A stretch of DNA of 64,000 nucleotides from Anaerolineae bacterium (GTDB lineage Bacteria; Chloroflexota; Anaerolineae; Anaerolineales; UBA11579). The notes beneath the pieces are model-generated. The model ran no database searches. It saw only the letters and a list, made by a program, of their open reading frames with translations, and was not told where the DNA came from. Both the position numbers and the translations under genes were made by a program. The first letter of the stretch is position 1, and each line of letters begins with the position of its first letter. Shown piece by piece: positions 1 to 64,000 of the stretch. Location of the stretch: positions 1 to 64,000 of the forward strand of contig SCUK01000012.1 in the NCBI GenBank assembly GCA_004297445.1. Reading direction: 5' to 3'.

Positions 1-390
1 CGGCGTTGGGTGGGGCGGGCGAGCCGGGACTTGCAGAAGACCCTGCCGCCGGAATGGCTGGGCATACTGGAGGAACTCAAGCGCATCATGGAGGAGTTGC
101 CGCCCGAAGGGGGCAGACGCCTGTTTGAACTGTGGAAGCAAGTGCCCGGAAACCTGAAGCAGGGCCAGGCGCGAACCGCGTTGGATGAGTTGCGTTCGGT
201 GCTCATTCGGGTGAGTGAGAATTGGGAGCGCTACACGGCTTTTTTCCACGATCCGGGCATTCCCTGGACCAACAATGCCACCGAGCAGGCGATTGGGCGG
301 ATGAAAATGAGAGCGAAGTCGGTGCGGGGCTACAAGACCACCTCCGGAAGGCTCAATGGGCTGCTGGTCTCCAGTTCAACCCTGACCTGA
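1..390 (+). pseudogene. DDE-type transposase, C-terminal fragment (cut by window start; family not assigned)
   Basis: ORF 10..390 open toward the window edge; C-terminal motif WTNNATEQAIGRMKMRAKSVRGYKT (NNxxEQ-type acidic end of DDE transposases); abrupt SSSTLT* ending next to a 12-bp direct repeat. Confidence 0.65.
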
Positions 391-471
391 AACACCAACC
401 CTGACCTATATTCCGCGCGCCTGCAAAAATTCACCCACCAAATTTGGGACAGCAACGGGAAATCCCGCCCC

Positions 472-500
472 TTGTCAACTGGCAGGCTCCGCGCTATAAT
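472..500 (+). promoter_or_regulatory. sigma70-type promoter of the nusA operon (TTGTCA-N17-TATAAT)
   Basis: TTGTCA 472-477, 17-nt spacer, TATAAT 495-500. Confidence 0.75.
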
Positions 501-530
501 CGTGGTGTAGGTTCAATATGGACGGCGACG

Positions 531-556
531 AGAAGTGGGCAACCCCCACTTTTCTT
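531..556 (+). terminator. Intrinsic-terminator-like hairpin in the nusA 5' leader (possible attenuator)
   Basis: AGAAGTGGG (531-539) / CCCACTTTT (545-553), loop CAACC, followed by CTTGTTGT; lies between promoter and nusA ATG. Confidence 0.6.
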
Positions 557-618
557 GTTGTAACGGCCAAATCTCCCAAAATTCACAAAATTGAGAACCT
601 ACGTGCGGAGACACTCGC

Positions 619-2448
619 ATGGCAAAACAAGAATTTGAACTGGCCTTTAATGAGGTGCTGGACTCGAAACAGCTTCCCAAGGAAATCGTCCTGGAAGCCA
701 TCGAGGCCGCCATGGTATCGGCGTACCGCAAGACGGTAAACGCCAGTACCGCCCAGCACGTGGAGGCCCGGCTTGACCCCGAAACCGGCGGCGTAAGCAT
801 TCATGCCGAAAAAGAAGTGGTCGAGGACGTGCAGGACGAGCGCACCGAAGTGCTGCTCGATGAAGCCCGCAAGTACCACCCGGATGCTGAATTGGGCCAG
901 GTGCTGGTTGTGCCTTCGACGCCGGAAGACTTTGGCCGTGTGGCCGCGCAGACTGCGCGTCAGGTTATCCAGCAGCGCATCCGCGAAGCCGAGCGCGAAG
1001 CCCAATTTAACCATTTCCATATCCAGGTTGGCGAAGTCGTCAATGGCGTGGTCCAGGCCACCAACCCCGGTTTTATTACGCTGGGACTGGACCGGAACGC
1101 TGAGGCGACCATGCCGCGTAACCAGCAGATTCGCGGCGAGCGTTTCCGCGTCCATGACCGGGTGCGCGCCCTGCTGCTGGAAGTGAAACTGGAGCCGCGC
1201 GGCCCTAAGATTACGCTTTCCCGCGCCCACCGCAATTTCCTGCGGCGTTTGCTTGAAGAAGAAGTGCCTGAAATCTATCACGGGCTGGTCGAGATTCGCT
1301 CGATCGCCCGTGAACCTGGCTACCGCAGCAAGGTGGCCGTGGCCGCATTGCAGCCCGGCATTGACCCGGTAGGGGCGTGCGTGGGTGTGCGCGGCGTGCG
1401 CATTCAGGCCATTGTGCGTGAACTGAACGACGAGAAAATCGACGTGATTGAATGGAACCCGGACCACGCCGCCTACATCGCCAAGGCGCTCAGCCCGGCG
1501 CGTGTGAGTGGCGTATACCTGGATGAAAAAGAAAGCGGGCGCACCGCCACCGTGGTGGTGCCGGAAGACCAGCTTAGCCTGGCCATCGGCAAGGATGGGC
1601 AAAATGCCCGCCTGGCCGCCAAGCTCACCGGTTGGCGCATCGACATTAAGAGCCTCACCGAAGCCGCCGCCGAAGCGCTGGTCAAACTACGCGACCATGA
1701 AGAGTTTGCCGGGCAGCGTGAAGCCCTGGCAGACCAGGTGCCGCTGGTGGAAGCCGTGCTCGCCAAGAAGAGCGAAGGCCGCCCGATCGCACCGGAAGAA
1801 TACACCCAGCTCGGTCGTTTCGTCACCCAGATTGAGACGGGCGCTTCCGACCGCCGCCAGGCCGAGCTCGAAGAGCAGCGCGCCCGCGCCGCAGAATTGC
1901 GCTCCCGCATTCCGGCGGCTGCATTCGAAATCCCGCTGGATGACCTGGGTCTCTCGCCTCGCTTGAACATCATCATTACCGGCGAAGGGTACTCGACCAT
2001 CGGCGACCTGATGATTCAGTTGGAAGTTGGCCCCGATGCGCTGTTGGCTCTGAATGGCGTTGGCCCCAAGGCGATGGAAGAGATTCGCACCAAACTGGAT
2101 GCCTTTGTCTTCCCGGAACCTGAACCGGAGCCGGTGGTGGAAGCCGAGCCGCTGGCCGATGTCGAAACCGCAGAGACCGGTGAAGAACTTGTCGAAGCTG
2201 CCGTGACGCCGGAAGAAAAAGCGCAGGTTGTGCTTTCCATCGAAGAAGCGTTTGCCGCCGCGCTGGCCGCAACCCAGGCGGAGTCGGGTGGGGTGGAAGC
2301 CCCGGCTGCCACGGACGACAAGGGCAAGAAGAAGAAAAAGAAATACCGCGAGATCGAATACGATCCGGATAAAGACGTCACCATTGCCCGCAAGAAACGC
2401 AAACAAAAGGGCGATGTGGGTTGGACTGAGTGGGACGATGAACCGTAG
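619..2448 (+). CDS. nusA: Transcription termination/antitermination factor NusA
   Basis: 609 aa; S1/KH architecture, motifs [19 protein letters not shown] and [26 protein letters not shown]; acidic/Lys-rich C-terminal tail. Confidence 0.97.
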
Positions 2449-2456
2449 GCAGTCTC

Positions 2457-2777
2457 TTGGGTAGCGTGGTGACCGCCGGAAAGCAGCCGCCGCGCCGCAA
2501 GCACGTGCCGCAGCGCACTTGTGTGGGCTGCCGCACCGTTCAGGAGAAGCGCGCCCTCATTCGGGTGGTGCGTACGCCGGATGGAGTCCATGTGGACCTC
2601 ACCGGCAAACTGGCCGGGCGTGGCGCCTACCTGCACGACCAGCGCTCGTGCTGGGAACAGGGCATCAAGGGCGCTCTCGCCCGTGCCCTGAAAACTGAAT
2701 TGACCGATACCGACCGCGAACGGCTGAACCAGACCTTACAGTCGCTGCCGGCCGCACCAGACGCCCAAAACCGATGA
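2457..2777 (+). CDS. ylxR: YlxR/RnpM family (DUF448) RNA-binding protein
   Basis: PQRTCVGCRTVQEKRALIRVVR and GRGAYLH motifs; between nusA and infB. Confidence 0.93.
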   Translation: MGSVVTAGKQPPRRKHVPQRTCVGCRTVQEKRALIRVVRTPDGVHVDLTGKLAGRGAYLHDQRSCWEQGIKGALARALKTELTDTDRERLNQTLQSLPAAPDAQNR

Positions 2778-2905
2778 CCATGGCGGGCTAAGCGTCTACC
2801 GCCCCGGCCGGGGCCTGGCAGTTTCGGGGTCATTATCGGAACCCCCTATCCGTATCAGCGGCTTTGCCGCCACTGGCGGTCTGTTGCGGATAAAAGGAGA
2901 AACAC

Positions 2906-4714
2906 ATGAGCACAAATACGGAAATCAAGAACATTGAACTGCCTGGCAGCCTCACGGTGCGCGAACTTGCAGAGATGCTGGGCAATACGCCCATTGACAT
3001 TATTAAAATCCTGATGTCCAACGGGGTGATGGCGAACATTAACCAGGTGATCGATTTTGATACGGCCGCCATCGTGGCCTCCGAGTTGGGTTTTGAAGCC
3101 ACGCTGAAGGCCATTGACCAGGTGGAGCAGGAAGACAAGGGTGAAATCGCCCTCTGGAAACGCCTGATTGCTGACGAACCCCAGGCGGAATTGCGTGCCC
3201 GCCCGCCGGTGGTCACCATCCTCGGCCACGTTGACCACGGCAAGACCACCCTGCTGGATGCCATCCGCCAGACCAATGTAGTGGAAGGCGAGGCCGGAGG
3301 CATCACTCAGCATATCGGCGCATATCAGGTCATCCACAACGGCAAGACTGTCACGTTTCTGGATACGCCCGGCCACGCCGCGTTCACCGCGATGCGCTCA
3401 CGCGGCGCGCAGGGCGCGGATATCGTTATCCTGGTGGTGGCTGCCGATGATGGCGTCATGCCCCAGACCCGCGAAGCCTACAACCACGCCCGCGCCGCCA
3501 AGGTGCCGATGGTGGTGGCGATGAACAAAATTGACCGCCCGAATGCCAACCCGGAGCGTGTGAAGCAGCAACTGGCCGATATGGGCCTGGTCCCGGACGA
3601 TTGGGACGGCGATACGATGGTAGTTCCGGTTTCGGCGAAGCAGAAGCAGGGCATCGAAGACCTGCTGGAAGCGGTGCAGTTGGTGGCGGAGAACACCCAG
3701 ATTCAGGCCAACCCGGAGGGTCAGGTGTTTGGCACCGTCATTGAGGCCGAGCGCGACAAATCGCGCGGCGTCACCGCCACCATCCTTGTCCAGAACGGCA
3801 CCCTGAGAATGGGCGATACGCTGGTGGCCGGAATGACCTACGGGCGCATCCGTGCCATGTTTGACCATCACGGCGAGGCAATTGAAGAAGCCGGCCCTTC
3901 CGCGCCGGTTTCTGTGCTTGGCTTGAGCGACGTCCCGACAGCCGGCGACTTGTTCCGCGTGGTGGAGAACGACCGTGCCGCGCGTGGCATTGTCGCCGAG
4001 CGTGAAGAAAAGGCCAAGGAAACCAAGGAAGAAGCCGGCCGCACCCGCAAACTGGAGAACGTATTCAATCGCTTCCAGTCCGGCGAGATGCGCGAACTGC
4101 GCCTGATTGTGAAGGCTGATGTGCAGGGGTCGCTCGAACCTATTGTTTCATCCCTCAAAGAAATCAAGGGCGAGGATGAACTGGGCGAAATTCGCGTTAA
4201 CGTCCTGCACTCCGCTACCGGCAATGTCGTCGGCGACGATGTCAGCCTCGCCAGCGCGTCGGATGCCATCGTGCTGGGTTTCAGCGTGGATGTGGACAAT
4301 GCCGCTGCCCGCCAGGCCGAGACCGAAGGCGTCGAAATTCGAACCTATGACATTATTTACCGGCTGACGGAAGATGTTGAAAAGGCTCTCAAAGGCATGC
4401 TTGAACCGGAAGATGTTGAGAAGGTTCTTGGCAAAGCCGAAGTGCGCCAGTTGTTTGAGATTAAGAAGATTGGCGTAATTGCCGGCTGCCGCGTCACCGA
4501 GGGCGAAATCAAGCGCACCGCCCGCATGCGGGTTGTGCGCGGGGGCGAGAAGGTCATCTTCGAAGGCCCGATTTCCTCGCTCAAGCATGAACGTGATGAT
4601 GTGCGCGACGTGCGCAACGGGTTTGAATGTGGCATTGGCATCGAGGGCTTCACCGATTTCAAGATTGGCGATGTCCTTGAATGTTTCATCATTGAGAAGA
4701 CGGCCCATAAGTAG
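2906..4714 (+). CDS. infB: Translation initiation factor IF-2 (short form)
   Basis: 602 aa; [34 protein letters not shown] motifs. Confidence 0.98.
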
Positions 4715-4744
4715 CCGTGCAGGTTTAAGGAAAGCCGAAACACG

Positions 4745-5137
4745 ATGGTATCTCAAAGCCGTGCCCTGCGCGTCGGGGAGCGCATTCAGCAGGAACTTTC
4801 CGAGCTCCTACTGTTTTCCGTCACCGACCCCCGCTTGCGCCAGATTTTTGTGACCCAGGTTCGGGTGGACCGCGAACTGGAATATGCCAACATCTTCGTC
4901 TCGGCGCTGGAAGGGCCTGAGCGCATGGACGAAATCCTGGCGGGCCTGCGTCACGCCGCTGGATTCCTGCGCCACGAACTGGCCCGGCGGGTGGAACTCC
5001 GCAGTTTCCCTCAATTGCGATTCCACTGGGACCCCACGCCGGAACACGCCGCCCACATTGACCAGTTGATTTCGGGCCTGAACACCGGCAAGCAAGACCC
5101 CAAACAAGAAGACCAGACCCCGCCTGACGATGAATAA
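4745..5137 (+). CDS. rbfA: 30S ribosome-binding factor RbfA
   Basis: RbfA-like sequence (SRALRVGERIQQELSELL, LRHELARRVELRSFPQLRFHWD); position after infB. Confidence 0.95.
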   Translation: MVSQSRALRVGERIQQELSELLLFSVTDPRLRQIFVTQVRVDRELEYANIFVSALEGPERMDEILAGLRHAAGFLRHELARRVELRSFPQLRFHWDPTPEHAAHIDQLISGLNTGKQDPKQEDQTPPDDE

Positions 5138-6113
5138 AGCGCTGCTGAATGAAGCGCGGGCGCTGCTCGGCGCCGCGCAGCGCATCCTGGTCGCCGGTCA
5201 TGTGCGGCCGGATGGCGATGCCATTGGCTCTGTGTTGGGTCTGGGCATGGCGCTGGAAGCCCAGGGCAAGGCCGTCCAGATGGTGCTGGCCGATGGCGTA
5301 TCGTCCTCCATGAAGTTCATCCCAGGTAGTGACCGCATCGTCACCAAAGCCAGCGGCGAGTTTGACCTCGTCGTGGCGCTGGATACCGGCGACCTAGAAC
5401 GTCTCGGTACCGCCATCCCGGCGGGGCGGGCGATTGACCTCAATATTGACCATCACCCCACCAATACGCTCTACGGGCGGCTTAACCTGGTTGACCCGCA
5501 GGCAGCGGCCGTTGCCGAGATTTTGGCGCAACACTTGCCCGACCTCGGTCTGGCATTCACCCCGGAAGTGCGCGCCGCCCTGCTCACCGGTCTGCTGACG
5601 GATACCATCGGCTTCCGCACGCCCAACACCCGCCCGGGCACCCTGCGTCTGGCCGCCGATTTGCTGGAAGGCGGCGCGCCGCTGGCCCACCTGTATTTTG
5701 AAGCCCTTACCAAACGCACGTTTTCCTCGGTACGTTTGTGGGGGCAGGCGCTTGGAAAGGTCAAGCTGGCTGACGGCATCGTCTGGGCGACCATCAGCCG
5801 GGAAGATGCCAGGGCGGCGGGTTACTCCGGCCGTGATGATGCCGACCTGGTGAACTGGCTGGCTTCCGTGGCGGAATCCGAAATTGCTCTTGTCCTTGTC
5901 CAGCAGGATGACGAGACGGTGAAAGTCTCCTGGCGTGCCGAAGACGGCGCCGATGTAGCCCAGGTTGCGGTACAATTTGGTGGCGGCGGCCATGTGGCTG
6001 CTTCAGGCGCCGTGGTAAAGGGGAATCTTTTGGAGGTGGAGGAGCGCGTACTCAAAGCGACCGCCGCTATTCTTACAGAGCGTTTACAAAATCCCAACAC
6101 TGAATCGCTATAA
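5130..6113 (+). CDS. nrnA: DHH/DHHA1 family phosphoesterase (NrnA-like oligoribonuclease/pAp phosphatase)
   Basis: GHVRPDGDAIGS, DHHPTN, C-terminal FGGGGHVAASGA; overlaps rbfA end. Confidence 0.93.
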   Translation: MNKALLNEARALLGAAQRILVAGHVRPDGDAIGSVLGLGMALEAQGKAVQMVLADGVSSSMKFIPGSDRIVTKASGEFDLVVALDTGDLERLGTAIPAGRAIDLNIDHHPTNTLYGRLNLVDPQAAAVAEILAQHLPDLGLAFTPEVRAALLTGLLTDTIGFRTPNTRPGTLRLAADLLEGGAPLAHLYFEALTKRTFSSVRLWGQALGKVKLADGIVWATISREDARAAGYSGRDDADLVNWLASVAESEIALVLVQQDDETVKVSWRAEDGADVAQVAVQFGGGGHVAASGAVVKGNLLEVEERVLKATAAILTERLQNPNTESL

Positions 6114-6217
6114 TAGAGTCGGTCAGAAATCGTTTAAAAAGGTGAGTGACCATTGATTCTTTCCCGCGCGTGGGACTTGGGGGAACCAGATAACGGGGAG
6201 ACAGGACAGGATATCTA

Positions 6218-7126
6218 ATGGACCAAAAAGCTGTGGATAACCTCGTTTCAGGCGTAATTGTCGTGGATAAGCCCGTTGGGCTGACTTCCCACGATGTAGT
6301 ACAGATCATTCGCAAGGGCACCAATATCCGCCGCGCCGGTCATACCGGCACGCTTGACCCGCGCGCCTCTGGTGTGCTGGTGGTACTGCTGGGGCCGGCC
6401 GTCCGCCTGAGCGAATATGTCTCGGCGTCAGACAAACGCTACCAGGCCACCATCCGGCTTGGCAGCAGCACCGATACGTATGACTCCGAAGGCGCCATGC
6501 AGGGCGAAGAAATGCCCGTAGACGTCACCGAAGAGAAATTCCTCGAAATCCTGAAGAGTTTTGAAGGCGAAAAGGAACAGGTCCCGCCGCCATATTCCGC
6601 CGTGCACGTGGACGGCAAACGCGCCTACGAACTGGCGCGCCAGGGCGAGGAAGTGGAACTGGAACCGCGCATGATTAACGTCTACAGCCTGGACCTGCTG
6701 GAATGGGCGCCCCCCGAAGTGGTGATTGATGTCTATTGCTCCAGCGGCACCTACGTGCGCTCGCTGGCGCATGACCTCGGCCAGTTGCTCGGTTGTGGGG
6801 CGCACCTGATTGGTCTGCGCCGTACCAAGAGCGGCCAGTTCACCCTGCGGGATGCCACCAGTCTGCGCCGCCTGCGCGACTCATTTGACTCAGGCGATTG
6901 GGCGCAGTTCCTCATCCCCGCCGCCGAAGCGCTGGGCGATTGGAAGACGATTGTGGTCGGCGGCGAACTTCTCGAAACCGTCCGCCATGGTCACCGCTTC
7001 CCCAATGAAGATGGCAGCACTGGTTGGGCGCGCGCCATCAGTGAACAGGGCGACCTCGTGGCTCTTCTGGAGGCCGATGAAGAGACCAAGGAGTGGCAGC
7101 CCAAAAAGGTCTTCTTCACCAGCTAG
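6218..7126 (+). CDS. truB: tRNA pseudouridine(55) synthase TruB
   Basis: VDKPVGLTSHDVV, HTGTLDPRASGVL, SGTYVRSLAHDLG motifs. Confidence 0.97.
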   Translation: MDQKAVDNLVSGVIVVDKPVGLTSHDVVQIIRKGTNIRRAGHTGTLDPRASGVLVVLLGPAVRLSEYVSASDKRYQATIRLGSSTDTYDSEGAMQGEEMPVDVTEEKFLEILKSFEGEKEQVPPPYSAVHVDGKRAYELARQGEEVELEPRMINVYSLDLLEWAPPEVVIDVYCSSGTYVRSLAHDLGQLLGCGAHLIGLRRTKSGQFTLRDATSLRRLRDSFDSGDWAQFLIPAAEALGDWKTIVVGGELLETVRHGHRFPNEDGSTGWARAISEQGDLVALLEADEETKEWQPKKVFFTS

Positions 7127-7144
7127 GCAATACCGAATAGAATG

Positions 7145-7178
7145 AACCTTGCGGGTGTTCCCCGCAAGGTTTTTGTTT
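7145..7178 (+). terminator. Intrinsic terminator after truB
   Basis: AACCTTGCGGG (7145-7155) / CCCGCAAGGTT (7161-7171), 11-bp stem, then TTTGTTT. Confidence 0.85.
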
Positions 7179-7220
7179 AACGGCCAGCCTGTGTTTGGAG
7201 TTGATAAAATTATTCCACCC

Positions 7221-8162
7221 ATGCAGCACACCCGCGACCTCCAATCCCTTTCGCTCACCAACACGTTTCTTTCGGTCGGTGTGTTCGATGGCGTGCACCG
7301 CGGTCACCGCGCCATCCTCGAACCAATGGTGGCTGCTGCGCGTGCCGCCGGAACCACCGCCGTAGCCCTGACATTTGACCCGCACCCTACAGTGGTGTTC
7401 AGCGGCCCGCGCGATGGCTTTCTGCTCACCAGCCCGGAAGAACGCGCCGAACTCCTGGGGGCGCTGGGCCTGGATGTTCTCATTACATTCCCCTTTAGCC
7501 GCGACGCTGCCGCCACGCCGGCGCGCGACTTTGTGGAGGCGCTGCACGCCCGCCTGGGCTTGAAAGAACTATGGGTTGGGCATGACTTTGCGATGGGTTA
7601 CAAGCGGCAGGGTGACGTGTCTACCCTCCGTGCGCTTGGCGCAGAACTTGGCTTCACCGTCAATGCCGTGCCGGCGCTGGAAAACGGAGATGGACCGATT
7701 TCTTCCACCCGTATCCGGCAGCACCTCGCCGCGGGGGAGGTACAGTTCGCCAACAGCCTGTTGGGCCGGGAATACAGCCTGCGGGGAGTCGTCATCCGCG
7801 GCGATGGCCGTGGACGCACCATTGGCATCCCCACCGCCAACCTCAACATTCCGCCGGACCGGGCCACGCCGGCCAACGGGGTCTACGCAGGTTGGGCGCA
7901 GATTGGCGCAGAACGGGTGATGGCCGTGACCAATATTGGCCTGCGCCCCACCTTTGAGCAGGCCGCCCCGCGCCGCACGGTGGAAGCGCACCTCCTGGAT
8001 TTTGACCGCGACCTCTATGGCACAGAGTTGGCCCTCAGCTTTGCCGCCCGCTTGCGCGGTGAGCAGAAGTTCAGCGACATCGATGCACTGGTGGCTCAAA
8101 TTCGAAACGATATCGAGCAGGCGCGCCAGGACCTCCAGACCGGTCAGGGCGGCGCTTCTTAA
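7221..8162 (+). CDS. ribF: Bifunctional riboflavin kinase/FAD synthetase (start chosen at internal ATG; listed ORF begins 7149)
   Basis: LSVGVFDGVHRGHRAIL, GRTIGIPTANL, NIGLRPTF motifs. Confidence 0.95.
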   Translation: MQHTRDLQSLSLTNTFLSVGVFDGVHRGHRAILEPMVAAARAAGTTAVALTFDPHPTVVFSGPRDGFLLTSPEERAELLGALGLDVLITFPFSRDAAATPARDFVEALHARLGLKELWVGHDFAMGYKRQGDVSTLRALGAELGFTVNAVPALENGDGPISSTRIRQHLAAGEVQFANSLLGREYSLRGVVIRGDGRGRTIGIPTANLNIPPDRATPANGVYAGWAQIGAERVMAVTNIGLRPTFEQAAPRRTVEAHLLDFDRDLYGTELALSFAARLRGEQKFSDIDALVAQIRNDIEQARQDLQTGQGGAS

Positions 8163-8252
8163 GGTTAATGCGCTATTGCATTCCCACACACTGTGCTTTA
8201 ATGAATTATTCTTTTCAACTTGTTTCGTCTGTGCCAGTGATCCTGACCTCTC

Positions 8253-9047
8253 ATGCGCCAATACCTTGACCTGATGCAGTACGTCCTCGACCACGGGGCG
8301 GAGAAGACCGACCGCACCGGCACCGGGACGCGCTCCGTGTTCGGCTACCAGATGCGCTTCGATCTGGCGCAGGGTTTCCCGCTGGTCACCACCAAGCGCA
8401 TTCACACCAAATCCGTCATTCACGAATTGCTTTGGTTCCTGGCCGGGGACACCAACGTGGCCTACTTGCAGGAAAACGGGGTGCGTATCTGGAACGAATG
8501 GGCCGATGAACATGGCGAACTCGGCCCGGTGTACGGGGCGCAGTGGCGCAGCTGGCGCGGGGCGGATGGTGCAACCGTGGACCAGATATCGCAGTTGGTG
8601 GAGATGATAAAGACCAAACCGGATTCCCGGCGGCTGATTGTCAGCGCCTGGAACGTCGCGGAATTGGATGAGATGGCTCTCCCTCCCTGCCACACGTTGT
8701 TCCAGTTTTACGTAGCCGGCGGCCGGTTGTCCTGCCAGTTGTATCAGCGTTCAGCGGACATCTTCCTCGGCGTGCCTTTCAACATCGCCTCGTACGCGTT
8801 GCTGACGCTGATGATGGCGCAGGTCTGCGACCTCCAGCCGGGTGACTTCGTCCACACGCTGGGTGACGCACACCTGTACAACAACCACCTGGATCAGGCC
8901 CGCCTGCAACTTGCGCGAGACCCCTTCCCGCTGCCTGCAATGCACCTCAATCCGGCGGCGAAGGACATCTTTGCGTTCAAGTTTGAAGATTTCACACTGG
9001 AAGACTACCAGTATCACTCCCACATTCCCGCGCCGGTGGCGATATGA
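8253..9047 (+). CDS. thyA: Thymidylate synthase
   Basis: [42 protein letters not shown] active-site region. Confidence 0.98.
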
Positions 9048-9538
9048 TTGTCTCCGTCATTGTTGCCGTGGAAGAGGGTGGGGGGATTGGCTACCGCGGC
9101 GGCATCCCCTGGAAACTCAAGGACGACCTGAAACTATTCAAAGAAACCACCATGGGGCATCATCTGGTGGTGGGCCGCAAGACATGGGAGAGCATTGGCC
9201 GCGCTCTGCCGGGCCGTAAGATGTTGGTCGTTACCCGCCAATCGGAGTACCATGCGGAAGGTGCCGAGGTGGTCGGTTCGTTAAGCGAGGCTCTCACGCT
9301 GGCGCAAAGCCGTGGCGAGACCGAGGTCTTTATCGGCGGCGGCGCCGAACTGTATGCCGAAGCGCTGCCCATCGCCGACCGGCTGTACTACACCCGGGTG
9401 CTGGCCAGAGTGCTCTGTGACACGTTGTTCCCGTGGCAAGGGGAAATGACCCTGCACGAGGTGGAACGGCGCGAGTTCCCCGCCAATGAACGCAATGAAT
9501 ACCCGTTTGTGTGGCGCGTGATGGAACGGCGCATGTAA
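9044..9538 (+). CDS. folA: Dihydrofolate reductase
   Basis: [45 protein letters not shown] overlap with thyA. Confidence 0.97.
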
Positions 9539-9645
9539 GGCCGTCTCCTACTTTTGACCGATTAATCCCCAAACCTACAGGCAAATCAATAGCTTTGGCA
9601 CTCAGGTGCTTAAGCGGTTCTATCCGGCCGCGTTAGCATTGGGGC

Positions 9646-10071
9646 ATGTTACGCTGGCTGATTTTCCTTTTCTGGTTGAGTGGCACAATCTTCCCGTACA
9701 CCTGGCTGCGGCGCGAGTCGTCGCGTTTTCGCCTGTTGGTGGACACTTTCTTTGGTGCCGAGTGGGTGCACGTCGTGGGTCATCTGCTGCTGTATGCCAC
9801 CCTGGCCTGCCTGATTTGGTGGGCGCTGCGTCGTCGTCCGGGCTGGCTGGGCTCGGCGGCCACGCTGGCCTTCGCGTTTCCGGTTGGCTTCATGCAGGAG
9901 GGGCTGCAATCCTTTTTCCGTCGAGGTGCCTTTGGCGGCCCGGAGTTGTTTGACGTGCTGGTGGATCTCACCGGGGCACTAATCGGCCTGGTGCTGGCGC
10001 GGCTATTGTTCAGCGAACGAAAGCCTGCTGGGATTCCCCGCAAGGCCAACCGGGCCAATTTCCCTACTTGA
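9646..10071 (+). CDS. VanZ-like small membrane protein
   Basis: Four predicted TM segments; HVVGHLLLYATLACLIWW and GFMQEGLQSFFRRGAFGGPELFDVLVDLTGALIG typical of VanZ-like proteins. Confidence 0.7.
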   Translation: MLRWLIFLFWLSGTIFPYTWLRRESSRFRLLVDTFFGAEWVHVVGHLLLYATLACLIWWALRRRPGWLGSAATLAFAFPVGFMQEGLQSFFRRGAFGGPELFDVLVDLTGALIGLVLARLLFSERKPAGIPRKANRANFPT

Positions 10072-10114
10072 GAAGTAAATTTCAGAGCAGCGCATCCAAT
10101 AACCTTAGGGCTAT

Positions 10115-10732
10115 TTATCGTTCTCGCGTGTACAGATACGCCCGCTCGATGGTGATTAGCGCGCCGCCTTCGCCTTCTTCCACCGTGAAGCGTGTGGACA
10201 GCGCCAGCGTTTTGCCATCGTCAAGGATTTGAAATGCCAGCGATAGGCTGGGAGAAGAAACCAGGGGGGCTTGGTCTTCCAATGAAGTAGGGATTCCCTG
10301 GTCCCCGGGGCTGTAGACGCAGGTGTTGCCCCAGGGTTCTGCCATGGTTTCGGCGAGGAGATCCAGGTCTTCGGCGCGCCAGCGTATCTCGCCTGCGGCT
10401 TCCTCCGTGTACACCAGTTCAATGGGAATCGAGTACGCGCCGGTCAAGGCACAGGTCCAGTTCTCCGCTGCACCCGCCAGGCGATATTCATTGCCCACCT
10501 GTTCCACCAGAATCAGGTCTTCCTCATCAATGATCAGCAACGTCCCGATGACTGTGAACGGCGGCTCCACCACCGGCTGGTCCGGCCCGGCGGTGCGGCG
10601 CACAACCATCTCCGTGCGCCGCCAGGTGCCCTCCAGCGAATCGGTTTGGCCGATGCCGAGGATGGGAGTTGAACACGCGGCCAGTGCCAGCGTCAGGAGA
10701 ATCAAGAGGAATGTTCTAGGAAGTTTGCCCAT
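10115..10732 (-). CDS. Putative lipoprotein of unknown function
   Basis: N-terminal lipobox MGKLPRTFLLILLTLALAACS. Confidence 0.7.
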   Translation of the reverse strand: MGKLPRTFLLILLTLALAACSTPILGIGQTDSLEGTWRRTEMVVRRTAGPDQPVVEPPFTVIGTLLIIDEEDLILVEQVGNEYRLAGAAENWTCALTGAYSIPIELVYTEEAAGEIRWRAEDLDLLAETMAEPWGNTCVYSPGDQGIPTSLEDQAPLVSSPSLSLAFQILDDGKTLALSTRFTVEEGEGGALITIERAYLYTRER

Positions 10733-10824
10733 GCGGTTTCCTTTGCGAGTTTCACTATTATAGACTCATCTCCTGTCCCATTGGTCAGTTAGACGCTCAT
10801 CTAATCAGTGGTATTATCACCTTT

Positions 10825-11562
10825 GTGTCTGTTGCCATGATTCAACCCGATGAAATTCGCACTTTGTACGATGGCTTCGACGCGCCCATCGCCACGCTGG
10901 ATTGTGGGCAGAAGTGCTCGCCCTACAACGAGAGCGGCAAACCGTTTTGTTGCGATATCTGCCATGCCGTCCCCACCGCATACAAGGGCGAATGGAAGTA
11001 CCTGAAGGCCAACACCGGCCTATGGCACAAGTGGGACGCAGACAAGTGTGTGGACTCCGAGAAAGAGCGCCTGGAGGAACTGGCGCGCCTGAAAGACGAA
11101 GTCCCGGATTCCATGGAACTGATTGAGTGCCTTGGCCCCGCACACTGTGAGCGCGACTACCGCGCCATCACCTGCCGCCAGTTTCCGTTCTTCCCGTACC
11201 TGACGTCTGATTACCGCTTCATCGGCCTCGCGTATTATTGGGAGTTTCAGCAGCAGTGCTGGGTCATCAGCAACCTCTCCGTGGTGACTGACGAATACCG
11301 CCGCCAGTTTGTCGATACATTTGACAAGCTGTTCAGCCGCATGCCCCAGGAAATGGATAGTTATGGCGGGCACTCCGAGCACATGCGCGAAGAATTCGCC
11401 CGGATGCGCCGCACGATTCCGTTGTTGGGGCGCGACGGCGGCGTCTACAAGATTAGCCCGACCACGGAGAAGATGCGCCCGGTGGCGATTGAGACATTGC
11501 CGAAATTTGGACCCTACCGGGTGGCGGCGGCTCTGCCGTTCCCGGATGAGGCGGGCTCCTAG
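10825..11562 (+). CDS. Cys-rich conserved hypothetical protein (YkgJ-like cysteine cluster)
   Basis: CGQKCSPYNESGKPFCCDICHAVP and AHCERDYRAITCRQFPFFPYL cysteine clusters. Confidence 0.6.
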   Translation: MSVAMIQPDEIRTLYDGFDAPIATLDCGQKCSPYNESGKPFCCDICHAVPTAYKGEWKYLKANTGLWHKWDADKCVDSEKERLEELARLKDEVPDSMELIECLGPAHCERDYRAITCRQFPFFPYLTSDYRFIGLAYYWEFQQQCWVISNLSVVTDEYRRQFVDTFDKLFSRMPQEMDSYGGHSEHMREEFARMRRTIPLLGRDGGVYKISPTTEKMRPVAIETLPKFGPYRVAAALPFPDEAGS

Positions 11563-11675
11563 ACGTTCTTTCCCACCTGGCAGGCGGCTGGAAATGTGAC
11601 AGTTCGCCGGCCCGCGCTGCGGCTATTGCATTCATCCGCCAAACCTAAGTAATGACCTTGTGTTAATCGGAACCT

Positions 11676-13454
11676 ATGACAACTCAGACTCAAACTTTCC
11701 GCGCTGAACTCTCTGAATTCACCCTGGCAAACCGCCGGGCTACCAACCGAACCAGCCCGCTACGCTGGTTGTGGTCGCATTTCATCCCCTACTGGTGGAT
11801 TGGCGTCATTGTGCTCATCGGCGCTTTTGCCAATGCCGCGCTGGCGGCAGTGGTGCCGGTGCAAATTGGCCTGGCCTTTGACTCCATACTTAAGAACCCG
11901 CCGGACCCCTCGGTGTTGTGGCCGATTGCCTGGATCATCATGGCCTCCCAGATGACGCGTGGGGTGCTTCAGTTTGGGCGTAACTTTGGCGCCGAGGTGC
12001 TTGGCCAACTCTACGAGCGCAACATTCGCGACGAGTTGTACGTCTCGCTCCTTGGCAAGAGCATGACCTTTCACAGCCTGCAGCCGGTGGGCGATACGAT
12101 GGCGCGTGCCACCAACGATGTGCGCGAAATCAACTTCATGTTCAATCCCGGCATTAACCTCGTCATCGGGTCGGCCAACTTCCTCATCATGCCCATCTAC
12201 GTTGGCCCCACCATCCACCCCTCGTTGATTTTCACGCCACTGATTTTCACCATCCTCTACTTTGTGGCGATGGCCCAGTATCTGGGCGAACTCAGCCCCA
12301 TTACGGACCGGGTGCGCAAGTCGTTTGGCGAGCTGAACACTCGCCTTGCCGAGGCGCTGGATGGCATTGAGACTGTCAAAGGTATGTCGCAGGAGACGGA
12401 AGAAGTCCGCATGTTCGACGACAATGCGCGCCGCTTCCGCGATGACTCCGTTGTGCAGGGAGATGTCGAAGCCCGTTTCCTGCCGCTGTTATTGTTGGGG
12501 CTGGCGCAGGGAGTTGGCCTGCTGCACAGCCTGTTGTTGCTGAATGCCGGCCTGATTTCTGCGGGCGATGTCGTGTCCTATTTCGGGCTGCTCAGCCTTT
12601 TCGGCTTCCCCACCTTCGTTTCACTCTTCGCCTACTCGCAGGTGTCCTCCGGTTTGGCTGGGGCGCGTCGCATTCTTGAACTGATGAACACCGAAACAGA
12701 CCTTGACCAGAACACGGTCGGCCGCTCCAAGAAAATGAAAGGCGGCATCGAATTACGCGGCGTGACATTTGCTTACGGAGAAGATGACCCCGCGGTTCAG
12801 GACGTTTCCGTCAGCATTGAGCCGGGCCAGACCGTAGCCATCGTGGGCCAAACGGGCGCGGGCAAGACCAGCCTGGCCAAATTGGTGAACCGCACTTATG
12901 ACGTAACCGCCGGCCAGGTACTGGTGGATGGCGTCGATGTGCGCGAGTGGCAATTGGCCGCCCTGCGCCAGCAGGTCAGCATCATCGAGCAGGATGTCTT
13001 CCTGTTCTCGCGTTCCATTTCTGACAATATTGCCTTTGGCAAGCCGGGCGCCAGCCGCGAAGACGTGGAGGCTGCCGCACACGCCGCCCAGGCGCATGAC
13101 TTCATCATGGAGTTCAAAGACGGCTATGAGACGGTGATTGGCGAGCGCGGCGTCACGCTTTCCGGCGGCCAGCGCCAGCGGTTGGCGCTGGCGCGTGCCT
13201 TCCTCACTGACCCGCGCATTCTGGTGCTGGACGACTCGACCAGCGCCATCGACTCAGCCACCGAAGACCTTATCCAGCGCGCCATCTACGCCGCCGCCAA
13301 GGGGCGCACCACGCTCATCATCACCCACCGCCTTTCCCAGATTCGCTGGGCGGACCAGATTTTGGTGATGCGCAAAGGCCGGGTCGCCGCCGTCGGCACG
13401 CATGATGACCTGCTGCGCACCTCCGAAGTCTACCGGCGCATCTTTACGGAATAG
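11676..13454 (+). CDS. ABC exporter half-transporter (TM-ATPase)
   Basis: Walker A GQTGAGKTS, signature LSGGQRQRLALARAF, Walker B ILVLDDSTSAID. Confidence 0.95.
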   Translation: MTTQTQTFRAELSEFTLANRRATNRTSPLRWLWSHFIPYWWIGVIVLIGAFANAALAAVVPVQIGLAFDSILKNPPDPSVLWPIAWIIMASQMTRGVLQFGRNFGAEVLGQLYERNIRDELYVSLLGKSMTFHSLQPVGDTMARATNDVREINFMFNPGINLVIGSANFLIMPIYVGPTIHPSLIFTPLIFTILYFVAMAQYLGELSPITDRVRKSFGELNTRLAEALDGIETVKGMSQETEEVRMFDDNARRFRDDSVVQGDVEARFLPLLLLGLAQGVGLLHSLLLLNAGLISAGDVVSYFGLLSLFGFPTFVSLFAYSQVSSGLAGARRILELMNTETDLDQNTVGRSKKMKGGIELRGVTFAYGEDDPAVQDVSVSIEPGQTVAIVGQTGAGKTSLAKLVNRTYDVTAGQVLVDGVDVREWQLAALRQQVSIIEQDVFLFSRSISDNIAFGKPGASREDVEAAAHAAQAHDFIMEFKDGYETVIGERGVTLSGGQRQRLALARAFLTDPRILVLDDSTSAIDSATEDLIQRAIYAAAKGRTTLIITHRLSQIRWADQILVMRKGRVAAVGTHDDLLRTSEVYRRIFTE

Positions 13455-13484
13455 TGAACTACTAAGGAACACTGAGACTACCTT

Positions 13485-15302
13485 ATGGGATTCTTTTCCA
13501 GCCTCGACGTTGAAACCTACGACCGCCAGTACAGCGACCGTGACCTGGTTCGCCGCATGGCGAAATACTTTGGCCGCTACAAACGACCGCTGATAGGGAT
13601 TTCACTCTTTCTGGTGCTCGTTACTCTCGCCAGCGCCGCTGTGCCCCTGTTGGTGAGCGCGGCGATGGATCGCGTTCAGACCACGCTCACCGTCCGGCTA
13701 ATCTGGTTGCTGGGCGGCGCGGTGGTCATGGCCGGCGTACTGGTGTGGTTCGCCAACTGGATTCAGCGTCGCCTGATGGCGCGCGTCATCGGCAATGTCA
13801 TCGTCGACGTGCGCAGCGATGCCTTTCGTGCCGCGATGGAGCACGACCTTTCCTTTTACGATGAACACTCCTCTGGCCGCATCCTTTCGCGTATTACCTC
13901 GGACACGCGTGAATTCGGTCAGGTAGTGGATTTGGTCACCAACTTGTTCTCTCAGGTAGCGCAGGCGGCCATCCTGGGTGCGGTGTTGTTCGCTATCGAA
14001 CCCAAGTTGATGTTCTACCTGCTTATCTATCTCCCCTTCGTGTTTCTCATCGCCATTGGCTTCCGGCGTTTGGCGCGCGACGTCACCCGCAAGGGTTTCC
14101 GTGCCATGGGCAACGTCAATGCCGCCATCAAGGAAACGGTGAGTGGCATCCTGGTCGCCAAAAACTTCCGTCAGGAGCAGGAGATTTTCAACGAGTTTGA
14201 TGAAGCCAATCAGACGTCCTACAAGGCCAACCTTCGCCGCGGCTTCGTTATCAGCACCATCTTTCCAACTCTTAACGCAGTCGGCGGCATTGGCACGGCG
14301 ATGATTGTGTACGTCGGGGGGCATTCTTCGGCGGCGGGCATCATCACCGTGGGGGCGTGGTTCCTGTTCACCCAGAGCCTGGATGCGTTCTGGTTCCCAA
14401 TCCTCAACCTCTCCGCCTTCTGGACGCAGTTGCAGAGCGGCCTGTCGGCCGCGGAACGCGCCTTCGCCCTCATTGATGCCGAACCCAAGGTTGTTCAGGT
14501 GTCGCGCAACCCCGTGCCGGCGCTCAAAGGCGATATTCGTTTCGAGAAGGTCGGTTTTCAATACAACGAGCAGGAAGTTGTGCTGCGGGACTTCGACTTG
14601 CACATCCGGCCGGGCGAGACCGTGGCGCTGGTTGGCCACACCGGCGCGGGCAAGTCCTCCATCGCCAAGCTCACCTCGCGCTTCTATGAGTTCCAGAGTG
14701 GGCAGGTCTTGATTGACGGGCATGACATTCGCTCGTTTGACCTCACCGAATACCGAAAACAGCTGGGCATTGTTTCTCAAATGCCATTCCTGTTCTCCCA
14801 GACTGTGCTGGAAAACATCCGCTACGCGCGGCCGCAGGCTACCGAAGAAGAAATCCTGGCGCTTGCCAATCGCATCGGCGATGGCGAATGGCTGGAAACC
14901 TTCCCGGATGGACTGCATACCGAAGTAGGGGAGCGCGGCGGCCGCCTGAGCATGGGCCAGCGCCAGTTGGTGGTGTTACTGCGGGTGCTGGTCCAGCAGC
15001 CGGCCATCTTCATCCTGGATGAAGCCACTGCCAGCATCGACCCGTTCACCGAGTGGCAGATTCAGCAGGCGCTCAACCTGATTTTGAAGCACACCACCAG
15101 TGTTCTCATCGCCCACCGCTTGAGCACGGTAAAGGCTGCTGACCGCATCATCGTGGTACGGCAGGGTCAGATCATTGAAGAAGGCAACCACGAAAGCCTG
15201 CTGGCGCAAGAGGGCCACTACGCCGAGTTGTACAACACGTACTTCCGCCACCAGTCCCTGGCCTATGTGGAGCAATCGCGCCAGTTCGCTGCCGGGGATT
15301 AG
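13485..15302 (+). CDS. ABC exporter half-transporter (TM-ATPase), partner of the preceding gene
   Basis: Walker A GHTGAGKSS, signature LSMGQRQLVVLLR, Walker B IFILDEATASID. Confidence 0.95.
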   Translation: MGFFSSLDVETYDRQYSDRDLVRRMAKYFGRYKRPLIGISLFLVLVTLASAAVPLLVSAAMDRVQTTLTVRLIWLLGGAVVMAGVLVWFANWIQRRLMARVIGNVIVDVRSDAFRAAMEHDLSFYDEHSSGRILSRITSDTREFGQVVDLVTNLFSQVAQAAILGAVLFAIEPKLMFYLLIYLPFVFLIAIGFRRLARDVTRKGFRAMGNVNAAIKETVSGILVAKNFRQEQEIFNEFDEANQTSYKANLRRGFVISTIFPTLNAVGGIGTAMIVYVGGHSSAAGIITVGAWFLFTQSLDAFWFPILNLSAFWTQLQSGLSAAERAFALIDAEPKVVQVSRNPVPALKGDIRFEKVGFQYNEQEVVLRDFDLHIRPGETVALVGHTGAGKSSIAKLTSRFYEFQSGQVLIDGHDIRSFDLTEYRKQLGIVSQMPFLFSQTVLENIRYARPQATEEEILALANRIGDGEWLETFPDGLHTEVGERGGRLSMGQRQLVVLLRVLVQQPAIFILDEATASIDPFTEWQIQQALNLILKHTTSVLIAHRLSTVKAADRIIVVRQGQIIEEGNHESLLAQEGHYAELYNTYFRHQSLAYVEQSRQFAAGD

Positions 15303-15347
15303 GCGCACAGCCACTGGCAGTCACTTGTTCCTTATAACGTAGACCAG

Positions 15348-15373
15348 CAGCGGGCTTAAACTTAAGCCCGCTG
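15348..15373. repeat. 26-bp near-perfect palindrome between ABC exporter and histidine kinase genes
   Basis: CAGCGGGCTTAA-AC-TTAAGCCCGCTG. Confidence 0.7.
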
Positions 15374-15474
15374 TTCGATTCTTACACTGAAAATTCGGCC
15401 TTTTCTCCTCTTTGCCACTCAACTGTCATGCGGTTGGCTTGCGGGGCATGCCAACCGCATTTACAATCAAGCAC

Positions 15475-18400
15475 ATGGATGAGGTGAATACCAGTGCGCC
15501 GGCTGTACCTGCTGTTTCCGGGCGACGCGTCCGCTTGTTGCCACTGGGGGTGCTGGCCTTCCAACTGCTGGCGCTGGCCGCGTTGGCTGCCGCGCCGTTG
15601 CTCGCCTGGCAGTGGTCGCGCAACGCATTTGCGGGTCTGCTGCTGGAGCCGAATTTGGTGCTTTCAGACCTTGGTCCGGTTTCCGCGGGGGCCTGGCGCG
15701 GGCCGCGCCCGCCTGTGCCGGCTGGCGCACAACTCATCGCTGTGGAAGGACAACCGGTTCTCAATGCCCAGGATTTCGCCGCCCAACTGGCCGGGCGCAT
15801 CCCCGGCGAACTGATTGAACTTGACCTGCGCGCGGCAGATGGCGCAGCGGTCAATGCCACAGTCCAATTGCAGCAGATGCCCATCCCGGACCGGCTGGCC
15901 TATCTCTACTTGCCCTACACCGTTGGGCTGGCGTTCCTTGCGCTGGGGTTGTGGGCGCTCAACTTGCGCCGCAACGACCGCGCCGGCCGGGCCTTCAGCC
16001 TGTTTGCGGCTGCGCTCGCCCTGGTGCTCGGCGGCCTGTTCGATTTCTATTCCACCCACCGGTTGGTTGCTTTCTGGCTGGCAGGTTTTGCTGTCATGGG
16101 CGGTTCCCTGCTGCACCTTGCGCTGGTCTTCCCGCGCCCCGCTCGGCTGGTAGTGAAACTCCCCTGGTTGGCGGCTCTGGGCTATGTGGCCGGCGGCGGC
16201 TTGGCCATTAATGCACTGATTGCGCTGAATCAGACGGACGCGCCCTTCACCTTCCGGTTGGGGCTCAATCTGCTTCTGGCATTCGCGGCGGTTTCCGGCG
16301 CACTCTTGCTTGCCCGGCTGCTCTGGACGCGTTTTCGTTCGCCATCGCCCACGGACCAGCAGCAAACGCGTGTGACCCTGCTGGCGGCTGGGTTGGGTTT
16401 TGCTCCGCTGGCGCTGTGGGGCATGGCGCGCCTCGCGGGTCTGGGCAGTATCCCCCTGCCGCTGGTGTTGCTGCCCGGTACGCTGTTTCCGGCCGGGCTG
16501 GCCGCCGCCATCCTGCGCCTGCGTACCGCCAGCACCGATGCCTTTGTACGCCGCGCCCTGGTGTACGCCATCCTGACGATTCTGGCCGGTGCGGGCTATG
16601 CCGCGCTGGTTAGCGGCGCGAGCCTCGTCCTTGCCGATGTGTTGCGCCCGGAGGAACCTGCGTTGCTCGGGGCGCTGGTCTTTGCGCTGGCGCTGGTCTT
16701 CAACCCACTGCGTACCCGTCTGGAGCGGGTGATTAACGCCGTCTTCTTCCGTGGTGATGCCGCCCAGCGCGCCCAAATTGAATTGTTTGAAGAGAGCCTG
16801 GCGCGCGCCATGGAGACCGGGCACATCGTTTCCGAATTGCGCCAGAAAATAGAAAACGACCTGCAGCCGGGGCGGTTGCATGTGTTCGTCTACAACGCAT
16901 CTACCGACCTGTATGAAGCCGCACCGGATTCCACCCGCCGCCCCACCACCGATATCCGCTTTGCGCGCAGCAGCCCGCTGGCTGTCGTGCTGCGCGAATC
17001 CCAGCCGGCCTTATTCATAGGCGCGGCCGAGCCGCTGCCGCCGGAACTGGGCAGCGAGAAAGCGCGTCTGGCCTTGCTCGGGGCGCAGTTGTATGTTGCC
17101 TTGCCCGGCCAACAGCGGTTGGAAGGCTGGCTGGCGCTCGGCCCGCGGCGCGGTGGCGAGCCTTACACTGGACCGGATGTCAGTTATCTCACGGCACTGG
17201 CCGAAGAAGCCGGCTTGGCCCTGTCTCGCGGCCAGGTGCTGGCAGACAAAGACCGCCGGGTGCTTGAAATGAACGTCCTCACCCGCGTGGCGCAGGGCGT
17301 TAACATCACCCTGGATTTCGATGACATCTTGGAATTGATTTACGCCCAGGCGCGGCAGGTGATTCCCCTCACGGACTTTTCTATTACCCTCTACGATGTC
17401 CCCACCGGCGGCCTGCGTCATGTGTTCTATGTCGAAGAGGATGAGCGCCTGGAAGAACAGGAACAACGCCTGATTCCGCCCGGCCGTGGCCTGGCGCGCC
17501 TGGTGCTGGAAAGCGGCCGCCACATCGCCGTGGATGATTACGAGCGCGCCTGCCGCGCCCAGCGCGTACTGCCCGCCAAGGAAGGCATCTTCGCCTGGAT
17601 GGGTGTACCGTTGAATGCCGGAGCGGAAACCATCGGGGTGGTCTCGGTCAGCAGCCGCGATGCCGCCGTGCGCTACACCGATGACCAGCGCGGCATTTTG
17701 CAGGCGATCTCGGACCAGGCGGCCGGCGCCATTGTCAAGGCCAGGTTGCTGGAGGAATCCCAGAAGCGTACCCGCCAGCTCGGCAAACTGAACGAAGTGG
17801 CCCAGAGTTTGTCGTCCACGCTGGAAATCAAGCCGCTGTTGGATAACATCCTGCGCTCCGCGGTTGAAATCCTCAACTGCGAGGCCGGCAGCCTGCTGAC
17901 TCTGGATGAAGAGACTGGCGAACTGGTTTTTGACGTCGTGGTGGGTTCGGCGGAAAGCGAACTCAAGGGCACGCGCATGGCTTCCGGCAGTGGCCTGGTG
18001 GGCAAGGCGGTCAATGACCGCCAGCCGTTCATCGTCAACAACGTCAAGCAGAGCCAGGACTGGGAAGCCTCCAAGGACAAGGAAACCGGGTTCATCACCC
18101 GTGGCATCCTCGGTGTACCGATGATGGTCAAAGACCGGGTGTTGGGCGTGATTGAAGTCATAAACAAAAAGGATGGCATGCCGTTCAGCCAGGACGACCT
18201 GGAACTGCTCACTGCTTTCACCGGGCAGGCGGCCATCGCTCTTGAGAACGCCCGCCTCTACACCCTGACGGACCAGCAACTGGCCTCCCGCGTGGAGGAG
18301 CTTTCGGTCATGCAGCGCATCGACCGCGAATTGAACACCAGTCTGGATGTCTCGCGTGCCATGCGCATCACGCTGGAATGGGCGGTGCGCCAGAGCGCCG

Positions 18401-19515
18401 CGGTGGCCGGGCTGGTGGGCGTCGTCAGCGAAGCCGGCTTGCGCCTGGTGGCCTCCGAAGGGTACGAAACCGAACTTGAAGCCTATCGCGATACCGGCAT
18501 CCTCCCGCCGGAGATGCCGGCGCTGGCCGAAGCCCTGCGCACCGGCCGCGTCCAGCTACCCGACCCCAAGACCCTGCGCTTGCGCGACACCCTGCTGGCT
18601 GGCGCGCAGGGCCAGTTCGTTATCCCCATCCGCCGCGAGACGGACGTGATTGGCCTGCTGCTGCTGGAAAGCGTGGAGCGTAATGCCTTTGACGAAGATG
18701 CCCAGGCGTTCCTCATCCGTCTGGCGGACCATGCCGCCATTGCCATCGCCAACGCCCAGCTATACGCCGAGGTCCAGCGCGCCAACATCGCCAAGAGCGA
18801 CTTTGTTTCGTTCGTCTCCCACGAACTCAAGACGCCGATGACCTCGATTCGCGGCTACGCCGACCTGCTGGCCGCCGGGGCCGTTGGGCCGGTCACCGAA
18901 GCCCAGAGTGAATTTATCTCCACCATCCGTTCCAATGTCAGCCGCATGGCCACGCTGGTCTCGGACCTGGCCGACGTCAGCCGCATCGAAGCCGGTCGCC
19001 TGCACCTGGAATTCGCCGGGGTCAAAGTATCCGAGGTGGTGGAAGAGGTAGTACGGTCCACCCGCGCCCTGTTTGATGAAAAACAACAGGAACTGGTCGT
19101 GGATTTGCCGGAAGACCTGCCGCTGGTCTGGGGTGACCGCAACCGCATGGTGCAGGTGATGACCAACCTCACCAGCAACGCCAACAAATACACGTTGCTG
19201 GAAGGCAAAGTCACCATCAAGGCCCGGCGGACGCGTAATGAGTGGGACCCGCAGGGCGCGGATGAGGTGGTGCATATCCAGATTCAAGACACTGGGATTG
19301 GCATCAAGGAAGAAGACCAGAAATACATCTTCACCCAGTACTTCCGCACCGAAGAAGGCAAAGACACCGCCCCCGGCACAGGTCTGGGACTTAACATTGC
19401 CCGCAACCTGGTGGAAATGCAGGGCGGCAAGATCTGGTTTGAAAGCATTCTCGGCAAGGGCACAACGTTTCAGTTTACCGTGCCGGTCGCTGACCCCGAA
19501 CTGGTAGCGAATTAG
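15475..19515 (+). CDS. Membrane sensor histidine kinase: PDZ-like N-terminus, TM bundle, several GAF domains, HisKA/HATPase (start at internal ATG; listed ORF begins 15412)
   Basis: FVSFVSHELKTPMTSIRGYADL H-box, DTGIGI and GTGLGLNIARNLVE ATPase motifs; repeated GAF endings (AAIALENARLY, AAIAIANAQLY). Confidence 0.93.
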   Translation: MDEVNTSAPAVPAVSGRRVRLLPLGVLAFQLLALAALAAAPLLAWQWSRNAFAGLLLEPNLVLSDLGPVSAGAWRGPRPPVPAGAQLIAVEGQPVLNAQDFAAQLAGRIPGELIELDLRAADGAAVNATVQLQQMPIPDRLAYLYLPYTVGLAFLALGLWALNLRRNDRAGRAFSLFAAALALVLGGLFDFYSTHRLVAFWLAGFAVMGGSLLHLALVFPRPARLVVKLPWLAALGYVAGGGLAINALIALNQTDAPFTFRLGLNLLLAFAAVSGALLLARLLWTRFRSPSPTDQQQTRVTLLAAGLGFAPLALWGMARLAGLGSIPLPLVLLPGTLFPAGLAAAILRLRTASTDAFVRRALVYAILTILAGAGYAALVSGASLVLADVLRPEEPALLGALVFALALVFNPLRTRLERVINAVFFRGDAAQRAQIELFEESLARAMETGHIVSELRQKIENDLQPGRLHVFVYNASTDLYEAAPDSTRRPTTDIRFARSSPLAVVLRESQPALFIGAAEPLPPELGSEKARLALLGAQLYVALPGQQRLEGWLALGPRRGGEPYTGPDVSYLTALAEEAGLALSRGQVLADKDRRVLEMNVLTRVAQGVNITLDFDDILELIYAQARQVIPLTDFSITLYDVPTGGLRHVFYVEEDERLEEQEQRLIPPGRGLARLVLESGRHIAVDDYERACRAQRVLPAKEGIFAWMGVPLNAGAETIGVVSVSSRDAAVRYTDDQRGILQAISDQAAGAIVKARLLEESQKRTRQLGKLNEVAQSLSSTLEIKPLLDNILRSAVEILNCEAGSLLTLDEETGELVFDVVVGSAESELKGTRMASGSGLVGKAVNDRQPFIVNNVKQSQDWEASKDKETGFITRGILGVPMMVKDRVLGVIEVINKKDGMPFSQDDLELLTAFTGQAAIALENARLYTLTDQQLASRVEELSVMQRIDRELNTSLDVSRAMRITLEWAVRQSAAVAGLVGVVSEAGLRLVASEGYETELEAYRDTGILPPEMPALAEALRTGRVQLPDPKTLRLRDTLLAGAQGQFVIPIRRETDVIGLLLLESVERNAFDEDAQAFLIRLADHAAIAIANAQLYAEVQRANIAKSDFVSFVSHELKTPMTSIRGYADLLAAGAVGPVTEAQSEFISTIRSNVSRMATLVSDLADVSRIEAGRLHLEFAGVKVSEVVEEVVRSTRALFDEKQQELVVDLPEDLPLVWGDRNRMVQVMTNLTSNANKYTLLEGKVTIKARRTRNEWDPQGADEVVHIQIQDTGIGIKEEDQKYIFTQYFRTEEGKDTAPGTGLGLNIARNLVEMQGGKIWFESILGKGTTFQFTVPVADPELVAN

Positions 19516-19516
19516 T

Positions 19517-20692
19517 ATGGCGTTGCATGCCGCCGTGGGCCAGGCAACAGACCTGGATGGACGGGAAGCCGCCAGCCAGGCGGCGCAGCTTGCCCTCACC
19601 CAGATGGACGCAGCACGCCCGGTGGCCGCCATTGTGTTTGCCAGCCATGAATACGAGGTCCAGGCGGTGCAAAGCGGGTTGGCCGCCCGGCTCGGCGATA
19701 CACCCGTGTTCGGGTTCAGCACAGCCGGTGAACTCAGTTCCGGCGGGCGCGGTCGGCGTTCGGTGGTCGTGGCGCTGGTGGCCGGAGATGGCCTGGCCGG
19801 CCGGGTGGGCTGGGCGCAGGGCAACGCCGAAAACGGAGGAAGGGGCATTGAGGAACTTAGCGCCGCGTTGGGCCTCGGCGCCAACAGCCACGGCGCGCTT
19901 CTGCTGGCCGGCCCGGGCCTGACGTTAAATGGCGACGCGCTGGGCGCAGCTCTGCCGCCGGGTGATTATGCGCTGGCGGGCGCCCTGGCGGGCGGCGATG
20001 TGCGCCGGGGTCATACATTTCAAATCGCCGGGGGGCAGGCGGGCGGCAACGGGCTCGCCGGGCTGTATTTGGGCGGCAATGTGACCGCTGGCGTGGCGTC
20101 CGGGCATGGCTGGCGTTCGGTGGGCGCGTATTTCAAAATCACCGGCACACGCGGCGCCTGGGTGCGCATGTTGGACGGCAAACCCGCCAGCGAGACGTAC
20201 GCCAGCCTCTTCGGCCACTCGGCGCGGGATTGGGCCTTCCCGCCGCTGAATGAAATGGTTCGGCTCTACCCACTGGGTCTGGAAGCCGATGGGGTGGAAG
20301 GGTTGAACGTGCGCACTCCTTTGCAGGTGGAGCCGGATGGCAGTCTGCGCATGAACGCGCTGGTCGCCGAAAGCACCATGGCGCATTTGCTGGTGGGCAG
20401 CACGGAAGCCTGCCTTACCGCCGCTCGGGATGCCGCTGGACGGGCGCTGAAAGCGCTGGGCGGGGCCAAACCGCGCCTGGCGATTGTGCTGGCAGATGTG
20501 GGCTGGGAGATGCTCTTCCGCGGGCAGCCCGGCGCAGAAGTGGGGGCGTTGCGCGATGTCCTTGGCCCGGATGTGCCGCTGGCCGGCGGCTATACACTGG
20601 GGCAGTTCGCCCGCCCGGGTGGCGATGGTCTGCCGCAGTTCTTAAATCAACAGATGGTCGTACTGGTGCTGGGCGAAAAGGGAGAAGTGTAA
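19517..20692 (+). CDS. FIST N/C domain sensor protein
   Basis: FIST-like features: VFGFSTAGELSSGGRGRRSVVVALV, AGALAGGD, GAEVGALRDVLGPDVPLAGGYTLGQFARPG. Confidence 0.85.
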   Translation: MALHAAVGQATDLDGREAASQAAQLALTQMDAARPVAAIVFASHEYEVQAVQSGLAARLGDTPVFGFSTAGELSSGGRGRRSVVVALVAGDGLAGRVGWAQGNAENGGRGIEELSAALGLGANSHGALLLAGPGLTLNGDALGAALPPGDYALAGALAGGDVRRGHTFQIAGGQAGGNGLAGLYLGGNVTAGVASGHGWRSVGAYFKITGTRGAWVRMLDGKPASETYASLFGHSARDWAFPPLNEMVRLYPLGLEADGVEGLNVRTPLQVEPDGSLRMNALVAESTMAHLLVGSTEACLTAARDAAGRALKALGGAKPRLAIVLADVGWEMLFRGQPGAEVGALRDVLGPDVPLAGGYTLGQFARPGGDGLPQFLNQQMVVLVLGEKGEV

Positions 20693-20704
20693 GGGGATGG
20701 CTAG

Positions 20705-21391
20705 ATGAATAACGAGATACTTTCGTATCTTGAGATGTGTCAACTAGAGGGAGTCAATCTTCAGAAAGGGATGAACTATCGTCTCGGTGGGGATTACTCA
20801 GTTATCCTAATGTCATTAAGGAAAGGGGCTCCATATCAGGACCAAGTTTCAGAAGACGGCCAGATGATTATCTATGAGGGCCATGATATCCCAAAAACTG
20901 AAGGAGTTGTTGACTCAAAGAATCATGACCAGTCTGACATTACCCGATTTGGAACACTGACAGAAAATGGAAAATTCCATCGTGCAGCGCAAGAATATAA
21001 GAAGGGTTTGAGATCACCCGAACACGTTAGGGTTTATGAAAAGATCCGTAATGGGATTTGGTCAAATAATGGGGTATTTGAATTAATCGATTCTTGGATT
21101 GAGAACGATGGCGCTCGCAATGTATTTCGTTTTCGCCTCCAATTAGTACAACTAGAAACAGAACGAAACAAGATTCATGATGAACTTCCAAATACGCGGG
21201 TCATCCCTTCGCATGTAAAGATAGCAGTATGGAAGAGAGACAAAGGTCAATGCGTGATATGTGGCGCTAGCGAACATCTCCACTTTGACCACATCATCCC
21301 CTTTTCCAAGGGCGGGAGCTCTCTGGTGGCTGACAATATACAATTGTTATGTGCGCAACATAATTTAGCGAAGCGTGACCGAATTGAATAA
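20705..21391 (+). CDS. HNH endonuclease with SRA/YDG-like N-terminal domain (putative modification-dependent, Type IV-like)
   Basis: C-terminal CVICGASEHLHFDHIIPFSKGGSSLVADNIQLLCAQHNLAKRDR HNH motif; N-terminal YSVILMSLRKGAPYQDQVSEDGQMIIYEGHD and RVYEKIRNGIWSNNGVFELIDSW resemble SRA domains; AT-rich. Confidence 0.82.
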   Translation: MNNEILSYLEMCQLEGVNLQKGMNYRLGGDYSVILMSLRKGAPYQDQVSEDGQMIIYEGHDIPKTEGVVDSKNHDQSDITRFGTLTENGKFHRAAQEYKKGLRSPEHVRVYEKIRNGIWSNNGVFELIDSWIENDGARNVFRFRLQLVQLETERNKIHDELPNTRVIPSHVKIAVWKRDKGQCVICGASEHLHFDHIIPFSKGGSSLVADNIQLLCAQHNLAKRDRIE

Positions 21392-21465
21392 ATCCTTTGT
21401 TGCAGGGACGTAGCAAGCTGCCTATACGATTTCTCCTTACCCTGCCTGTACTTTTGTTAGTCCTT

Positions 21466-22593
21466 CTACTCTAGCGCCGCCCGTATTTCCCCTCTCACTC
21501 CTTCATCCATCTCCTCCTCCAGCGCAACTTCCAACGCTGCCCGCGCGGCTTTCCCGCCAATCTGCCCCAGCGCCCAGGCAGCATGACCGCGCACCAGCGG
21601 TTCAGGATCGCGCAAGGCAGCAACCAGAGCAGGAATATCTTCTTCACGCCCCTGCACTCCCAGCGCCACGGCCGCATTGCGCAGCAGGCCGCGTCGTTTG
21701 GCGCGCGTCACCGGCGAGCCCTTGAACTCGCGGCTGTATCCTTTCGCCGTCAGCCCAAGGATTCCAGCCAGGTCATTAGACGTCATGCCCGGCCGCGGCG
21801 CGAAGGCCGGGTCGCCCCGCTCCGGCGCGAACCGCTCATTCCACGGGCACACCTGCTGGCAGATGTCACACCCGAAGACCCACTCGCCCAGCGCGGGCCG
21901 CAGTTCGGTCGGGATGCTGCCCTTCAACTCAATCGTCAGGTAGGAGATGCAGCGCCCGGCATCCAGCGTGCGGTCCGGCAGGATGCACCGGGTGGGGCAG
22001 GCCTCGAGGCAGCGGGTGCAACTGCCGCAGTGGTCGGTCTCTATCGCAGAGTCAGGCGGCAGGTCCAGCCCCAACAGGATTTCGGCCAGCAGGAAGTACG
22101 ACCCGCGCTCCGGGTGAATCAGCATGCTGTTCTTGCCAATCCAGCCCAGGCCGGCGCGGCGCGCCAGATCGCGCTCCAGCAGCGGCCCGGTGTCCGTGTA
22201 ATAGCGATGGGGAAACGGGCCACCCGTTTCAGCTTCCAGAAAGGCCACCAGCGCACGCAGGCGCGGCAGCAGCACGTCATGGTAATCCTCCCCCCATGCG
22301 TAGGCCGCCACGCGCCCACCGTTTGCGGATGCAGGGATACTGGCCGGGTTGTCATAGGGTACGGCCAGCGCCAGGATGCTCCGGCACTCCGGCAGGATGG
22401 CACGCGGGTCGGCGCGCCGGGTTTGGCTGGCGTCGGTCGCCAGGTAGGCCATTCCGGCATGCCGGCCGGCGGCGAGCCACGCCTGAAAGCGCGGGGCGGA
22501 CTCGGGCGAGTCCGGTGTCGTGATGCCGGCGAGTACGAAGCCCAGCCGGGCGGCTTCGGCCTTCAGGCGCTTTGCAAGGTTTTCGGGGCTCAC
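21466..22593 (-). CDS. queG: Epoxyqueuosine reductase QueG with C-terminal HEAT repeats (GTG start proposed; listed ORF extends to 22659)
   Basis: CGSCTRCLEACPTRCI and CDICQQVCPWN 2x[4Fe-4S] motifs; C-terminal HEAT-like repeat LVRGHAAWALGQIGGKAARAAL. Confidence 0.94.
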   Translation of the reverse strand: MSPENLAKRLKAEAARLGFVLAGITTPDSPESAPRFQAWLAAGRHAGMAYLATDASQTRRADPRAILPECRSILALAVPYDNPASIPASANGGRVAAYAWGEDYHDVLLPRLRALVAFLEAETGGPFPHRYYTDTGPLLERDLARRAGLGWIGKNSMLIHPERGSYFLLAEILLGLDLPPDSAIETDHCGSCTRCLEACPTRCILPDRTLDAGRCISYLTIELKGSIPTELRPALGEWVFGCDICQQVCPWNERFAPERGDPAFAPRPGMTSNDLAGILGLTAKGYSREFKGSPVTRAKRRGLLRNAAVALGVQGREEDIPALVAALRDPEPLVRGHAAWALGQIGGKAARAALEVALEEEMDEGVRGEIRAALE

Positions 22594-22657
22594 CGCGGTA
22601 GAGTACTGCGGCGGCGTTGCGCTGTCAAGCCGCGGGATGCATTCACACGCGAGAATC

Positions 22658-22692
22658 AAAAGACCGCTGGCTATTCACCAGCGGTCTTTGTG
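22658..22692 (-). terminator. Intrinsic terminator of the downstream lipoprotein gene
   Basis: AAAGACCGCTGG (22659-22670)/CCAGCGGTCTTT (22678-22689), 12-bp stem; minus strand continues TTTTGATT. Confidence 0.75.
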
Positions 22693-22705
22693 TGGTCAAT
22701 CGGGT

Positions 22706-23794
22706 CTACGGCGTGTCGTAAGTCGAAAAGCTGACTTCGAGAGTCTGCACGCTTCCGGCATCCGCCGGGGTCAGGCTGAGAACCTTTAGAAAGCCTACGC
22801 GTCCATCATTCGTCCGGTAGCACAGGTATTGTCCCACCAAGCCGCTGTTCACCTGAATCGTGCCGCTGCCCATGGTGGCGCCAGCGCAGTTCGCCAGACT
22901 CGGTGCAGAGGAGCCCCACACGCCAAACACGGCGCCGTTCTGGGGCGCAATCGCCTTGTCGCTGCTGCTGTTGGCGGTGAACTGGAAATCGTAACCGCCC
23001 CCGGAAGGCGACACATTGCCGACATCCAGATCCAGCCGGAAGGTTTCACTCACTGCCACGCTGCTGGCGCTGCTGTACAGGCTGGGGCTGGCCGTGGCGC
23101 TGGGCGCGGGTGTATTGGTCGGTCCGCCGGGTGTGTTGGTGGGGCCGGCCAGCGTCGCTGTCGGGCCGCTTCCCACCACGATGATGACCCAGAACGGCGA
23201 GCCGCCGTCCACGCCGAAGCGCGTGCCGACCGCGTTCGCCAGCATCCAGTTGCCGGTGTACGTGGCGGCGCCGGTGGGCGCGGTGAGGTTAACGGAGATG
23301 TCAATTTCCTGACCTACCGGTACGCTGGCGGTCAGTTTCTGGCTGGTCGGGCCGCCCATGATGTCGCCGCTCACGAAGACCAGCGTGTAACTGGTGGTCC
23401 ATTCGCAGGTGCCGGTATTCTTCAGCCGCCAGGTCTTGGTAAAGGTCTGGCCGGGCGTCATCTGGGTGCGGTCATCCACGGTCACATCGCGCACAAAGCC
23501 GGCGGCATCGCAGCCAGTGTTGCCCCCGGTTTGCGGAGCGGTCGTCGGGCGCAGGGTGGCAGTGGTCGCCGGGGTTATGGTGACGGTCGGCGTAGCGGTG
23601 GGTGAGGGGGTGGCAGTGCTGGTAGGCTGGTTGGCAGCTGCCTGGGTAAGTTCGAAAGACACTGTGGCCGCCGCCCGGGTCATCACAGCATCCGCGGAGC
23701 TGGTGGGCGTCGCGTTATCGGAACCGGGCAGGTTGCAGGCGCTGAGCGAAGCGGCCAGCAGGAAGGATAGAAGAATCATTGGCTTGGGGTGCAT
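22706..23794 (-). CDS. Secreted lipoprotein with NBR1-type Ig-like domain
   Basis: Lipobox MILLSFLLAASLSACN; Pro/Thr-rich linkers; TFTKTWRLKNTGTCEWTTSYTLVFVSGDIMGG motif. Confidence 0.85.
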   Translation of the reverse strand: MHPKPMILLSFLLAASLSACNLPGSDNATPTSSADAVMTRAAATVSFELTQAAANQPTSTATPSPTATPTVTITPATTATLRPTTAPQTGGNTGCDAAGFVRDVTVDDRTQMTPGQTFTKTWRLKNTGTCEWTTSYTLVFVSGDIMGGPTSQKLTASVPVGQEIDISVNLTAPTGAATYTGNWMLANAVGTRFGVDGGSPFWVIIVVGSGPTATLAGPTNTPGGPTNTPAPSATASPSLYSSASSVAVSETFRLDLDVGNVSPSGGGYDFQFTANSSSDKAIAPQNGAVFGVWGSSAPSLANCAGATMGSGTIQVNSGLVGQYLCYRTNDGRVGFLKVLSLTPADAGSVQTLEVSFSTYDTP

Positions 23795-23896
23795 ATTAAA
23801 TTTGCCTCCGTAGGGGCTGTGGGGCAAGGGTGTGCCAATGGACAATTGTAACGGGAGTGCCGGGAAAAGGAAGTGCAGCCTCCATCGAAAGGAGGA

Positions 23897-24682
23897 TTAC
23901 CGAACGCGCCGTTTCCACTCATCCTTTAGTTGGAGTTGTTGCGGGCTTTCGCCAGACCCCAGTTCCAAAAAGTCGCTCAAAAGGCGATGGAATTTACTGG
24001 GTTGGTCCAGCATCGGGAAGTGGCCGACTTCTTCAAATATCAGGTGGTGGGAACTGCCCGGCAGCGAGCCGTTGCTCAAGTTCGGCGTCTTCACCGCCGG
24101 GTCATTCTGGCCGTGCACTATCAACGCCGCCGTTCCCATCTGGCGCGAGATCGCCATCATATCGATGTGCTGCAACTCAGTCAGCGATGTGCGGATGGCC
24201 TCGCCGTCTGCCTTGGGGGCTTCCGTGCGGGCGGCCTCGGTGGATGGGTTCTGCGCCAGCAGCCATCCGGCAAGGTCCGCGATATTGCCGCTGGCCATGC
24301 GCTCGTTGAGGTCGGCGGGGGTGAACGGCATGCCGATCGCCATGTAGCGGTCTACGACAAATGGGTGCTTGGAAGCAAACAGGGCCGCCACAATCGCGCC
24401 CAGTCCGTGACCCACTAGCGCGACCTTGGCGATGCCCATTTCATTCAGGAAACGGTCCAGCAGGTTGGTCTGGCTTTCCAGACTGTAGCGGTCCGCTGAC
24501 TTGGCGCTGTCGCCAAAGCCCCACAGGTCCACCGCGTAGGCGCGGTAGGTAACCGAAGTCGCCTGCATGGTGGGAATCCAATAGCGCCACGAGCCCACCC
24601 AGCCGTGCAGGAAGATCACCGGCTTCCCGCGGCCGAGGACTTCGTAATGGACTACCCGGTCTTCAATGATGATGGCGCTCAT
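23897..24682 (-). CDS. Alpha/beta hydrolase-fold protein lacking the Ser nucleophile
   Basis: HGWVGSWRYW oxyanion motif; nucleophile elbow reads GHGLG; HFPMLDQP retains His. Confidence 0.9.
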   Translation of the reverse strand: MSAIIIEDRVVHYEVLGRGKPVIFLHGWVGSWRYWIPTMQATSVTYRAYAVDLWGFGDSAKSADRYSLESQTNLLDRFLNEMGIAKVALVGHGLGAIVAALFASKHPFVVDRYMAIGMPFTPADLNERMASGNIADLAGWLLAQNPSTEAARTEAPKADGEAIRTSLTELQHIDMMAISRQMGTAALIVHGQNDPAVKTPNLSNGSLPGSSHHLIFEEVGHFPMLDQPSKFHRLLSDFLELGSGESPQQLQLKDEWKRRVR

Positions 24683-24709
24683 CGTGTGTTCACCAGCGGC
24701 CTTAGAGGC

Positions 24710-25087
24710 TCACTTCTTGGCGTATTTCTCCAGTAGTTCTTTGACCTTGACGGTGAGTTGGTCCGGCGCAAAGGGTTTGAGAATGTATTCCACCGCGCCC
24801 GCTTCCAATCCTGCTGAGACTTCGCTTTCCTGGCCCTTCGCGGACAGAAACACCACCGGAATGGGCTTGAGGGCATCAATTTCCTTCATCTTCTTGCAGG
24901 CCTCATAGCCGGTCATGCGCGGCATGCGCACGTCCATCATGATCAGGTCCGGCAGCACCTCTTGCGCTTTCAGGAAGGCTTCTTCGCCGTTGGCGGTGGG
25001 CACCACCTCATGCCCGGCGAATCGCAGGGTGAACGTGATAAGGTCGCGAATGTCACGTTCGTCTTCGGCGATCAGTATTTTTGCCAT
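24710..25087 (-). CDS. CheY-like response regulator
   Basis: MAKILIAEDERDIRDLI, phospho-Asp PDLIMMDVRMP, VVFLSAKG; start at ATG 25087. Confidence 0.95.
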   Translation of the reverse strand: MAKILIAEDERDIRDLITFTLRFAGHEVVPTANGEEAFLKAQEVLPDLIMMDVRMPRMTGYEACKKMKEIDALKPIPVVFLSAKGQESEVSAGLEAGAVEYILKPFAPDQLTVKVKELLEKYAKK

Positions 25088-25088
25088 G

Positions 25089-28000
25089 TTATGCCTCCTC
25101 CGAGGAGTCTTCTTTTTGTTCAGGCTTGTAGGCCGGCAGCACGAACGAGAATGTACTGCCCTGGCCGGGCATGCCGCTGCTTTCAACCCAGATGCGGCCG
25201 TTGTGCATTTCGATGAGTTCCTTCACGATGGCGAGACCCAGACCGGTGCCGCTGGTGGCCATCACCAGGTGATTCTCGCCGCGGTAGAAGCGGTCAAAAA
25301 TACGGTCTTGCTCATCCGGGAAAATACCGATACCGCTATCTTTCACATCCACCTGCACATTGCCGTTCACGGCTTTGAGCCCCACGATGATGCGGCCATC
25401 TTCCGGCGTGTAGCGATAGGCATTGTCGATGATGTTGCTGAATACTTGGCGGATGCGCTCGGCATCCCCATAGGCGTTGGGCAGGTTGGGCGGGCATTGA
25501 ATCTGGAACCCCATCGGGCGGTTTTCTTCCTGCGACTTGCGTTCAATGTACTCAACGACTTCCTCGGCGATTTCCTGCATATTGAGCGGCTGCATCGAGA
25601 GCGCCACCTTGCCGGCCTCAATACGGCTGACATCCAGCAGGTCGTTGACCAGGACGCTCAGCCGGTCGATATTGCTGCTGATGATTTCCATGAACTGGCG
25701 CTGCTGCTCATTGAGCTCGCCCGCGCCGCCCATCATCATGAATTCCACATAGCCTTTAATCGGCGTCAGCGGCGTACGCAGTTCATGGCTTACCGTGGCG
25801 ACGAATTCAGACTTCAGGCGGTCGACCTCAACCTGGTGGGTGATGTCCCGGAAGATGGACACGGTGCCCAGGAATTCACTTGCGGAATACACCGGCGCCA
25901 GATGCACCGAAACCACCCGGCCATCGTCCAGCGAAAGCCGTTCCGAGTACTGCTCGCCTTCGGCGCGCCCTGCGGGGGCCTCAGACCAGCCGCGGATGGC
26001 GGCCATCCAGGGCTGGGCGGCGGCGCCGAACAGTCCCAGGAAATTATCCAGTGAACGGCCCACGACCTCCTGCTGTTCGAGAAGCAGGATGGTCGCCGCG
26101 GCGTCGTTGAACAGCGTGATGGCGTTCTGGTGGTCCGTCACCAGGATACCGTCGGCCACGCCTTCCAGCATCGCGGTGGAACGGCTGGCCTCGATTTGCT
26201 GCGAGCGGAGCATCGTGCCGAGGTCGGCGGCCTGGTCACGAATCAGGCGGAACAACTCACCATTGTTAATCGAGACCGCAAACTGGTTGGCGGCCGCCTG
26301 CACCGCGTCAATCTGGTATTCGGTGAAGTGGTTGGGTTCCCGGTGGTAGAGCATCAGCGCGCCCAGTGCATCCGCGCCCACCGTCAGCGGCACAACGATG
26401 GCCGAACGGTGCACAGAAATATCTCCCCGGTCACCAATCCAGCGCTCGTCTGTGCTGAGGTCGGGAATCACCAGCGGGCTGCGATTTTGAATCACCCAGC
26501 CGGCCAAGCCTTCGCCCACCCGGTAGGAGGAAGGCCGGCCTCCGGTGGGTGCAGCCCCGGAAATGCCGATGCCGGCGCGGTACACCAGGTTCTCTTCGCC
26601 CGGCCGGACGATGATGATGCTGGATTGCTCGGCGTTTACCGCCTGGTTCAGCTCCTCCAGCGAGCGATTCAGCACGTGGTCCAGGTCCAGGCTGGCGGAA
26701 AGTTCCGCCGAAATGCGCAGCAGGGCTTGCATGAAATGATGCTCGCGTTCCAACTCATCCGTGCGGGCGCGCACGCGTTCTTCCAATTGTTCGTTCAACC
26801 GGCGTGATTCTTCAAACAGCCGGGCGTTCTCCAGCGTCAGGCCGGTCTGCTGGGTGAGTGAGGTAACCAGCGCTTCGTCTTCGGCGCTGAATGCGTTCTG
26901 GGTATTGAAATTGTCCAGCGTGATGAGGCCCATAGCTTTGTCGCCGGCGCGGATGGGGATAAGCATGCTGCTGACCGGCACACGCCCGCCGGTGGCTTCC
27001 CGGTAGATGAGCAGTTTTTCGGGGCTCAGGTTGTAATGCCGCGCGAAATCGACTTCGTGCACTCGTCGGGCGGCATTGGCGGCGAACACCTGGCCGGGCA
27101 GCGCCTCGTTGCGGCTGAAGGTCAGCCGTTTCACCAGGTCATTGTCGCTGTAACCGCTGGCCGCATGGATTACGAGCTCATTCGCCGACGAGTTCCACAG
27201 CGCCACCAGCCCGGCATGTGCGCTGGTCAGCGCCTTGCGGGCGCTTTCCACCAGTGTGGCAAGGATTTGCGATTCGCTGAGCGAGCCGAGCTGCTGGCTG
27301 AATTCAAGCAGCAGGTTCACTTCGCGCAGGCGGCGGCGCGTTTCGGTGAGCAGATTGATGTTCTGCAGGGCAATGGCGACCTGGCTGCCAATCAGGTCAA
27401 AGATTTGCTGGTCTTCCTCATTGAACGCCGGCATCGCCGTGTTGCTTACTGCCAGTACCGCCGCGTCCACATGCCCGTTGGAGGAAATCGGCAGGGTGAC
27501 GAACCCCTTGGCATTTAGGTTCTTGAGCAGCGGCGTGTTCTGCCACTCGGCATTCTGGTCCAGGTCAGAGACCAGGATCGGTTTGCCGTTCAGCAGCGTC
27601 TGGCGCAGCGGGTTGCGCTGGCCCAGCAACGCTTGCGGGTTGGCGGTCTCCGGAAGGTTACCCAGCCGTTGCAGAAGTCGCGGGCCGCTGCTGGCTGGCT
27701 CGACCACCAGCGCCGAATCCATTTCGAGGCGGGTGATAAGTTCCTGGCCCAGCGCCTGCAAAACAGCCTCGCGGTCCGGCTGGCGGTTCACGGTCTCGGC
27801 AATGTCCAGACCGATGCGGATGTTGCGCGCCCGGTCATACAGTTGCTGGATGGTTAGCGTCTGTTCCAGGTCCTTGTGCAGCAGGATACTCAGGTTGTCC
27901 TGTGCGTTGCGGCTGGAGCGTTCGGCGCGCCCAATCTGGCCTTCAATCTCATCCACCCGCTCTCGCAGGGAGCGCAGGCGCAGCGCGGATTCAATCACCA

Positions 28001-31000
28001 GCGCGGCTTCGGTGGCGAAGATTTCGAGGGTTTCGATGGTCAGGGTATCCGGGCGCAGGCCGTCGGGCGGCGCGTCCACGGCGATCACGCCCAGTGGGTG
28101 CTTGCTGGCATCCCGCAGCGGCACCAGCAGCAGGTCCCCCGGCATCCACGCATTGGCGCTGTTCTCCGGGATGGTGTAATTGGTGCCGGCATACGCGGGG
28201 ACCAGCGCCACCGTGCCCGCGGCTTCTGTATGTGGGATGAAGTACGAATCGCTGCGCCGCCGCTCCGCATGCAGCAGGCTTTCCAGCTCACTCCACGGAT
28301 GCAGGACCTGGCGCACCTGTTCCAGCGTTTCCAGCGGCAGCCCGGCGCCGCTGGCGGCGCGCAACACTTCGTGCTGGGGGTCAAACGCGTAGATAAGCAC
28401 CACGTTGAAGAGGTTGGCTTCCCGCACGCCGAATGCGATGATTTCCAACGCCTCTTCCAATGGCATTTCGAGATTTACCGCCCGGGTGGTCTCGAACAGG
28501 CGGTTGAAAGCGTCCACGCGGCGGTTGAGCACTTCGCCGCGTTCCACCTGGTGCTGGTAGCGTTGGGCGTTGCCGAGGGCGATGGCCGCCTGCACAGCCA
28601 GCGCCTGCGTGATTTCCAGCGCGACGGCATCGAAATGGTCCGGCTGGCGGGCATACAGGTGAATAAGTCCGGCGGTGGTTTCCTGGAATGCGATGGGCAC
28701 CAGCAGGGCGGAGCGAACCCCCGGCCGGCTGGGCGTTTCGCTGCCGCGCTCAAAATCGTCCACGATCAGCGGCTCGCCTTCAGCCAGCACGCGCTCTTCC
28801 AGCGGGGTCAGCGCTTCGTTTTCGGTCTCAATCTGCCCCAGGTTGAGCAGGATGCGTCGTTCCCCGTGCCCGTTGCTGCTCTCCAGGTCCAGCAGCACAA
28901 TCTTGCCGCCGCTGGCGCTGGTGGTGCGCATCGCTTCGTCATACACGCGCTGCACGAGGTGATGCAGATTCAACGTGGTATTCAACTCGCGGCTGATGCT
29001 GGAAAGCGCCGTCAGGTGTTCCACGCGGCGTTGCAGCGTCACGTCGGTCTGAGCATACAGCTGGGAACGCTCTATGGCGTTGGCCAGTTGGCTGCCGGCC
29101 GTGGAGAGTGATTGGGTGTCGTTCTGGTCAAAATCTCCGGAGCGGCGGCTGGCCACCAGTAATTCGCCCACGCCGCGGTCGCGGATGGTGAGCGGCACGA
29201 CCATCACCGAGCGCATCGCAGCAAACCGGCCCAGGATGGTCTTGTAGAAGGGCGGCAGGATTGCCGTGCGGGTGTCGGGGATGAGCAATGGCATGCCGGT
29301 GGCGGTCACGCTTTGCCGGAAGGCTTCGTCGTGTGTTGCTAGGCGTTCAATGTCATCAATCAGTTCCGGCGCCATTCCCACCAGCGAATCGCGGTGCAGG
29401 CGCAGTTCGCCGCGCGTCTCGTCGCGCAGGTAAATGGCGGCGTGGTCTGCGCCAAAGAACCGCGCCGTTTCCATCAATGAGAATTTGAGGATTTCATCCA
29501 GCGTGGCATCCGCGCCGGCCAGGCTGGCGATGCGGCGCAGGGTTTCGGCGCGCTGGGCACGCCGCCGGCTCTCGCGCATCAGCGCCGCGTTGTCCAGAAT
29601 CGGGGCCGCCTGCCCGGCCACAATCGTCAGCAGGCGCAAGTCGTCATCATTGAAGCGGCTGCCGTCGCGTTTGTTGGCGACCTGCAGGTAACCCAGGGCA
29701 CGACCGCTGGCCGCCAGAGGAATCAGCACCGTGCGTTCAATCGCGGCCGCCAGGGCGAGGTGGGCAATCCCCAGGTCGGTCAGCGCAGAATCTTCGGCGG
29801 CATTGTCGGTGAAGATGACATCACCGCTGTTCCACACTCGTTCGCCGGGCCCGCCCACCGGGACTTCGGCCCGATACAGTTCAACGAAATTGTCCGGCAG
29901 CCCCTGGAAGGGAATTTTGCCTTGCAGGAGGCGTTCGCCTTCGTGGTAGATGAGAAAGCCGATGATTTCTACGTCCAGCAATCGGCCGATGCTGGCAGTC
30001 AATCGTTCATACAATTGGTGTTCGTCGCGGATGGATGAACCGACCTTGGCCAAATCGGCCAGGCCGCTGATTTCCGCCACGCGTTGCCCTTCTTCATGAT
30101 GGATGATGGCGTTTTGCAGCGCGACCGCTGCCTGCCCGGAGAGCATGGTCAGTATCTCGAGGTCGCTTTCGGCGAAGGCGTTCAAGCCCTGGCTCGCCAG
30201 TTCCAGCGTGCCAATCTGCTGTCCGGCCACCACCAGCGGGATGCCGAGATAGGACTTGAAGGGGAATTCCTTGCGATCCAGCGCCGGGCGCACCAGAAGA
30301 TAGGAATCAATATCATTGACCAGCAACGGCCGTCGTTCGTTAATCAGGTAGCCGGAATACCCCTGGCTGACTTTGTAGCGGGTCGTACTTTTTTCAAGTT
30401 GCGATTCACCACCCAGCCCGGCAGTGTAGCGGTAGGGCGTCAGTTCCTCGGTATCCGGGTCCCACAGCGTGATCTCGGAGAAGTCGGACTGCACTAGGCG
30501 GTCTACGTTTTCAAGGATGGTTGTGATGGTGGTTTCGAGGTCCAACGAGGCGGACATCGCCTGGCTGATTTCTGCCAGGATGGTGAAGGTCTGGGCATTG
30601 GCCCCGCCGCCCTGGTTTTCCAGGGTCACCAGCTGTGGACGGCGCAGCGTGAGCAGGATGGCGCGCTCGCCCATGAATGGCAGGCTGTACGAAGTCCCCT
30701 CGACGAGGAACTTGCCCAGCGTGAAGCGGGATTGGCCGGCCGTGGCGCACAGACTCAGGAACGTTTCAGCCGGGCGCACGCTGCGTGCCATGGTTTCCAG
30801 GTTGGGGAGGTCTTCCGCGCCCAGGTTGAACCACTCGCGGGCGCGGGCGTTTAGGAAACGTGCCCGCCCCCCGGACTCAATGAGGATGATGGCATCTTCA
30901 CTTGGGGCCACATCCAGCGGGAAGGCCAGCACCGGCGCGGCCGCTGTGTCGCGGCGCAGGCGCGGCACGCTGCGCAACAGCAGCGGGGCCAGGCCCAGAA

Positions 31001-31058
31001 AGGCCAGCCCCACCAGCACGAGCGTGATCCCCAGCGGGGTCATTCCCAGGTCAAACAT
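25089..31058 (-). CDS. Giant hybrid-free sensor histidine kinase (1989 aa): PAS, about 8 GAF, PAS, HisKA, HATPase
   Basis: FVATVSHELRTPLTPIKGYVEF H-box; DSGIGI, GTGLGLAIVKELIE; eight GAF-like repeats each ending in AxxALxNAxLxx. Confidence 0.95.
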   Translation of the reverse strand: MFDLGMTPLGITLVLVGLAFLGLAPLLLRSVPRLRRDTAAAPVLAFPLDVAPSEDAIILIESGGRARFLNARAREWFNLGAEDLPNLETMARSVRPAETFLSLCATAGQSRFTLGKFLVEGTSYSLPFMGERAILLTLRRPQLVTLENQGGGANAQTFTILAEISQAMSASLDLETTITTILENVDRLVQSDFSEITLWDPDTEELTPYRYTAGLGGESQLEKSTTRYKVSQGYSGYLINERRPLLVNDIDSYLLVRPALDRKEFPFKSYLGIPLVVAGQQIGTLELASQGLNAFAESDLEILTMLSGQAAVALQNAIIHHEEGQRVAEISGLADLAKVGSSIRDEHQLYERLTASIGRLLDVEIIGFLIYHEGERLLQGKIPFQGLPDNFVELYRAEVPVGGPGERVWNSGDVIFTDNAAEDSALTDLGIAHLALAAAIERTVLIPLAASGRALGYLQVANKRDGSRFNDDDLRLLTIVAGQAAPILDNAALMRESRRRAQRAETLRRIASLAGADATLDEILKFSLMETARFFGADHAAIYLRDETRGELRLHRDSLVGMAPELIDDIERLATHDEAFRQSVTATGMPLLIPDTRTAILPPFYKTILGRFAAMRSVMVVPLTIRDRGVGELLVASRRSGDFDQNDTQSLSTAGSQLANAIERSQLYAQTDVTLQRRVEHLTALSSISRELNTTLNLHHLVQRVYDEAMRTTSASGGKIVLLDLESSNGHGERRILLNLGQIETENEALTPLEERVLAEGEPLIVDDFERGSETPSRPGVRSALLVPIAFQETTAGLIHLYARQPDHFDAVALEITQALAVQAAIALGNAQRYQHQVERGEVLNRRVDAFNRLFETTRAVNLEMPLEEALEIIAFGVREANLFNVVLIYAFDPQHEVLRAASGAGLPLETLEQVRQVLHPWSELESLLHAERRRSDSYFIPHTEAAGTVALVPAYAGTNYTIPENSANAWMPGDLLLVPLRDASKHPLGVIAVDAPPDGLRPDTLTIETLEIFATEAALVIESALRLRSLRERVDEIEGQIGRAERSSRNAQDNLSILLHKDLEQTLTIQQLYDRARNIRIGLDIAETVNRQPDREAVLQALGQELITRLEMDSALVVEPASSGPRLLQRLGNLPETANPQALLGQRNPLRQTLLNGKPILVSDLDQNAEWQNTPLLKNLNAKGFVTLPISSNGHVDAAVLAVSNTAMPAFNEEDQQIFDLIGSQVAIALQNINLLTETRRRLREVNLLLEFSQQLGSLSESQILATLVESARKALTSAHAGLVALWNSSANELVIHAASGYSDNDLVKRLTFSRNEALPGQVFAANAARRVHEVDFARHYNLSPEKLLIYREATGGRVPVSSMLIPIRAGDKAMGLITLDNFNTQNAFSAEDEALVTSLTQQTGLTLENARLFEESRRLNEQLEERVRARTDELEREHHFMQALLRISAELSASLDLDHVLNRSLEELNQAVNAEQSSIIIVRPGEENLVYRAGIGISGAAPTGGRPSSYRVGEGLAGWVIQNRSPLVIPDLSTDERWIGDRGDISVHRSAIVVPLTVGADALGALMLYHREPNHFTEYQIDAVQAAANQFAVSINNGELFRLIRDQAADLGTMLRSQQIEASRSTAMLEGVADGILVTDHQNAITLFNDAAATILLLEQQEVVGRSLDNFLGLFGAAAQPWMAAIRGWSEAPAGRAEGEQYSERLSLDDGRVVSVHLAPVYSASEFLGTVSIFRDITHQVEVDRLKSEFVATVSHELRTPLTPIKGYVEFMMMGGAGELNEQQRQFMEIISSNIDRLSVLVNDLLDVSRIEAGKVALSMQPLNMQEIAEEVVEYIERKSQEENRPMGFQIQCPPNLPNAYGDAERIRQVFSNIIDNAYRYTPEDGRIIVGLKAVNGNVQVDVKDSGIGIFPDEQDRIFDRFYRGENHLVMATSGTGLGLAIVKELIEMHNGRIWVESSGMPGQGSTFSFVLPAYKPEQKEDSSEEA

Positions 31059-31076
31059 GGGTGTCCGTCAGAGTCC

Positions 31077-31970
31077 TCAGGCGGCAGAGTCTTTGCGGCG
31101 TGATTCGGCGGCGAGTTCAGTGATCTCGCGGATGTCGGAGATTTGCTGCTTGCCGGCTTCCACCAGGCCCACGGAAATGTTCATCAGTGGGGTTTGCTGC
31201 TTCTGGCCGCCGTCGTTGGTGGTTTCGATATAGCCTTGTTCGCGGTCCATGAAGTTGTAGTGGCTGAGGACCTGTTCCGCGAAGCGCTTCTTCACCGCGG
31301 TGTGTACTTTGGCCCCGGCATCTTCTGAACAGATGATGATGAAATTGTTGCCGCCCGGGTGGCCGATGAAATCATCCGGACTGCCGAATTCGTCCATCAC
31401 TTCACCCAGCAGCATGGTGGTGAAGCGCAGGACATCATCGGCGGCAACGAAGCCATAGATTTCCTTGAAAGCTTCAAAATAGTTCAGGCGCAGATCGAGG
31501 TAGGCCCATGACTCGCGACGGATGATCTGGCGTAACTGCTCTTCTATCAGGCGGCCGGAGGGCAGGCCGGAACGCGGGTCGGTGAGGCTCTCGCGTTCCG
31601 CACGGGCAATGGCATTGACCACCCGCAGTTTCAACTCCTCGATATCGAATGGCTTGGTGATGTAGTCGTCTGCACCCAGTTCCAGCCCCTGCAACTTGTC
31701 GCTGCGTTCATCCCGCTGGGTGAGGAATATCACCGGGATATGGCTGGTCCGGGTATTGGTTCGCAGCCGGCGGCAAACTTCATAGCCGTCGATGTCCGGC
31801 AACATGATGTCCAGGACGATGAGGTGGGGCAGGCCCTGACGGGTCTTCTCCAACGCCACTTCGCCACGCGGCGCCACATCGACATCGAAACCTTGCCCGC
31901 TGAAATAGATGCGGAGCATGTTCGAGATATCGAAATCATCCTCGACGATCAGTATTCTGGCTTTTCCCAT
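31077..31970 (-). CDS. Response regulator with degenerate GGDEF domain
   Basis: REC domain PHLIVLDIMLPDIDGYEV; C-terminal diguanylate cyclase-like fold with GGNNF in place of GGDEF. Confidence 0.88.
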   Translation of the reverse strand: MGKARILIVEDDFDISNMLRIYFSGQGFDVDVAPRGEVALEKTRQGLPHLIVLDIMLPDIDGYEVCRRLRTNTRTSHIPVIFLTQRDERSDKLQGLELGADDYITKPFDIEELKLRVVNAIARAERESLTDPRSGLPSGRLIEEQLRQIIRRESWAYLDLRLNYFEAFKEIYGFVAADDVLRFTTMLLGEVMDEFGSPDDFIGHPGGNNFIIICSEDAGAKVHTAVKKRFAEQVLSHYNFMDREQGYIETTNDGGQKQQTPLMNISVGLVEAGKQQISDIREITELAAESRRKDSAA

Positions 31971-31990
31971 AAGACCTCCAGAAGCATGAA

Positions 31991-33082
31991 TTAAACGTTG
32001 CGACGCGCACGACGAGCCCGTTCTCGCACGCGTTCGATTTGCTCAATTGTGACGGCCTGCTCAAAGGAACGGAACCCACTGAGGCGGAAGCCGTGTTTCT
32101 CTGCTATTGTATCAATTTCCTGTACCCGTTCGCGGGCAATTTGCTTGCCCAGTGTGTAGTCCTCAAAACGGCCTTCCAGGGCCAGAGCAATCGTTTCGGC
32201 CATGCAGGCGTAGGCTTTCCCGGCCGGGAAGCCGAAATCGAAGTTGAAATTCACATCCCCGGGCACATCCACCATGCCGCCGTCAATCACCAATACATCG
32301 TCGCGGGCGGCCGCCACCCGCGCCGCCACATCCCGTGGGCGGGCCACATCGCATACCACGCTGCCCGGGAGCAGATGCTCCGGTTGGATGATGGCGTGGA
32401 CATCACTGGTAACGGTGAGTATCAGGGGCGTGTGCTGCAGGGCGCCCAGGTCGGTGCTGGTGTGCAGTTGGGCTGTGCTTCCTGCGGCTCGTATTCGCTG
32501 GCACAGGGCATCCAGCGCCTCCTGTCGGCGGCCTATCAGGGTCAGTTCGGCCACCTTGTCCGCCAGCAGTTCCGCGCACACCTGCCCGATGGCTCCGCTG
32601 GCCCCCACCACCGCCGCGGCAGACTGCGCCATGGGGATTTCCATCACGCGGGCAGCTTCTTCCACAGCCCTCACCGCCACAGCCACTGTGTAGGCGTCGC
32701 CGGTGGTTACGGGCACGTCCAGGGCTTTGGCGACTGTCACGCCCGCATCGCCAACGACCGAGGTGTAGGCGCCCAACCCTAGGATGTTCGCGCCCAGCCG
32801 CTCCGCCAGCCGGCCCGTCTGGATGATTTTTTTGTAGACGGTGGGCTCGGCCAGTTCCAGCATCCGGCGCGGGGTGAACGGGCAGGCGATGAGCCAGCCG
32901 GTTACCTGCTTGCCGGTGGCGGCAGAGGTAATGCCCTGGATTTCAGAGAGGTAGACGGGTGGAAAGAAGGTGGAGAAGAAATCGATCTGGCGCTCGCTCA
33001 GCGCCCGCCCCAAAAAAGGAAATTTTCGGCTGACATCCCGCTTCGCATCAATGGGATGGATGATGAATGCAAAGGTGTCCAA
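31991..33082 (-). CDS. Acyl-[acyl-carrier-protein] reductase (AAR)-like oxidoreductase
   Basis: Resembles cyanobacterial AAR as recalled: SATGKQVTGWLIACPFTPRRML, LGAYTSVVGDAG, TGDAYTVAVAVRAVEEAAR, VVGASGAIGQV (NADPH), AGKAYACMAETIALALEGR containing the expected catalytic Cys. Confidence 0.82.
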   Translation of the reverse strand: MDTFAFIIHPIDAKRDVSRKFPFLGRALSERQIDFFSTFFPPVYLSEIQGITSAATGKQVTGWLIACPFTPRRMLELAEPTVYKKIIQTGRLAERLGANILGLGAYTSVVGDAGVTVAKALDVPVTTGDAYTVAVAVRAVEEAARVMEIPMAQSAAAVVGASGAIGQVCAELLADKVAELTLIGRRQEALDALCQRIRAAGSTAQLHTSTDLGALQHTPLILTVTSDVHAIIQPEHLLPGSVVCDVARPRDVAARVAAARDDVLVIDGGMVDVPGDVNFNFDFGFPAGKAYACMAETIALALEGRFEDYTLGKQIARERVQEIDTIAEKHGFRLSGFRSFEQAVTIEQIERVRERARRARRNV

Positions 33083-33085
33083 ACG

Positions 33086-34396
33086 CTACCAGGTTTCCGT
33101 GGTGACCTTTTTCTCGCGTTCCGGGTCGTACAGCCGTTTGTGCAGTTGGGCCGCCTTCAACTGGTGGTGGTCGCTTTGTTCAAATGGCACATTGTGGTCA
33201 ATCACTCGCCGCTTGTCACCGGAGACGATGACGACATCCGACTCGATGACCCGCGCCGGGGAGACCACCACGCCAGCGCCGATGCGGCAATTGTGCCCCA
33301 CGCAACCGCCCAGCACGGCGCGGTTGGCGTCGCTTAATTTGCCTGCGCCATCCAGCGCGCGGATGGGGGCGGGCAGCAGGTTGTAATCCGTCCAGGTGGA
33401 GCCGGCGCCGATGAAGGTGTTGCGGCCCACCACGCACATCTGCAGGCACGTGTTCTGCGCCACCATGCTGTTGTCCATCAGGGTGGTCATGAACAGGGAG
33501 GCGCGGAAGGGAAGGAACGTGCCGTCGCCCACCACCGAGAGCATAAGCTGGCAGCCCTGCGAGACGTTCACATTGTCACCGATGATGCAGTTTTCAATCA
33601 CCGCCCCGGCGCCGATGGTGACGTTATCGCCAATGGTTGTGGGGCCGTGGATGATGGCAGTAGGGTCAATCGAGGCGTTGCGCCCGACCTTGACCAGTTC
33701 GCGGCTCTCCAGGATTTGCTTGCCTTCGTACAGCGCCCCGGCCAGGATTTTGAGCTTAAAGACCAGGTCCTGATTCAGGCGGTCTTCAAAACGCGCCCCG
33801 CGCGCGAACAGCCCGAACACGATGTCCACGATGAAGATATGCACCCAGGAATCAATAGCGATCAGGGCGCGTAGCGGAACCTGGAAGGTCAGGTCGCCGG
33901 ACTGGGAGGCCATATAGGTCGGCACATGGTAGTAGCCAACCTCGCGGGCCTGCAGGTCAATGAGCACCGGCTCCACCTGGGCTTCCGGCACCGGCCCATC
34001 CGGGAAGTACCAGAAATCCGCCAGATACAGCCCGCCGGCAGGGGTATAGGAGGTGGCAAGCGGGAGGGCGTGCTCGCGAAAGGAAGGGTCAGCCGGGGAA
34101 AAGGCGGCCCGACAGGCCTTGCCGCGCTTGCGCGCTTCGGTCATAAAAGCATTGACGAAAAACTCGTCGAAATACAGGTTGTCAGCGTAGACGATGCAGG
34201 CGCGTTCGTTCTGAAACTTGAAGAAATCCGAATTCAGTACTTCTTCCAGGCTGTTGGCTTCCAGTTCGGTCTGGGCATAGGGGGCCAGCACGTCCCGCTG
34301 GTGCAGCCAGAGCAGTTTGTTCTGGATGCGCAGGTCGCGGGCGTGGTCGTTGAACGGGTAGATGTATCGCGGGTCTTTGATGGCAACTTTGATCAT
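33086..34396 (-). CDS. Left-handed beta-helix (hexapeptide repeat) GlmU-like protein
   Basis: Hexapeptide repeats GPTTIGDNVTIGAGAVIENCIIGDNVNVSQGC and CVGRNTFIGAGSTWTDYNLLP. Confidence 0.85.
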   Translation of the reverse strand: MIKVAIKDPRYIYPFNDHARDLRIQNKLLWLHQRDVLAPYAQTELEANSLEEVLNSDFFKFQNERACIVYADNLYFDEFFVNAFMTEARKRGKACRAAFSPADPSFREHALPLATSYTPAGGLYLADFWYFPDGPVPEAQVEPVLIDLQAREVGYYHVPTYMASQSGDLTFQVPLRALIAIDSWVHIFIVDIVFGLFARGARFEDRLNQDLVFKLKILAGALYEGKQILESRELVKVGRNASIDPTAIIHGPTTIGDNVTIGAGAVIENCIIGDNVNVSQGCQLMLSVVGDGTFLPFRASLFMTTLMDNSMVAQNTCLQMCVVGRNTFIGAGSTWTDYNLLPAPIRALDGAGKLSDANRAVLGGCVGHNCRIGAGVVVSPARVIESDVVIVSGDKRRVIDHNVPFEQSDHHQLKAAQLHKRLYDPEREKKVTTETW

Positions 34397-34587
34397 GGTG
34401 TGCTCGTCTGACCGGTTTGATTCAATTCGAGTATATCGCGGGGGTGCGCGGCCAGTATGTCAATTTCAGGAAAGATATGTGTTCACCGGCAAAACAGCCG
34501 CCGGCAGGATTGGGCCAAATTCTGCGGGATTATAACGCCCGGTAGGAAGGGTTGCAGGATTTGGGCCGTTGTGCTGGAGGGGGCGGT

Positions 34588-35370
34588 TTATTCGTCCAGG
34601 AACTGCTTGAGGGTCGTCATGAATGCCCGCGGCTGGTCCAGCATGGGGAAATGCCCGGCGTGTTCCATGAGTTGGACGTGGGGTTCAGCCACCCCGGCTT
34701 CCAGCAATTTGTACTGGTTTGGGTTAACCAGGTTGTCCTTGAGCCCGTAGATTCCCAGTACCGGTTTATGGATTTGTTCCAACGTGGCGCGCAGGTCAGT
34801 TTTGCGCAGCGATTTGATGCTTGAGAGGAAGGACTCTAGCGTCGTCTTGTCGAGGTCCTGATTAATCATATCCGGCCAGCGCGGATCGTTCGTGATACGT
34901 GGCGCCGCGGCGCGCAGGCCCAGTTTCAACGCCCACAGCATATTGTGAACTGCCCAGGCGACTGGCGTGTAGCCGGCCAGTTTCAGTGGCAATGCCAGCG
35001 AACCACCCACGATGGGTGAGCCGATGATTCCCACTTTGGTCACGCGGTGCGGGTAACGGATGGCGACAGCCAGGCTCACCGTGCCCCCCATGCTGTGGCC
35101 GACCAGCGGCGCCTGTGCGATGCCCATCCTGTCCATGAACTGGTCAACCAGGCTCACGAAGTCAGGGATGTCGTAAGATTCGCGCTTCTTGCCGGATTCG
35201 CCAAACCCCCAGAAATCCAGGGCATAGGCACGGTAATCGTTCTGCAGGAAAGACATGGTCTCCTGCCACAGCCCCCAGGAGCCCAGCCAGCCATGCAACA
35301 GGATTACAGGTCGTCCGCGCCCATGGACTTCATAATGGACGACGCCCTGATCGGTAGTTATTGTGGACAC
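34588..35370 (-). CDS. Alpha/beta hydrolase
   Basis: HGWLGSWGLWQ, nucleophile GHSMGG, HAGHFPMLDQP. Confidence 0.94.
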   Translation of the reverse strand: MSTITTDQGVVHYEVHGRGRPVILLHGWLGSWGLWQETMSFLQNDYRAYALDFWGFGESGKKRESYDIPDFVSLVDQFMDRMGIAQAPLVGHSMGGTVSLAVAIRYPHRVTKVGIIGSPIVGGSLALPLKLAGYTPVAWAVHNMLWALKLGLRAAAPRITNDPRWPDMINQDLDKTTLESFLSSIKSLRKTDLRATLEQIHKPVLGIYGLKDNLVNPNQYKLLEAGVAEPHVQLMEHAGHFPMLDQPRAFMTTLKQFLDE

Positions 35371-35408
35371 AGCAATCGATTTCTCGCGCGGGGTTTCCCC
35401 GCCGTGGG

Positions 35409-35933
35409 TTATAGCTCGGTCAGAATCGTGCCGAGCAGCTCCAGCAAAACGCTCTTGACCGATTCGCGGTCAACCGCCACTGCCGGCAACAGTTTGACAT
35501 CCGGGTCCAGCCGCAGGGCGATGCGCATGTCGTCAATCTCCCAGGCGTCTTCCATGTCCTGCTTGTTGGCGGCCACCACATACGGGGTGGGGGCATACGC
35601 CCGGAAGGTCTCGAGGATGGCGCGGGCTTCTTTGAAAGTCTCCGGGCGCGTGCTGTCTACCATCACGATGAAGCCCAGCATGCCTTCCGAAAGGATTTCC
35701 CACATGAAGTCAAAGCGTTTCTGCCCGGGCGTACCGAACAGGTACAGCACCAGCTCGTCATCCACCGTGATGCGGCCAAAGTCCATCGCCACGGTGGTGG
35801 ACTCCTTGATTTTTTCGGCTTCGGACGAGACCTTGCGTTCGGTCGAGACGACATCAATCTCGCTGACGGTCTGGATAAACTCCGTCTTGCCGGAGTTGAA
35901 CGGGCCGGTCACTACCATTTTGACAGTTTGCAT
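35409..35933 (-). CDS. Small Ras-like GTPase (COG2229/MglA-like)
   Basis: P-loop GPFNSGKT, G3 GTPGQKRF, G4 AANKQD. Confidence 0.93.
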   Translation of the reverse strand: MQTVKMVVTGPFNSGKTEFIQTVSEIDVVSTERKVSSEAEKIKESTTVAMDFGRITVDDELVLYLFGTPGQKRFDFMWEILSEGMLGFIVMVDSTRPETFKEARAILETFRAYAPTPYVVAANKQDMEDAWEIDDMRIALRLDPDVKLLPAVAVDRESVKSVLLELLGTILTEL

Positions 35934-35965
35934 AGCGGGCTATCCTCGGTATGACAAGATGACTT

Positions 35966-36787
35966 CTACAGCGAACGAATCCGCCCGATGAGGCGGTTGA
36001 CGAGGTTCTTCTGCTCTTCCTTGTTCTTGCCTGGCATCGCCTTATCAATGCCGGGAAGGGTTTGTTCCACACCCTCCGGGCGAATCAACTCGACCAAACC
36101 CGCCTGCAACAGCCCGTACACGATGCGGCGGATGTCCAGCTCACTCATTTTGTTGGCTTTAGCAATGGCGCCAATGGTGTTCTTCGGGTTGATGAAGGAC
36201 ACCACTTTCCATTCTTCCACGCTCAGGTTGATATTTTTAAGATTCACGCCCGGCCGGTCGGTGAATTTCAGCGCCAGTTCCAGGTTGGGTAGTTCATCCT
36301 TCAACTGCTCCCACTCACGCAGGCGGCGTGAGCCTTCAATAATGATGTTCTCAAGGTCCAGCTTGACCGGAATCTTGTCTCCGGGGACCAGGATATCGTT
36401 ATCAAAATGGAAGATGCCTTCGACCCACGAGAACAGCCGCTGAATGATGTCCACAAAGTGCGTCTGCAGGCTGGCGAGGATGTCTTCCTGGCTCACGTAG
36501 CCGGAATTAATGAGCAATAAGCCCAGTTCTTTATCGTTCATGCTGGCCGCGCGTGCCTTGAGCGTACCGTACTGGGCGGTCGAAATCACATTGGACTTGT
36601 GCAAGATCGCGCCCAACCCGCCATCTTCCGTGTTGACCTGGGCATACGCCAGTTTGCCTTCCCGGAAGGTGATTGTGGCGGTCTCGCTCGGCCCTTCGAT
36701 GATAAGAGAACCGGTCTTTTGAGCCAGGTTTACCAGATTCAGCAACTGGGTGATGGTAAAGTCTCGTAAGTTGCCTTTTAATGCCAT
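35966..36787 (-). CDS. DUF4388 (PATAN-like) domain protein
   Basis: MALKGNLRDFTITQLLNLVNLAQKTGSLIIEG...ATITFREGKLAYAQVN. Confidence 0.9.
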   Translation of the reverse strand: MALKGNLRDFTITQLLNLVNLAQKTGSLIIEGPSETATITFREGKLAYAQVNTEDGGLGAILHKSNVISTAQYGTLKARAASMNDKELGLLLINSGYVSQEDILASLQTHFVDIIQRLFSWVEGIFHFDNDILVPGDKIPVKLDLENIIIEGSRRLREWEQLKDELPNLELALKFTDRPGVNLKNINLSVEEWKVVSFINPKNTIGAIAKANKMSELDIRRIVYGLLQAGLVELIRPEGVEQTLPGIDKAMPGKNKEEQKNLVNRLIGRIRSL

Positions 36788-36843
36788 GAAAGAGGCCTCA
36801 GCGCCGCGTGTGGATGGGTGGCATTCCGCCGCATAATGGCAGG

Positions 36844-36873
36844 ATTATACTTTATTAAGGAATTCGCGGTCAA
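36844..36873 (-). promoter_or_regulatory. sigma70-type promoter for the DUF4388 operon (TTGACC-N18-TATAAT on minus strand)
   Basis: Plus-strand ATTATA 36844-36849 and GGTCAA 36868-36873. Confidence 0.6.
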
Positions 36874-36969
36874 ACAATAGGGGGCTGCAACCCAAAACGC
36901 GCGCCTTCCCCTGCATTTTGTGGTGGGCCCAATCGGTAACCCAAAGGCCTTTTCCGGTTTCTCATCTGT

Positions 36970-37950
36970 TTGTCAGGGTTCGAGTCGGGATTTGGGTTAG
37001 AATCCCGCTTCGTGCCATCCTCCACTCCTACTGCAAACTCAAGACAAACGCTGCTCGCCTACCTGGCGCTGGTCGTTGGTATGGTATCCATCGGTATCAG
37101 CCCGTTGCTGGTGCGCACCGCCGGCGCCCCCGGCCCCGTGACCGCCTTTTACCGCCTGACCATTGCGGTGGTGTTGTTCGCCCCCTTCTTCGGGCGTGGG
37201 CTACTGAAAAGCCGCCCGGCGCGCCCCGGCGTGTTATTGGCATTGCTGGCCGGGCTGCTGTTTGCCCTGGACATGACCGCCTGGACCACAGGTGTGGTGC
37301 TGGGTGGCGCCACCAACCCCACGTTGCTGGCCAACACCGCGCCGTTGTGGGTCGGGCTGGGCACTGTCTTCATTTTTAGGCGGCGGTTGGGTCCTGGGTT
37401 CTGGCTCGGCTTGTTGCTGGCGCTGGCCGGCGCCGCCGTCATCCTCGGCCTGGATGCACAACAGGCCGCCCATGTGGGGCTGGGCTCGCTGTTCGGTTTG
37501 CTGGCGGGCGTATTCTATGGCGGTTACTTTCTGGTTGCCGAACGCGGCCGCGGCCACCTGCGCGCCCTCTCGTTCTGGTGGCTTTCGGCGGCAGCTTCCT
37601 CGGTCGCCCTGTTGGTGATTACCTTCATCCTTCGCCAGCCTCTCACCGGGTACCCGCCGCGCACCTGGTTGTTGTTCCTTGCCATGGGGTTGATTCCACA
37701 GGTGGCGGGGTATCTTTCCATTACGTATGCGCAGGGGCACCTGCCTGCCGCGCTCGTCTCTCCCACGCTGTTGGGCCAGCCGGTGGTGACCGCGCTGCTG
37801 GCGTGGCCGTTGCTCGGCGAGGTCATCACGCCTGTCGAAGCGCTCGGCGGCCTGATGGTGTTGGGCGGTGTGCTGATCGTTCACCGCAGCAGCGAACGAA
37901 AGGCCCCGGTCACAGAATCTGTCGCTGCCCCCCTTTCTCCTGGAGATTGA
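36970..37950 (+). CDS. EamA/DMT-family transporter (start uncertain)
   Basis: Ten hydrophobic segments; duplicated EamA pattern, GGYFLVAERG, LGGLMVLGGVLIVHR. Confidence 0.88.
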   Translation: MSGFESGFGLESRFVPSSTPTANSRQTLLAYLALVVGMVSIGISPLLVRTAGAPGPVTAFYRLTIAVVLFAPFFGRGLLKSRPARPGVLLALLAGLLFALDMTAWTTGVVLGGATNPTLLANTAPLWVGLGTVFIFRRRLGPGFWLGLLLALAGAAVILGLDAQQAAHVGLGSLFGLLAGVFYGGYFLVAERGRGHLRALSFWWLSAAASSVALLVITFILRQPLTGYPPRTWLLFLAMGLIPQVAGYLSITYAQGHLPAALVSPTLLGQPVVTALLAWPLLGEVITPVEALGGLMVLGGVLIVHRSSERKAPVTESVAAPLSPGD

Positions 37951-38880
37951 ATGACCACCAACCGTATTGCCAACGACAAAGACAGCGCATTTAATCCCTC
38001 TGCGCTTATCCACCTTCTTATTATCTACGTGGTGTGGGGCAGCACCTACCTTGCCATCCGTATGACGGTGATGCCCGGCGCGGGTTTCCCACCCTTCATG
38101 ATGGCGCTGATGCGGGTGGCCGCCGCCGGCAGCATCCTGCTGCTATGGGGCTGGCTGGCAAAACAGCGCATCCGTCTGGCGCGCCGCGAAGCGCTGGTGC
38201 TGGCGGCATCCGGCCTGCTGCTGTGGACCGGCGGTAACGGCCTGGTGACCTGGGCCGAGCAGCATGCGGATTCCGGCCTGGCCGCGCTATTAATTGGCGC
38301 GCTGCCCATTTACACCACTCTCGTCGAATCCCTGCTGGACCGCCGCCGCCCATCCGGCTCTCTGGTCGTTTCGCTGTTGGTCGGTTTTGCCGGGATCGGC
38401 GTATTGACCTGGCCTTCGCTTACCAGCGGCGTACGCGCCGATGCGCTCTCCACCTTTGCCCTGCTCGTGGCAGCCATCAGTTGGGCCAGCGGTAGCATCC
38501 TGCAGGCGCGCAACCCGGTGGACCTGCCGGCAAGAGTGTCCTCCGGCTACCAGATGCTGTTCGGCGGCGTGGGCTTCCTCGCGCTGGTGCTGCTCACCCG
38601 CGAGCCGCTTCCCACGCCCACCACCGAGGCCTGGCTGGCCTGGGGCTATCTGGTGCTCATCGGGGCGGTGCTGGCCTATACTTCGTTTGTCACCGCCCTG
38701 CGCCTGCTGCCGACGAATATCGTGATGACGTATGCTTACGTCAACCCGGTGATTGCCGTGCTGTTGGGCTGGTTGGTGCTTGGAGAGGAAATTACCCTCT
38801 GGACCTTAGGCGGCAGTCTGCTGGTCCTTACCGGTGTCGCCGGCGTGTTCCGCCAGCGCTACGGGAAAAAGAAAGATTGA
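37951..38880 (+). CDS. EamA/DMT-family transporter
   Basis: IYVVWGSTYLAIR ... LLGWLVLGEEITLWTLGGSLLVLTGV. Confidence 0.93.
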   Translation: MTTNRIANDKDSAFNPSALIHLLIIYVVWGSTYLAIRMTVMPGAGFPPFMMALMRVAAAGSILLLWGWLAKQRIRLARREALVLAASGLLLWTGGNGLVTWAEQHADSGLAALLIGALPIYTTLVESLLDRRRPSGSLVVSLLVGFAGIGVLTWPSLTSGVRADALSTFALLVAAISWASGSILQARNPVDLPARVSSGYQMLFGGVGFLALVLLTREPLPTPTTEAWLAWGYLVLIGAVLAYTSFVTALRLLPTNIVMTYAYVNPVIAVLLGWLVLGEEITLWTLGGSLLVLTGVAGVFRQRYGKKKD

Positions 38881-38895
38881 CAGGAATGGCAAATC

Positions 38896-38921
38896 AAAAG
38901 GCCGCCTTTTGGCGGCCTTTT
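38896..38921. terminator. Bidirectional intrinsic terminator between convergent genes
   Basis: AAAAGGCCGCC-TTTT-GGCGGCCTTTT. Confidence 0.9.
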
Positions 38922-38922
38922 G

Positions 38923-40191
38923 TTACTGGCGAACAAGGATGTAGACCGTGCCGGTGTTCAGGTCGGCCAGGTAGATTTCTCCCGCTTCGTCCTCGCCAAA
39001 GCTGGAGAACTGATTGCCCGGTAATTGGAACAATTGCTGGTTTTCCCAGCCCGTTGGGGTGGCCAGCAGTCCCCATACGATACCGTTGCACAGGTCGGCG
39101 TAAAGATAGACGCCCCTGAACTCCGGCAGCGCTTCCCCGCGGTACACATGCCCACCAATCACTGTGCAGCCCTGGTCGCGCCCGTATTCCGCTACCGGTT
39201 CGACGAAACTTAATCCGTCCGGCGGGTCGCCCTCAAAGGCATGCAGGCCCTCGCGGTAGTCCCAGCCGAAATTCAGCCCGCCGGGCGTTCCGATTTTCAC
39301 TACGTTTATCTCTTCATATTCATTCTGCCCCACGTCGGCGATGTACAGGTCGCCGGTCAGGCTGTCAAACGCGTAGCGCCAGGGGTTGCGCAGGCCCAGC
39401 GCCCAGATTTCCGGTAGGCCGCCGCCATTCACATACGGGTTGTCCGGCGGGATGGCATACGGGGTTGCCGAGTCGACATCCAGCCGCAGCATCTTGCCGA
39501 AAAGCACGTTTGGGTTCTGGCCGTTCTCGGACGGGTCGTTGAACAGTCCGCCGTCCCCCGTGCCGATGTACAGGTAACCGTCCGGCCCAAAGGCCAGATG
39601 GCCGCCGTTGTGATTGGGGAAGGGCTGGTCCAGAAAGAGCACTTGCAGAGCGCTGGCGGGGTCGGCGCGGTTGGGGTCATCTCCGCTCACCTGGTAGCGC
39701 GCGATCACCGTATCGCCGCTCCGGTCGGTGTAATTAACGAAGAACAGCCCGTTGGCGGCGTAGTCCGGGTGGAAGGCTAAACCGAGCAGGCCCTGTTCGT
39801 AGCCGCTGCCATCCGTCACGCCGGTAAGGTCCAGGAAGGGTTCAGCCAACAGCCGCCCGGCCTGCCATACCCGGATGAGCCCGCCCTTCTCCGCAATGAA
39901 CAGCCGCCCGGAGTTGTCTTCGGCATGGGTGATGACGATGGGGCGGTCCAGCCCGGTGATGGCCGGTTGCCAGCCGAAGCCGGACGCTTCCGGCAGGGCC
40001 GCAGTGTTGATGGGTGTGGCGGTGGGTACAGGCGGGGGTTCGGTCGGGGCGGGCGTTATTTCCGGCGCGTCGCTGGTCGACCCGAGGGGAGGCGTGGCGC
40101 TGGGCGGCCCGTCCGGCGCGGTTGCACCGCAGGCCAGCAGAACCAGGGCGATGGCGGCCAGCCGCGCCCTTAGATTGTTAGCGAGATTCAT
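38923..40191 (-). CDS. PQQ-dependent sugar dehydrogenase-like protein (secreted)
   Basis: RPIVITHAEDNSGRLFIAEKGGLIRV, LGLAFHPDYAANGLFFVNYTD, NHNGGHLAFGPDGYLYIGTGDGG, GLRNPWRYAFDSLTGDLYIADVGQN. Confidence 0.93.
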   Translation of the reverse strand: MNLANNLRARLAAIALVLLACGATAPDGPPSATPPLGSTSDAPEITPAPTEPPPVPTATPINTAALPEASGFGWQPAITGLDRPIVITHAEDNSGRLFIAEKGGLIRVWQAGRLLAEPFLDLTGVTDGSGYEQGLLGLAFHPDYAANGLFFVNYTDRSGDTVIARYQVSGDDPNRADPASALQVLFLDQPFPNHNGGHLAFGPDGYLYIGTGDGGLFNDPSENGQNPNVLFGKMLRLDVDSATPYAIPPDNPYVNGGGLPEIWALGLRNPWRYAFDSLTGDLYIADVGQNEYEEINVVKIGTPGGLNFGWDYREGLHAFEGDPPDGLSFVEPVAEYGRDQGCTVIGGHVYRGEALPEFRGVYLYADLCNGIVWGLLATPTGWENQQLFQLPGNQFSSFGEDEAGEIYLADLNTGTVYILVRQ

Positions 40192-40195
40192 GAGT

Positions 40196-40525
40196 TCAGG
40201 CGGGCGGGGCGTCGTCCGGCGGGCCTTCAAGTTCCTTCCACTCCACGTTCACCGTGTTGGCGATCGCCAGGCGGTGTTCTTCCACGATGGCCGGTGGACT
40301 GAATTCGATGAACAGCACGGTGGCGAACCAGATGACGCCCACGTCATCGATGGGCAGGGGTAGGTCGAAAGGTGAGACAAAGTAGAGGATTGAGGAGAAG
40401 GGGATGAGCTTTATCAGTGGATTGATGCGGCGGTCGCGTAGCAGGCGCCAAACCAGTTTGAGGTGATTGGCTATGCTTTGCGCCCAGCCCGGGCCGGTGG
40501 GGAGTCGGTTCAGCGGATTGCGCAT
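40196..40525 (-). CDS. YkvA-like (DUF1232) membrane protein
   Basis: LVWRLLRDRRINPLIKLIPFSSILYFVSPFDLPLP. Confidence 0.75.
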   Translation of the reverse strand: MRNPLNRLPTGPGWAQSIANHLKLVWRLLRDRRINPLIKLIPFSSILYFVSPFDLPLPIDDVGVIWFATVLFIEFSPPAIVEEHRLAIANTVNVEWKELEGPPDDAPPA

Positions 40526-40528
40526 CGG

Positions 40529-40870
40529 TTATTCCTGTTTGAAGTCGGCATCAACCACGTCGCTATCCGTGGCGGCCATCGATTCGCCGCGCAGCCGGGC
40601 GCGGTGTTCTTCCACCACGTTCGGCGGGCACATCTCAATAAAGATATACGTGCCCAGGCCGACGATGACGGCATCATCTATCGGACCGATGGCCAGGTCC
40701 GGAACAACGAAATACACCAGCGTCCCCAGCGGCAGCGCCTTCAGGTAGAACGGCACGCGCTTGTCGCCCATCAGGCGCAGCACCAGTTTGAACTGGTCGG
40801 TGAGGCCGCGGAAGAATCCGGAGTCATCGCTGCGGGCGATGGAACGGCGGGGGTTCTTGGGTTCAGTCAT
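40529..40870 (-). CDS. YkvA-like (DUF1232) membrane protein, paralogue of neighbour
   Basis: LVLRLMGDKRVPFYLKALPLGTLVYFVVPDLAIGPIDDAVIVGLG. Confidence 0.75.
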   Translation of the reverse strand: MTEPKNPRRSIARSDDSGFFRGLTDQFKLVLRLMGDKRVPFYLKALPLGTLVYFVVPDLAIGPIDDAVIVGLGTYIFIEMCPPNVVEEHRARLRGESMAATDSDVVDADFKQE

Positions 40871-40968
40871 GGGAGATTCTCCAAACAATAGGGGGGGGGC
40901 TTGCCCACTATACGGGCATGTGTCCGGCAGATTGCAGGATTATACTATGCCGTCTGCCCCGGTCTTGC

Positions 40969-40997
40969 TTGACACTCATGGGGGCCGCGTTTATAAT
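40969..40997 (+). promoter_or_regulatory. Consensus sigma70 promoter of tRNA-Asn (TTGACA-N17-TATAAT)
   Basis: TTGACA 40969-40974, 17-nt spacer, TATAAT 40992-40997. Confidence 0.9.
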
Positions 40998-41036
40998 CTC
41001 GTGCGCCATGCAACGGACAAACCCCGTTGTAAACTT

Positions 41037-41109
41037 TCCTCGGTAGCTCAATTGGCAGAGCAATCGGCTGTTAACTGATGGGTTTCTGGTTCGAGTCCAG
41101 ACCGAGGAG
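41037..41109 (+). tRNA. tRNA-Asn (anticodon GTT), CCA not encoded
   Basis: Cloverleaf by eye: TCCTCGG/CCGAGGA acceptor, ATCGG-CTGTTAA-CTGAT anticodon arm, CTGGTTCGAGTCCAG T arm. Confidence 0.96.
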
Positions 41110-41113
41110 CCTG

Positions 41114-41144
41114 ATCAAAAATCCCGCACAGCGGGATTTTTGAT
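41114..41144 (+). terminator. tRNA-Asn terminator hairpin
   Basis: ATCAAAAATCCCGC-ACA-GCGGGATTTTTGAT perfect 14-bp stem. Confidence 0.85.
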
Positions 41145-41314
41145 TCCGGAGTTCACCTGCGGCGAACTCCAAGCGGGTTTGCGTTCCCAAGCCCCGGCTT
41201 GCAGGATTTTTGATTCGGGAGTTGGCAAGGCAAGTCCTACACAAGGCTTTCAGCCCACAATCCCTCTTATTCCTTATAATAGAGTCACTGCACCACAATC
41301 CAAAGGACACAATA

Positions 41315-41746
41315 ATGCAAACATCGAAGAAACTTTCACTGCTTTGTCTGGCCCTCCTGCTGGCAGCCTGCGCCGGCCAACCCGCGGCGGAGGCTCCGGT
41401 TCAGGGCACACCCATTGAAGTCGCCGGCGGCAGTTACAACGATGTCTCCGTTGCTGAACTGCAAACGATGTTGGAAAACAAGGACTTCCTTTTCATCAAC
41501 GTTCACATCCCCTTCGAAGGAGATATCGCCAACACCGACCTGTCCATTCCGTATGACGAAATCGCTGACAATCTGGACCTGCTGCCTGCCGAAAAGGATG
41601 CCAAGATCGTCCTCTATTGTCGCAGTGACCGCATGAGCCGCATCGCTGCCGAAACCCTCATCGGGTTGGGCTTCACCAACCTGTACAACCTGGATGGCGG
41701 CATGGTGGCCTGGGAAGCGGCCGGTTTGGAACTTCAAGGGCAGTAG
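41315..41746 (+). CDS. Rhodanese-like lipoprotein
   Basis: Lipobox LCLALLLAACAG; rhodanese domain with CRSDRMSR active-site loop; TATAAT at 41275-41280 upstream. Confidence 0.9.
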   Translation: MQTSKKLSLLCLALLLAACAGQPAAEAPVQGTPIEVAGGSYNDVSVAELQTMLENKDFLFINVHIPFEGDIANTDLSIPYDEIADNLDLLPAEKDAKIVLYCRSDRMSRIAAETLIGLGFTNLYNLDGGMVAWEAAGLELQGQ

Positions 41747-41806
41747 AAAGTTGACTCCTCGGTTGCCAATCCTATTCGAATTATCTCTTGGGATTCGGCG
41801 GCGGTT

Positions 41807-42577
41807 TCAAAAGACAAGGAGCAGCCAATAACGGTCTACCATCGCCGCCAGCAGTCCCCATACTGACCCAAGCACAACCCCGGCGATGACGTCTCTCGGG
41901 TAGTGCGCGCCAACGTAGATTCGTGTGATCCCCACCAGTACCGCGACTGCATAAAGAGCAGCAATCCCTGCCGTCCCCGGCTGGATGTGATGGACGAATA
42001 GCGTCACCAGGAAGAATATTTGGCTCGTATGCCCGCTGGGAAACGAGTTACCCATTTCCCGCACTCCGACTACGCGAGTTCCATCGAGAGTCAGATAGGG
42101 GCGCGCCCGACTGGATAACATCTTTATCACTTCCACCAGCAACCAGAGCGTGAGCGTACCCAGAACGATCTCAGCCGCCAGACCTCGTCGACCAAGCAAA
42201 AAGTATACGATGGCGGCGAAGAAAGCCACCAGCATATGGCCCGGCTGGGTGGCGAGCCACATGAAACGATCCAACCACTTGGGATAAACCTGTGTATTTA
42301 TCAGCGTAAAAACCCGCGAATCCAGCCGCTGACCTGCCTTCCAAATCAGGGACAGGGTGACCAATGCGAACAGGAAAAGTAGGAATAAGAGGCCGCGTTG
42401 GGCGCGCACCGCTGACCAGAGGGAGGCCCGCGTCACACTCGGTAGCCAGATGAGAAAGGCCACCAGCCCGGCCAGCAGGAATACCAGGAAAGCCGGCCGC
42501 CGTCGTCTGGCGTCCCAGAAAGATCTACGGGCCGCCGGTGAAGGGACGGGGACGAGTTCGGGACCGCCATCCTTCAT
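41807..42577 (-). CDS. PAP2-family phosphatase
   Basis: KMLSSRARP, GNSFPSGHTSQI, RIYVGAHYPRDVIAG motifs. Confidence 0.94.
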   Translation of the reverse strand: MKDGGPELVPVPSPAARRSFWDARRRRPAFLVFLLAGLVAFLIWLPSVTRASLWSAVRAQRGLLFLLFLFALVTLSLIWKAGQRLDSRVFTLINTQVYPKWLDRFMWLATQPGHMLVAFFAAIVYFLLGRRGLAAEIVLGTLTLWLLVEVIKMLSSRARPYLTLDGTRVVGVREMGNSFPSGHTSQIFFLVTLFVHHIQPGTAGIAALYAVAVLVGITRIYVGAHYPRDVIAGVVLGSVWGLLAAMVDRYWLLLVF

Positions 42578-43545
42578 GGGGTGTTTTTTCCAGTTACCGC
42601 GGTGCCCGTCATCACTGTGATGGCGCGCGGGTAGATATGAACCGACAGGCTCCCCCCGCCTAACTGAACCCCATCCGCAAGGACCGACATTTCCGGTTTC
42701 GAGATGATATTGATGTCCCGTGCGCGGAAATGCTTGATACCCTCGTCTTCTACCAGACCGCCGCGCGAGAGCATCGCATACAAGAACAGATTCAGTTTGG
42801 TCATGTCTGAAAATGTAAAAACGTCCAGCAGGCCATCCTTGAAAGACACTCGCGGGGAGATTTGGAAGTGCGGCCCAAGAAAAGGCATGTTGGTGACCAT
42901 CATCAGGTAGGCAGTTGCCACAAGGTGTTTGCGCCCATCCATGTTTATCCGCAATTGTGAAGGCGTCGAAGACAAGATAGTGGATAGGAGCCCACCAATT
43001 TGCGCCAGATCACCATGTTGGAATTCATCTGCCATTGGATACAGATCCGAGACGACGCCAAGGGCTACCCCTTCCAGAAACCAGCGCCGGGTACGCCCGC
43101 GGTGGACACGTCCGACATCGATCTTCATTCGGCGTCCGTGGCGCAGCAAGGCAACAGATTCGGCGATATCGCCCGGTATCCCCAGGTTAAAGGCGACGTT
43201 ATTCCGGGTCCCGGTGGGAATTACGCCTAGGATGACATCTTTCCCGACCATGTGCTCAAGCACGCTGCCAATCGTCCCATCGCCACCTGCGACTACGATC
43301 AGCTTAATGCCGGACTGGATGGCTTTGCTGACAACGTCTTTGACGGGGCTATCAGTTTCCAGGATATAGACTTCCGGCAAAATATTGTTGCGCTGCATCT
43401 CTAAGAGGATATTGACCAGTTGTAGTGGCGATTCCCCCGGCGCACCCGAACCCGGATTAAAGATGAGTCTTGCCCGGATGGGGCGATAGTTGGTTGGTTT
43501 GCGTTTCTTTGGCGCACGGGCTTTCTTGTTTTTCATTTCAAGCAA
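42574..43545 (-). CDS. Diacylglycerol/lipid kinase family protein
   Basis: LIFNPGSG, VVAGGDGTIGSVLEHMVGKDVILGVIPTGTRNNVAFNLGIP. Confidence 0.95.
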   Translation of the reverse strand: MLEMKNKKARAPKKRKPTNYRPIRARLIFNPGSGAPGESPLQLVNILLEMQRNNILPEVYILETDSPVKDVVSKAIQSGIKLIVVAGGDGTIGSVLEHMVGKDVILGVIPTGTRNNVAFNLGIPGDIAESVALLRHGRRMKIDVGRVHRGRTRRWFLEGVALGVVSDLYPMADEFQHGDLAQIGGLLSTILSSTPSQLRINMDGRKHLVATAYLMMVTNMPFLGPHFQISPRVSFKDGLLDVFTFSDMTKLNLFLYAMLSRGGLVEDEGIKHFRARDINIISKPEMSVLADGVQLGGGSLSVHIYPRAITVMTGTAVTGKNTP

Positions 43546-43650
43546 CCCTATTGCTAGTGGTTATTAACAGGTTTACAAATTCGTTCAAGTCAGCCCCAAT
43601 GGTACACAGGTTTTTCGTCAGCTGTCAAAACACTTACAACGCCAGGATTG

Positions 43651-44220
43651 TTACGTGGCAGGGCGTACCGTGTTCGGCAAGACGTCAATGTTGAACGCGG
43701 CCCGTTCCAGCCGGTAAATCAGCAGCGTCCCGCCGTTTTCCAGCGGGCGTTCATCCATCACCGCAAAACCCAGCTTGACCAGCACCTTGCTGGAGGCTGT
43801 GTTGGCCGCCACCACCCGCGCCGAGAGGCGCGCCACACCTGCCACGTCAAACGCATACGCCACCGCCGCTTGCACTGCCTCGGTGGCGTAGCCCATGCCC
43901 CATGCTGCCGGCACCAGCCCATAGCCGATTTCCAGCTCCTCGGTGTCATCCCACGGCTCTATGTTAATCGCGCCCAGAAAGGCGTTACCGGCTTTATCGC
44001 CGATCACCCAGCCGCCGATGCCGCGTGCCTCCCAGGTGGCGCGTGCCACCCGCAGGGCGCGCTCGGCGCGTTGCAGCGGCGTCAGCGGGCGTTTCGAGAT
44101 GTAGCGCGCAACGTCCGCATCACCAAAGAACTCATCCGCCCAGGCGGGCAGGTGGCTTTCGTCCGGCGCCAGCAGTCGCAACCGCTCAGTTTCCAGCGTG
44201 GGAATGTCAATCCGGCTCAT
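43651..44220 (-). CDS. GNAT-family N-acetyltransferase (RimJ/RimL-like)
   Basis: ETERLRLLAPDESHL, IGYGLVPAAWGMGYATEAVQAAVAYAF, NTASSKVLVKLGF. Confidence 0.92.
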   Translation of the reverse strand: MSRIDIPTLETERLRLLAPDESHLPAWADEFFGDADVARYISKRPLTPLQRAERALRVARATWEARGIGGWVIGDKAGNAFLGAINIEPWDDTEELEIGYGLVPAAWGMGYATEAVQAAVAYAFDVAGVARLSARVVAANTASSKVLVKLGFAVMDERPLENGGTLLIYRLERAAFNIDVLPNTVRPAT

Positions 44221-44294
44221 CCTGCCGAGTATCCCACAATTCTCATCTTCTTCGGAGGTGATAGAATGTCCCGAATTTTCCGAGGAGGATGCTC

Positions 44295-45335
44295 ATGAAA
44301 GTACTGGTTACCGGGGCCAACGGTCACATCGGCTCCAACGTCGTCCGTGCCCTGCTCAAAGCGCATCACGATGTGCGCGGCATGTTGCGCCAGGTCGCCG
44401 ACACGCGCGGGCTGGACGGCCTGGCGTTCGAGCGGGTCTACGGGGACATCCGCGATATGAACGCGGTCGAGGCCGCCATGCGCGGCTGCGACGTAGTCAT
44501 TAACCTCGCCACGCCCTACATCACCCAGCCGGAAAACCCAGCCGATGTGATTGACCCGGCGATGGACAGTGTGCGCAACGTCTTGCAGGCGGCCGCCAAA
44601 CTGCGGATTCAGAAGGTCATTCACGCCAGTTCTGCCACTGCCATTGGCACCAGCAAGAACCCCTCCGGTCTGCGCAGCGAGAAGGATTGGCGCAATGACG
44701 GCGAAATGCCCTATACGACTGCCAAGGTAGATAGCGAGCGCATCGCCTGGACGCTGGCCGAAGCTCTGGAGGTGCCGCTGGTGTGCCTCAACCCGCCCAT
44801 CGTCCTGGGGCGCTTCGACTATCGCATCACCCCCAGTACTCGCTGGGTGTTCGATATGCTGGAAGGTACCACAATACTGCCCAAAGGGGCGATGTGCCCC
44901 GTGCATGTGCTGGACGTTGCGGCCGCGTTCGTCAGCGCTATTCAGCACGGTCGGGCGGGAGAGCGCTACATCATTTCCGGCCCCAGCGTTTCGTTCAAGG
45001 ACCTCGCCACTCTGATAAAGACGATGACCGGCAAGGGCCCCGGCTACTCGCCCGCGCCGCGCCCGGTGGTGTTGGGCTTTGTCGGACTGCAATACAATTT
45101 ACTGCGCCTGCTCGGCCGTCCGGCCCTCGCCAACGTGGCAGCGGCAAGAGAGTGGGTTCATCGCTATCAGGTATTGGACACCACCAAAGCCAACACTGAC
45201 CTCGGCCTGTCATCCCACAGCGCGCAGGAAATCATCGAAGAGGTGATTGAATGGGGGATGTACCTGAAGGCCTTTACCCCGCAGACAACGGCGCGCCTCA
45301 AAGAGCGTTTCCCCTCCCGCGATGCGTGGGACTGA
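44295..45335 (+). CDS. NAD-dependent epimerase/dehydratase family protein
   Basis: MKVLVTGANGHIGSNVVRALL Rossmann motif; HASSATAIG, YTTAKVDSER. Confidence 0.92.
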   Translation: MKVLVTGANGHIGSNVVRALLKAHHDVRGMLRQVADTRGLDGLAFERVYGDIRDMNAVEAAMRGCDVVINLATPYITQPENPADVIDPAMDSVRNVLQAAAKLRIQKVIHASSATAIGTSKNPSGLRSEKDWRNDGEMPYTTAKVDSERIAWTLAEALEVPLVCLNPPIVLGRFDYRITPSTRWVFDMLEGTTILPKGAMCPVHVLDVAAAFVSAIQHGRAGERYIISGPSVSFKDLATLIKTMTGKGPGYSPAPRPVVLGFVGLQYNLLRLLGRPALANVAAAREWVHRYQVLDTTKANTDLGLSSHSAQEIIEEVIEWGMYLKAFTPQTTARLKERFPSRDAWD

Positions 45336-45340
45336 ATCAA

Positions 45341-45375
45341 AAGAGGCCGGTCATTTGACCGGCCCCTTTGTTTTT
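45341..45375. terminator. Intrinsic terminator between convergent genes
   Basis: GGCCGGTCA (45345-45353)/TGACCGGCC (45356-45364) with flanking A/T tracts. Confidence 0.85.
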
Positions 45376-45384
45376 GGTTAAGCG

Positions 45385-46992
45385 CTATTTCTTCTGACCG
45401 AACAGGTCCGCCAGGTCATCGTCATCGCCGGCGCCTTCGTCCAGCCCGCCGAACAGGTCTTCCAGCATATCCGGCGTCAGGTCAGCCGGGGGCAGGTCGT
45501 CGGTGGCATTATCCAGCATCGAGTCCAGCATGTCATCCGCCGTGGAATCGATCAGGTCGGAGGCTTTCTCGCTGGCGGCTTCCTTGAATTTCTCAGCCAC
45601 ATCGTCCATCAGTTCATCCACCTTGCCTTCCATGCTGTCGATAACGCTGCCGGCCTGCGGGCCAAGCTTGTCTTCGGCCGTGTCATGCACCAGCGCAAAC
45701 AGCGCATCAAACGCTTCGTCCTTATGCTCATCAACCAGCGTGCCAATGGCTTCCGTGGCTTTGGCCTTGGCGGCGTCTTTGGCTTTCTCGGTCGCCCCGC
45801 TCACGGTTGTCACAACGGCCACGCTCGCCGTTGTTGAATTGCTCTCGGCTTGTTGTTGCGCCAGGATATCGGGCGGGATGACATCTGCATCCTCGCCGTA
45901 GAAATACCACCCATCCGGGTCATTCTGGAATTTCTCAACGATGCCCTCCATCTCTTCCTGGAGTTTGGCGTCTTCTTCGATTAGCGCTTCGAGGGCATCC
46001 TTCATGTTTTGTATCCAGCCGCCATGCTCGTTGGAGAGCACCGACTCGGTATTCTCGACCAGTCGCTCAAAGGTGGTGTGGTCTTCCTTCTCCAGCGAGG
46101 GCGTGGCGCGCCACCACATGCGGATGCTTTCCAGGTCGCGGGCGGCCTGGTTGTAGCCGATGAGCGTATTCTCGTACTGGTTATATTCCAGGTAAGTGGT
46201 GATGGCGCCCACGATGGCCGTGGTGGCGGCAATCCAGATTTCGAACCCGAAGGCCGCCAGGGCAGTTCCGACAGCGCCGAAGAGGATGATGCGCCAGTTC
46301 AATTCGCGAATCTTCTTTCCGTACCGCACGATCTTGCCCTGGTAAAAGCTCAGCTGGTCTTCCAAGCGCTGACGGATATAAGCATCTGGCGGCAGAAAAC
46401 TGAAGCCGTCGTCATTGGGTGCCACCGCGTTGGCCGGGGGCAGTATTCCCTTGTAGGTCTCAAGCCCATCTTTGTTCACTTCGGTTTTCATCAAGCGTTC
46501 GCTGATGGTCTGGACGCGCTGCCACAATTTCAATTCACGCGGTTCAAGGACGTGGGCCGCGTCGTTGTACTCGCCCTTCTTGGTACGGAATTCGAAGATT
46601 TCGCGTTTAAGAGTTTCCGCCGCGCCGCGCAGCAGCACGTAGTTCAGGCCGCGCTCGAACCGGTTAGCCCAGGTGAGCAGCATGCTGACTGTGATAGGCA
46701 GCAGGACGACCACCACGCGGAACATCGTGGCAACCGGGATACCGATGAATGCGGCCGTGCTGGCCGCCACATAGCCTTCATACACAATTGCCATGACGGT
46801 GGCAACCACCCCCAGCATCAGAATCTGGCGGCGCAGCCGGCGGAAACGATCCTGGGTGTTAATCGCGTTCAGGTCGAAGTCGGCAAACACTTGCCAGGCG
46901 TCTATCAGCGTGGGGTTGGGTTCGCTGGCACCGCCGCCGGTCAGGTTAACCACCGGCTGAGCATAAGTTTTGGTTTGAGTTTCAGTCAGCAT
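45385..46992 (-). CDS. Tandem SLATT/DUF4231-like membrane protein with long C-terminal helical acidic tail
   Basis: Two 2-TM modules: RFRRLRRQILMLGVVATVMAIVYEG...FERGLNYVLLRGAAETLKREIFEFRTKKGEY and IRELNWRIILFGAVGTALAAFGFEIWIAATTAIVGAITTYLEYNQYENTLIGYNQAARDLESIRMWW. Confidence 0.75.
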   Translation of the reverse strand: MLTETQTKTYAQPVVNLTGGGASEPNPTLIDAWQVFADFDLNAINTQDRFRRLRRQILMLGVVATVMAIVYEGYVAASTAAFIGIPVATMFRVVVVLLPITVSMLLTWANRFERGLNYVLLRGAAETLKREIFEFRTKKGEYNDAAHVLEPRELKLWQRVQTISERLMKTEVNKDGLETYKGILPPANAVAPNDDGFSFLPPDAYIRQRLEDQLSFYQGKIVRYGKKIRELNWRIILFGAVGTALAAFGFEIWIAATTAIVGAITTYLEYNQYENTLIGYNQAARDLESIRMWWRATPSLEKEDHTTFERLVENTESVLSNEHGGWIQNMKDALEALIEEDAKLQEEMEGIVEKFQNDPDGWYFYGEDADVIPPDILAQQQAESNSTTASVAVVTTVSGATEKAKDAAKAKATEAIGTLVDEHKDEAFDALFALVHDTAEDKLGPQAGSVIDSMEGKVDELMDDVAEKFKEAASEKASDLIDSTADDMLDSMLDNATDDLPPADLTPDMLEDLFGGLDEGAGDDDDLADLFGQKK

Positions 46993-47129
46993 GCATCACC
47001 TCGTGCGATTTCATTACTATACGTCAGTTTGAAACGAGGGTCAACTTTGAGGCGGGATGGATTCTGTGCGCCGGCGCGCAAAACCTGCCGGTGAGTTGTT
47101 CTCACCGGCAGGGGGGAACAACCAGGAGA

Positions 47130-47687
47130 CTAGGCCAGGGTTTTTGTCGCGTTGGCGTTCAGGAAGGCATGCGCATAGGTATGGTCGATGAATTCCAGTG
47201 TCACTCCCCCGTCTGCCCAGGAGTGGGCCGCGGTGAAGCCGGTGATCTTCACCGCCGAACGCACGCGTTCTGCGACAGCCTCGGCCTCTTCTGTCATCGC
47301 CGCCGGACTGATTATTTGCCCGAAGAGATGATAGACCAGCAGGAAGAAGACCAGCCACGAGACCAGCAGCAACAGCCAGGAAATCTCGGAGCGGCCGGCG
47401 ACGAGGTGATACGCGAAATAGCCCAGCACTCCGAACGGCAGGCTCACCAGGCAGCCTCGGCCGGCGCGCCGGCCCTCCACGGCTTCCAATTCGGCGAGCA
47501 GGTCGGAACACGGTTGGCAAAGCGGAAAATCCAGGCTCAAGTTCTGTTTGCGCGACCCCGCTGATGCCTTAACCGTCTTGGCCGGGGAGAGCATCGCGTG
47601 GCCGCAGGCTGCGCAGATAGTCTGGGGGATAGCGAATCCTCCCAACACCCCGAATTTCAGGGTAACGACGTCAGGGATTGCAGACAT
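47130..47687 (-). CDS. Hypothetical membrane protein with CxxC zinc-ribbon-like N-terminus
   Basis: CAACGHAM...CQPCSDLL pairs; hydrophobic segment LLLLVSWLVFFLLVYHLFG. Confidence 0.55.
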   Translation of the reverse strand: MSAIPDVVTLKFGVLGGFAIPQTICAACGHAMLSPAKTVKASAGSRKQNLSLDFPLCQPCSDLLAELEAVEGRRAGRGCLVSLPFGVLGYFAYHLVAGRSEISWLLLLVSWLVFFLLVYHLFGQIISPAAMTEEAEAVAERVRSAVKITGFTAAHSWADGGVTLEFIDHTYAHAFLNANATKTLA

Positions 47688-47793
47688 GCCGGCCTCCTTC
47701 TCATGAGGACGGGCAGCGGGCTTAATTCAATTATCGCGTCAGAATGGGACTGGCCGGAGGCTGAATGCCCCTAACAACCCGGGACAAGCGTCC

Positions 47794-48696
47794 TTATTCC
47801 CGGGGTCGTGTCCTGGAAGAAACAGTCAGTATGGATGACGCGGAAGCCATCACGATGAGCAATCCCCCGGCGGCTTGCGCGATCCGGAATGGCTCGTGGC
47901 CTGCCGTCCAGGCCAGCAGCGCCGCGAAAACCGGCTCAAGCGCAAAAATCAGCGATACTCGCAGAGGCGCGACCTGTCGTTGCGCCCACAACTGGATGGC
48001 AAATGCCGAAAGGGTGGGGAGGAACGCCAGGAAGGCCACCACGCCCCAGGTGCCCGGTGTGCCCACGCCAAACGGCAGCCCGAAGACCGCCCCTGCCGCC
48101 AGGCTGAGCAACCCCACGACGAGAAACTGCTGGAAACTCAAGACCAGCGAGTCAAGCCCGCGCTGGATGGCATCGTCGGCAGCCAGGATGTGCCCGGCAT
48201 AGGCCGCAGCGGTGATTAGCGTGATTAGGTCACCTGGGTTGGCCTCCCGCAGACCCCCCGTCAATAGCCACAATCCTGCCAGCGCCAGGGCGGCGGCGAA
48301 CGCATCCGTAGGGCGCAGCGGTCGCCTGAGGAAGAGCCAGGAAAAAAGGGGAACGAACGCCACGAACAAGCCGGTGATGAAGGCGGAGTTGGCGGCGCTG
48401 GTGTACCCCAGCCCGATGGTTTGCGGGGCGTAAAGCAGCCACAGCAGGATACCGAGCCTTACTCCAGCCTGCCACTCGTGCCACAACCGGCGGCCGCGCA
48501 GCGCCAGCCAGAAGCCCAGTGGCAGCGCCGCCAGGAGAAAGCGGTAGCCGACCAGGATGACCGGGTCAATGTGTTCCAGGCTGTCTTTGACGAGGATGAA
48601 CGTACTGCCCCAGATAAAGGCGGCGTACAGCAGGCCGAGATGAGCAAGGCGGCTGGTAGGGCGCGGGGGCATACGGCTATTGTACGTTACGGTCAC
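47794..48696 (-). CDS. EamA/DMT-family transporter
   Basis: HLGLLYAAFIWGSTFILVKDSLEHIDP; LRVSLIFALEPVFAALLAW. Confidence 0.93.
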   Translation of the reverse strand: MTVTYNSRMPPRPTSRLAHLGLLYAAFIWGSTFILVKDSLEHIDPVILVGYRFLLAALPLGFWLALRGRRLWHEWQAGVRLGILLWLLYAPQTIGLGYTSAANSAFITGLFVAFVPLFSWLFLRRPLRPTDAFAAALALAGLWLLTGGLREANPGDLITLITAAAYAGHILAADDAIQRGLDSLVLSFQQFLVVGLLSLAAGAVFGLPFGVGTPGTWGVVAFLAFLPTLSAFAIQLWAQRQVAPLRVSLIFALEPVFAALLAWTAGHEPFRIAQAAGGLLIVMASASSILTVSSRTRPRE

Positions 48697-48832
48697 CCGC
48701 TCCCGCTTCCCAGCGACTCTCGCGATGGTGTTGACTCACTCTCCAAAAATCACTACGATTACAATATGGTTGGTGTGGCCCAGTGCAATCCGTTGGGCCG
48801 CTTGGCCTTCTGACCGGTTTCGAGGAGTTTCG

Positions 48833-50320
48833 GTGAATCCTACTTACCTGTTCGTCCATCCCCTCATTGGCGCGGTAGCTGTCGGCCTTGTACTGTATGC
48901 CTATTACTTGAAGGCTGGCAGCCGCAAGCGGCAATTGGCGCATTACTGGTCCGGGCTGGGCGCGCTGGGCACCATGCTGTTCGCAGTGGGCTATGCGGCC
49001 TACGCGCTGGGTCGCCGCAGCGAGGAACTGGGCGATTTCCCGCAACTGTTCGGCACATTTACCCCGCATTACTACATTGCCCTGGCGTTGCTCCTGGCGA
49101 TCACCGCTCAGGTGGCGATGGGTCTCTCGATGCGCTTCCGGCCGGAGTGGATTCCGGGTATCCGGGTTTGGCACTGGCGCGTCTCGCAACTCCTCCTGGT
49201 ACTCGTGGGTCTGCTGGCCCTCATGGGTGTACCCACTTTCTTTGTATTGCTGGACAGCCGGCCCGTGCTTCAAATCCTGCTTACCACGGCCGCGCTGGTG
49301 TTCATCGGCGGCGGCGTCTGGCTATTCCTTAATTTGGAAAGAGACTCGCTAAAAGGCTCGCGCTTCAATCGTAATGCGGTCAAGCGCATCCCGGCGGACC
49401 GGTTGGTCAAGATTACCTATCGGCCGGATGGCCGCGCGGTGCAGGCCGAACGCGGCCAGAGCATTTTGCAGGCCTCGCTGCAAAACGGCATCCCGCACAC
49501 GCATGTCTGCGGCGGCAATGCCCGTTGTTCCACCTGTCGTGTCGCAGTGGTGGAAGGGCTGGAGAATCTTGAAGGTCGTAACAAACTGGAACAAATCCTG
49601 GCGGACAAGCTGGACTTCCCGCCCTTCATCCGGCTGGCTTGCCAGGCCCGCTTGAGCGGCGGCGATGTGGAAGTGCGCCGCCTTGTGCTGGATTCGGAAG
49701 ATATCGCCCTGGCCAACCAGCTCAAACGCCCGGTGACAGCCAACGCAGTGGGGCAGGAACGCGTGCTGGCCATCCTGTTCTCGGATATCCGCGGCTTCAC
49801 CACCTTCGCCGAGCGCCTGCTGCCCTATGATGTGGTGCACGCCCTCAACCGCTATTACACCCGCGTTGGCGATGCCATCTACCGTCACGGCGGTGAAATC
49901 AACAACTACATGGGCGATGGTTTCCTCGCCTTGTTTGGCCTCAATGGGCACGACCGTGACCCCGCCGTGCGGGCCGTGGATGCCGGGCTGGAAATGCTGG
50001 AAGCCATGGAAGAACTCAAACCCTATTTTGAAGCCACCTATGGAGCGCCATTTGAAATTGGCATCGGCGTTCACCTGGGCCCGACGGTCGTTGGCGGGTT
50101 GGGCGCCCGCGATCCCAAACGCGTATCGGCAGTCGGCGATTCGGTTAACTTTGCCAGCCGAATTGAAGACGCCAACAAGCAGAATGGCACCCGCTTCCTC
50201 ATATCAGAAGACGTGTACCTGCGTGTGCGCGGTCATGTGCAGATAGGCCGCCAGTTCCCCTTCATCGCCAAGGGCAAGTCCGGCAACTACAGCCTGTACG
50301 AAGTGCTGGGGCGCGACTGA
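48833..50320 (+). CDS. Membrane adenylate/guanylate cyclase with [2Fe-2S] ferredoxin domain (GTG start after GAGGAG; listed ORF begins 48680)
   Basis: TM region; HTHVCGGNARCSTCRVAVVEG ferredoxin motif; class III cyclase LFSDIRGFTTFAE, NYMGDGFLALFG, DPKRVSAVGDSVNFASRIE. Confidence 0.93.
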   Translation: MNPTYLFVHPLIGAVAVGLVLYAYYLKAGSRKRQLAHYWSGLGALGTMLFAVGYAAYALGRRSEELGDFPQLFGTFTPHYYIALALLLAITAQVAMGLSMRFRPEWIPGIRVWHWRVSQLLLVLVGLLALMGVPTFFVLLDSRPVLQILLTTAALVFIGGGVWLFLNLERDSLKGSRFNRNAVKRIPADRLVKITYRPDGRAVQAERGQSILQASLQNGIPHTHVCGGNARCSTCRVAVVEGLENLEGRNKLEQILADKLDFPPFIRLACQARLSGGDVEVRRLVLDSEDIALANQLKRPVTANAVGQERVLAILFSDIRGFTTFAERLLPYDVVHALNRYYTRVGDAIYRHGGEINNYMGDGFLALFGLNGHDRDPAVRAVDAGLEMLEAMEELKPYFEATYGAPFEIGIGVHLGPTVVGGLGARDPKRVSAVGDSVNFASRIEDANKQNGTRFLISEDVYLRVRGHVQIGRQFPFIAKGKSGNYSLYEVLGRD

Positions 50321-50343
50321 CCCCAGACCAAAAGGTGAAACAC

Positions 50344-50377
50344 AGACCTGGCAGGATGTCCTGCCAGGTCTTTTTGT
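50344..50377 (+). terminator. Intrinsic terminator after cyclase gene
   Basis: AGACCTGGCAGG-ATGT-CCTGCCAGGTCT then TTTTGTT. Confidence 0.88.
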
Positions 50378-50414
50378 TACTTCTTCTCTACTGCTTCTTT
50401 GGTGAGATGCCCCG

Positions 50415-53400
50415 CTAGCGGTTGGTCTCGTCGTTATCGTCCGGGTTACGGCATTCCCGGTCGTTCATATCCACCTGCCCATCGCCATCGTTGTCGCTGC
50501 CATCACTGCACTGCGGCGGCACTGGCGTGGGAGTATTGGTCGGCACTCCTGTCGGTTCCGGCGAGGCGGTGAAGGTCGGGGTGATGGTCGGGCCGGGCGT
50601 GAAGCGTGGCTGCTCCTCACAACTTCCGGTGACAAACCCGAAGCGTTCTTCAGTGGGCACATAGCCGATGCCAAACTGCGATTCTACTGCCCACCATTCC
50701 CCGTCCAGGCTTTGGCCGACGACCTTCGTCGATTCTCCCGCCTCAAAGTCGCCGATGTCGCCATAGGCAGTCGAGGAGGGGCCGGTGCGGATGAAGACAT
50801 TGATTGACGCCGTCCAGATGCACGGCTCAGCGGGCGGGGTTGGGGTGGCAGTGGGCTGGTCGGCCACCGGGCTGTCCGGGTCCGGTGGGGCCGCCTGGCC
50901 TTCGCCGGCTGGGCGGTCAAACCGCCCGGCAAGCTCATCCCCCGGCCCGCAGTCGATCCATAGCGTGAAGGTTTCCACCGCGCCGGGTTCGTAGTCCATC
51001 GGGAAAATCAGGAACAGGAAAGACTCTTGCCCGCCTTTGGGCGCGAACCACAGCATCTGCATGTCGTCCTGCACGGAGGGTTTGTCCAGCGCGTTGCCAT
51101 TGGCATCCAGCACCATCGGCAGGATGCCCTGGCCAAGCCCTTCCAGCATCACCTGTTGGCGGTAATCCGGGGAGTACCAGCCGTCCTCGTCAGGGTCGCA
51201 ATCCGGCAGCGGTAGCAGGGCATAGTCGCCCGGGTCGCCCCGCACATCGGCATCCTGTTTCTTGCCGTCCGGTCGCAATGGATTGTCCTTGCCCTTCCAG
51301 GGGAAGCCGCCAATGGTTGCGCGTTCATCTTCGCCGCAGCCGGATGGCGCGATGGGATGCGGGGGCACCAGCATTTCACCATTGGGCCCCATGATGGGCG
51401 CGGTGTAGGCCAGCCCGGCGCCGAAGTCATCCTGTCCGGGGCAGATATCGCAGGCATCGCCCTGGCCATCGCCATCCGAGTCTGCCTGGTCCGGGTTCGC
51501 CAGGAACACGCAGTTGTCCGGCTCGCTCAGAGCGCAGGCTACCATTCGTGTGTTGCCGGTGGTTCGCACCCGCCCCAGTTGTGGCACGCAGGAAAGCAGA
51601 CCGCCTTCCGGCACGCCATCGCCGTCCATATCGCTGTCGCAGGCATCGCCGGTGCCATCGCCGTCAAAATCAGACTGGCTGGAGTTGGCCTCCGTCGGGC
51701 AATTGTCTTCGATGTCGAGGACATTATCGCTGTCGTCGTCATCGCACAGGTCGCCCTTGCCGTCGCCGTCTGTATCCGCCTGGCTGGCGTTGGCGATGAA
51801 CTGACAATTGTCAACACTATCCTTGTCGCCGTCATTGTCATCATCATCGTCGCATTTGTCACCCTTGCCATCATGGTCATTGTCTTTCTGGTCAGGATTC
51901 TTGAACTCCGGGCAATTGTCGACGGCATCGTCTACCCAGTCCTGGTCGTTGTCCTGCCAGCCGATGTCCAGGTCGCCGTCACAGTTGGCGTCGCCGTCCA
52001 CTAACTCAACCGCCGCCAGCGAGTTGCGCACCTGGCAGGCATCGAATGCCGTGAAGCCATTCGTGCCATTGGCCGCCCATGTCTCTGCCCTGCCGATTGT
52101 GAGCAGCGCCATCATCTGCATACTGCTGTTGGAGGTCAGGCTTTTCATGACGGAGTAGGACAGCCGGCCCATCTTGGTGACACCGATGCCGGTCGTGGTC
52201 CAGCCGTTGAAGAATCCGCCGACCGCCATCTGGTAAGCGGCGCGGTTGGTGATGCCGCTATTGCGGTGTACGCCGCCGCTATCGTCCGAGTCCTGGTTGT
52301 ATTTTGACCACATGTCCCGGTTGGGGGTGATCAGCGAACGCTCAAAATCCGGGCAGCAGGTATCGCCCATCGTCCAGTCGCCGCTGCCGGCGAATGCTGC
52401 CATCACATCGGCATAGGATTCATTCAGCGCGCCGGATTGGTTCATGTACACGAGGGCGGAGGTGTCCTCAATGACGGCATGGGTGAATTCATGCACCATC
52501 ACGTCATAGCCCACCCAACCGGTATCGAACTGGATGGACTCGCACCAGGCGCCGGTCCAGTTGGCGTTGCCGCCCAGTCCGGCGTGGACGTAGATATCCA
52601 ACTCGGTGGAGTCGTTGTCCCACGAGTGGCGGTTGAACGTGTTGTGATAGAACGTATAGGCATAGCGCGAATACCACCAGGCCTTGCCTGAATCCGTGTC
52701 GTTCAGGTGGGATTCGACCAGCCCGTCTTCGCTGCCGATGTCTTCTTCGCCGGTGCTATCCCAATAGCAGTTGGTGTTAAAGGCATCCAGCCCGTTGGCA
52801 TCTTCAATATCCAGCGCGTAGCCATCCAGGTCGCCGCCGCCATCCGCAACCAGCGTGTAGGTCAGCAACACCTCGCCTGTATTGGCGTCAACGTAATAGC
52901 GCGCCGGGTTTCCACCGCCCAGTGTGACCTGCCAGGCCAGGTGGGTATCGCGCGGCAGTTCCTCGCTCAACAGGCTTTCATCAAAGACCATCAGGGTCGT
53001 TACGCCAAGGACGATGCCAGAGCCCTCGCCGGCAGCGGCTTTGGCCGCCATCTCGGCTTCCGCAGGGGCCAGCGCCGGCACCGGGTCGAGCCTGACTTCG
53101 CTGAGGATATCGCCGGCAGTAGTGATTACCTGGTTGCCGCTCAGCGACACCACCAGTTCACCGCCGAAAACCGGCAGTCCCTGGTACGTCTGGAAGAAGG
53201 TCACCGTCTCGCCCTCAAACGTGTCCACCTTCTCGACATGCAGTTCCAGATTTGGGTCGCCCAGGTTGTAGAGGTCGCCATATTTCTCCAGGTAGGCGAG
53301 CGCCCGTTCCACCGGGTCGCCGCCGGAAACCTCCACGTTGGCGATCAGGGCGATGGGTTGGCCATTGCGGAACAGGAACTCGGGCGGCCTCGAAGCGTCG

Positions 53401-53555
53401 GCTTGCAGTTGTTCCATCGCCACCACTTGCGGGCTGAGTGTCTCTTCGTCCGCAGTGGGTGCGGCGCCACGGCCCCGCCAAAGCAAAATTGCCGCTAAGG
53501 CAAGGGCGGCAATTACAAATAGTCCAATCGCAATGCGTTTGGTTTGCGCGTTCAT
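50415..53555 (-). CDS. Secreted M4-family (thermolysin-like) metalloprotease with thrombospondin type-3 Ca-binding repeats
   Basis: VMVHEFTHAVIEDTSALVYMNQSGALNESYADVMAAF (HExxH...E); PepSY/FTP propeptide; repeated DxDxDGxGDxCD. Confidence 0.94.
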   Translation of the reverse strand: MNAQTKRIAIGLFVIAALALAAILLWRGRGAAPTADEETLSPQVVAMEQLQADASRPPEFLFRNGQPIALIANVEVSGGDPVERALAYLEKYGDLYNLGDPNLELHVEKVDTFEGETVTFFQTYQGLPVFGGELVVSLSGNQVITTAGDILSEVRLDPVPALAPAEAEMAAKAAAGEGSGIVLGVTTLMVFDESLLSEELPRDTHLAWQVTLGGGNPARYYVDANTGEVLLTYTLVADGGGDLDGYALDIEDANGLDAFNTNCYWDSTGEEDIGSEDGLVESHLNDTDSGKAWWYSRYAYTFYHNTFNRHSWDNDSTELDIYVHAGLGGNANWTGAWCESIQFDTGWVGYDVMVHEFTHAVIEDTSALVYMNQSGALNESYADVMAAFAGSGDWTMGDTCCPDFERSLITPNRDMWSKYNQDSDDSGGVHRNSGITNRAAYQMAVGGFFNGWTTTGIGVTKMGRLSYSVMKSLTSNSSMQMMALLTIGRAETWAANGTNGFTAFDACQVRNSLAAVELVDGDANCDGDLDIGWQDNDQDWVDDAVDNCPEFKNPDQKDNDHDGKGDKCDDDDDNDGDKDSVDNCQFIANASQADTDGDGKGDLCDDDDSDNVLDIEDNCPTEANSSQSDFDGDGTGDACDSDMDGDGVPEGGLLSCVPQLGRVRTTGNTRMVACALSEPDNCVFLANPDQADSDGDGQGDACDICPGQDDFGAGLAYTAPIMGPNGEMLVPPHPIAPSGCGEDERATIGGFPWKGKDNPLRPDGKKQDADVRGDPGDYALLPLPDCDPDEDGWYSPDYRQQVMLEGLGQGILPMVLDANGNALDKPSVQDDMQMLWFAPKGGQESFLFLIFPMDYEPGAVETFTLWIDCGPGDELAGRFDRPAGEGQAAPPDPDSPVADQPTATPTPPAEPCIWTASINVFIRTGPSSTAYGDIGDFEAGESTKVVGQSLDGEWWAVESQFGIGYVPTEERFGFVTGSCEEQPRFTPGPTITPTFTASPEPTGVPTNTPTPVPPQCSDGSDNDGDGQVDMNDRECRNPDDNDETNR

Positions 53556-53739
53556 AACACTCTCCTCAATGAATTGGGCACTCCCATGCGGGAACAGTTA
53601 GGTGATGGGGAAGTGTCGGGGTGAACTGGATAACCTTTACCACTATACTCCTGAAAAGGTCGGCAAGGCAAGCACGGGATTCTTTTCGGTCGCTGGGAGA
53701 CTTACGCGGGGCAGCAACCGTCAACCAGTGAGAATAAAT

Positions 53740-53775
53740 AAAGAGAGAGCCGCGTTCCGGCTCTCTCTTTTTGAT
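53740..53775 (-). terminator. Intrinsic terminator of the methyltransferase/ATP-grasp gene
   Basis: AAAGAGAGAGCCG (53740-53752)/CGGCTCTCTCTTT (53758-53770). Confidence 0.8.
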
Positions 53776-53788
53776 GAATTGACCAGGC

Positions 53789-55801
53789 TTAGTTCTGTGA
53801 CTGCGCCGCGGGCTGGGTTTTCTTGACCCGCAGATACTCGACGTTAATCTTGTACGGGCCCGGCTTGCGGTGGCCGTTCTGCTGGATGCGCTGCTCGGCG
53901 GCTTTCAGAATCATGCCCAGCATTTCCGGATATTCATGCCCGGCCAGTTTCGCCATTTTGGCCAGGTGGCCGTCCCAGCACCAGCCGGGGTTGGGGTTGG
54001 CTTCCAGCAGGTGCGGGTTGCCCTCGGCATCCAGTCGCCAGTCGAAGCGGGCGTAGTCGCGCAGTTCAAGGCGTTCGAACATGCGCAGGCTGCCCTGGGC
54101 GATTATCTTTTCCGTGGCGCGCGGCAGTTTGGCCGCTTTGCTGGTCAGCAGCCAGTACGGCGAGTCCGGCTGCCACTTGGCCTCGTAGCCGCAGATCTTC
54201 GGCCAGTCTTCCGGAATGGCGGAGTAGTCTTCTTCGCCAATCGGTAGGATGGAGAACGAGGTCGTGTTGCCGATGACGCCGCAGGTCAGGTCAGTGCCGG
54301 TCAGGAACTTCTCGGCTAGGATGGTGGTGTCCGGCCCCACTTCCTGCCGGATGCGCGTGACGGCGTTGAGCAGTTGTTCCGGGTTGTGCACCACGCTGTC
54401 GCGGGTTATGCCCAGGCTGTTGTCGCCCTGGTTGGGTTTGAGGATGGCCGGGAAGGCGAAGGGCAGATTGACGACCTTGTCTTCCGGGCGAATGACGGCG
54501 CCGGACGCTACCGGCACGCCCATTTGCTCGGCGAGGCCGCGTACCAGGCTCTTGTCGTAGCAGTAGGCCAACGCCTGCGGGTTGGAGCCGGTGTAAGGCA
54601 GGCCGAGGATTTCCATCATCGCCGGCACATGCAGTTCCTTGCGGGCTTCGTTGTTGAAACCTTCATCGCACAGGTTCAGCACCAGGTCGGCTTTGCCCAC
54701 CTGGGCGCGCAGGTCGTCCAGCAAAGTGGCATGGTTGGTCAGGTAGGTGACGTTGTACTCCGGTAGTTTCTTGAGCGCCAGCTTCATCTGGTCAATGGTG
54801 TGGAAGTCGTCGTCGTCGAAACAATTACCCAGTTTGGTGAGGTCCGGTAAGCTGGGGTCGCCCATGACGACGACGAGATTCTTGACCGCTTTGCGCGCTT
54901 TGCCGGGCTTGACCGGGGTCCAATCTTTGTCCAATTCCGCGGTCACGAGGATGCGGTGCGCCATCATGCCGAGGTCCTGGTTGCGCTGGGAGTTGGGCGT
55001 GATGCCGCCGTGCACCTGCACGTTGGCGAAGCCCGCCATGCGCAGCAGGTCAGAGAGGCTCTGCGGGGTGTACAGGCGTTCGGCGTAGAACTGGTCGGCC
55101 AGCACGCCTTCTTCGGTGTGGGTGATGACTTCGCGGGAGATCAAACGCTGGCCGTCAGCGCCCAGGCTGCGCTCGCGGCACACGAAGTGCTGTTTGTCGA
55201 TCCATTCCCAGGAGCGTTTCTCAAAGTTGGCGCGCATGTAGTCGCCATCGGTGACGTCCAGGAACAGGCGGCCGCCCGGTTTGAGCACGCGGAAGATTTC
55301 TTCCAGCACCTGCAGGTCGTCTTCCACGGTGTCGAAATAACCGAAAGAGTTGCCCATGACCATCACGACGTCAAAGGTGTCCGCGTGCTGGGGCAGTTTG
55401 CGGGCATCGCCCTCGCGGAACTTGATGGGCAGGCCTTCCTTCTTGGCGCGGCTGCGCGCCCGGCTGATGAGGTACTGCGAACGATCCAGCCCTTCCACGT
55501 AGTGCAAACCGCGGCGCGCCATTTCAAGCGTATGGCGGCCCTGGCCGCAGCACAGGTCCAGGATGCGTTGTTCCGGCGTGAGGTTCAGAATCGCCGAGAA
55601 CTGGTCGATTTCGCTGGTCGTGATGGTGGGGTCTTCGACGACGTCGCCGTCGGTCTTCAGGTAAAGTGCATTAAAGAGGCCGCGCCACCAATCTGGGCGG
55701 ACGTGGGCCTCGAGGTTTTCAAGGGGGCCCAGGGCTTTACCCCGGTTACTGGGAGGCTCTTCGGCGGGTTTCGCCTTGGGGGTCTCGTTGTTATTGCTCA
55801 T
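53789..55801 (-). CDS. Fusion protein: SAM-dependent methyltransferase + D-Ala-D-Ala-ligase-like ATP-grasp
   Basis: N-terminus RILDLCCGQGRHTLEMARRGLHYVEGLDRS; C-terminus LVLNLCDEGFNNEARKELHVPAMMEILGLPYTGSNPQALAYCYDKSLVR and HLLEANPNPGWCWDGHLAKMAKLAG. Confidence 0.93.
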   Translation of the reverse strand: MSNNNETPKAKPAEEPPSNRGKALGPLENLEAHVRPDWWRGLFNALYLKTDGDVVEDPTITTSEIDQFSAILNLTPEQRILDLCCGQGRHTLEMARRGLHYVEGLDRSQYLISRARSRAKKEGLPIKFREGDARKLPQHADTFDVVMVMGNSFGYFDTVEDDLQVLEEIFRVLKPGGRLFLDVTDGDYMRANFEKRSWEWIDKQHFVCRERSLGADGQRLISREVITHTEEGVLADQFYAERLYTPQSLSDLLRMAGFANVQVHGGITPNSQRNQDLGMMAHRILVTAELDKDWTPVKPGKARKAVKNLVVVMGDPSLPDLTKLGNCFDDDDFHTIDQMKLALKKLPEYNVTYLTNHATLLDDLRAQVGKADLVLNLCDEGFNNEARKELHVPAMMEILGLPYTGSNPQALAYCYDKSLVRGLAEQMGVPVASGAVIRPEDKVVNLPFAFPAILKPNQGDNSLGITRDSVVHNPEQLLNAVTRIRQEVGPDTTILAEKFLTGTDLTCGVIGNTTSFSILPIGEEDYSAIPEDWPKICGYEAKWQPDSPYWLLTSKAAKLPRATEKIIAQGSLRMFERLELRDYARFDWRLDAEGNPHLLEANPNPGWCWDGHLAKMAKLAGHEYPEMLGMILKAAEQRIQQNGHRKPGPYKINVEYLRVKKTQPAAQSQN

Positions 55802-56036
55802 TCGTTGTGTCTCCTTTTGCGCGCCTTAAAAAATCAGCGCCCCCCTTGTGGGAGGCAGCGGGGCATCCATTGTAAGGGTGCGAGCCAATAAGTGGCTATG
55901 AGTGCGCGCTTCTGACTGTATTATGACGCGTTTTGAGCATATGTCAATCTTTGGCGGTAGTTAGAAAGTATGATGTTTTTGTGAGGCGAAAGGCCACAGA
56001 TTTCTCTGTGTGTGGAGTGAGGAGATTTCACGCCCA

Positions 56037-57568
56037 TCAAGCCATCATCCCGCCCAGCCGCGGGCGGTATTGCAGCGCCTCGGCGAGGTGCGCGGGGGTG
56101 ATGTGGTCTTCGTTGGCGAGGTCGGCAATCGTGCGCGCCAGTTTTAGGATGCGGTGGTAGGCGCGCGCCGATAACTGCATCTGTTTCATCGCGCTGTTCA
56201 GCAGAGTCTGGCTGCTTTCGCCCAGCGCGCAGTGCAGGCGAACTTCGGCCGGGCCCATGTCCGCATTGAAGGCGATGTCCGGTTTTCCGTCGAAGCGCGC
56301 CTGCTGTATCTGGCGGGCGGCGGTAATGCGCGCCCGTAGGACGGCGCTGGTCTCGCCGCGCCGCTCGTCGCTCAGTTTCTGGTGTTCCACGCGCGGCACT
56401 TCCACGTGGATGTCAATGCGGTCCAGCAGCGGGCCGGACAGCCGTTTCTGGTAGCGGGTGATGAGGCTGTGGTTGCAGGTGCAGGGTTTGACCGCATCGC
56501 CATAGTAGCCGCATGGGCAGGGGTTCATCGCTCCCACCAGCTGGAAGTTGGCCGGGAAGGTGGACGGCCCGTGCGCCCGGCTGATGGTGACGGTCTTGTC
56601 TTCCAACGGCTGGCGCATTACTTCCAGCACGCGCTGACCGAACTCCGGCATCTCGTCGAGGAACAGCACGCCGCGGTCGGCCAGGCTGATTTCGCCCGGC
56701 TGCGGCCAGTTGCCGCCGCCCACCAGCCCGGCGTGCGAGATAGTGTGGTGCGGGGCGCGGAAGGGCCGTTCGCGCACCAGCGGCACATCCGCGGGCAGTT
56801 GGTCGGCCACCGAGTAGATGCGGGTGACGTCCAGCGCTTCGTCCAGCGTGAGCGGCGGCAGGATGCCGGGCAGGGCGCGCCATCAGCGTTTTACCGGAGC
56901 CCGGCGGCCCGACCAGCAGCACGTTATGCCCGCCGGCCGCAGCCACTTCCAGGGCGCGCTTGACGTGCTCCTGGCCTTTGATTTCAGCGAAGTCGGTGGT
57001 GAGGGCGTTGAGTTCAAATTCGGCCGGCGGGGTGAATTCCTGCGCGGCGATGCGGTCGTAGCCGTTAAGGTGGTTGACGAGTTCGTGCAGATTTCGCACG
57101 GGGATGACGTCCAGTTCCGGCACCAGCGCGGCTTCGGGGGCGTCTTCGGCGGGCACGAACAGGCGGGTGTAGCCTTCCTGGCGCGCCAGCGCCGCCATCG
57201 GCAGCACGCCGCGCACATGCCGCACCACGCCGTCCAACGACAGCTCGCCCAATATGAGTGCGCCCTGCACGCGTTCTTCCGGTATCTGGCCGGTGGCGGC
57301 CAGCATGGCGACGGCAATGGGCAGGTCGTACACCGGCCCGACCTTGCGCACGGAGGCCGGGGCGAGGTTGACGGTGACTTTGTTACTGGGGGGGGTGAAA
57401 GCCGGCGTTCTTGATGGCGGCGGCGACGCGTTCTTTGCTTTCCTGCACGGCGGCATCCGGCAGGCCGACGATGGTGGAGCGCGGCAGGCCCGCGCCGGTA
57501 TCGACTTCCACCTCCATCACCACGCCGTCCAGGCCGATGACGGCCCCGCTGAACACCCGCGCGAACAT
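56037..57568 (-). pseudogene. YifB/ComM-family Mg-chelatase-like AAA+ ATPase, split by two frameshifts (or sequence errors)
   Basis: N-term ORF 57383..57568 ([29 protein letters not shown]), middle in 56413..57456 ([12 protein letters not shown]), C-term ORF 56037..56810 ([30 protein letters not shown]). Confidence 0.92.
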
Positions 57569-57675
57569 GCGGGTAGTGTAGAAGCGCGGTGGGGAAATGT
57601 CAAGAGGGCAGGATTACACGCGAAACGAACGCGCCCGGGTGGCGTTGTAATTAATGTATTTGAGAGGAGGATGTT

Positions 57676-59340
57676 ATGAAACAAACCGCTAAGGTTTTGC
57701 TTCTCCTGTTAGGGGTGGGTTTCTTCCTGGTTGCCTGGTTGGGTACAGCCAGCGCCAGCCCGGCAAGAGTCGACCCCACCGCGACCCACCCAAGTCTCGA
57801 ACACACGCCATCCGGTGTTGATGCTCATGCCACGCCGTATGGTCCAACATTGACTCAGGATGGTTGGTTCATGTTTCATGCGGATGAGGCCCACACCGGT
57901 TTCGCGGCGGGTGTTGGCCGGGTGGACCCGGTCGATGGTCCCGAGGTCCTTGCCCAATTTCGGGTGTTTGAGGAACCCGGGTCGACCGCCGATTTAGGCA
58001 ATATCCGCTGGACGAGCACTTTTCCGTTGGGCGACCTGACTGGTGACGGCACGTTAGAGATCGTTGTCACGACACCGGATGTCGGCCCGCCGCTGGTGCT
58101 GCGGCGTGAGGGAGAACCACTTCAGGACCAGGTGCTGGTCCTGACGTACACACCCTTTGGGGAACCTGCGCTGGATGTGTTGTGGCAATGGACATCCAGC
58201 CTGGAACCCGGTGCGTCCGGCCTGGATACCTACAGTCCCGCCCTTGCGGATGTCGATGGTGACGGCCTGTTGGATGTCATTTTCACCGCTCGAGATGGGC
58301 GCGTCCGCGCATTGCGGGGCATAGATGGGGAACTGATCTGGCAATTCGATACCCAGCGGCGAATGGAATCCGGTCCAATGCTCAGCGATCTAAATGGCGA
58401 TGGGCAACAGGAAGTGCTGATCGTCACGGATTGTCGGGAAGGTGTGGAATGTCCCCAGGATGAGGATATGGCTTACTTGTATATCCTGGCGGCACAGGCA
58501 ACCGGCGAAGTTGAAGAGCCGCTCTGGCAACTTGCCTATCCCTATAAGATGGATTCCGCTGAACCTGCCATTGTCGATGTTCCGGAATTTGGGCGAGTTG
58601 CATTGGTAGGCACCTGGGGTGGGGAACTGCTGGCCGTTTGGCTGGAAGGTGACGCGCTGGAGTACACCGCGCTCCAATTGGAAGACCTGGTACCCGACCT
58701 GCACATCGACTCTCCCCCGGTCATCCGTTCATCGCCACTCGTATGGGAACAGCCTGGCGGACCGCTGGCGGTGTTCGGTTGGTTGCCCAATGACCTGGAT
58801 GCTGCAGATGCCCGCGTCACGGCAATCCGCTTGCTGGCGGAAGGCAACGAGTTACGCCTGGTTCCCGAATGGACGATTTCAGACTTTGACGTGTGGAAAT
58901 CTTCGCCCGCCCTGATTCCGTTGGGAGAAGACGCTTCCCTTGCCGTGATGGGTTATGGACTGGGCATTGGTCCGAATCCGACGCAGTCCGGCCCAGTAGG
59001 TCTATGTGTTCCAGCCTACGTATTTGGCGGAGTGGTAGCGCTCAACCCGGATGGCAGCCTGGCCTGGCAGTTGGACTATGGCAGTCAGGAAGGAAACTTG
59101 CGCGCGTCTGCGGCAGTTGCGGATATCGACGGGGATGGAGATGCGGAAGTGCTAATCCCTTCGGGTTGTTTTGGCATCCTGCATGCGATTGATGGAGCCA
59201 CTGGCATAGAAGAATGGCAGCTTCAGGTCGGGCCGCTGAACCAAAGCTCCCCGTCCATTGGGGACTTGGACCAGGATGGATTTCTGGAGATTGTATTGGG
59301 TAGCTATGATGGCCAGGTATGGGTCTTGGGAGAGGAGTGA
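57676..59340 (+). CDS. Secreted FG-GAP/VCBS-repeat protein
   Basis: Signal peptide; repeats PLGDLTGDGTLEIVVTT, ALADVDGDGLLDVIFTA, MLSDLNGDGQQEVLIVT, AVADIDGDGDAEVLIPS, SIGDLDQDGFLEIVLGS. Confidence 0.9.
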   Translation: MKQTAKVLLLLLGVGFFLVAWLGTASASPARVDPTATHPSLEHTPSGVDAHATPYGPTLTQDGWFMFHADEAHTGFAAGVGRVDPVDGPEVLAQFRVFEEPGSTADLGNIRWTSTFPLGDLTGDGTLEIVVTTPDVGPPLVLRREGEPLQDQVLVLTYTPFGEPALDVLWQWTSSLEPGASGLDTYSPALADVDGDGLLDVIFTARDGRVRALRGIDGELIWQFDTQRRMESGPMLSDLNGDGQQEVLIVTDCREGVECPQDEDMAYLYILAAQATGEVEEPLWQLAYPYKMDSAEPAIVDVPEFGRVALVGTWGGELLAVWLEGDALEYTALQLEDLVPDLHIDSPPVIRSSPLVWEQPGGPLAVFGWLPNDLDAADARVTAIRLLAEGNELRLVPEWTISDFDVWKSSPALIPLGEDASLAVMGYGLGIGPNPTQSGPVGLCVPAYVFGGVVALNPDGSLAWQLDYGSQEGNLRASAAVADIDGDGDAEVLIPSGCFGILHAIDGATGIEEWQLQVGPLNQSSPSIGDLDQDGFLEIVLGSYDGQVWVLGEE

Positions 59341-59386
59341 CACCAAAAGGTCCCTTGCGCTGGTAGGATCGTCCACTTGAATCAAT

Positions 59387-59414
59387 GCGGGGCGGACGCA
59401 TGCGTCCGCCCCGC
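59387..59414. repeat. 28-bp perfect palindrome between convergent genes
   Basis: GCGGGGCGGACGCA|TGCGTCCGCCCCGC. Confidence 0.85.
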
Positions 59415-59451
59415 TCCCTCCTCCTCGTGTGAGAGGGTCGGTAAGTCGAAG

Positions 59452-60312
59452 TTATTTGCCGCCGTAGCCGGCCATGAAGGCGATGCCCACTGTGCCGGGG
59501 CCGGTGTGCGTGCCCACCGCCGGGCTCACAAAGGTGATGAGCGTCTGGTTGGCAGGCACGGCGGAGGTCACCAGGTTGAGCAGTTCCTGGGCTTCCTCCG
59601 CGGCGTTGGCGTGAATGGCGGCCACATACACCGGGCTTTTGCCCTTGATTTGCTCCACCACCAGTTCAGCGAGGCGGGCGAGGGCTTTCTTGCGGGTGCG
59701 CACGCGCTCCAGCGGTTCCAGCCGGCCTTCATGCAGGTAGAGCAGTGGCTTGAGGCTCAACGCGGTGCCGAGGAAGCGCTGCGCCCCGCCGATCCGCCCG
59801 CCGCGATGCAGGAATTCCAGCGTGTCCGGCGTGATGTAAACGCCCACATGCTTGATGGCCTCGCTGGCCGTGGCATGGCACTCGGCCAGGCTTTTGCCCG
59901 CCAGGGCGGCCTCGCCAGCCATCATGATCGCCCAACCCGCGCCCATCGAAACGGCCAGCGTGTCGAGGTGCATGATGTTGGCATTCGGCATCATGCTCTT
60001 GGCCTGTTCGGCCGAGGCCAGCGTGCCCGAGAGTTTGGACGACACGTAAATGCCGAGGATGTCGTAGCCCTCGCCGACCAGTTCCTCATAGCAGGCCTTC
60101 ACTGCCGCCGGGGAGGGCTGGCTGGTGGTGGGCATAGTGGAGGAAGAGGACAGGCGTTTGAAGAAATCGTTGGGGAGGATGTCGAACAGGTCGCGTAGTT
60201 CTTCGCCGTCCCAGATAACAACGGCGGGAGCGATCTTGACGTGGTACTTCTTAATCCATTCTTCGGGGATGTAGGCGGTGCTGTCGGTGACAATTGCTAC
60301 TTTCTTCGCCAT
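59452..60312 (-). CDS. DegV-family fatty-acid-binding protein
   Basis: VAIVTDSTAYIPEEW, SSSTMPTTSQPSPAAV, GIYVSSKLSGTLASAEQA. Confidence 0.96.
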   Translation of the reverse strand: MAKKVAIVTDSTAYIPEEWIKKYHVKIAPAVVIWDGEELRDLFDILPNDFFKRLSSSSTMPTTSQPSPAAVKACYEELVGEGYDILGIYVSSKLSGTLASAEQAKSMMPNANIMHLDTLAVSMGAGWAIMMAGEAALAGKSLAECHATASEAIKHVGVYITPDTLEFLHRGGRIGGAQRFLGTALSLKPLLYLHEGRLEPLERVRTRKKALARLAELVVEQIKGKSPVYVAAIHANAAEEAQELLNLVTSAVPANQTLITFVSPAVGTHTGPGTVGIAFMAGYGGK

Positions 60313-60420
60313 GCGCTTCTCCTTCGTGGATTGATAATGAGTCAGCAGGATGAATTTACCACAACCTTGAATAAAAATAACCCCGAAGGCGCGGTGAAGT
60401 CGCGAGGGGAGAATTGAGTC

Positions 60421-60450
60421 TTGACGGGCATCAGGGGATTAGGGTATATT
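60421..60450 (+). promoter_or_regulatory. Promoter of the Rrf2 gene (TTGACG-N18-TATATT)
   Basis: TTGACG 60421-60426, TATATT 60445-60450. Confidence 0.6.
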
Positions 60451-60458
60451 AAATAACA

Positions 60459-60475
60459 CCTATTGATTTACTAGA
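60459..60475. promoter_or_regulatory. Candidate Rrf2 operator 1
   Basis: CTATTGATTTACTAG dyad (60460-60474) at predicted TSS; matches reverse complement of site 2. Confidence 0.6.
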
Positions 60476-60483
60476 CAATAACG

Positions 60484-60915
60484 ATGAAACTCTCCAAGCG
60501 CGGTGAATACGGCCTGCGGGCCATGATCTTCCTGGCGGCGCACGCCGGTGAAGAATCCCTGTTCTCCATCGGCGAGATCGCCGAACGCGAAAACATCCCC
60601 GAACGCTTCCTCGAACAAATCCTGCTCTCGCTCAAAAACGCCGGCCTGCTGCAAAGCAAGAAGGGCGCGGCGGGCGGCTACTACCTGGCGCGCCCCGCCG
60701 ATAAAATCACCCTGGGCGAGATTGAGCGCGTTCTGGATGGCCCGCTGGCGCCGATTCGCTGTGTCAGCCACATCGCCTACGAGAAGTGTGACTGCCCGGA
60801 TGAAGCCTCGTGCGGCCTTCGCATGGCGATGTTCGACGTCCGCGCCGCCATTGCCGGCGTGCTGGACCGTACCACGCTGGCGGATGTGGCAGGGCGGGTT
60901 CACGCTGCGGGGTAG
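60484..60915 (+). CDS. Rrf2-family transcriptional regulator with Fe-S-type Cys cluster
   Basis: MKLSKRGEYGLRAMIFLA, ENIPERFLEQILLSLKNAGLLQSKKGAAGGYYLARP; RCVSHIAYEKCDCPDEASC. Confidence 0.96.
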   Translation: MKLSKRGEYGLRAMIFLAAHAGEESLFSIGEIAERENIPERFLEQILLSLKNAGLLQSKKGAAGGYYLARPADKITLGEIERVLDGPLAPIRCVSHIAYEKCDCPDEASCGLRMAMFDVRAAIAGVLDRTTLADVAGRVHAAG

Positions 60916-60935
60916 GGCACTTTTTATTTTTGAGT

Positions 60936-60960
60936 AATACCTACTAAATCAGTAGATATT
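60936..60960. promoter_or_regulatory. Candidate Rrf2 operator 2, upstream of the sulfate ABC genes
   Basis: 25-bp dyad AATAcCTACTaaatcAGTAGaTATT. Confidence 0.65.
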
Positions 60961-61089
60961 ATTGAAAAACAACCTGTTTTAATAGAGAACAACATGGAAT
61001 ATTATGAATAGACAAATCGTTGTGTTGTATAGCATTCTCAGGCCGGGGGCGGCTCATTCGCCCGGCAATCAGATTCCAAGGAAAACCCG

Positions 61090-62979
61090 ATGTCCATAAT
61101 GCTTGAGGGTCTCACCAAACGTTATGCGGGGCTGCCCGTGGTCAACAATCTTTCGCTGGAAATCGGCGCCGGCGAGTTCTTCGTGCTGCTCGGCTCCAGC
61201 GGCAGCGGCAAGACCACCGTGCTGAACATGATCGCCGGGCTGACCTCGCTGGACCAGGGGCGGATTTTGCTGCATGACCGGGATGTCACGCGCCTGTCCA
61301 CCCAGGACCGCCGGGTGGGGTTTGTCTTCCAGAACTACGGCCTGTTTCAATACATGAATGTGGCAGAGAACATCGAATTCGGCTTGAAGATTCGCAAAAC
61401 GCCGCGCAAAGTTCGCCGCGCCCGGCGCGATGAGTTGCTGGAACTGGTGGGGCTGGTGGGCCTGGGCGACCGCATGCCGCGCCAGCTTTCCGGCGGCCAG
61501 CAGCAGCGGGTGGCGCTGGCGCGGGCGCTCGCGCTCAAACCGGATGTACTGCTGCTGGATGAACCGCTGGGCGCGCTGGATGCCAAGATTCGCATTGACT
61601 TGCGCCGCAGTCTGAAGCGTATTCACCGCGAGCTGGGGGTGAGCGCCATTCTGGTGACCCACGATCAGGAAGAAGCCTTTGACCTGGCAGACCGCATTGG
61701 CGTGATGAGCTTTGGCCGGTTGATTGAAGTGGGCACGCCGGAAGACCTTTACCAGCGCCCGCAGACCGAATTCGTCGCTTCCTTCCTCGGTACCGCCAAC
61801 CTGTTGCTGGGCCAGGCGACGCCGCAGGGGGTCCAGCTGGGTACACAGAAGTTCCCGTTGGCGAATCAGGAAGACCAATCCGCGTCCGATGGTCGCGTGC
61901 AGGTGCTGTTCCGGCCGGAAGATGTCGCCCTGGCGCCGGAGGCGGAGGCACTGGGAAGCCCGGCTCTGTCCCAGGGACGGGTGATTGAGACCGGATTCAT
62001 CGGCACGGCCCAGCGTCTGCGCCTGGAAACCCAGCCCTTGCCCAATGTACGTCCGATTTCGCCAGCTCCGGCATATGGCAACCGCAATATCCTCATCGAC
62101 GTGACCCGCCCGCCTGACCAGGCGCGCCAGTTCCCGCTCGAAAAAGGTGATTCCGTGTGGATCGGCCTGCGTAGCGTGCACGCGCTTTCACACCCCGGGT
62201 TGAGTTTCCTGCTGGTGACGGACGGTTCGCCGCGCAGCCGCGCCGGGGTAGCCCTCGCCGGCCAGATCGCCCGCCACGCCCATGCCCGCATGACGGTGCT
62301 GGCATGTGAGCGCAAGCCGCACGCGCTGGATGCCTACCTGGAAGAAGCACGCAAGGAACTGGGCAGCGGCCTCACGGCACTGGAAGTTCACCGCAGCCAG
62401 AAACCCATCGAGGAGGCGGTGCGGGTGGAGATTGAAAGCCGCCCGCTGGACCTGATCATCCTCGCCGTGAAGCGTCGCGGTGACATGGACCTGGCCGAGG
62501 AACTTCTCAACCTGGGTGAGCATCATCTTCTCTTCGTGCCGGCCGAACAGCCATTGCCCCGCCACGCGCTCATCTGTTTGAAAGCGGGCGAACCGGGCAA
62601 GGATGATGTGCTGTTTGCCGGCCGCCTGCTGCGCCACCTGGGCGCCGAAGCCACGCTGTTGTGTGTGCTGTCTGAAACCGAGAACCCGGAGCTGGACGAA
62701 CAGCAGGCGAACCGCTTTCTGGAGGGCGGGCGCGAGTCGCTCTCCTTGCTGGGAGTCAATTCCGATACACAGCTGAGCGAGGGGCCGGCGCTCGATACGT
62801 TGCTGACGGGAATCCGCAATCCGGAAGTAGACCTGGTAGTCATGGGCGCGCCCTTGCCGCGCCCGGGTCGTCCCGCCACACTTGAGGGAGTTGTGGGCCA
62901 ATTGCTGCAGAAGACGCAGGACAAGGCCTTCCTGATCGTCCGTTCTCACTACCTGCAAAAGCCCTACTCCAGGCAGTAG
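61090..62979 (+). CDS. Sulfate/molybdate-type ABC transporter ATP-binding protein fused to C-terminal USP-like domains
   Basis: Walker [13 protein letters not shown], signature [36 protein letters not shown]-like region; USP-like [34 protein letters not shown] and [11 protein letters not shown]. Confidence 0.93.
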
Positions 62980-63064
62980 TTTGGTTTTGCGCGGAGCCCC
63001 ATTCCATGGAACTCGAAACCCAACGCACACCACACTACTTGAAGGATAAAAGGAGCATAACCAT

Positions 63065-64000
63065 ATGAAACTCACAACCAGGAACACTCACCGTGCAGGG
63101 CGTTTTTTTATCCTGCTGGCGCTGGCCTCGCTCGTCCTTGCGGCGTGCGGCGGCCAGGCCCCCGAGGATGCCTCCAGCCCGGCGGGGGACACCGTGACGC
63201 TGACACTGGCGGCCTACACAACGCCGCGCGAGGCGTACCGGGTGCTCATCCCGATTTTTCAGGAACAGTGGCTGGCGCAGACCGGCCAGACCGTGATTTT
63301 CGAAGAGTCGTATCTCGGCTCCGGCGCGCAGTCGCGCGCTGTGGTGGAAGGCTTTGAAGCCGACATCGTGGCTCTCTCTCTGGAGGCGGACGTCACCCGC
63401 ATTGTGGATGCCGGGCTGATCACCCATGACTGGCACAGCGCCCCCTACAGTGGCATCGTCTCGACTTCCGTGGTGGTATTTGCGGTGCGCGAAGGCAATC
63501 CGCTGGGGATTGAAGGTTGGGCGGACCTGGCCCAGCCCGGAATTGAAATCCTCACCCCGAATGCCAAGACCAGCGGCGGCGCAATGTGGAATATCCTCTC
63601 GCTGTATGGCGCGGCGTTGCGCGGCCATGTGGAAGGCGTGCCCGCCGATGACCCGGAAGCCGCGCACCAGTTCCTGCTGGCTGTGCTGCGCAATGTTCTG
63701 GTAATGGACAAGGGCGCCCGCGAGAGCATTACCAATTTTGAACAGGGTGTGGGCGATGTGGCCATCACGTATGAGAATGAAGCGCTGGTCGGCCAGCAGG
63801 CCGGCCAGACCTATGAGATGGTCATCCCCACCTCCAGCATCCTCATCGAGAATCCCGTTGCAATTGTGGATGTCTACGCCGACGAGCATGGCGTGCGCGA
63901 AGTGGCCGAGGCGTTTCTGGCCTTCCTGTTCACGCCGGAAGCCCAGGCGGTGTTCGCCCAGTATGGCTTGCGCTCCGTTGACCCCGGCGTGGCAGAGCAA
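63065..64000 (+). CDS. Sulfate ABC transporter substrate-binding lipoprotein (3' end outside window; absent from ORF track)
   Basis: Own translation: MKLTTRNTHRAGRFFILLALASLVLAACGGQ lipobox; TLAAYTTPREAYRVLIPIFQEQW, ESYLGSGAQSRAVVEGFEADIVALSLEADV, LTPNAKTSGGAMWN as in Sbp/CysP. Confidence 0.94.
   Translation, partial: MKLTTRNTHRAGRFFILLALASLVLAACGGQAPEDASSPAGDTVTLTLAAYTTPREAYRVLIPIFQEQWLAQTGQTVIFEESYLGSGAQSRAVVEGFEADIVALSLEADVTRIVDAGLITHDWHSAPYSGIVSTSVVVFAVREGNPLGIEGWADLAQPGIEILTPNAKTSGGAMWNILSLYGAALRGHVEGVPADDPEAAHQFLLAVLRNVLVMDKGARESITNFEQGVGDVAITYENEALVGQQAGQTYEMVIPTSSILIENPVAIVDVYADEHGVREVAEAFLAFLFTPEAQAVFAQYGLRSVDPGVAEQ

Follow-up and report, generated by a model that had tools for sequence, protein, structure and literature searches.

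A block of nine genes on one strand of the 64,000-nucleotide stretch of Anaerolineae DNA analysed here (the window) is very widely conserved in the class Anaerolineae. Its constant core is a DUF4388 (PATAN) protein together with an MglA-type Ras-like GTPase, and the AAR-like reductase (AAR, acyl-ACP reductase) is a dispensable member rather than its centre. The block is more than a chance row of genes, since its members recur in 94–120 of 120 Anaerolineae loci, found via AAR, compared with 0–2 of the 120 for the nine flanking genes.

Gene content and layout

The nine minus-strand open reading frames lie at 23897–36787, where the original prediction had placed them, and each is supported by an ORF check and by Pfam (Table 1). 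The division into units A and B that it implied also stands, the two being separated by 191 nt. From DUF4388 to abhB the gaps are 32, 38, 191, 3, 20, 18, 1 and 27 nt, so that the "very short gaps" hold within the units (1–38 nt) but not between them. The predicted TTGACC-N18-TATAAT motif is present; sites matching at least 9 of 12 positions occur in the region at about the chance number (4 found, 3.5 expected).

Table 1. Features of the block, with positions in the window.
Feature	Position	Strand	Basis
Sigma-70-like promoter motif, upstream of unit A	36844..36873	-	11/12 match
DUF4388 (PATAN-type) protein, first gene of unit A	35966..36787	-	Pfam PF14332, 7.3e-26
MglA-type small Ras-like GTPase	35409..35933	-	Pfam small GTPase; 174 aa
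abhA, alpha/beta hydrolase, intact catalytic triad	34588..35370	-	GTG start; Pfam Abhydrolase_1
Gap separating units A and B	34397..34587	-	191 nt; site of V4R gene in most relatives
LbH protein, first gene of unit B	33086..34396	-	Pfam Hexapep
AAR-like acyl-thioester reductase	31991..33082	-	TTG start; Pfam Shikimate_DH-type Rossmann
REC-GGDEF* response regulator	31077..31970	-	Pfam Response_reg and weak GGDEF
Large sensor histidine kinase, GAF-PAS-HisKA-HATPase_c	25089..31058	-	Pfam 7 GAF_2 stretches, PAS, HisKA, HATPase
Single-domain receiver (REC)	24710..25087	-	Pfam Response_reg
abhB, alpha/beta-hydrolase-fold protein without nucleophile	23897..24682	-	Pfam Abhydrolase_1
abhB C-terminal tail EWKRRVR	23900..23920	-	W, R, R and terminal R invariant in 26/26

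Conservation across Anaerolineae and Chloroflexota

Of the 120 loci, all 120 have the LbH protein, 117 REC-GGDEF*, 114 abhB and 98 the GTPase, and about 40 loci, drawn from many families, keep the gene order even where identity falls to about 50%. Counting the named Anaerolineales loci on contigs that are long enough, LbH is present in 77/77, REC-GGDEF* in 78/78, the kinase in 75/75, REC in 67/67, abhB in 61/61 and the GTPase in 56/63. Unit A in relatives reads PATAN-GTPase-abhA-V4R and unit B LbH-(AAR)-REC-GGDEF*-GAF kinase-REC(s)-abhB, and the units are movable. The original prediction had staked the block on a conserved neighbourhood in related genomes; this was looked for and found, and it bears out a real unit that joins GTPase signalling, thioester/ester enzymes and a two-component relay. 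A literature search returned no published name or description of this Anaerolineae system, in agreement with the earlier remark that it could not be named.

The GTPase core and its V4R and Roadblock partners

DUF4388 adjoins the GTPase in nearly all loci, Chloroflexia included, and a GTPase orthologue occurs in 143 of the 298 genomes of the class and, at about 65%, in Chloroflexia. Deep families and Chloroflexia have the PATAN-GTPase pair alone, or the pair with V4R/Roadblock, and the genes added to it may therefore be lineage-specific. The GTPase gives a full-length phmmer match to solved MglA and has the features of that family, namely a single G domain of fewer than 240 residues and a TPGQ in G3 with the Ras Asp replaced. 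The motifs G2 (TTVAMDFGR) and G3 (LFGTPGQ, without the Ras-type DxxG; 36 sequences) are invariant, and G4 is ANKQD. Coupling to a Roadblock (MglB-type) protein is likewise found, at a second locus in the window's own genome, in 133 of the 143 GTPase genomes, and directly adjacent in G013, G100, G553 and G307. Across the 298 genomes 133 have both genes, 10 and 7 only one and 148 neither (Fisher p 3e-62, a statistic that ignores shared ancestry).

In 76 of the 120 loci a V4R-domain gene (∼205 aa) separates abhA from LbH; families that lack abhA have it immediately behind the GTPase gene. The window's own block has none between abhA and LbH. A decayed remnant in the 191-nt gap was considered and rejected (best tblastn match 36%, E 0.013, 400-nt target). 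The own genome has two V4R genes at other loci, which need not replace the block V4R functionally. A second conserved operon, Roadblock-V4R-REC-GGDEF*, is found elsewhere in this genome and in most of the relatives tested; because these partners lie at other loci they were invisible to the original prediction. In G013 the main block and the Roadblock locus are merged into one operon, and G307, from outside the class, has DUF4388-GTPase-Roadblock-V4R-LbH-abhA-Roadblock.

A search of the PDB with the V4R profile finds PoxR, MopR and MJ1460, the alignment taking in the Cys/Glu cluster, and C161, E184, C187 and C195, aligned with PoxR/MopR, are invariant; the PF02830 score is above the cut-off in several relatives and below it in some. 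We take the block V4R protein to belong to the same family as the phenol sensors PoxR and MopR, and its invariant Cys/Glu residues follow the metal-site pattern of these proteins. V4R is also homologous to TRAPP Bet3 (PMC2253512).

The AAR-like reductase

A relay built around an acyl-ACP reductase, as originally proposed, is not what relatives display: G202 and G002 keep DUF4388-GTPase-abhA-V4R-LbH-REC-GGDEF*-kinase-REC-abhB with AAR absent, and 52 of the 143 GTPase-positive genomes lack AAR. Against TIGR04058 (long-chain acyl-ACP reductase) the protein scores 113 bits, the cut-off being 449.7, and it is closer to the PigE thioester-reductase domain than to the cyanobacterial AAR family. The Rossmann GxxGxxG (G160, G163, G166) and C293 are invariant in 34 sequences, C293 aligning with the catalytic Cys of PigE/AAR (PigE-like entry 4ppm, AAR 6jzq). 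With this Cys and the NAD(P) Rossmann motif the protein is assigned, from its sequence, to the AAR/PigE thioester-reductase superfamily; the PigE N-domain is a thioester reductase (PMC8341465). A cyanobacterial alkane pathway was rejected, as aldehyde deformylating oxygenase (PF11266) gave no match in the 89%-complete genome. Fused AAR proteins of 690–760 aa from Chloroflexia/Anaerolineae were also rejected as homologues, their neighbourhoods sharing nothing with the block.

Hydrolases, LbH protein, kinase and receivers

The two hydrolases, described earlier as paralogous, are not equivalent. The abhA triad (S93, D212, H240) is invariant in 30 sequences, whereas the nucleophile of abhB is lost in 23 of 26 sequences (G 16, A 4, D 3, S 3; G93 here), with H221 kept; the intact triad expected of an RsbQ-type sensing hydrolase is thus found in abhA and missing from abhB. 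The abhB tail is probably a disordered interaction motif, as it is of low confidence in the model. AAR, abhA, the kinase, the receivers and the GTPase retain their catalytic residues, and abhB and the GGDEF domain have lost theirs.

LbH combines a nucleotidyltransferase-like N-domain with a left-handed beta-helix, in which H368 is invariant within a GHNCRIG-like motif. Its AF2 model (pLDDT 88.9, pTM 0.89) matches ST0452, GMPPA/GMPPB and GlmU in Foldseek. The fold agrees with a sugar nucleotidyltransferase, but the GxGTR G-loop is missing and this function is not claimed. The kinase contains 7–8 GAF domains, PAS, HisKA (SHELRTPL) and HATPase_c. REC-GGDEF* conserves the phospho-acceptor Asp and has, in the window, GGNNF in place of the signature; no intact GG[DE]EF occurs among the variants listed for 38 members, and the protein does not qualify as a diguanylate cyclase. 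The single-domain REC has its phospho-acceptor Asp within a conserved DVRMP, and is often preceded in relatives by one or two further REC genes.

Proposed mechanism and alternatives

We give about an even chance to a conserved signalling system that has the MglA-type GTPase at its centre and the block as its main locus, and in which a kinase/receiver relay would act on the GTPase switch. Its output may be polarity, surface motility, the envelope or gene expression. The multi-GAF/PAS kinase would phosphorylate the receivers of the block which, carrying neither DNA-binding nor active enzymatic output, would act by contacting proteins of the GTPase module (PATAN, Roadblock, V4R), by analogy with RomR-type receivers on MglA/MglB. 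The V4R protein and the nucleophile-less abhB could be receptors for a hydrophobic small molecule, which abhA (esterase/thioesterase-type) and the AAR-like reductase may make or remove, the latter converting an acyl thioester to an aldehyde as an optional branch. Such a ten-plus-gene system, from an abundant and poorly studied group of bacteria, would wire MglA-type GTPase control in a new way and couple it to acyl-thioester chemistry. A more specific version, which we regard as improbable, is a lipid-gated complex in which V4R (Bet3/TRAPPC3-fold) and Roadblock control the Ras-like GTPase, fed by AAR and the active/inactive hydrolase pair; if true, Anaerolineae would possess a complex that does in bacteria what the TRAPP exchange factor does in eukaryotes.

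The GTPase, Roadblock and PATAN proteins could instead control type IV pili or gliding as a polarity or surface-motility module tuned by the lipid-type enzymes. MglA/MglB and PATAN-receiver proteins do so in Myxococcus and cyanobacteria, elsewhere PATAN genes are found close to those for MglA (PMC4316618), and the PATAN-GTPase pair extends to Chloroflexia. We nevertheless hold this to be rather unlikely: the block has no pilus or motor gene, and a pilus link through PilM co-occurrence (56/143 GTPase-positive versus 38/155 GTPase-negative genomes) was rejected as weak, with poor marker matches. In a lipid-biosynthesis operon, LbH, AAR and the hydrolases would make a defined lipid (a fatty aldehyde/alcohol derivative or a modified glycolipid), and regulating it would be the sole role of the GTPase and two-component genes. 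This reading would account for the intact catalytic residues of AAR and abhA and for the LbH His motif, LbH proteins often being acyl/acetyltransferases. It is unlikely, given that AAR is lost while all other members stay, that the LbH N-domain lacks its nucleotide loop and abhB its nucleophile, and that the nine genes include no DNA-binding regulator and the genome no aldehyde decarbonylase.

Chance adjacency of two unrelated operons would fit the gap seen here, the V4R gene that usually parts the units in relatives, and the loci in which the units are apart (L055, L056, L068–L070) or divergent (L073); because of this separation A and B may represent two systems that are in part independent. 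Unrelated operons are, however, very unlikely, since 53/60 to 59/66 named loci have the units side by side and in the same direction, 91 of 93 AAR genomes also have the unit A GTPase, and in G307 the GTPase-V4R-Roadblock operon includes LbH and abhA.

Comparison with known systems

The signalling system proposed here shares with the TRAPP Rab-GEF core (longin dimer and Bet3/TRAPPC3) the genetic linkage of a Ras-like GTPase with Roadblock-type and V4R-fold proteins; the GTPase is MglA-type, not Rab, and the V4R sequence is closer to PoxR/MopR than to Bet3. Hydrolases are sensing partners of kinases and cyclases in RsbQ-PAS modules (PMC3183031). These modules pair RsbQ with a PAS-containing phosphatase, kinase or cyclase, and the block similarly places hydrolase genes beside a PAS kinase and GGDEF-type proteins, but RsbQ needs its triad, and the block has the nucleophile-less abhB next to the intact paralogue abhA. 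The AAR-like reductase shares sequence family, Rossmann motif and catalytic Cys position with PigE/TamH and cyanobacterial AAR, and differs as a stand-alone protein of ∼363 aa without aminotransferase fusion, far below the AAR equivalog cut-off and in a genome without the decarbonylase.

MglA works with RomR, and conservons are kinase-GTPase operons (PMC4316618). The actinobacterial conservon (CvnA kinase, CvnB Roadblock, CvnC, CvnD GTPase) has the same operonic link of histidine kinase, MglA-family GTPase and Roadblock; the block differs by its GAF/PAS-rich kinase, receivers, added lipid-type enzymes and Chloroflexota lineage. Taking a CvnC-type gene, no receiver and a kinase with C-terminal LPxR as the marks of a conservon, the block falls outside, with no CvnC-type gene among the nine and two receiver genes. 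The MglA/MglB switch of Myxococcus and Thermus, with its RomR/FrzS receivers, resembles the block in the G3 motif without the Ras Asp, in Roadblock in the same genomes and in receivers in the same operon, whereas the block adds PATAN, V4R, hydrolases, LbH and the AAR-like reductase to the locus and Roadblock usually lies elsewhere, beside V4R at a second locus.

Conservation of the block across the Anaerolineae

All nine predicted genes were found in the window at their proposed positions and on the minus strand, and each receives a Pfam assignment. The 1-27 nt spacing predicted for unit B (LbH to abhB) is borne out by gaps of 3, 20, 18, 1 and 27 nt; those inside unit A (DUF4388, GTPase, abhA) are 32 and 38 nt, and the two units lie 191 nt apart. 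The promoter-like site, also recovered, is a sequence motif that matches 11 of 12 consensus bases. The window comes from an 84-contig draft genome of 3.2 Mb; among relatives with a name, MAGs of the Anaerolineales, in the class Anaerolineae of the phylum Chloroflexota, are closest to it. Other genes found beside the block are listed with the remaining features below.

Coordinates of the block-associated, paralogous and neighbouring features
Feature	Location	Strand	Remark
Promoter-like site	window 36873-36844		
C-terminal tail of nucleophile-less abhB, EW[KR]RRxR-type	window 23900-23920		invariant
Putative lipoprotein, NBR1-type Ig-like domain	window 22706-23845	minus	51 nt downstream of abhB; not conserved with block
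Large kinase-like GAF protein (1367 aa), then FIST sensor-domain protein	window 15412-20692	plus	1-nt gap between the two
SRA-like (weak) and HNH endonuclease domains in one protein	window 20705-21391	plus	possible modification-dependent restriction enzyme
Roadblock-V4R-REC.GGDEF* operon	window's genome G000, contig C52, locus L192:7979-9966	minus	REC-GGDEF* 46% identical to block's; paralogous to block parts
DUF4388-GTPase-Roadblock-V4R-LbH-abhA-Roadblock, compact operon	locus L237 (genome G307, outside class) 4839-13356		

The AAR-like protein was used as query in 298 genomes of the class and 20-kb neighbourhoods were retrieved. The order DUF4388-GTPase-abhA-LbH-AAR-REC.GGDEF*-GAF kinase-REC-abhB is retained in loci with as little as about 50% protein identity. 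Among 80 named loci that were fetched independently, counting those with a long enough contig, unit B is represented by LbH (77/77), REC-GGDEF* (78/78), kinase (75/75), REC (67/67) and abhB (61/61), and unit A by abhA (59/66), GTPase (56/63) and DUF4388 (53/60). The neighbourhood is conserved in relatives and its boundaries are sharp, since block genes occur in 94-120 of 120 loci vs 0-2 for nine flanking window genes; these counts include short contigs and match by similarity, which gives generous figures for genes that share domains, REC and the two hydrolases among them.

The block with a stand-alone AAR is essentially confined to the Anaerolineae. The fused AAR proteins that Chloroflexia carry were rejected as counterparts because their surroundings are unrelated. 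Such proteins (690-760 aa; loci L154-L160, L162, L164 and L165) join an uncharacterised N-terminal domain of about 300 aa to the AAR-like domain, and occur in Chloroflexia, often in two copies, and in Anaerolineae, where the neighbourhood is likewise unrelated to the block.

A proposed GTPase switch with an optional reductase

The Rossmann glycines and C293 of the AAR-like protein are invariant. In the alignment with solved entry 4ppm, C293 falls on the catalytic Cys region of PigE; the thioester reductase of PigE is reported to be its N-domain (PMC8341465). The GTPase is present in 91 of 93 AAR genomes (uncorrected for phylogeny). A relay built around AAR, as originally proposed, is not supported: two genomes (G202, G002) retain the rest of the block intact without AAR, which is missing from 52 of 143 GTPase genomes. 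The PATAN-GTPase pair is the phylum-wide constant and occurs in Chloroflexia too, and the system is therefore better described as a GTPase switch with acquired lipid-type enzymes.

An additional gene of about 205 aa, encoding a V4R-domain protein, lies between abhA and LbH in 76 of 120 AAR loci, a place occupied in the window by the 191-nt gap only; in families without abhA it directly follows the GTPase. Its Cys and Glu positions align with those of the phenol sensors PoxR and MopR. The window's genome has two V4R genes at other loci, one inside a three-gene Roadblock operon that is kept in most class loci examined. In genome G013 the parts form a single operon, DUF4388-GTPase-Roadblock-abhA-V4R-LbH-AAR-REC.GGDEF*-kinase. 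Across the 298 genomes GTPase and Roadblock occur together in 133, one only in 10 and 7, and neither in 148 (phylogeny-uncorrected). Upstream of the G307 operon lie a REC-GAF kinase and a response regulator of LuxR type; in no other case seen does a DNA-binding regulator stand beside the module.

Conserved residues of the remaining parts

The MglA-type motifs of the GTPase are invariant, as are S93, D212 and H240 of abhA, and the His box SHELRTP[LM] is found in 34 of 35 kinases. Of 26 abhB sequences, 16 have G at the nucleophile position, 4 have A, 3 have D and 3 have S, while H is kept; its invariant W-x-R-R-x-R tail is probably disordered. No intact GGDEF signature was seen among 38 REC-GGDEF* members. 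LbH has a confident predicted model with a nucleotidyltransferase-like domain and a beta-helix, weakly resembling ST0452, GMPPA/GMPPB and GlmU, but nucleotidyl transfer is unlikely from its sequence because the nucleotide loop, judged by eye, is absent.

Proposed mechanism and relation to known systems

We propose that AAR and abhA would form a ligand branch, with V4R and abhB as its sensors, that the kinase would act on the receivers in a second branch, and that by analogy both may meet at the GTPase-Roadblock switch. This model draws on the absence of a transcriptional output domain from the block's kinase and receivers, and on precedents: receivers act by contact on MglA/MglB, conservons are a known example of operons that pair a kinase with a GTPase (PMC4316618), hydrophobic molecules are the supposed ligands of V4R proteins (PMC2253512), and alpha/beta hydrolases can serve kinases and cyclases as sensing partners, as in RsbQ-PAS (PMC3183031).

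In full-text searches covering part of the literature, we found no published account of the system under DUF4388/Chloroflexi or acyl-ACP reductase/Chloroflexi, and no description of V4R with MglA or of V4R/Roadblock/small GTPase. We regard it as a further form of GTPase signalling of the MglA/conservon kind. Earlier work has dealt with GTPase, Roadblock and TRAPPC3 proteins of Asgard archaea (PMC10933270). V4R shares a homologous fold with the TRAPP subunit Bet3 (PMC2253512), and here the V4R gene is linked with GTPase and Roadblock genes; the comparison with TRAPP is a lead founded on this published fold homology and the gene linkage observed here.

Follow-up and report, generated by a model that had tools for sequence, protein, structure and literature searches.

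Acyl-ACP reductase (AAR) is usually regarded as a cyanobacterial alkane enzyme. We analysed a stretch of 64,000 nucleotides from an Anaerolineae bacterium (contig SCUK01000012.1; the window below), in which a preliminary description had recognised a cyanobacterial-type AAR next to a GlmU-like protein. This raises the question of which enzyme the gene encodes and what it would be used for in a member of the Chloroflexota.

Identity and active site of the reductase

The gene (31991..33082, minus strand) encodes a stand-alone AAR/PigE-type thioester reductase of 363 aa with a TTG start. It begins 3 nt past the stop of the open reading frame at 33086-34396 on the same strand, referred to as LbH. 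Homologues of AAR with 53-75% identity are found throughout Anaerolineae, and because both AAR and LbH are conserved we consider them real genes. The sole Pfam match of AAR is the Rossmann domain Shikimate_DH (PF01488; residues 143-261, 1.9e-8). Automatic annotation would therefore be misled. The top NCBIfam match was PigE (NF053554), with 212.5 bits against a cutoff of 850; it covered the reductase part of the model only, since the fused class III aminotransferase is absent. It was followed by TIGR04058, the cyanobacterial acyl-ACP reductase equivalog, with 113.0 bits, far under the curated cutoff of 449.7. In a single-sequence HMMER search of PDB sequences, AAR matched the PigE domain (5.5e-36) and the cyanobacterial enzyme SeAAR (2.2e-26). 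A profile of 40 relatives gave 8e-51 and 9e-41, respectively, well outside what chance would produce, with an NRPS-associated protein (8e-10) and GluTR (2e-5) as the next matches. Judged by these sequence comparisons, the nearest characterised relative is the PigE thioester-reductase domain and not a cyanobacterial AAR.

The AlphaFold model of AAR (mean pLDDT 92) displays the three-domain fold of this enzyme. In Foldseek searches it aligned with SeAAR (6jzy/6jzq) along its entire length (TM 0.75-0.77, E 1e-23) and also matched the carmabin TAD domain (9e4u; TM 0.77 by query, E 3e-17), for which no mechanism paper was found in the literature searched. All remaining matches were at 4e-8 or worse. 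We rejected an identity as shikimate/quinate dehydrogenase, the alternative named beforehand: such dehydrogenases match in the Rossmann part only, their structural matches lie far below AAR, and the catalytic Cys is aligned. SDR and GluTR were ruled out as well, by fold and coverage. The product of 31991-33082 is a genuine member of the AAR/PigE/TamH superfamily. Thus, the proposed AAR homology was borne out by fold and profile, but the label 'cyanobacterial-type' had to be dropped in view of the TIGR04058 score, which is below the cutoff and lower than that for PigE.

The two sequence elements on which the preliminary description was based are both present. The GxxGxxG dinucleotide-binding loop appears as GASGAIG at residues 160-166 (32585..32605, minus strand), equivalent to SeAAR 162-168 by alignment. 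The ACMAE motif contains Cys293 (codon 32204..32206, minus strand), which aligns with SeAAR Cys294 in both a HMMER and a MAFFT alignment and is equivalent to PigE Cys296 (PMC7089970, PMC8341465). Among 40 relatives, Cys293 is invariant, and M294, E296 and the loop glycines vary little or not at all. Every fused AAR paralogue examined (see below) has also retained the catalytic Cys. In SeAAR, the acyl group is carried on C294 and the NADPH phosphate is held by three arginines (PMC7089970). SeAAR residues R189, R193 and R314 correspond to R185, A189 and K313, meaning that one is kept, one lost and one conservatively replaced. Evidence that PigE reduces a thioester has been published (PMC8341465), and the reductase domain of TamH forms an aldehyde from acyl-ACP (PMC9594044). 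AAR is accordingly expected to work as a Cys-thioester reductase.

The residues by which SeAAR contacts the aldehyde-deformylating oxygenase ADO (R73, R79, K80, R118) are represented by A78, K84, K85 and K119. K85 is invariant among the 40 relatives and could serve in docking of ACP or a partner instead of ADO. The alignment is weak around SeAAR M21-Y26 and M279, and the acyl-tunnel residues are too little conserved to indicate a chain length. To our knowledge, there is no experimental precedent for activity within the Chloroflexota AAR clade.

A conserved operon with a GlmU-fold neighbour

AAR and LbH had been described as a two-gene unit. They do form an adjacent pair, but the actual unit is a run of nine genes on the minus strand (23897-36787). 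In the direction of transcription, and as assigned by domain matches and synteny, it encodes a DUF4388 protein (35966..36787), a Ras-like small GTPase (35409..35933), a first alpha/beta hydrolase (34588..35370), LbH, AAR, a response regulator with GGDEF domain (RR-GGDEF; 31077..31970), a histidine kinase of 1989 aa with seven GAF matches, PAS, HisKA and HATPase domains (25089..31058), a second, receiver-only response regulator (24710..25087; the listed frame extends to 25186, the likely start being ATG 25087), and a second alpha/beta hydrolase (23897..24682). Kinases at the same position in relatives mostly have ~2470 aa compared to the 1989 aa in the window, which probably reflects different numbers of sensor domains. 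Intergenic gaps are below 40 nt, except for ~190 nt in front of LbH. Upstream of the run, a sigma-70-like promoter match (TTGACC-18-TATAAT, 11/12; 36844..36873, minus strand) was found by consensus. Such matches are hardly more frequent in this region than expected by chance (5 found, 4.2 expected), and we therefore base the assignment as an operon on strand, spacing and synteny.

LbH (33086..34396, minus strand; 436 aa) is a GlmU-fold protein with a GT-A-like N-terminal domain and a left-handed beta-helix. Its predicted model (pLDDT 84, weak at 238-266) matches the NTase-plus-beta-helix proteins ST0452, GMPPA/GMPPB, GlmU and eIF2B in Foldseek. By inspection, the GxGTR nucleotide loop is missing from the N-terminus. 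In an alignment with the GlmU of the same genome, the catalytic His of GlmU (GHFSY) falls on Gln314, which is conserved across 41 LbH relatives. Against GlmU models LbH reaches at most 44 bits, with cutoffs of 366 and more, and a true GlmU (539 bits) is encoded elsewhere in the genome. Of the 'GlmU-like' neighbour 3 nt away, the spacing and the hexapeptide domain (Pfam Hexapep, 3.8e-15) could be confirmed, but LbH as a working GlmU was rejected: both signatures are lost, and the genome has a separate genuine GlmU. Two blocks of LbH (~313-345 and 361-396) are extremely conserved, with the motifs AQNTCLQMC, TFTDxNL, VLGxCVGHNCR and PARxIESDVV. This conservation indicates that LbH has its own function, which might be a new activity or the binding of a regulatory ligand.

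Synteny was counted for 80 named AAR relatives, including only loci with enough flank. LbH lies directly or closely upstream of AAR in 65 of the 76 assessable loci, and 28 of the 37 loci measured have 0-11 nt between the two genes; the pair, which we had been advised to trace across the phylum, is widely conserved in Anaerolineae. RR-GGDEF follows downstream in 59/73 loci and the kinase in 51/66. GTPase, DUF4388 and first hydrolase are each present in 42/61 and the second hydrolase in 36/52. A V4R protein (PF02830) is encoded in 28/61 loci; the window has no V4R gene.

In a separate sample of 301 Chloroflexota genomes, AAR and LbH each occur in 53; of the 57 genomes with either gene, 49 have both. 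Fisher tests for this co-occurrence gave p values of 1e-46 by genome and 2e-7 by family (with a roughly estimated family total), both of which overstate the significance because shared descent makes the counts phylogenetically non-independent. LbH adjoins the stand-alone AARs of the same order and class in every case checked. The sole stand-alone AAR outside the class (G011) adjoins a PlsC-type acyltransferase, and LbH is located elsewhere. The shared set also includes genomes in which AAR is fused and unlinked; there, LbH stands with RR-GGDEF and the kinase, often together with V4R. AAR occurs without LbH in two genomes of the wax-linked subclade described below (G144, G184), in the genome with a TamH-like didomain (G145) and in one with a divergent AAR (G251), and LbH occurs without AAR in four genomes (G104, G216, G150, G295). 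Furthermore, LbH, response regulator and kinase occur without an adjacent AAR in Chloroflexales, in Herpetosiphon-like genomes and in one genome of the same order. LbH therefore has a role that is not tied to AAR by the operon.

Fused paralogues and a possible link to lipids

In the fused paralogues, AAR forms the C-terminal portion of a protein of ~690-760 aa encoded at a locus separate from LbH. In the copies scanned, the N-terminal domain of ~310-330 aa, observed in Chloroflexales and Herpetosiphon-like genomes, matched neither Pfam nor NCBIfam models. In the IQ-TREE phylogeny, the fusions form one clade (support 100/100) that contains a wax-linked subclade (86/99), and the stand-alone AARs fall outside. 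The branching order among SeAAR, PigE and TamH was left unresolved due to long branches. According to this tree, the Chloroflexota proteins look like their own branch of the superfamily and not like recently acquired cyanobacterial AARs.

Other architectures and placements were encountered on the way. G145 encodes a class III aminotransferase-AAR didomain with TamH architecture (L129, 8018-10564), around which no tambjamine or prodigiosin genes were recognised. A 901-aa didomain of the same kind is encoded near cobalamin genes on a plasmid of Haematobacter massiliensis (L157, 1486-4191), the inspected part of which contained neither pig nor tam genes. One contig bears the name of the cyanobacterium Pleurocapsa minor, and its AAR clusters with the AAR of Chloroflexi OLB13; this contig probably comes from a mislabelled bin.

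The preliminary description had noticed no ADO beside the gene and concluded that the aldehyde would be used for another purpose. Indeed, ADO (PF11266) was above cutoff in none of the 301 Chloroflexota genomes, with a positive Synechococcus control, nor did the genome of the window (89% complete) give a match. The AAR-ADO alkane pathway was therefore rejected. A different use in lipid metabolism is plausible, as some AAR paralogues have a wax ester synthase or a PlsC-type acyltransferase gene for a neighbour. In some Chloroflexales, represented by three genomes of a single genus, a WS/DGAT gene (TIGR02946, 389 bits, cutoff 309.95) directly follows a second AAR fusion (G198, L131 10432-11799; G094, L149 from 4368, minus strand; G230, L150 from 7796, minus strand), and the two genes together may provide a route to wax esters. 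AAR and WS/DGAT occur together in six genomes, each of which encodes a member of the same fused subclade; three more members of this subclade belong to genomes without WS/DGAT. In G184, AAR is followed by an NAD-dependent epimerase/SDR-type gene and an ORF with a PlsC domain; as the two called ORFs overlap, one start must be wrong.

Wax esters are established for Roseiflexus and Chloroflexus and serve as biomarkers of hot-spring mats (PMC4400912). In the literature searched, we found no named reductase for the alcohol half of these wax esters, and the fused AAR genes are therefore testable candidates. The wax-linked AARs form a fused subclade of their own, apart from the AAR of the window, whose genome gave no WS/DGAT (PF03007) match. 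Hence, the connection with wax esters cannot be extended to the window, and wax ester synthesis by WS/DGAT in this organism is unsupported.

Proposed role and comparison with known systems

From these observations we infer catalysis, substrate, product, partner role and regulation of AAR as follows. AAR is probably a stand-alone thioester reductase that depends on NAD(P)H and, controlled by signalling, provides a fatty aldehyde from which a lipid product is made, with LbH as its partner. By homology, an acyl group would be transferred from acyl-ACP or acyl-CoA onto Cys293. A nicotinamide cofactor held by the GASGAIG loop would then reduce the enzyme thioester, and an aldehyde would be released. 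In Chloroflexota, this aldehyde would not be passed to ADO, but most likely be converted to a fatty alcohol or another lipid product, which may be a wax ester in some Chloroflexales. AAR would be translated right behind LbH, its presumed dedicated partner, which may act as regulator, scaffold or modifying enzyme. The GTPase, DUF4388 protein, hydrolases and multi-GAF two-component system of the operon probably set expression or activity.

The substrate need not be a fatty acid. PigE, the nearest characterised relative, belongs to a natural-product pathway and has a branched medium-chain thioester as its substrate (PMC8341465); among the structural matches, SeAAR is followed by the NRPS-associated domain 9e4u, and GluTR is a remote relative. 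AAR might thus reduce a polyketide, amino-acid or short-chain carrier-bound thioester to an aldehyde for specialised metabolism, as PigE and the carmabin TAD domain do. We think this unlikely, because the conserved neighbours of AAR include no PKS, NRPS, carrier-protein or aminotransferase genes, whereas PigE-like plasmid genes are flanked by pigD-like and ACP genes, and because related AARs adjoin the lipid acyltransferases WS/DGAT and PlsC. The degeneration of the GlmU signatures in LbH and the unusual association with regulatory genes could even mean that AAR is no longer an enzyme and acts as a dinucleotide- or acyl-sensing regulator within a signalling operon. Such a loss of activity is very improbable in view of the invariant or nearly invariant Cys293, M294, E296 and glycine loop in 40 relatives and the catalytic Cys in all fused paralogues examined.

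Finally, the aldehyde or an alcohol derived from it might be a cell-to-cell or envelope signal that is read by the V4R protein, GAF kinase or GTPase of the operon. V4R is a small-ligand or hydrocarbon-binding domain, and AAR is tightly linked throughout the class to the seven-GAF kinase, RR-GGDEF, GTPase, DUF4388 and V4R, the last of which is not in the window. However, the signalling module also occurs without an adjacent AAR, no conserved transporter or receptor is present, and multi-GAF kinases have many other reasons to exist, which makes a role in signalling rather doubtful. We would likewise put forward only as speculation a phylum-specific system of fatty-aldehyde/alcohol signalling or lipid remodelling, in which a complex of AAR and a degenerate GlmU-fold protein is controlled by GTPase, DUF4388/V4R and multi-GAF kinase, and its product is sensed by the same operon.

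We therefore favour the fatty aldehyde-forming thioester reductase. The literature searched contained no report of AAR in Chloroflexota, and we found no earlier description of its conserved genomic setting. Our analysis shows the superfamily to be common in this phylum in the absence of ADO and in two architectures. The operon of the mostly uncultured Anaerolineae, with its strongly conserved GlmU-fold partner and signalling module, possibly represents a regulated lipid pathway that is open to experiment.

Compared to known systems, LbH shares the order of a GT-A-like domain followed by a left-handed beta-helix with GlmU, the archaeal NTase-LbH protein ST0452, GMPPA/GMPPB and eIF2B. Unlike GlmU, it has no GxGTR loop, and a conserved Gln replaces the catalytic His. 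The C-terminal thioester reductase domain of TamH belongs to the same superfamily as AAR, and one Chloroflexota genome encodes the TamH-like didomain mentioned above; TamH differs from the AAR of the window in its fusion to a transaminase and in its neighbours. The N-terminal domain of PigE (prodigiosin; 4ppm) is the best sequence match and shares the Cys-Met-Ala-Glu context. In PigE, this domain is fused to a class III aminotransferase, and its gene is part of the pig cluster, whereas AAR stands alone with no aminotransferase or pyrrole genes nearby. SeAAR (6jzq/6jzu/6jzy; TIGR04058) has only ~27% identity to AAR, which has no ADO partner and does not keep R193, Y247 and R73 of SeAAR, but both proteins share the fold, equivalents of Cys294 and of the GATGDIG loop, the length and the stand-alone architecture.
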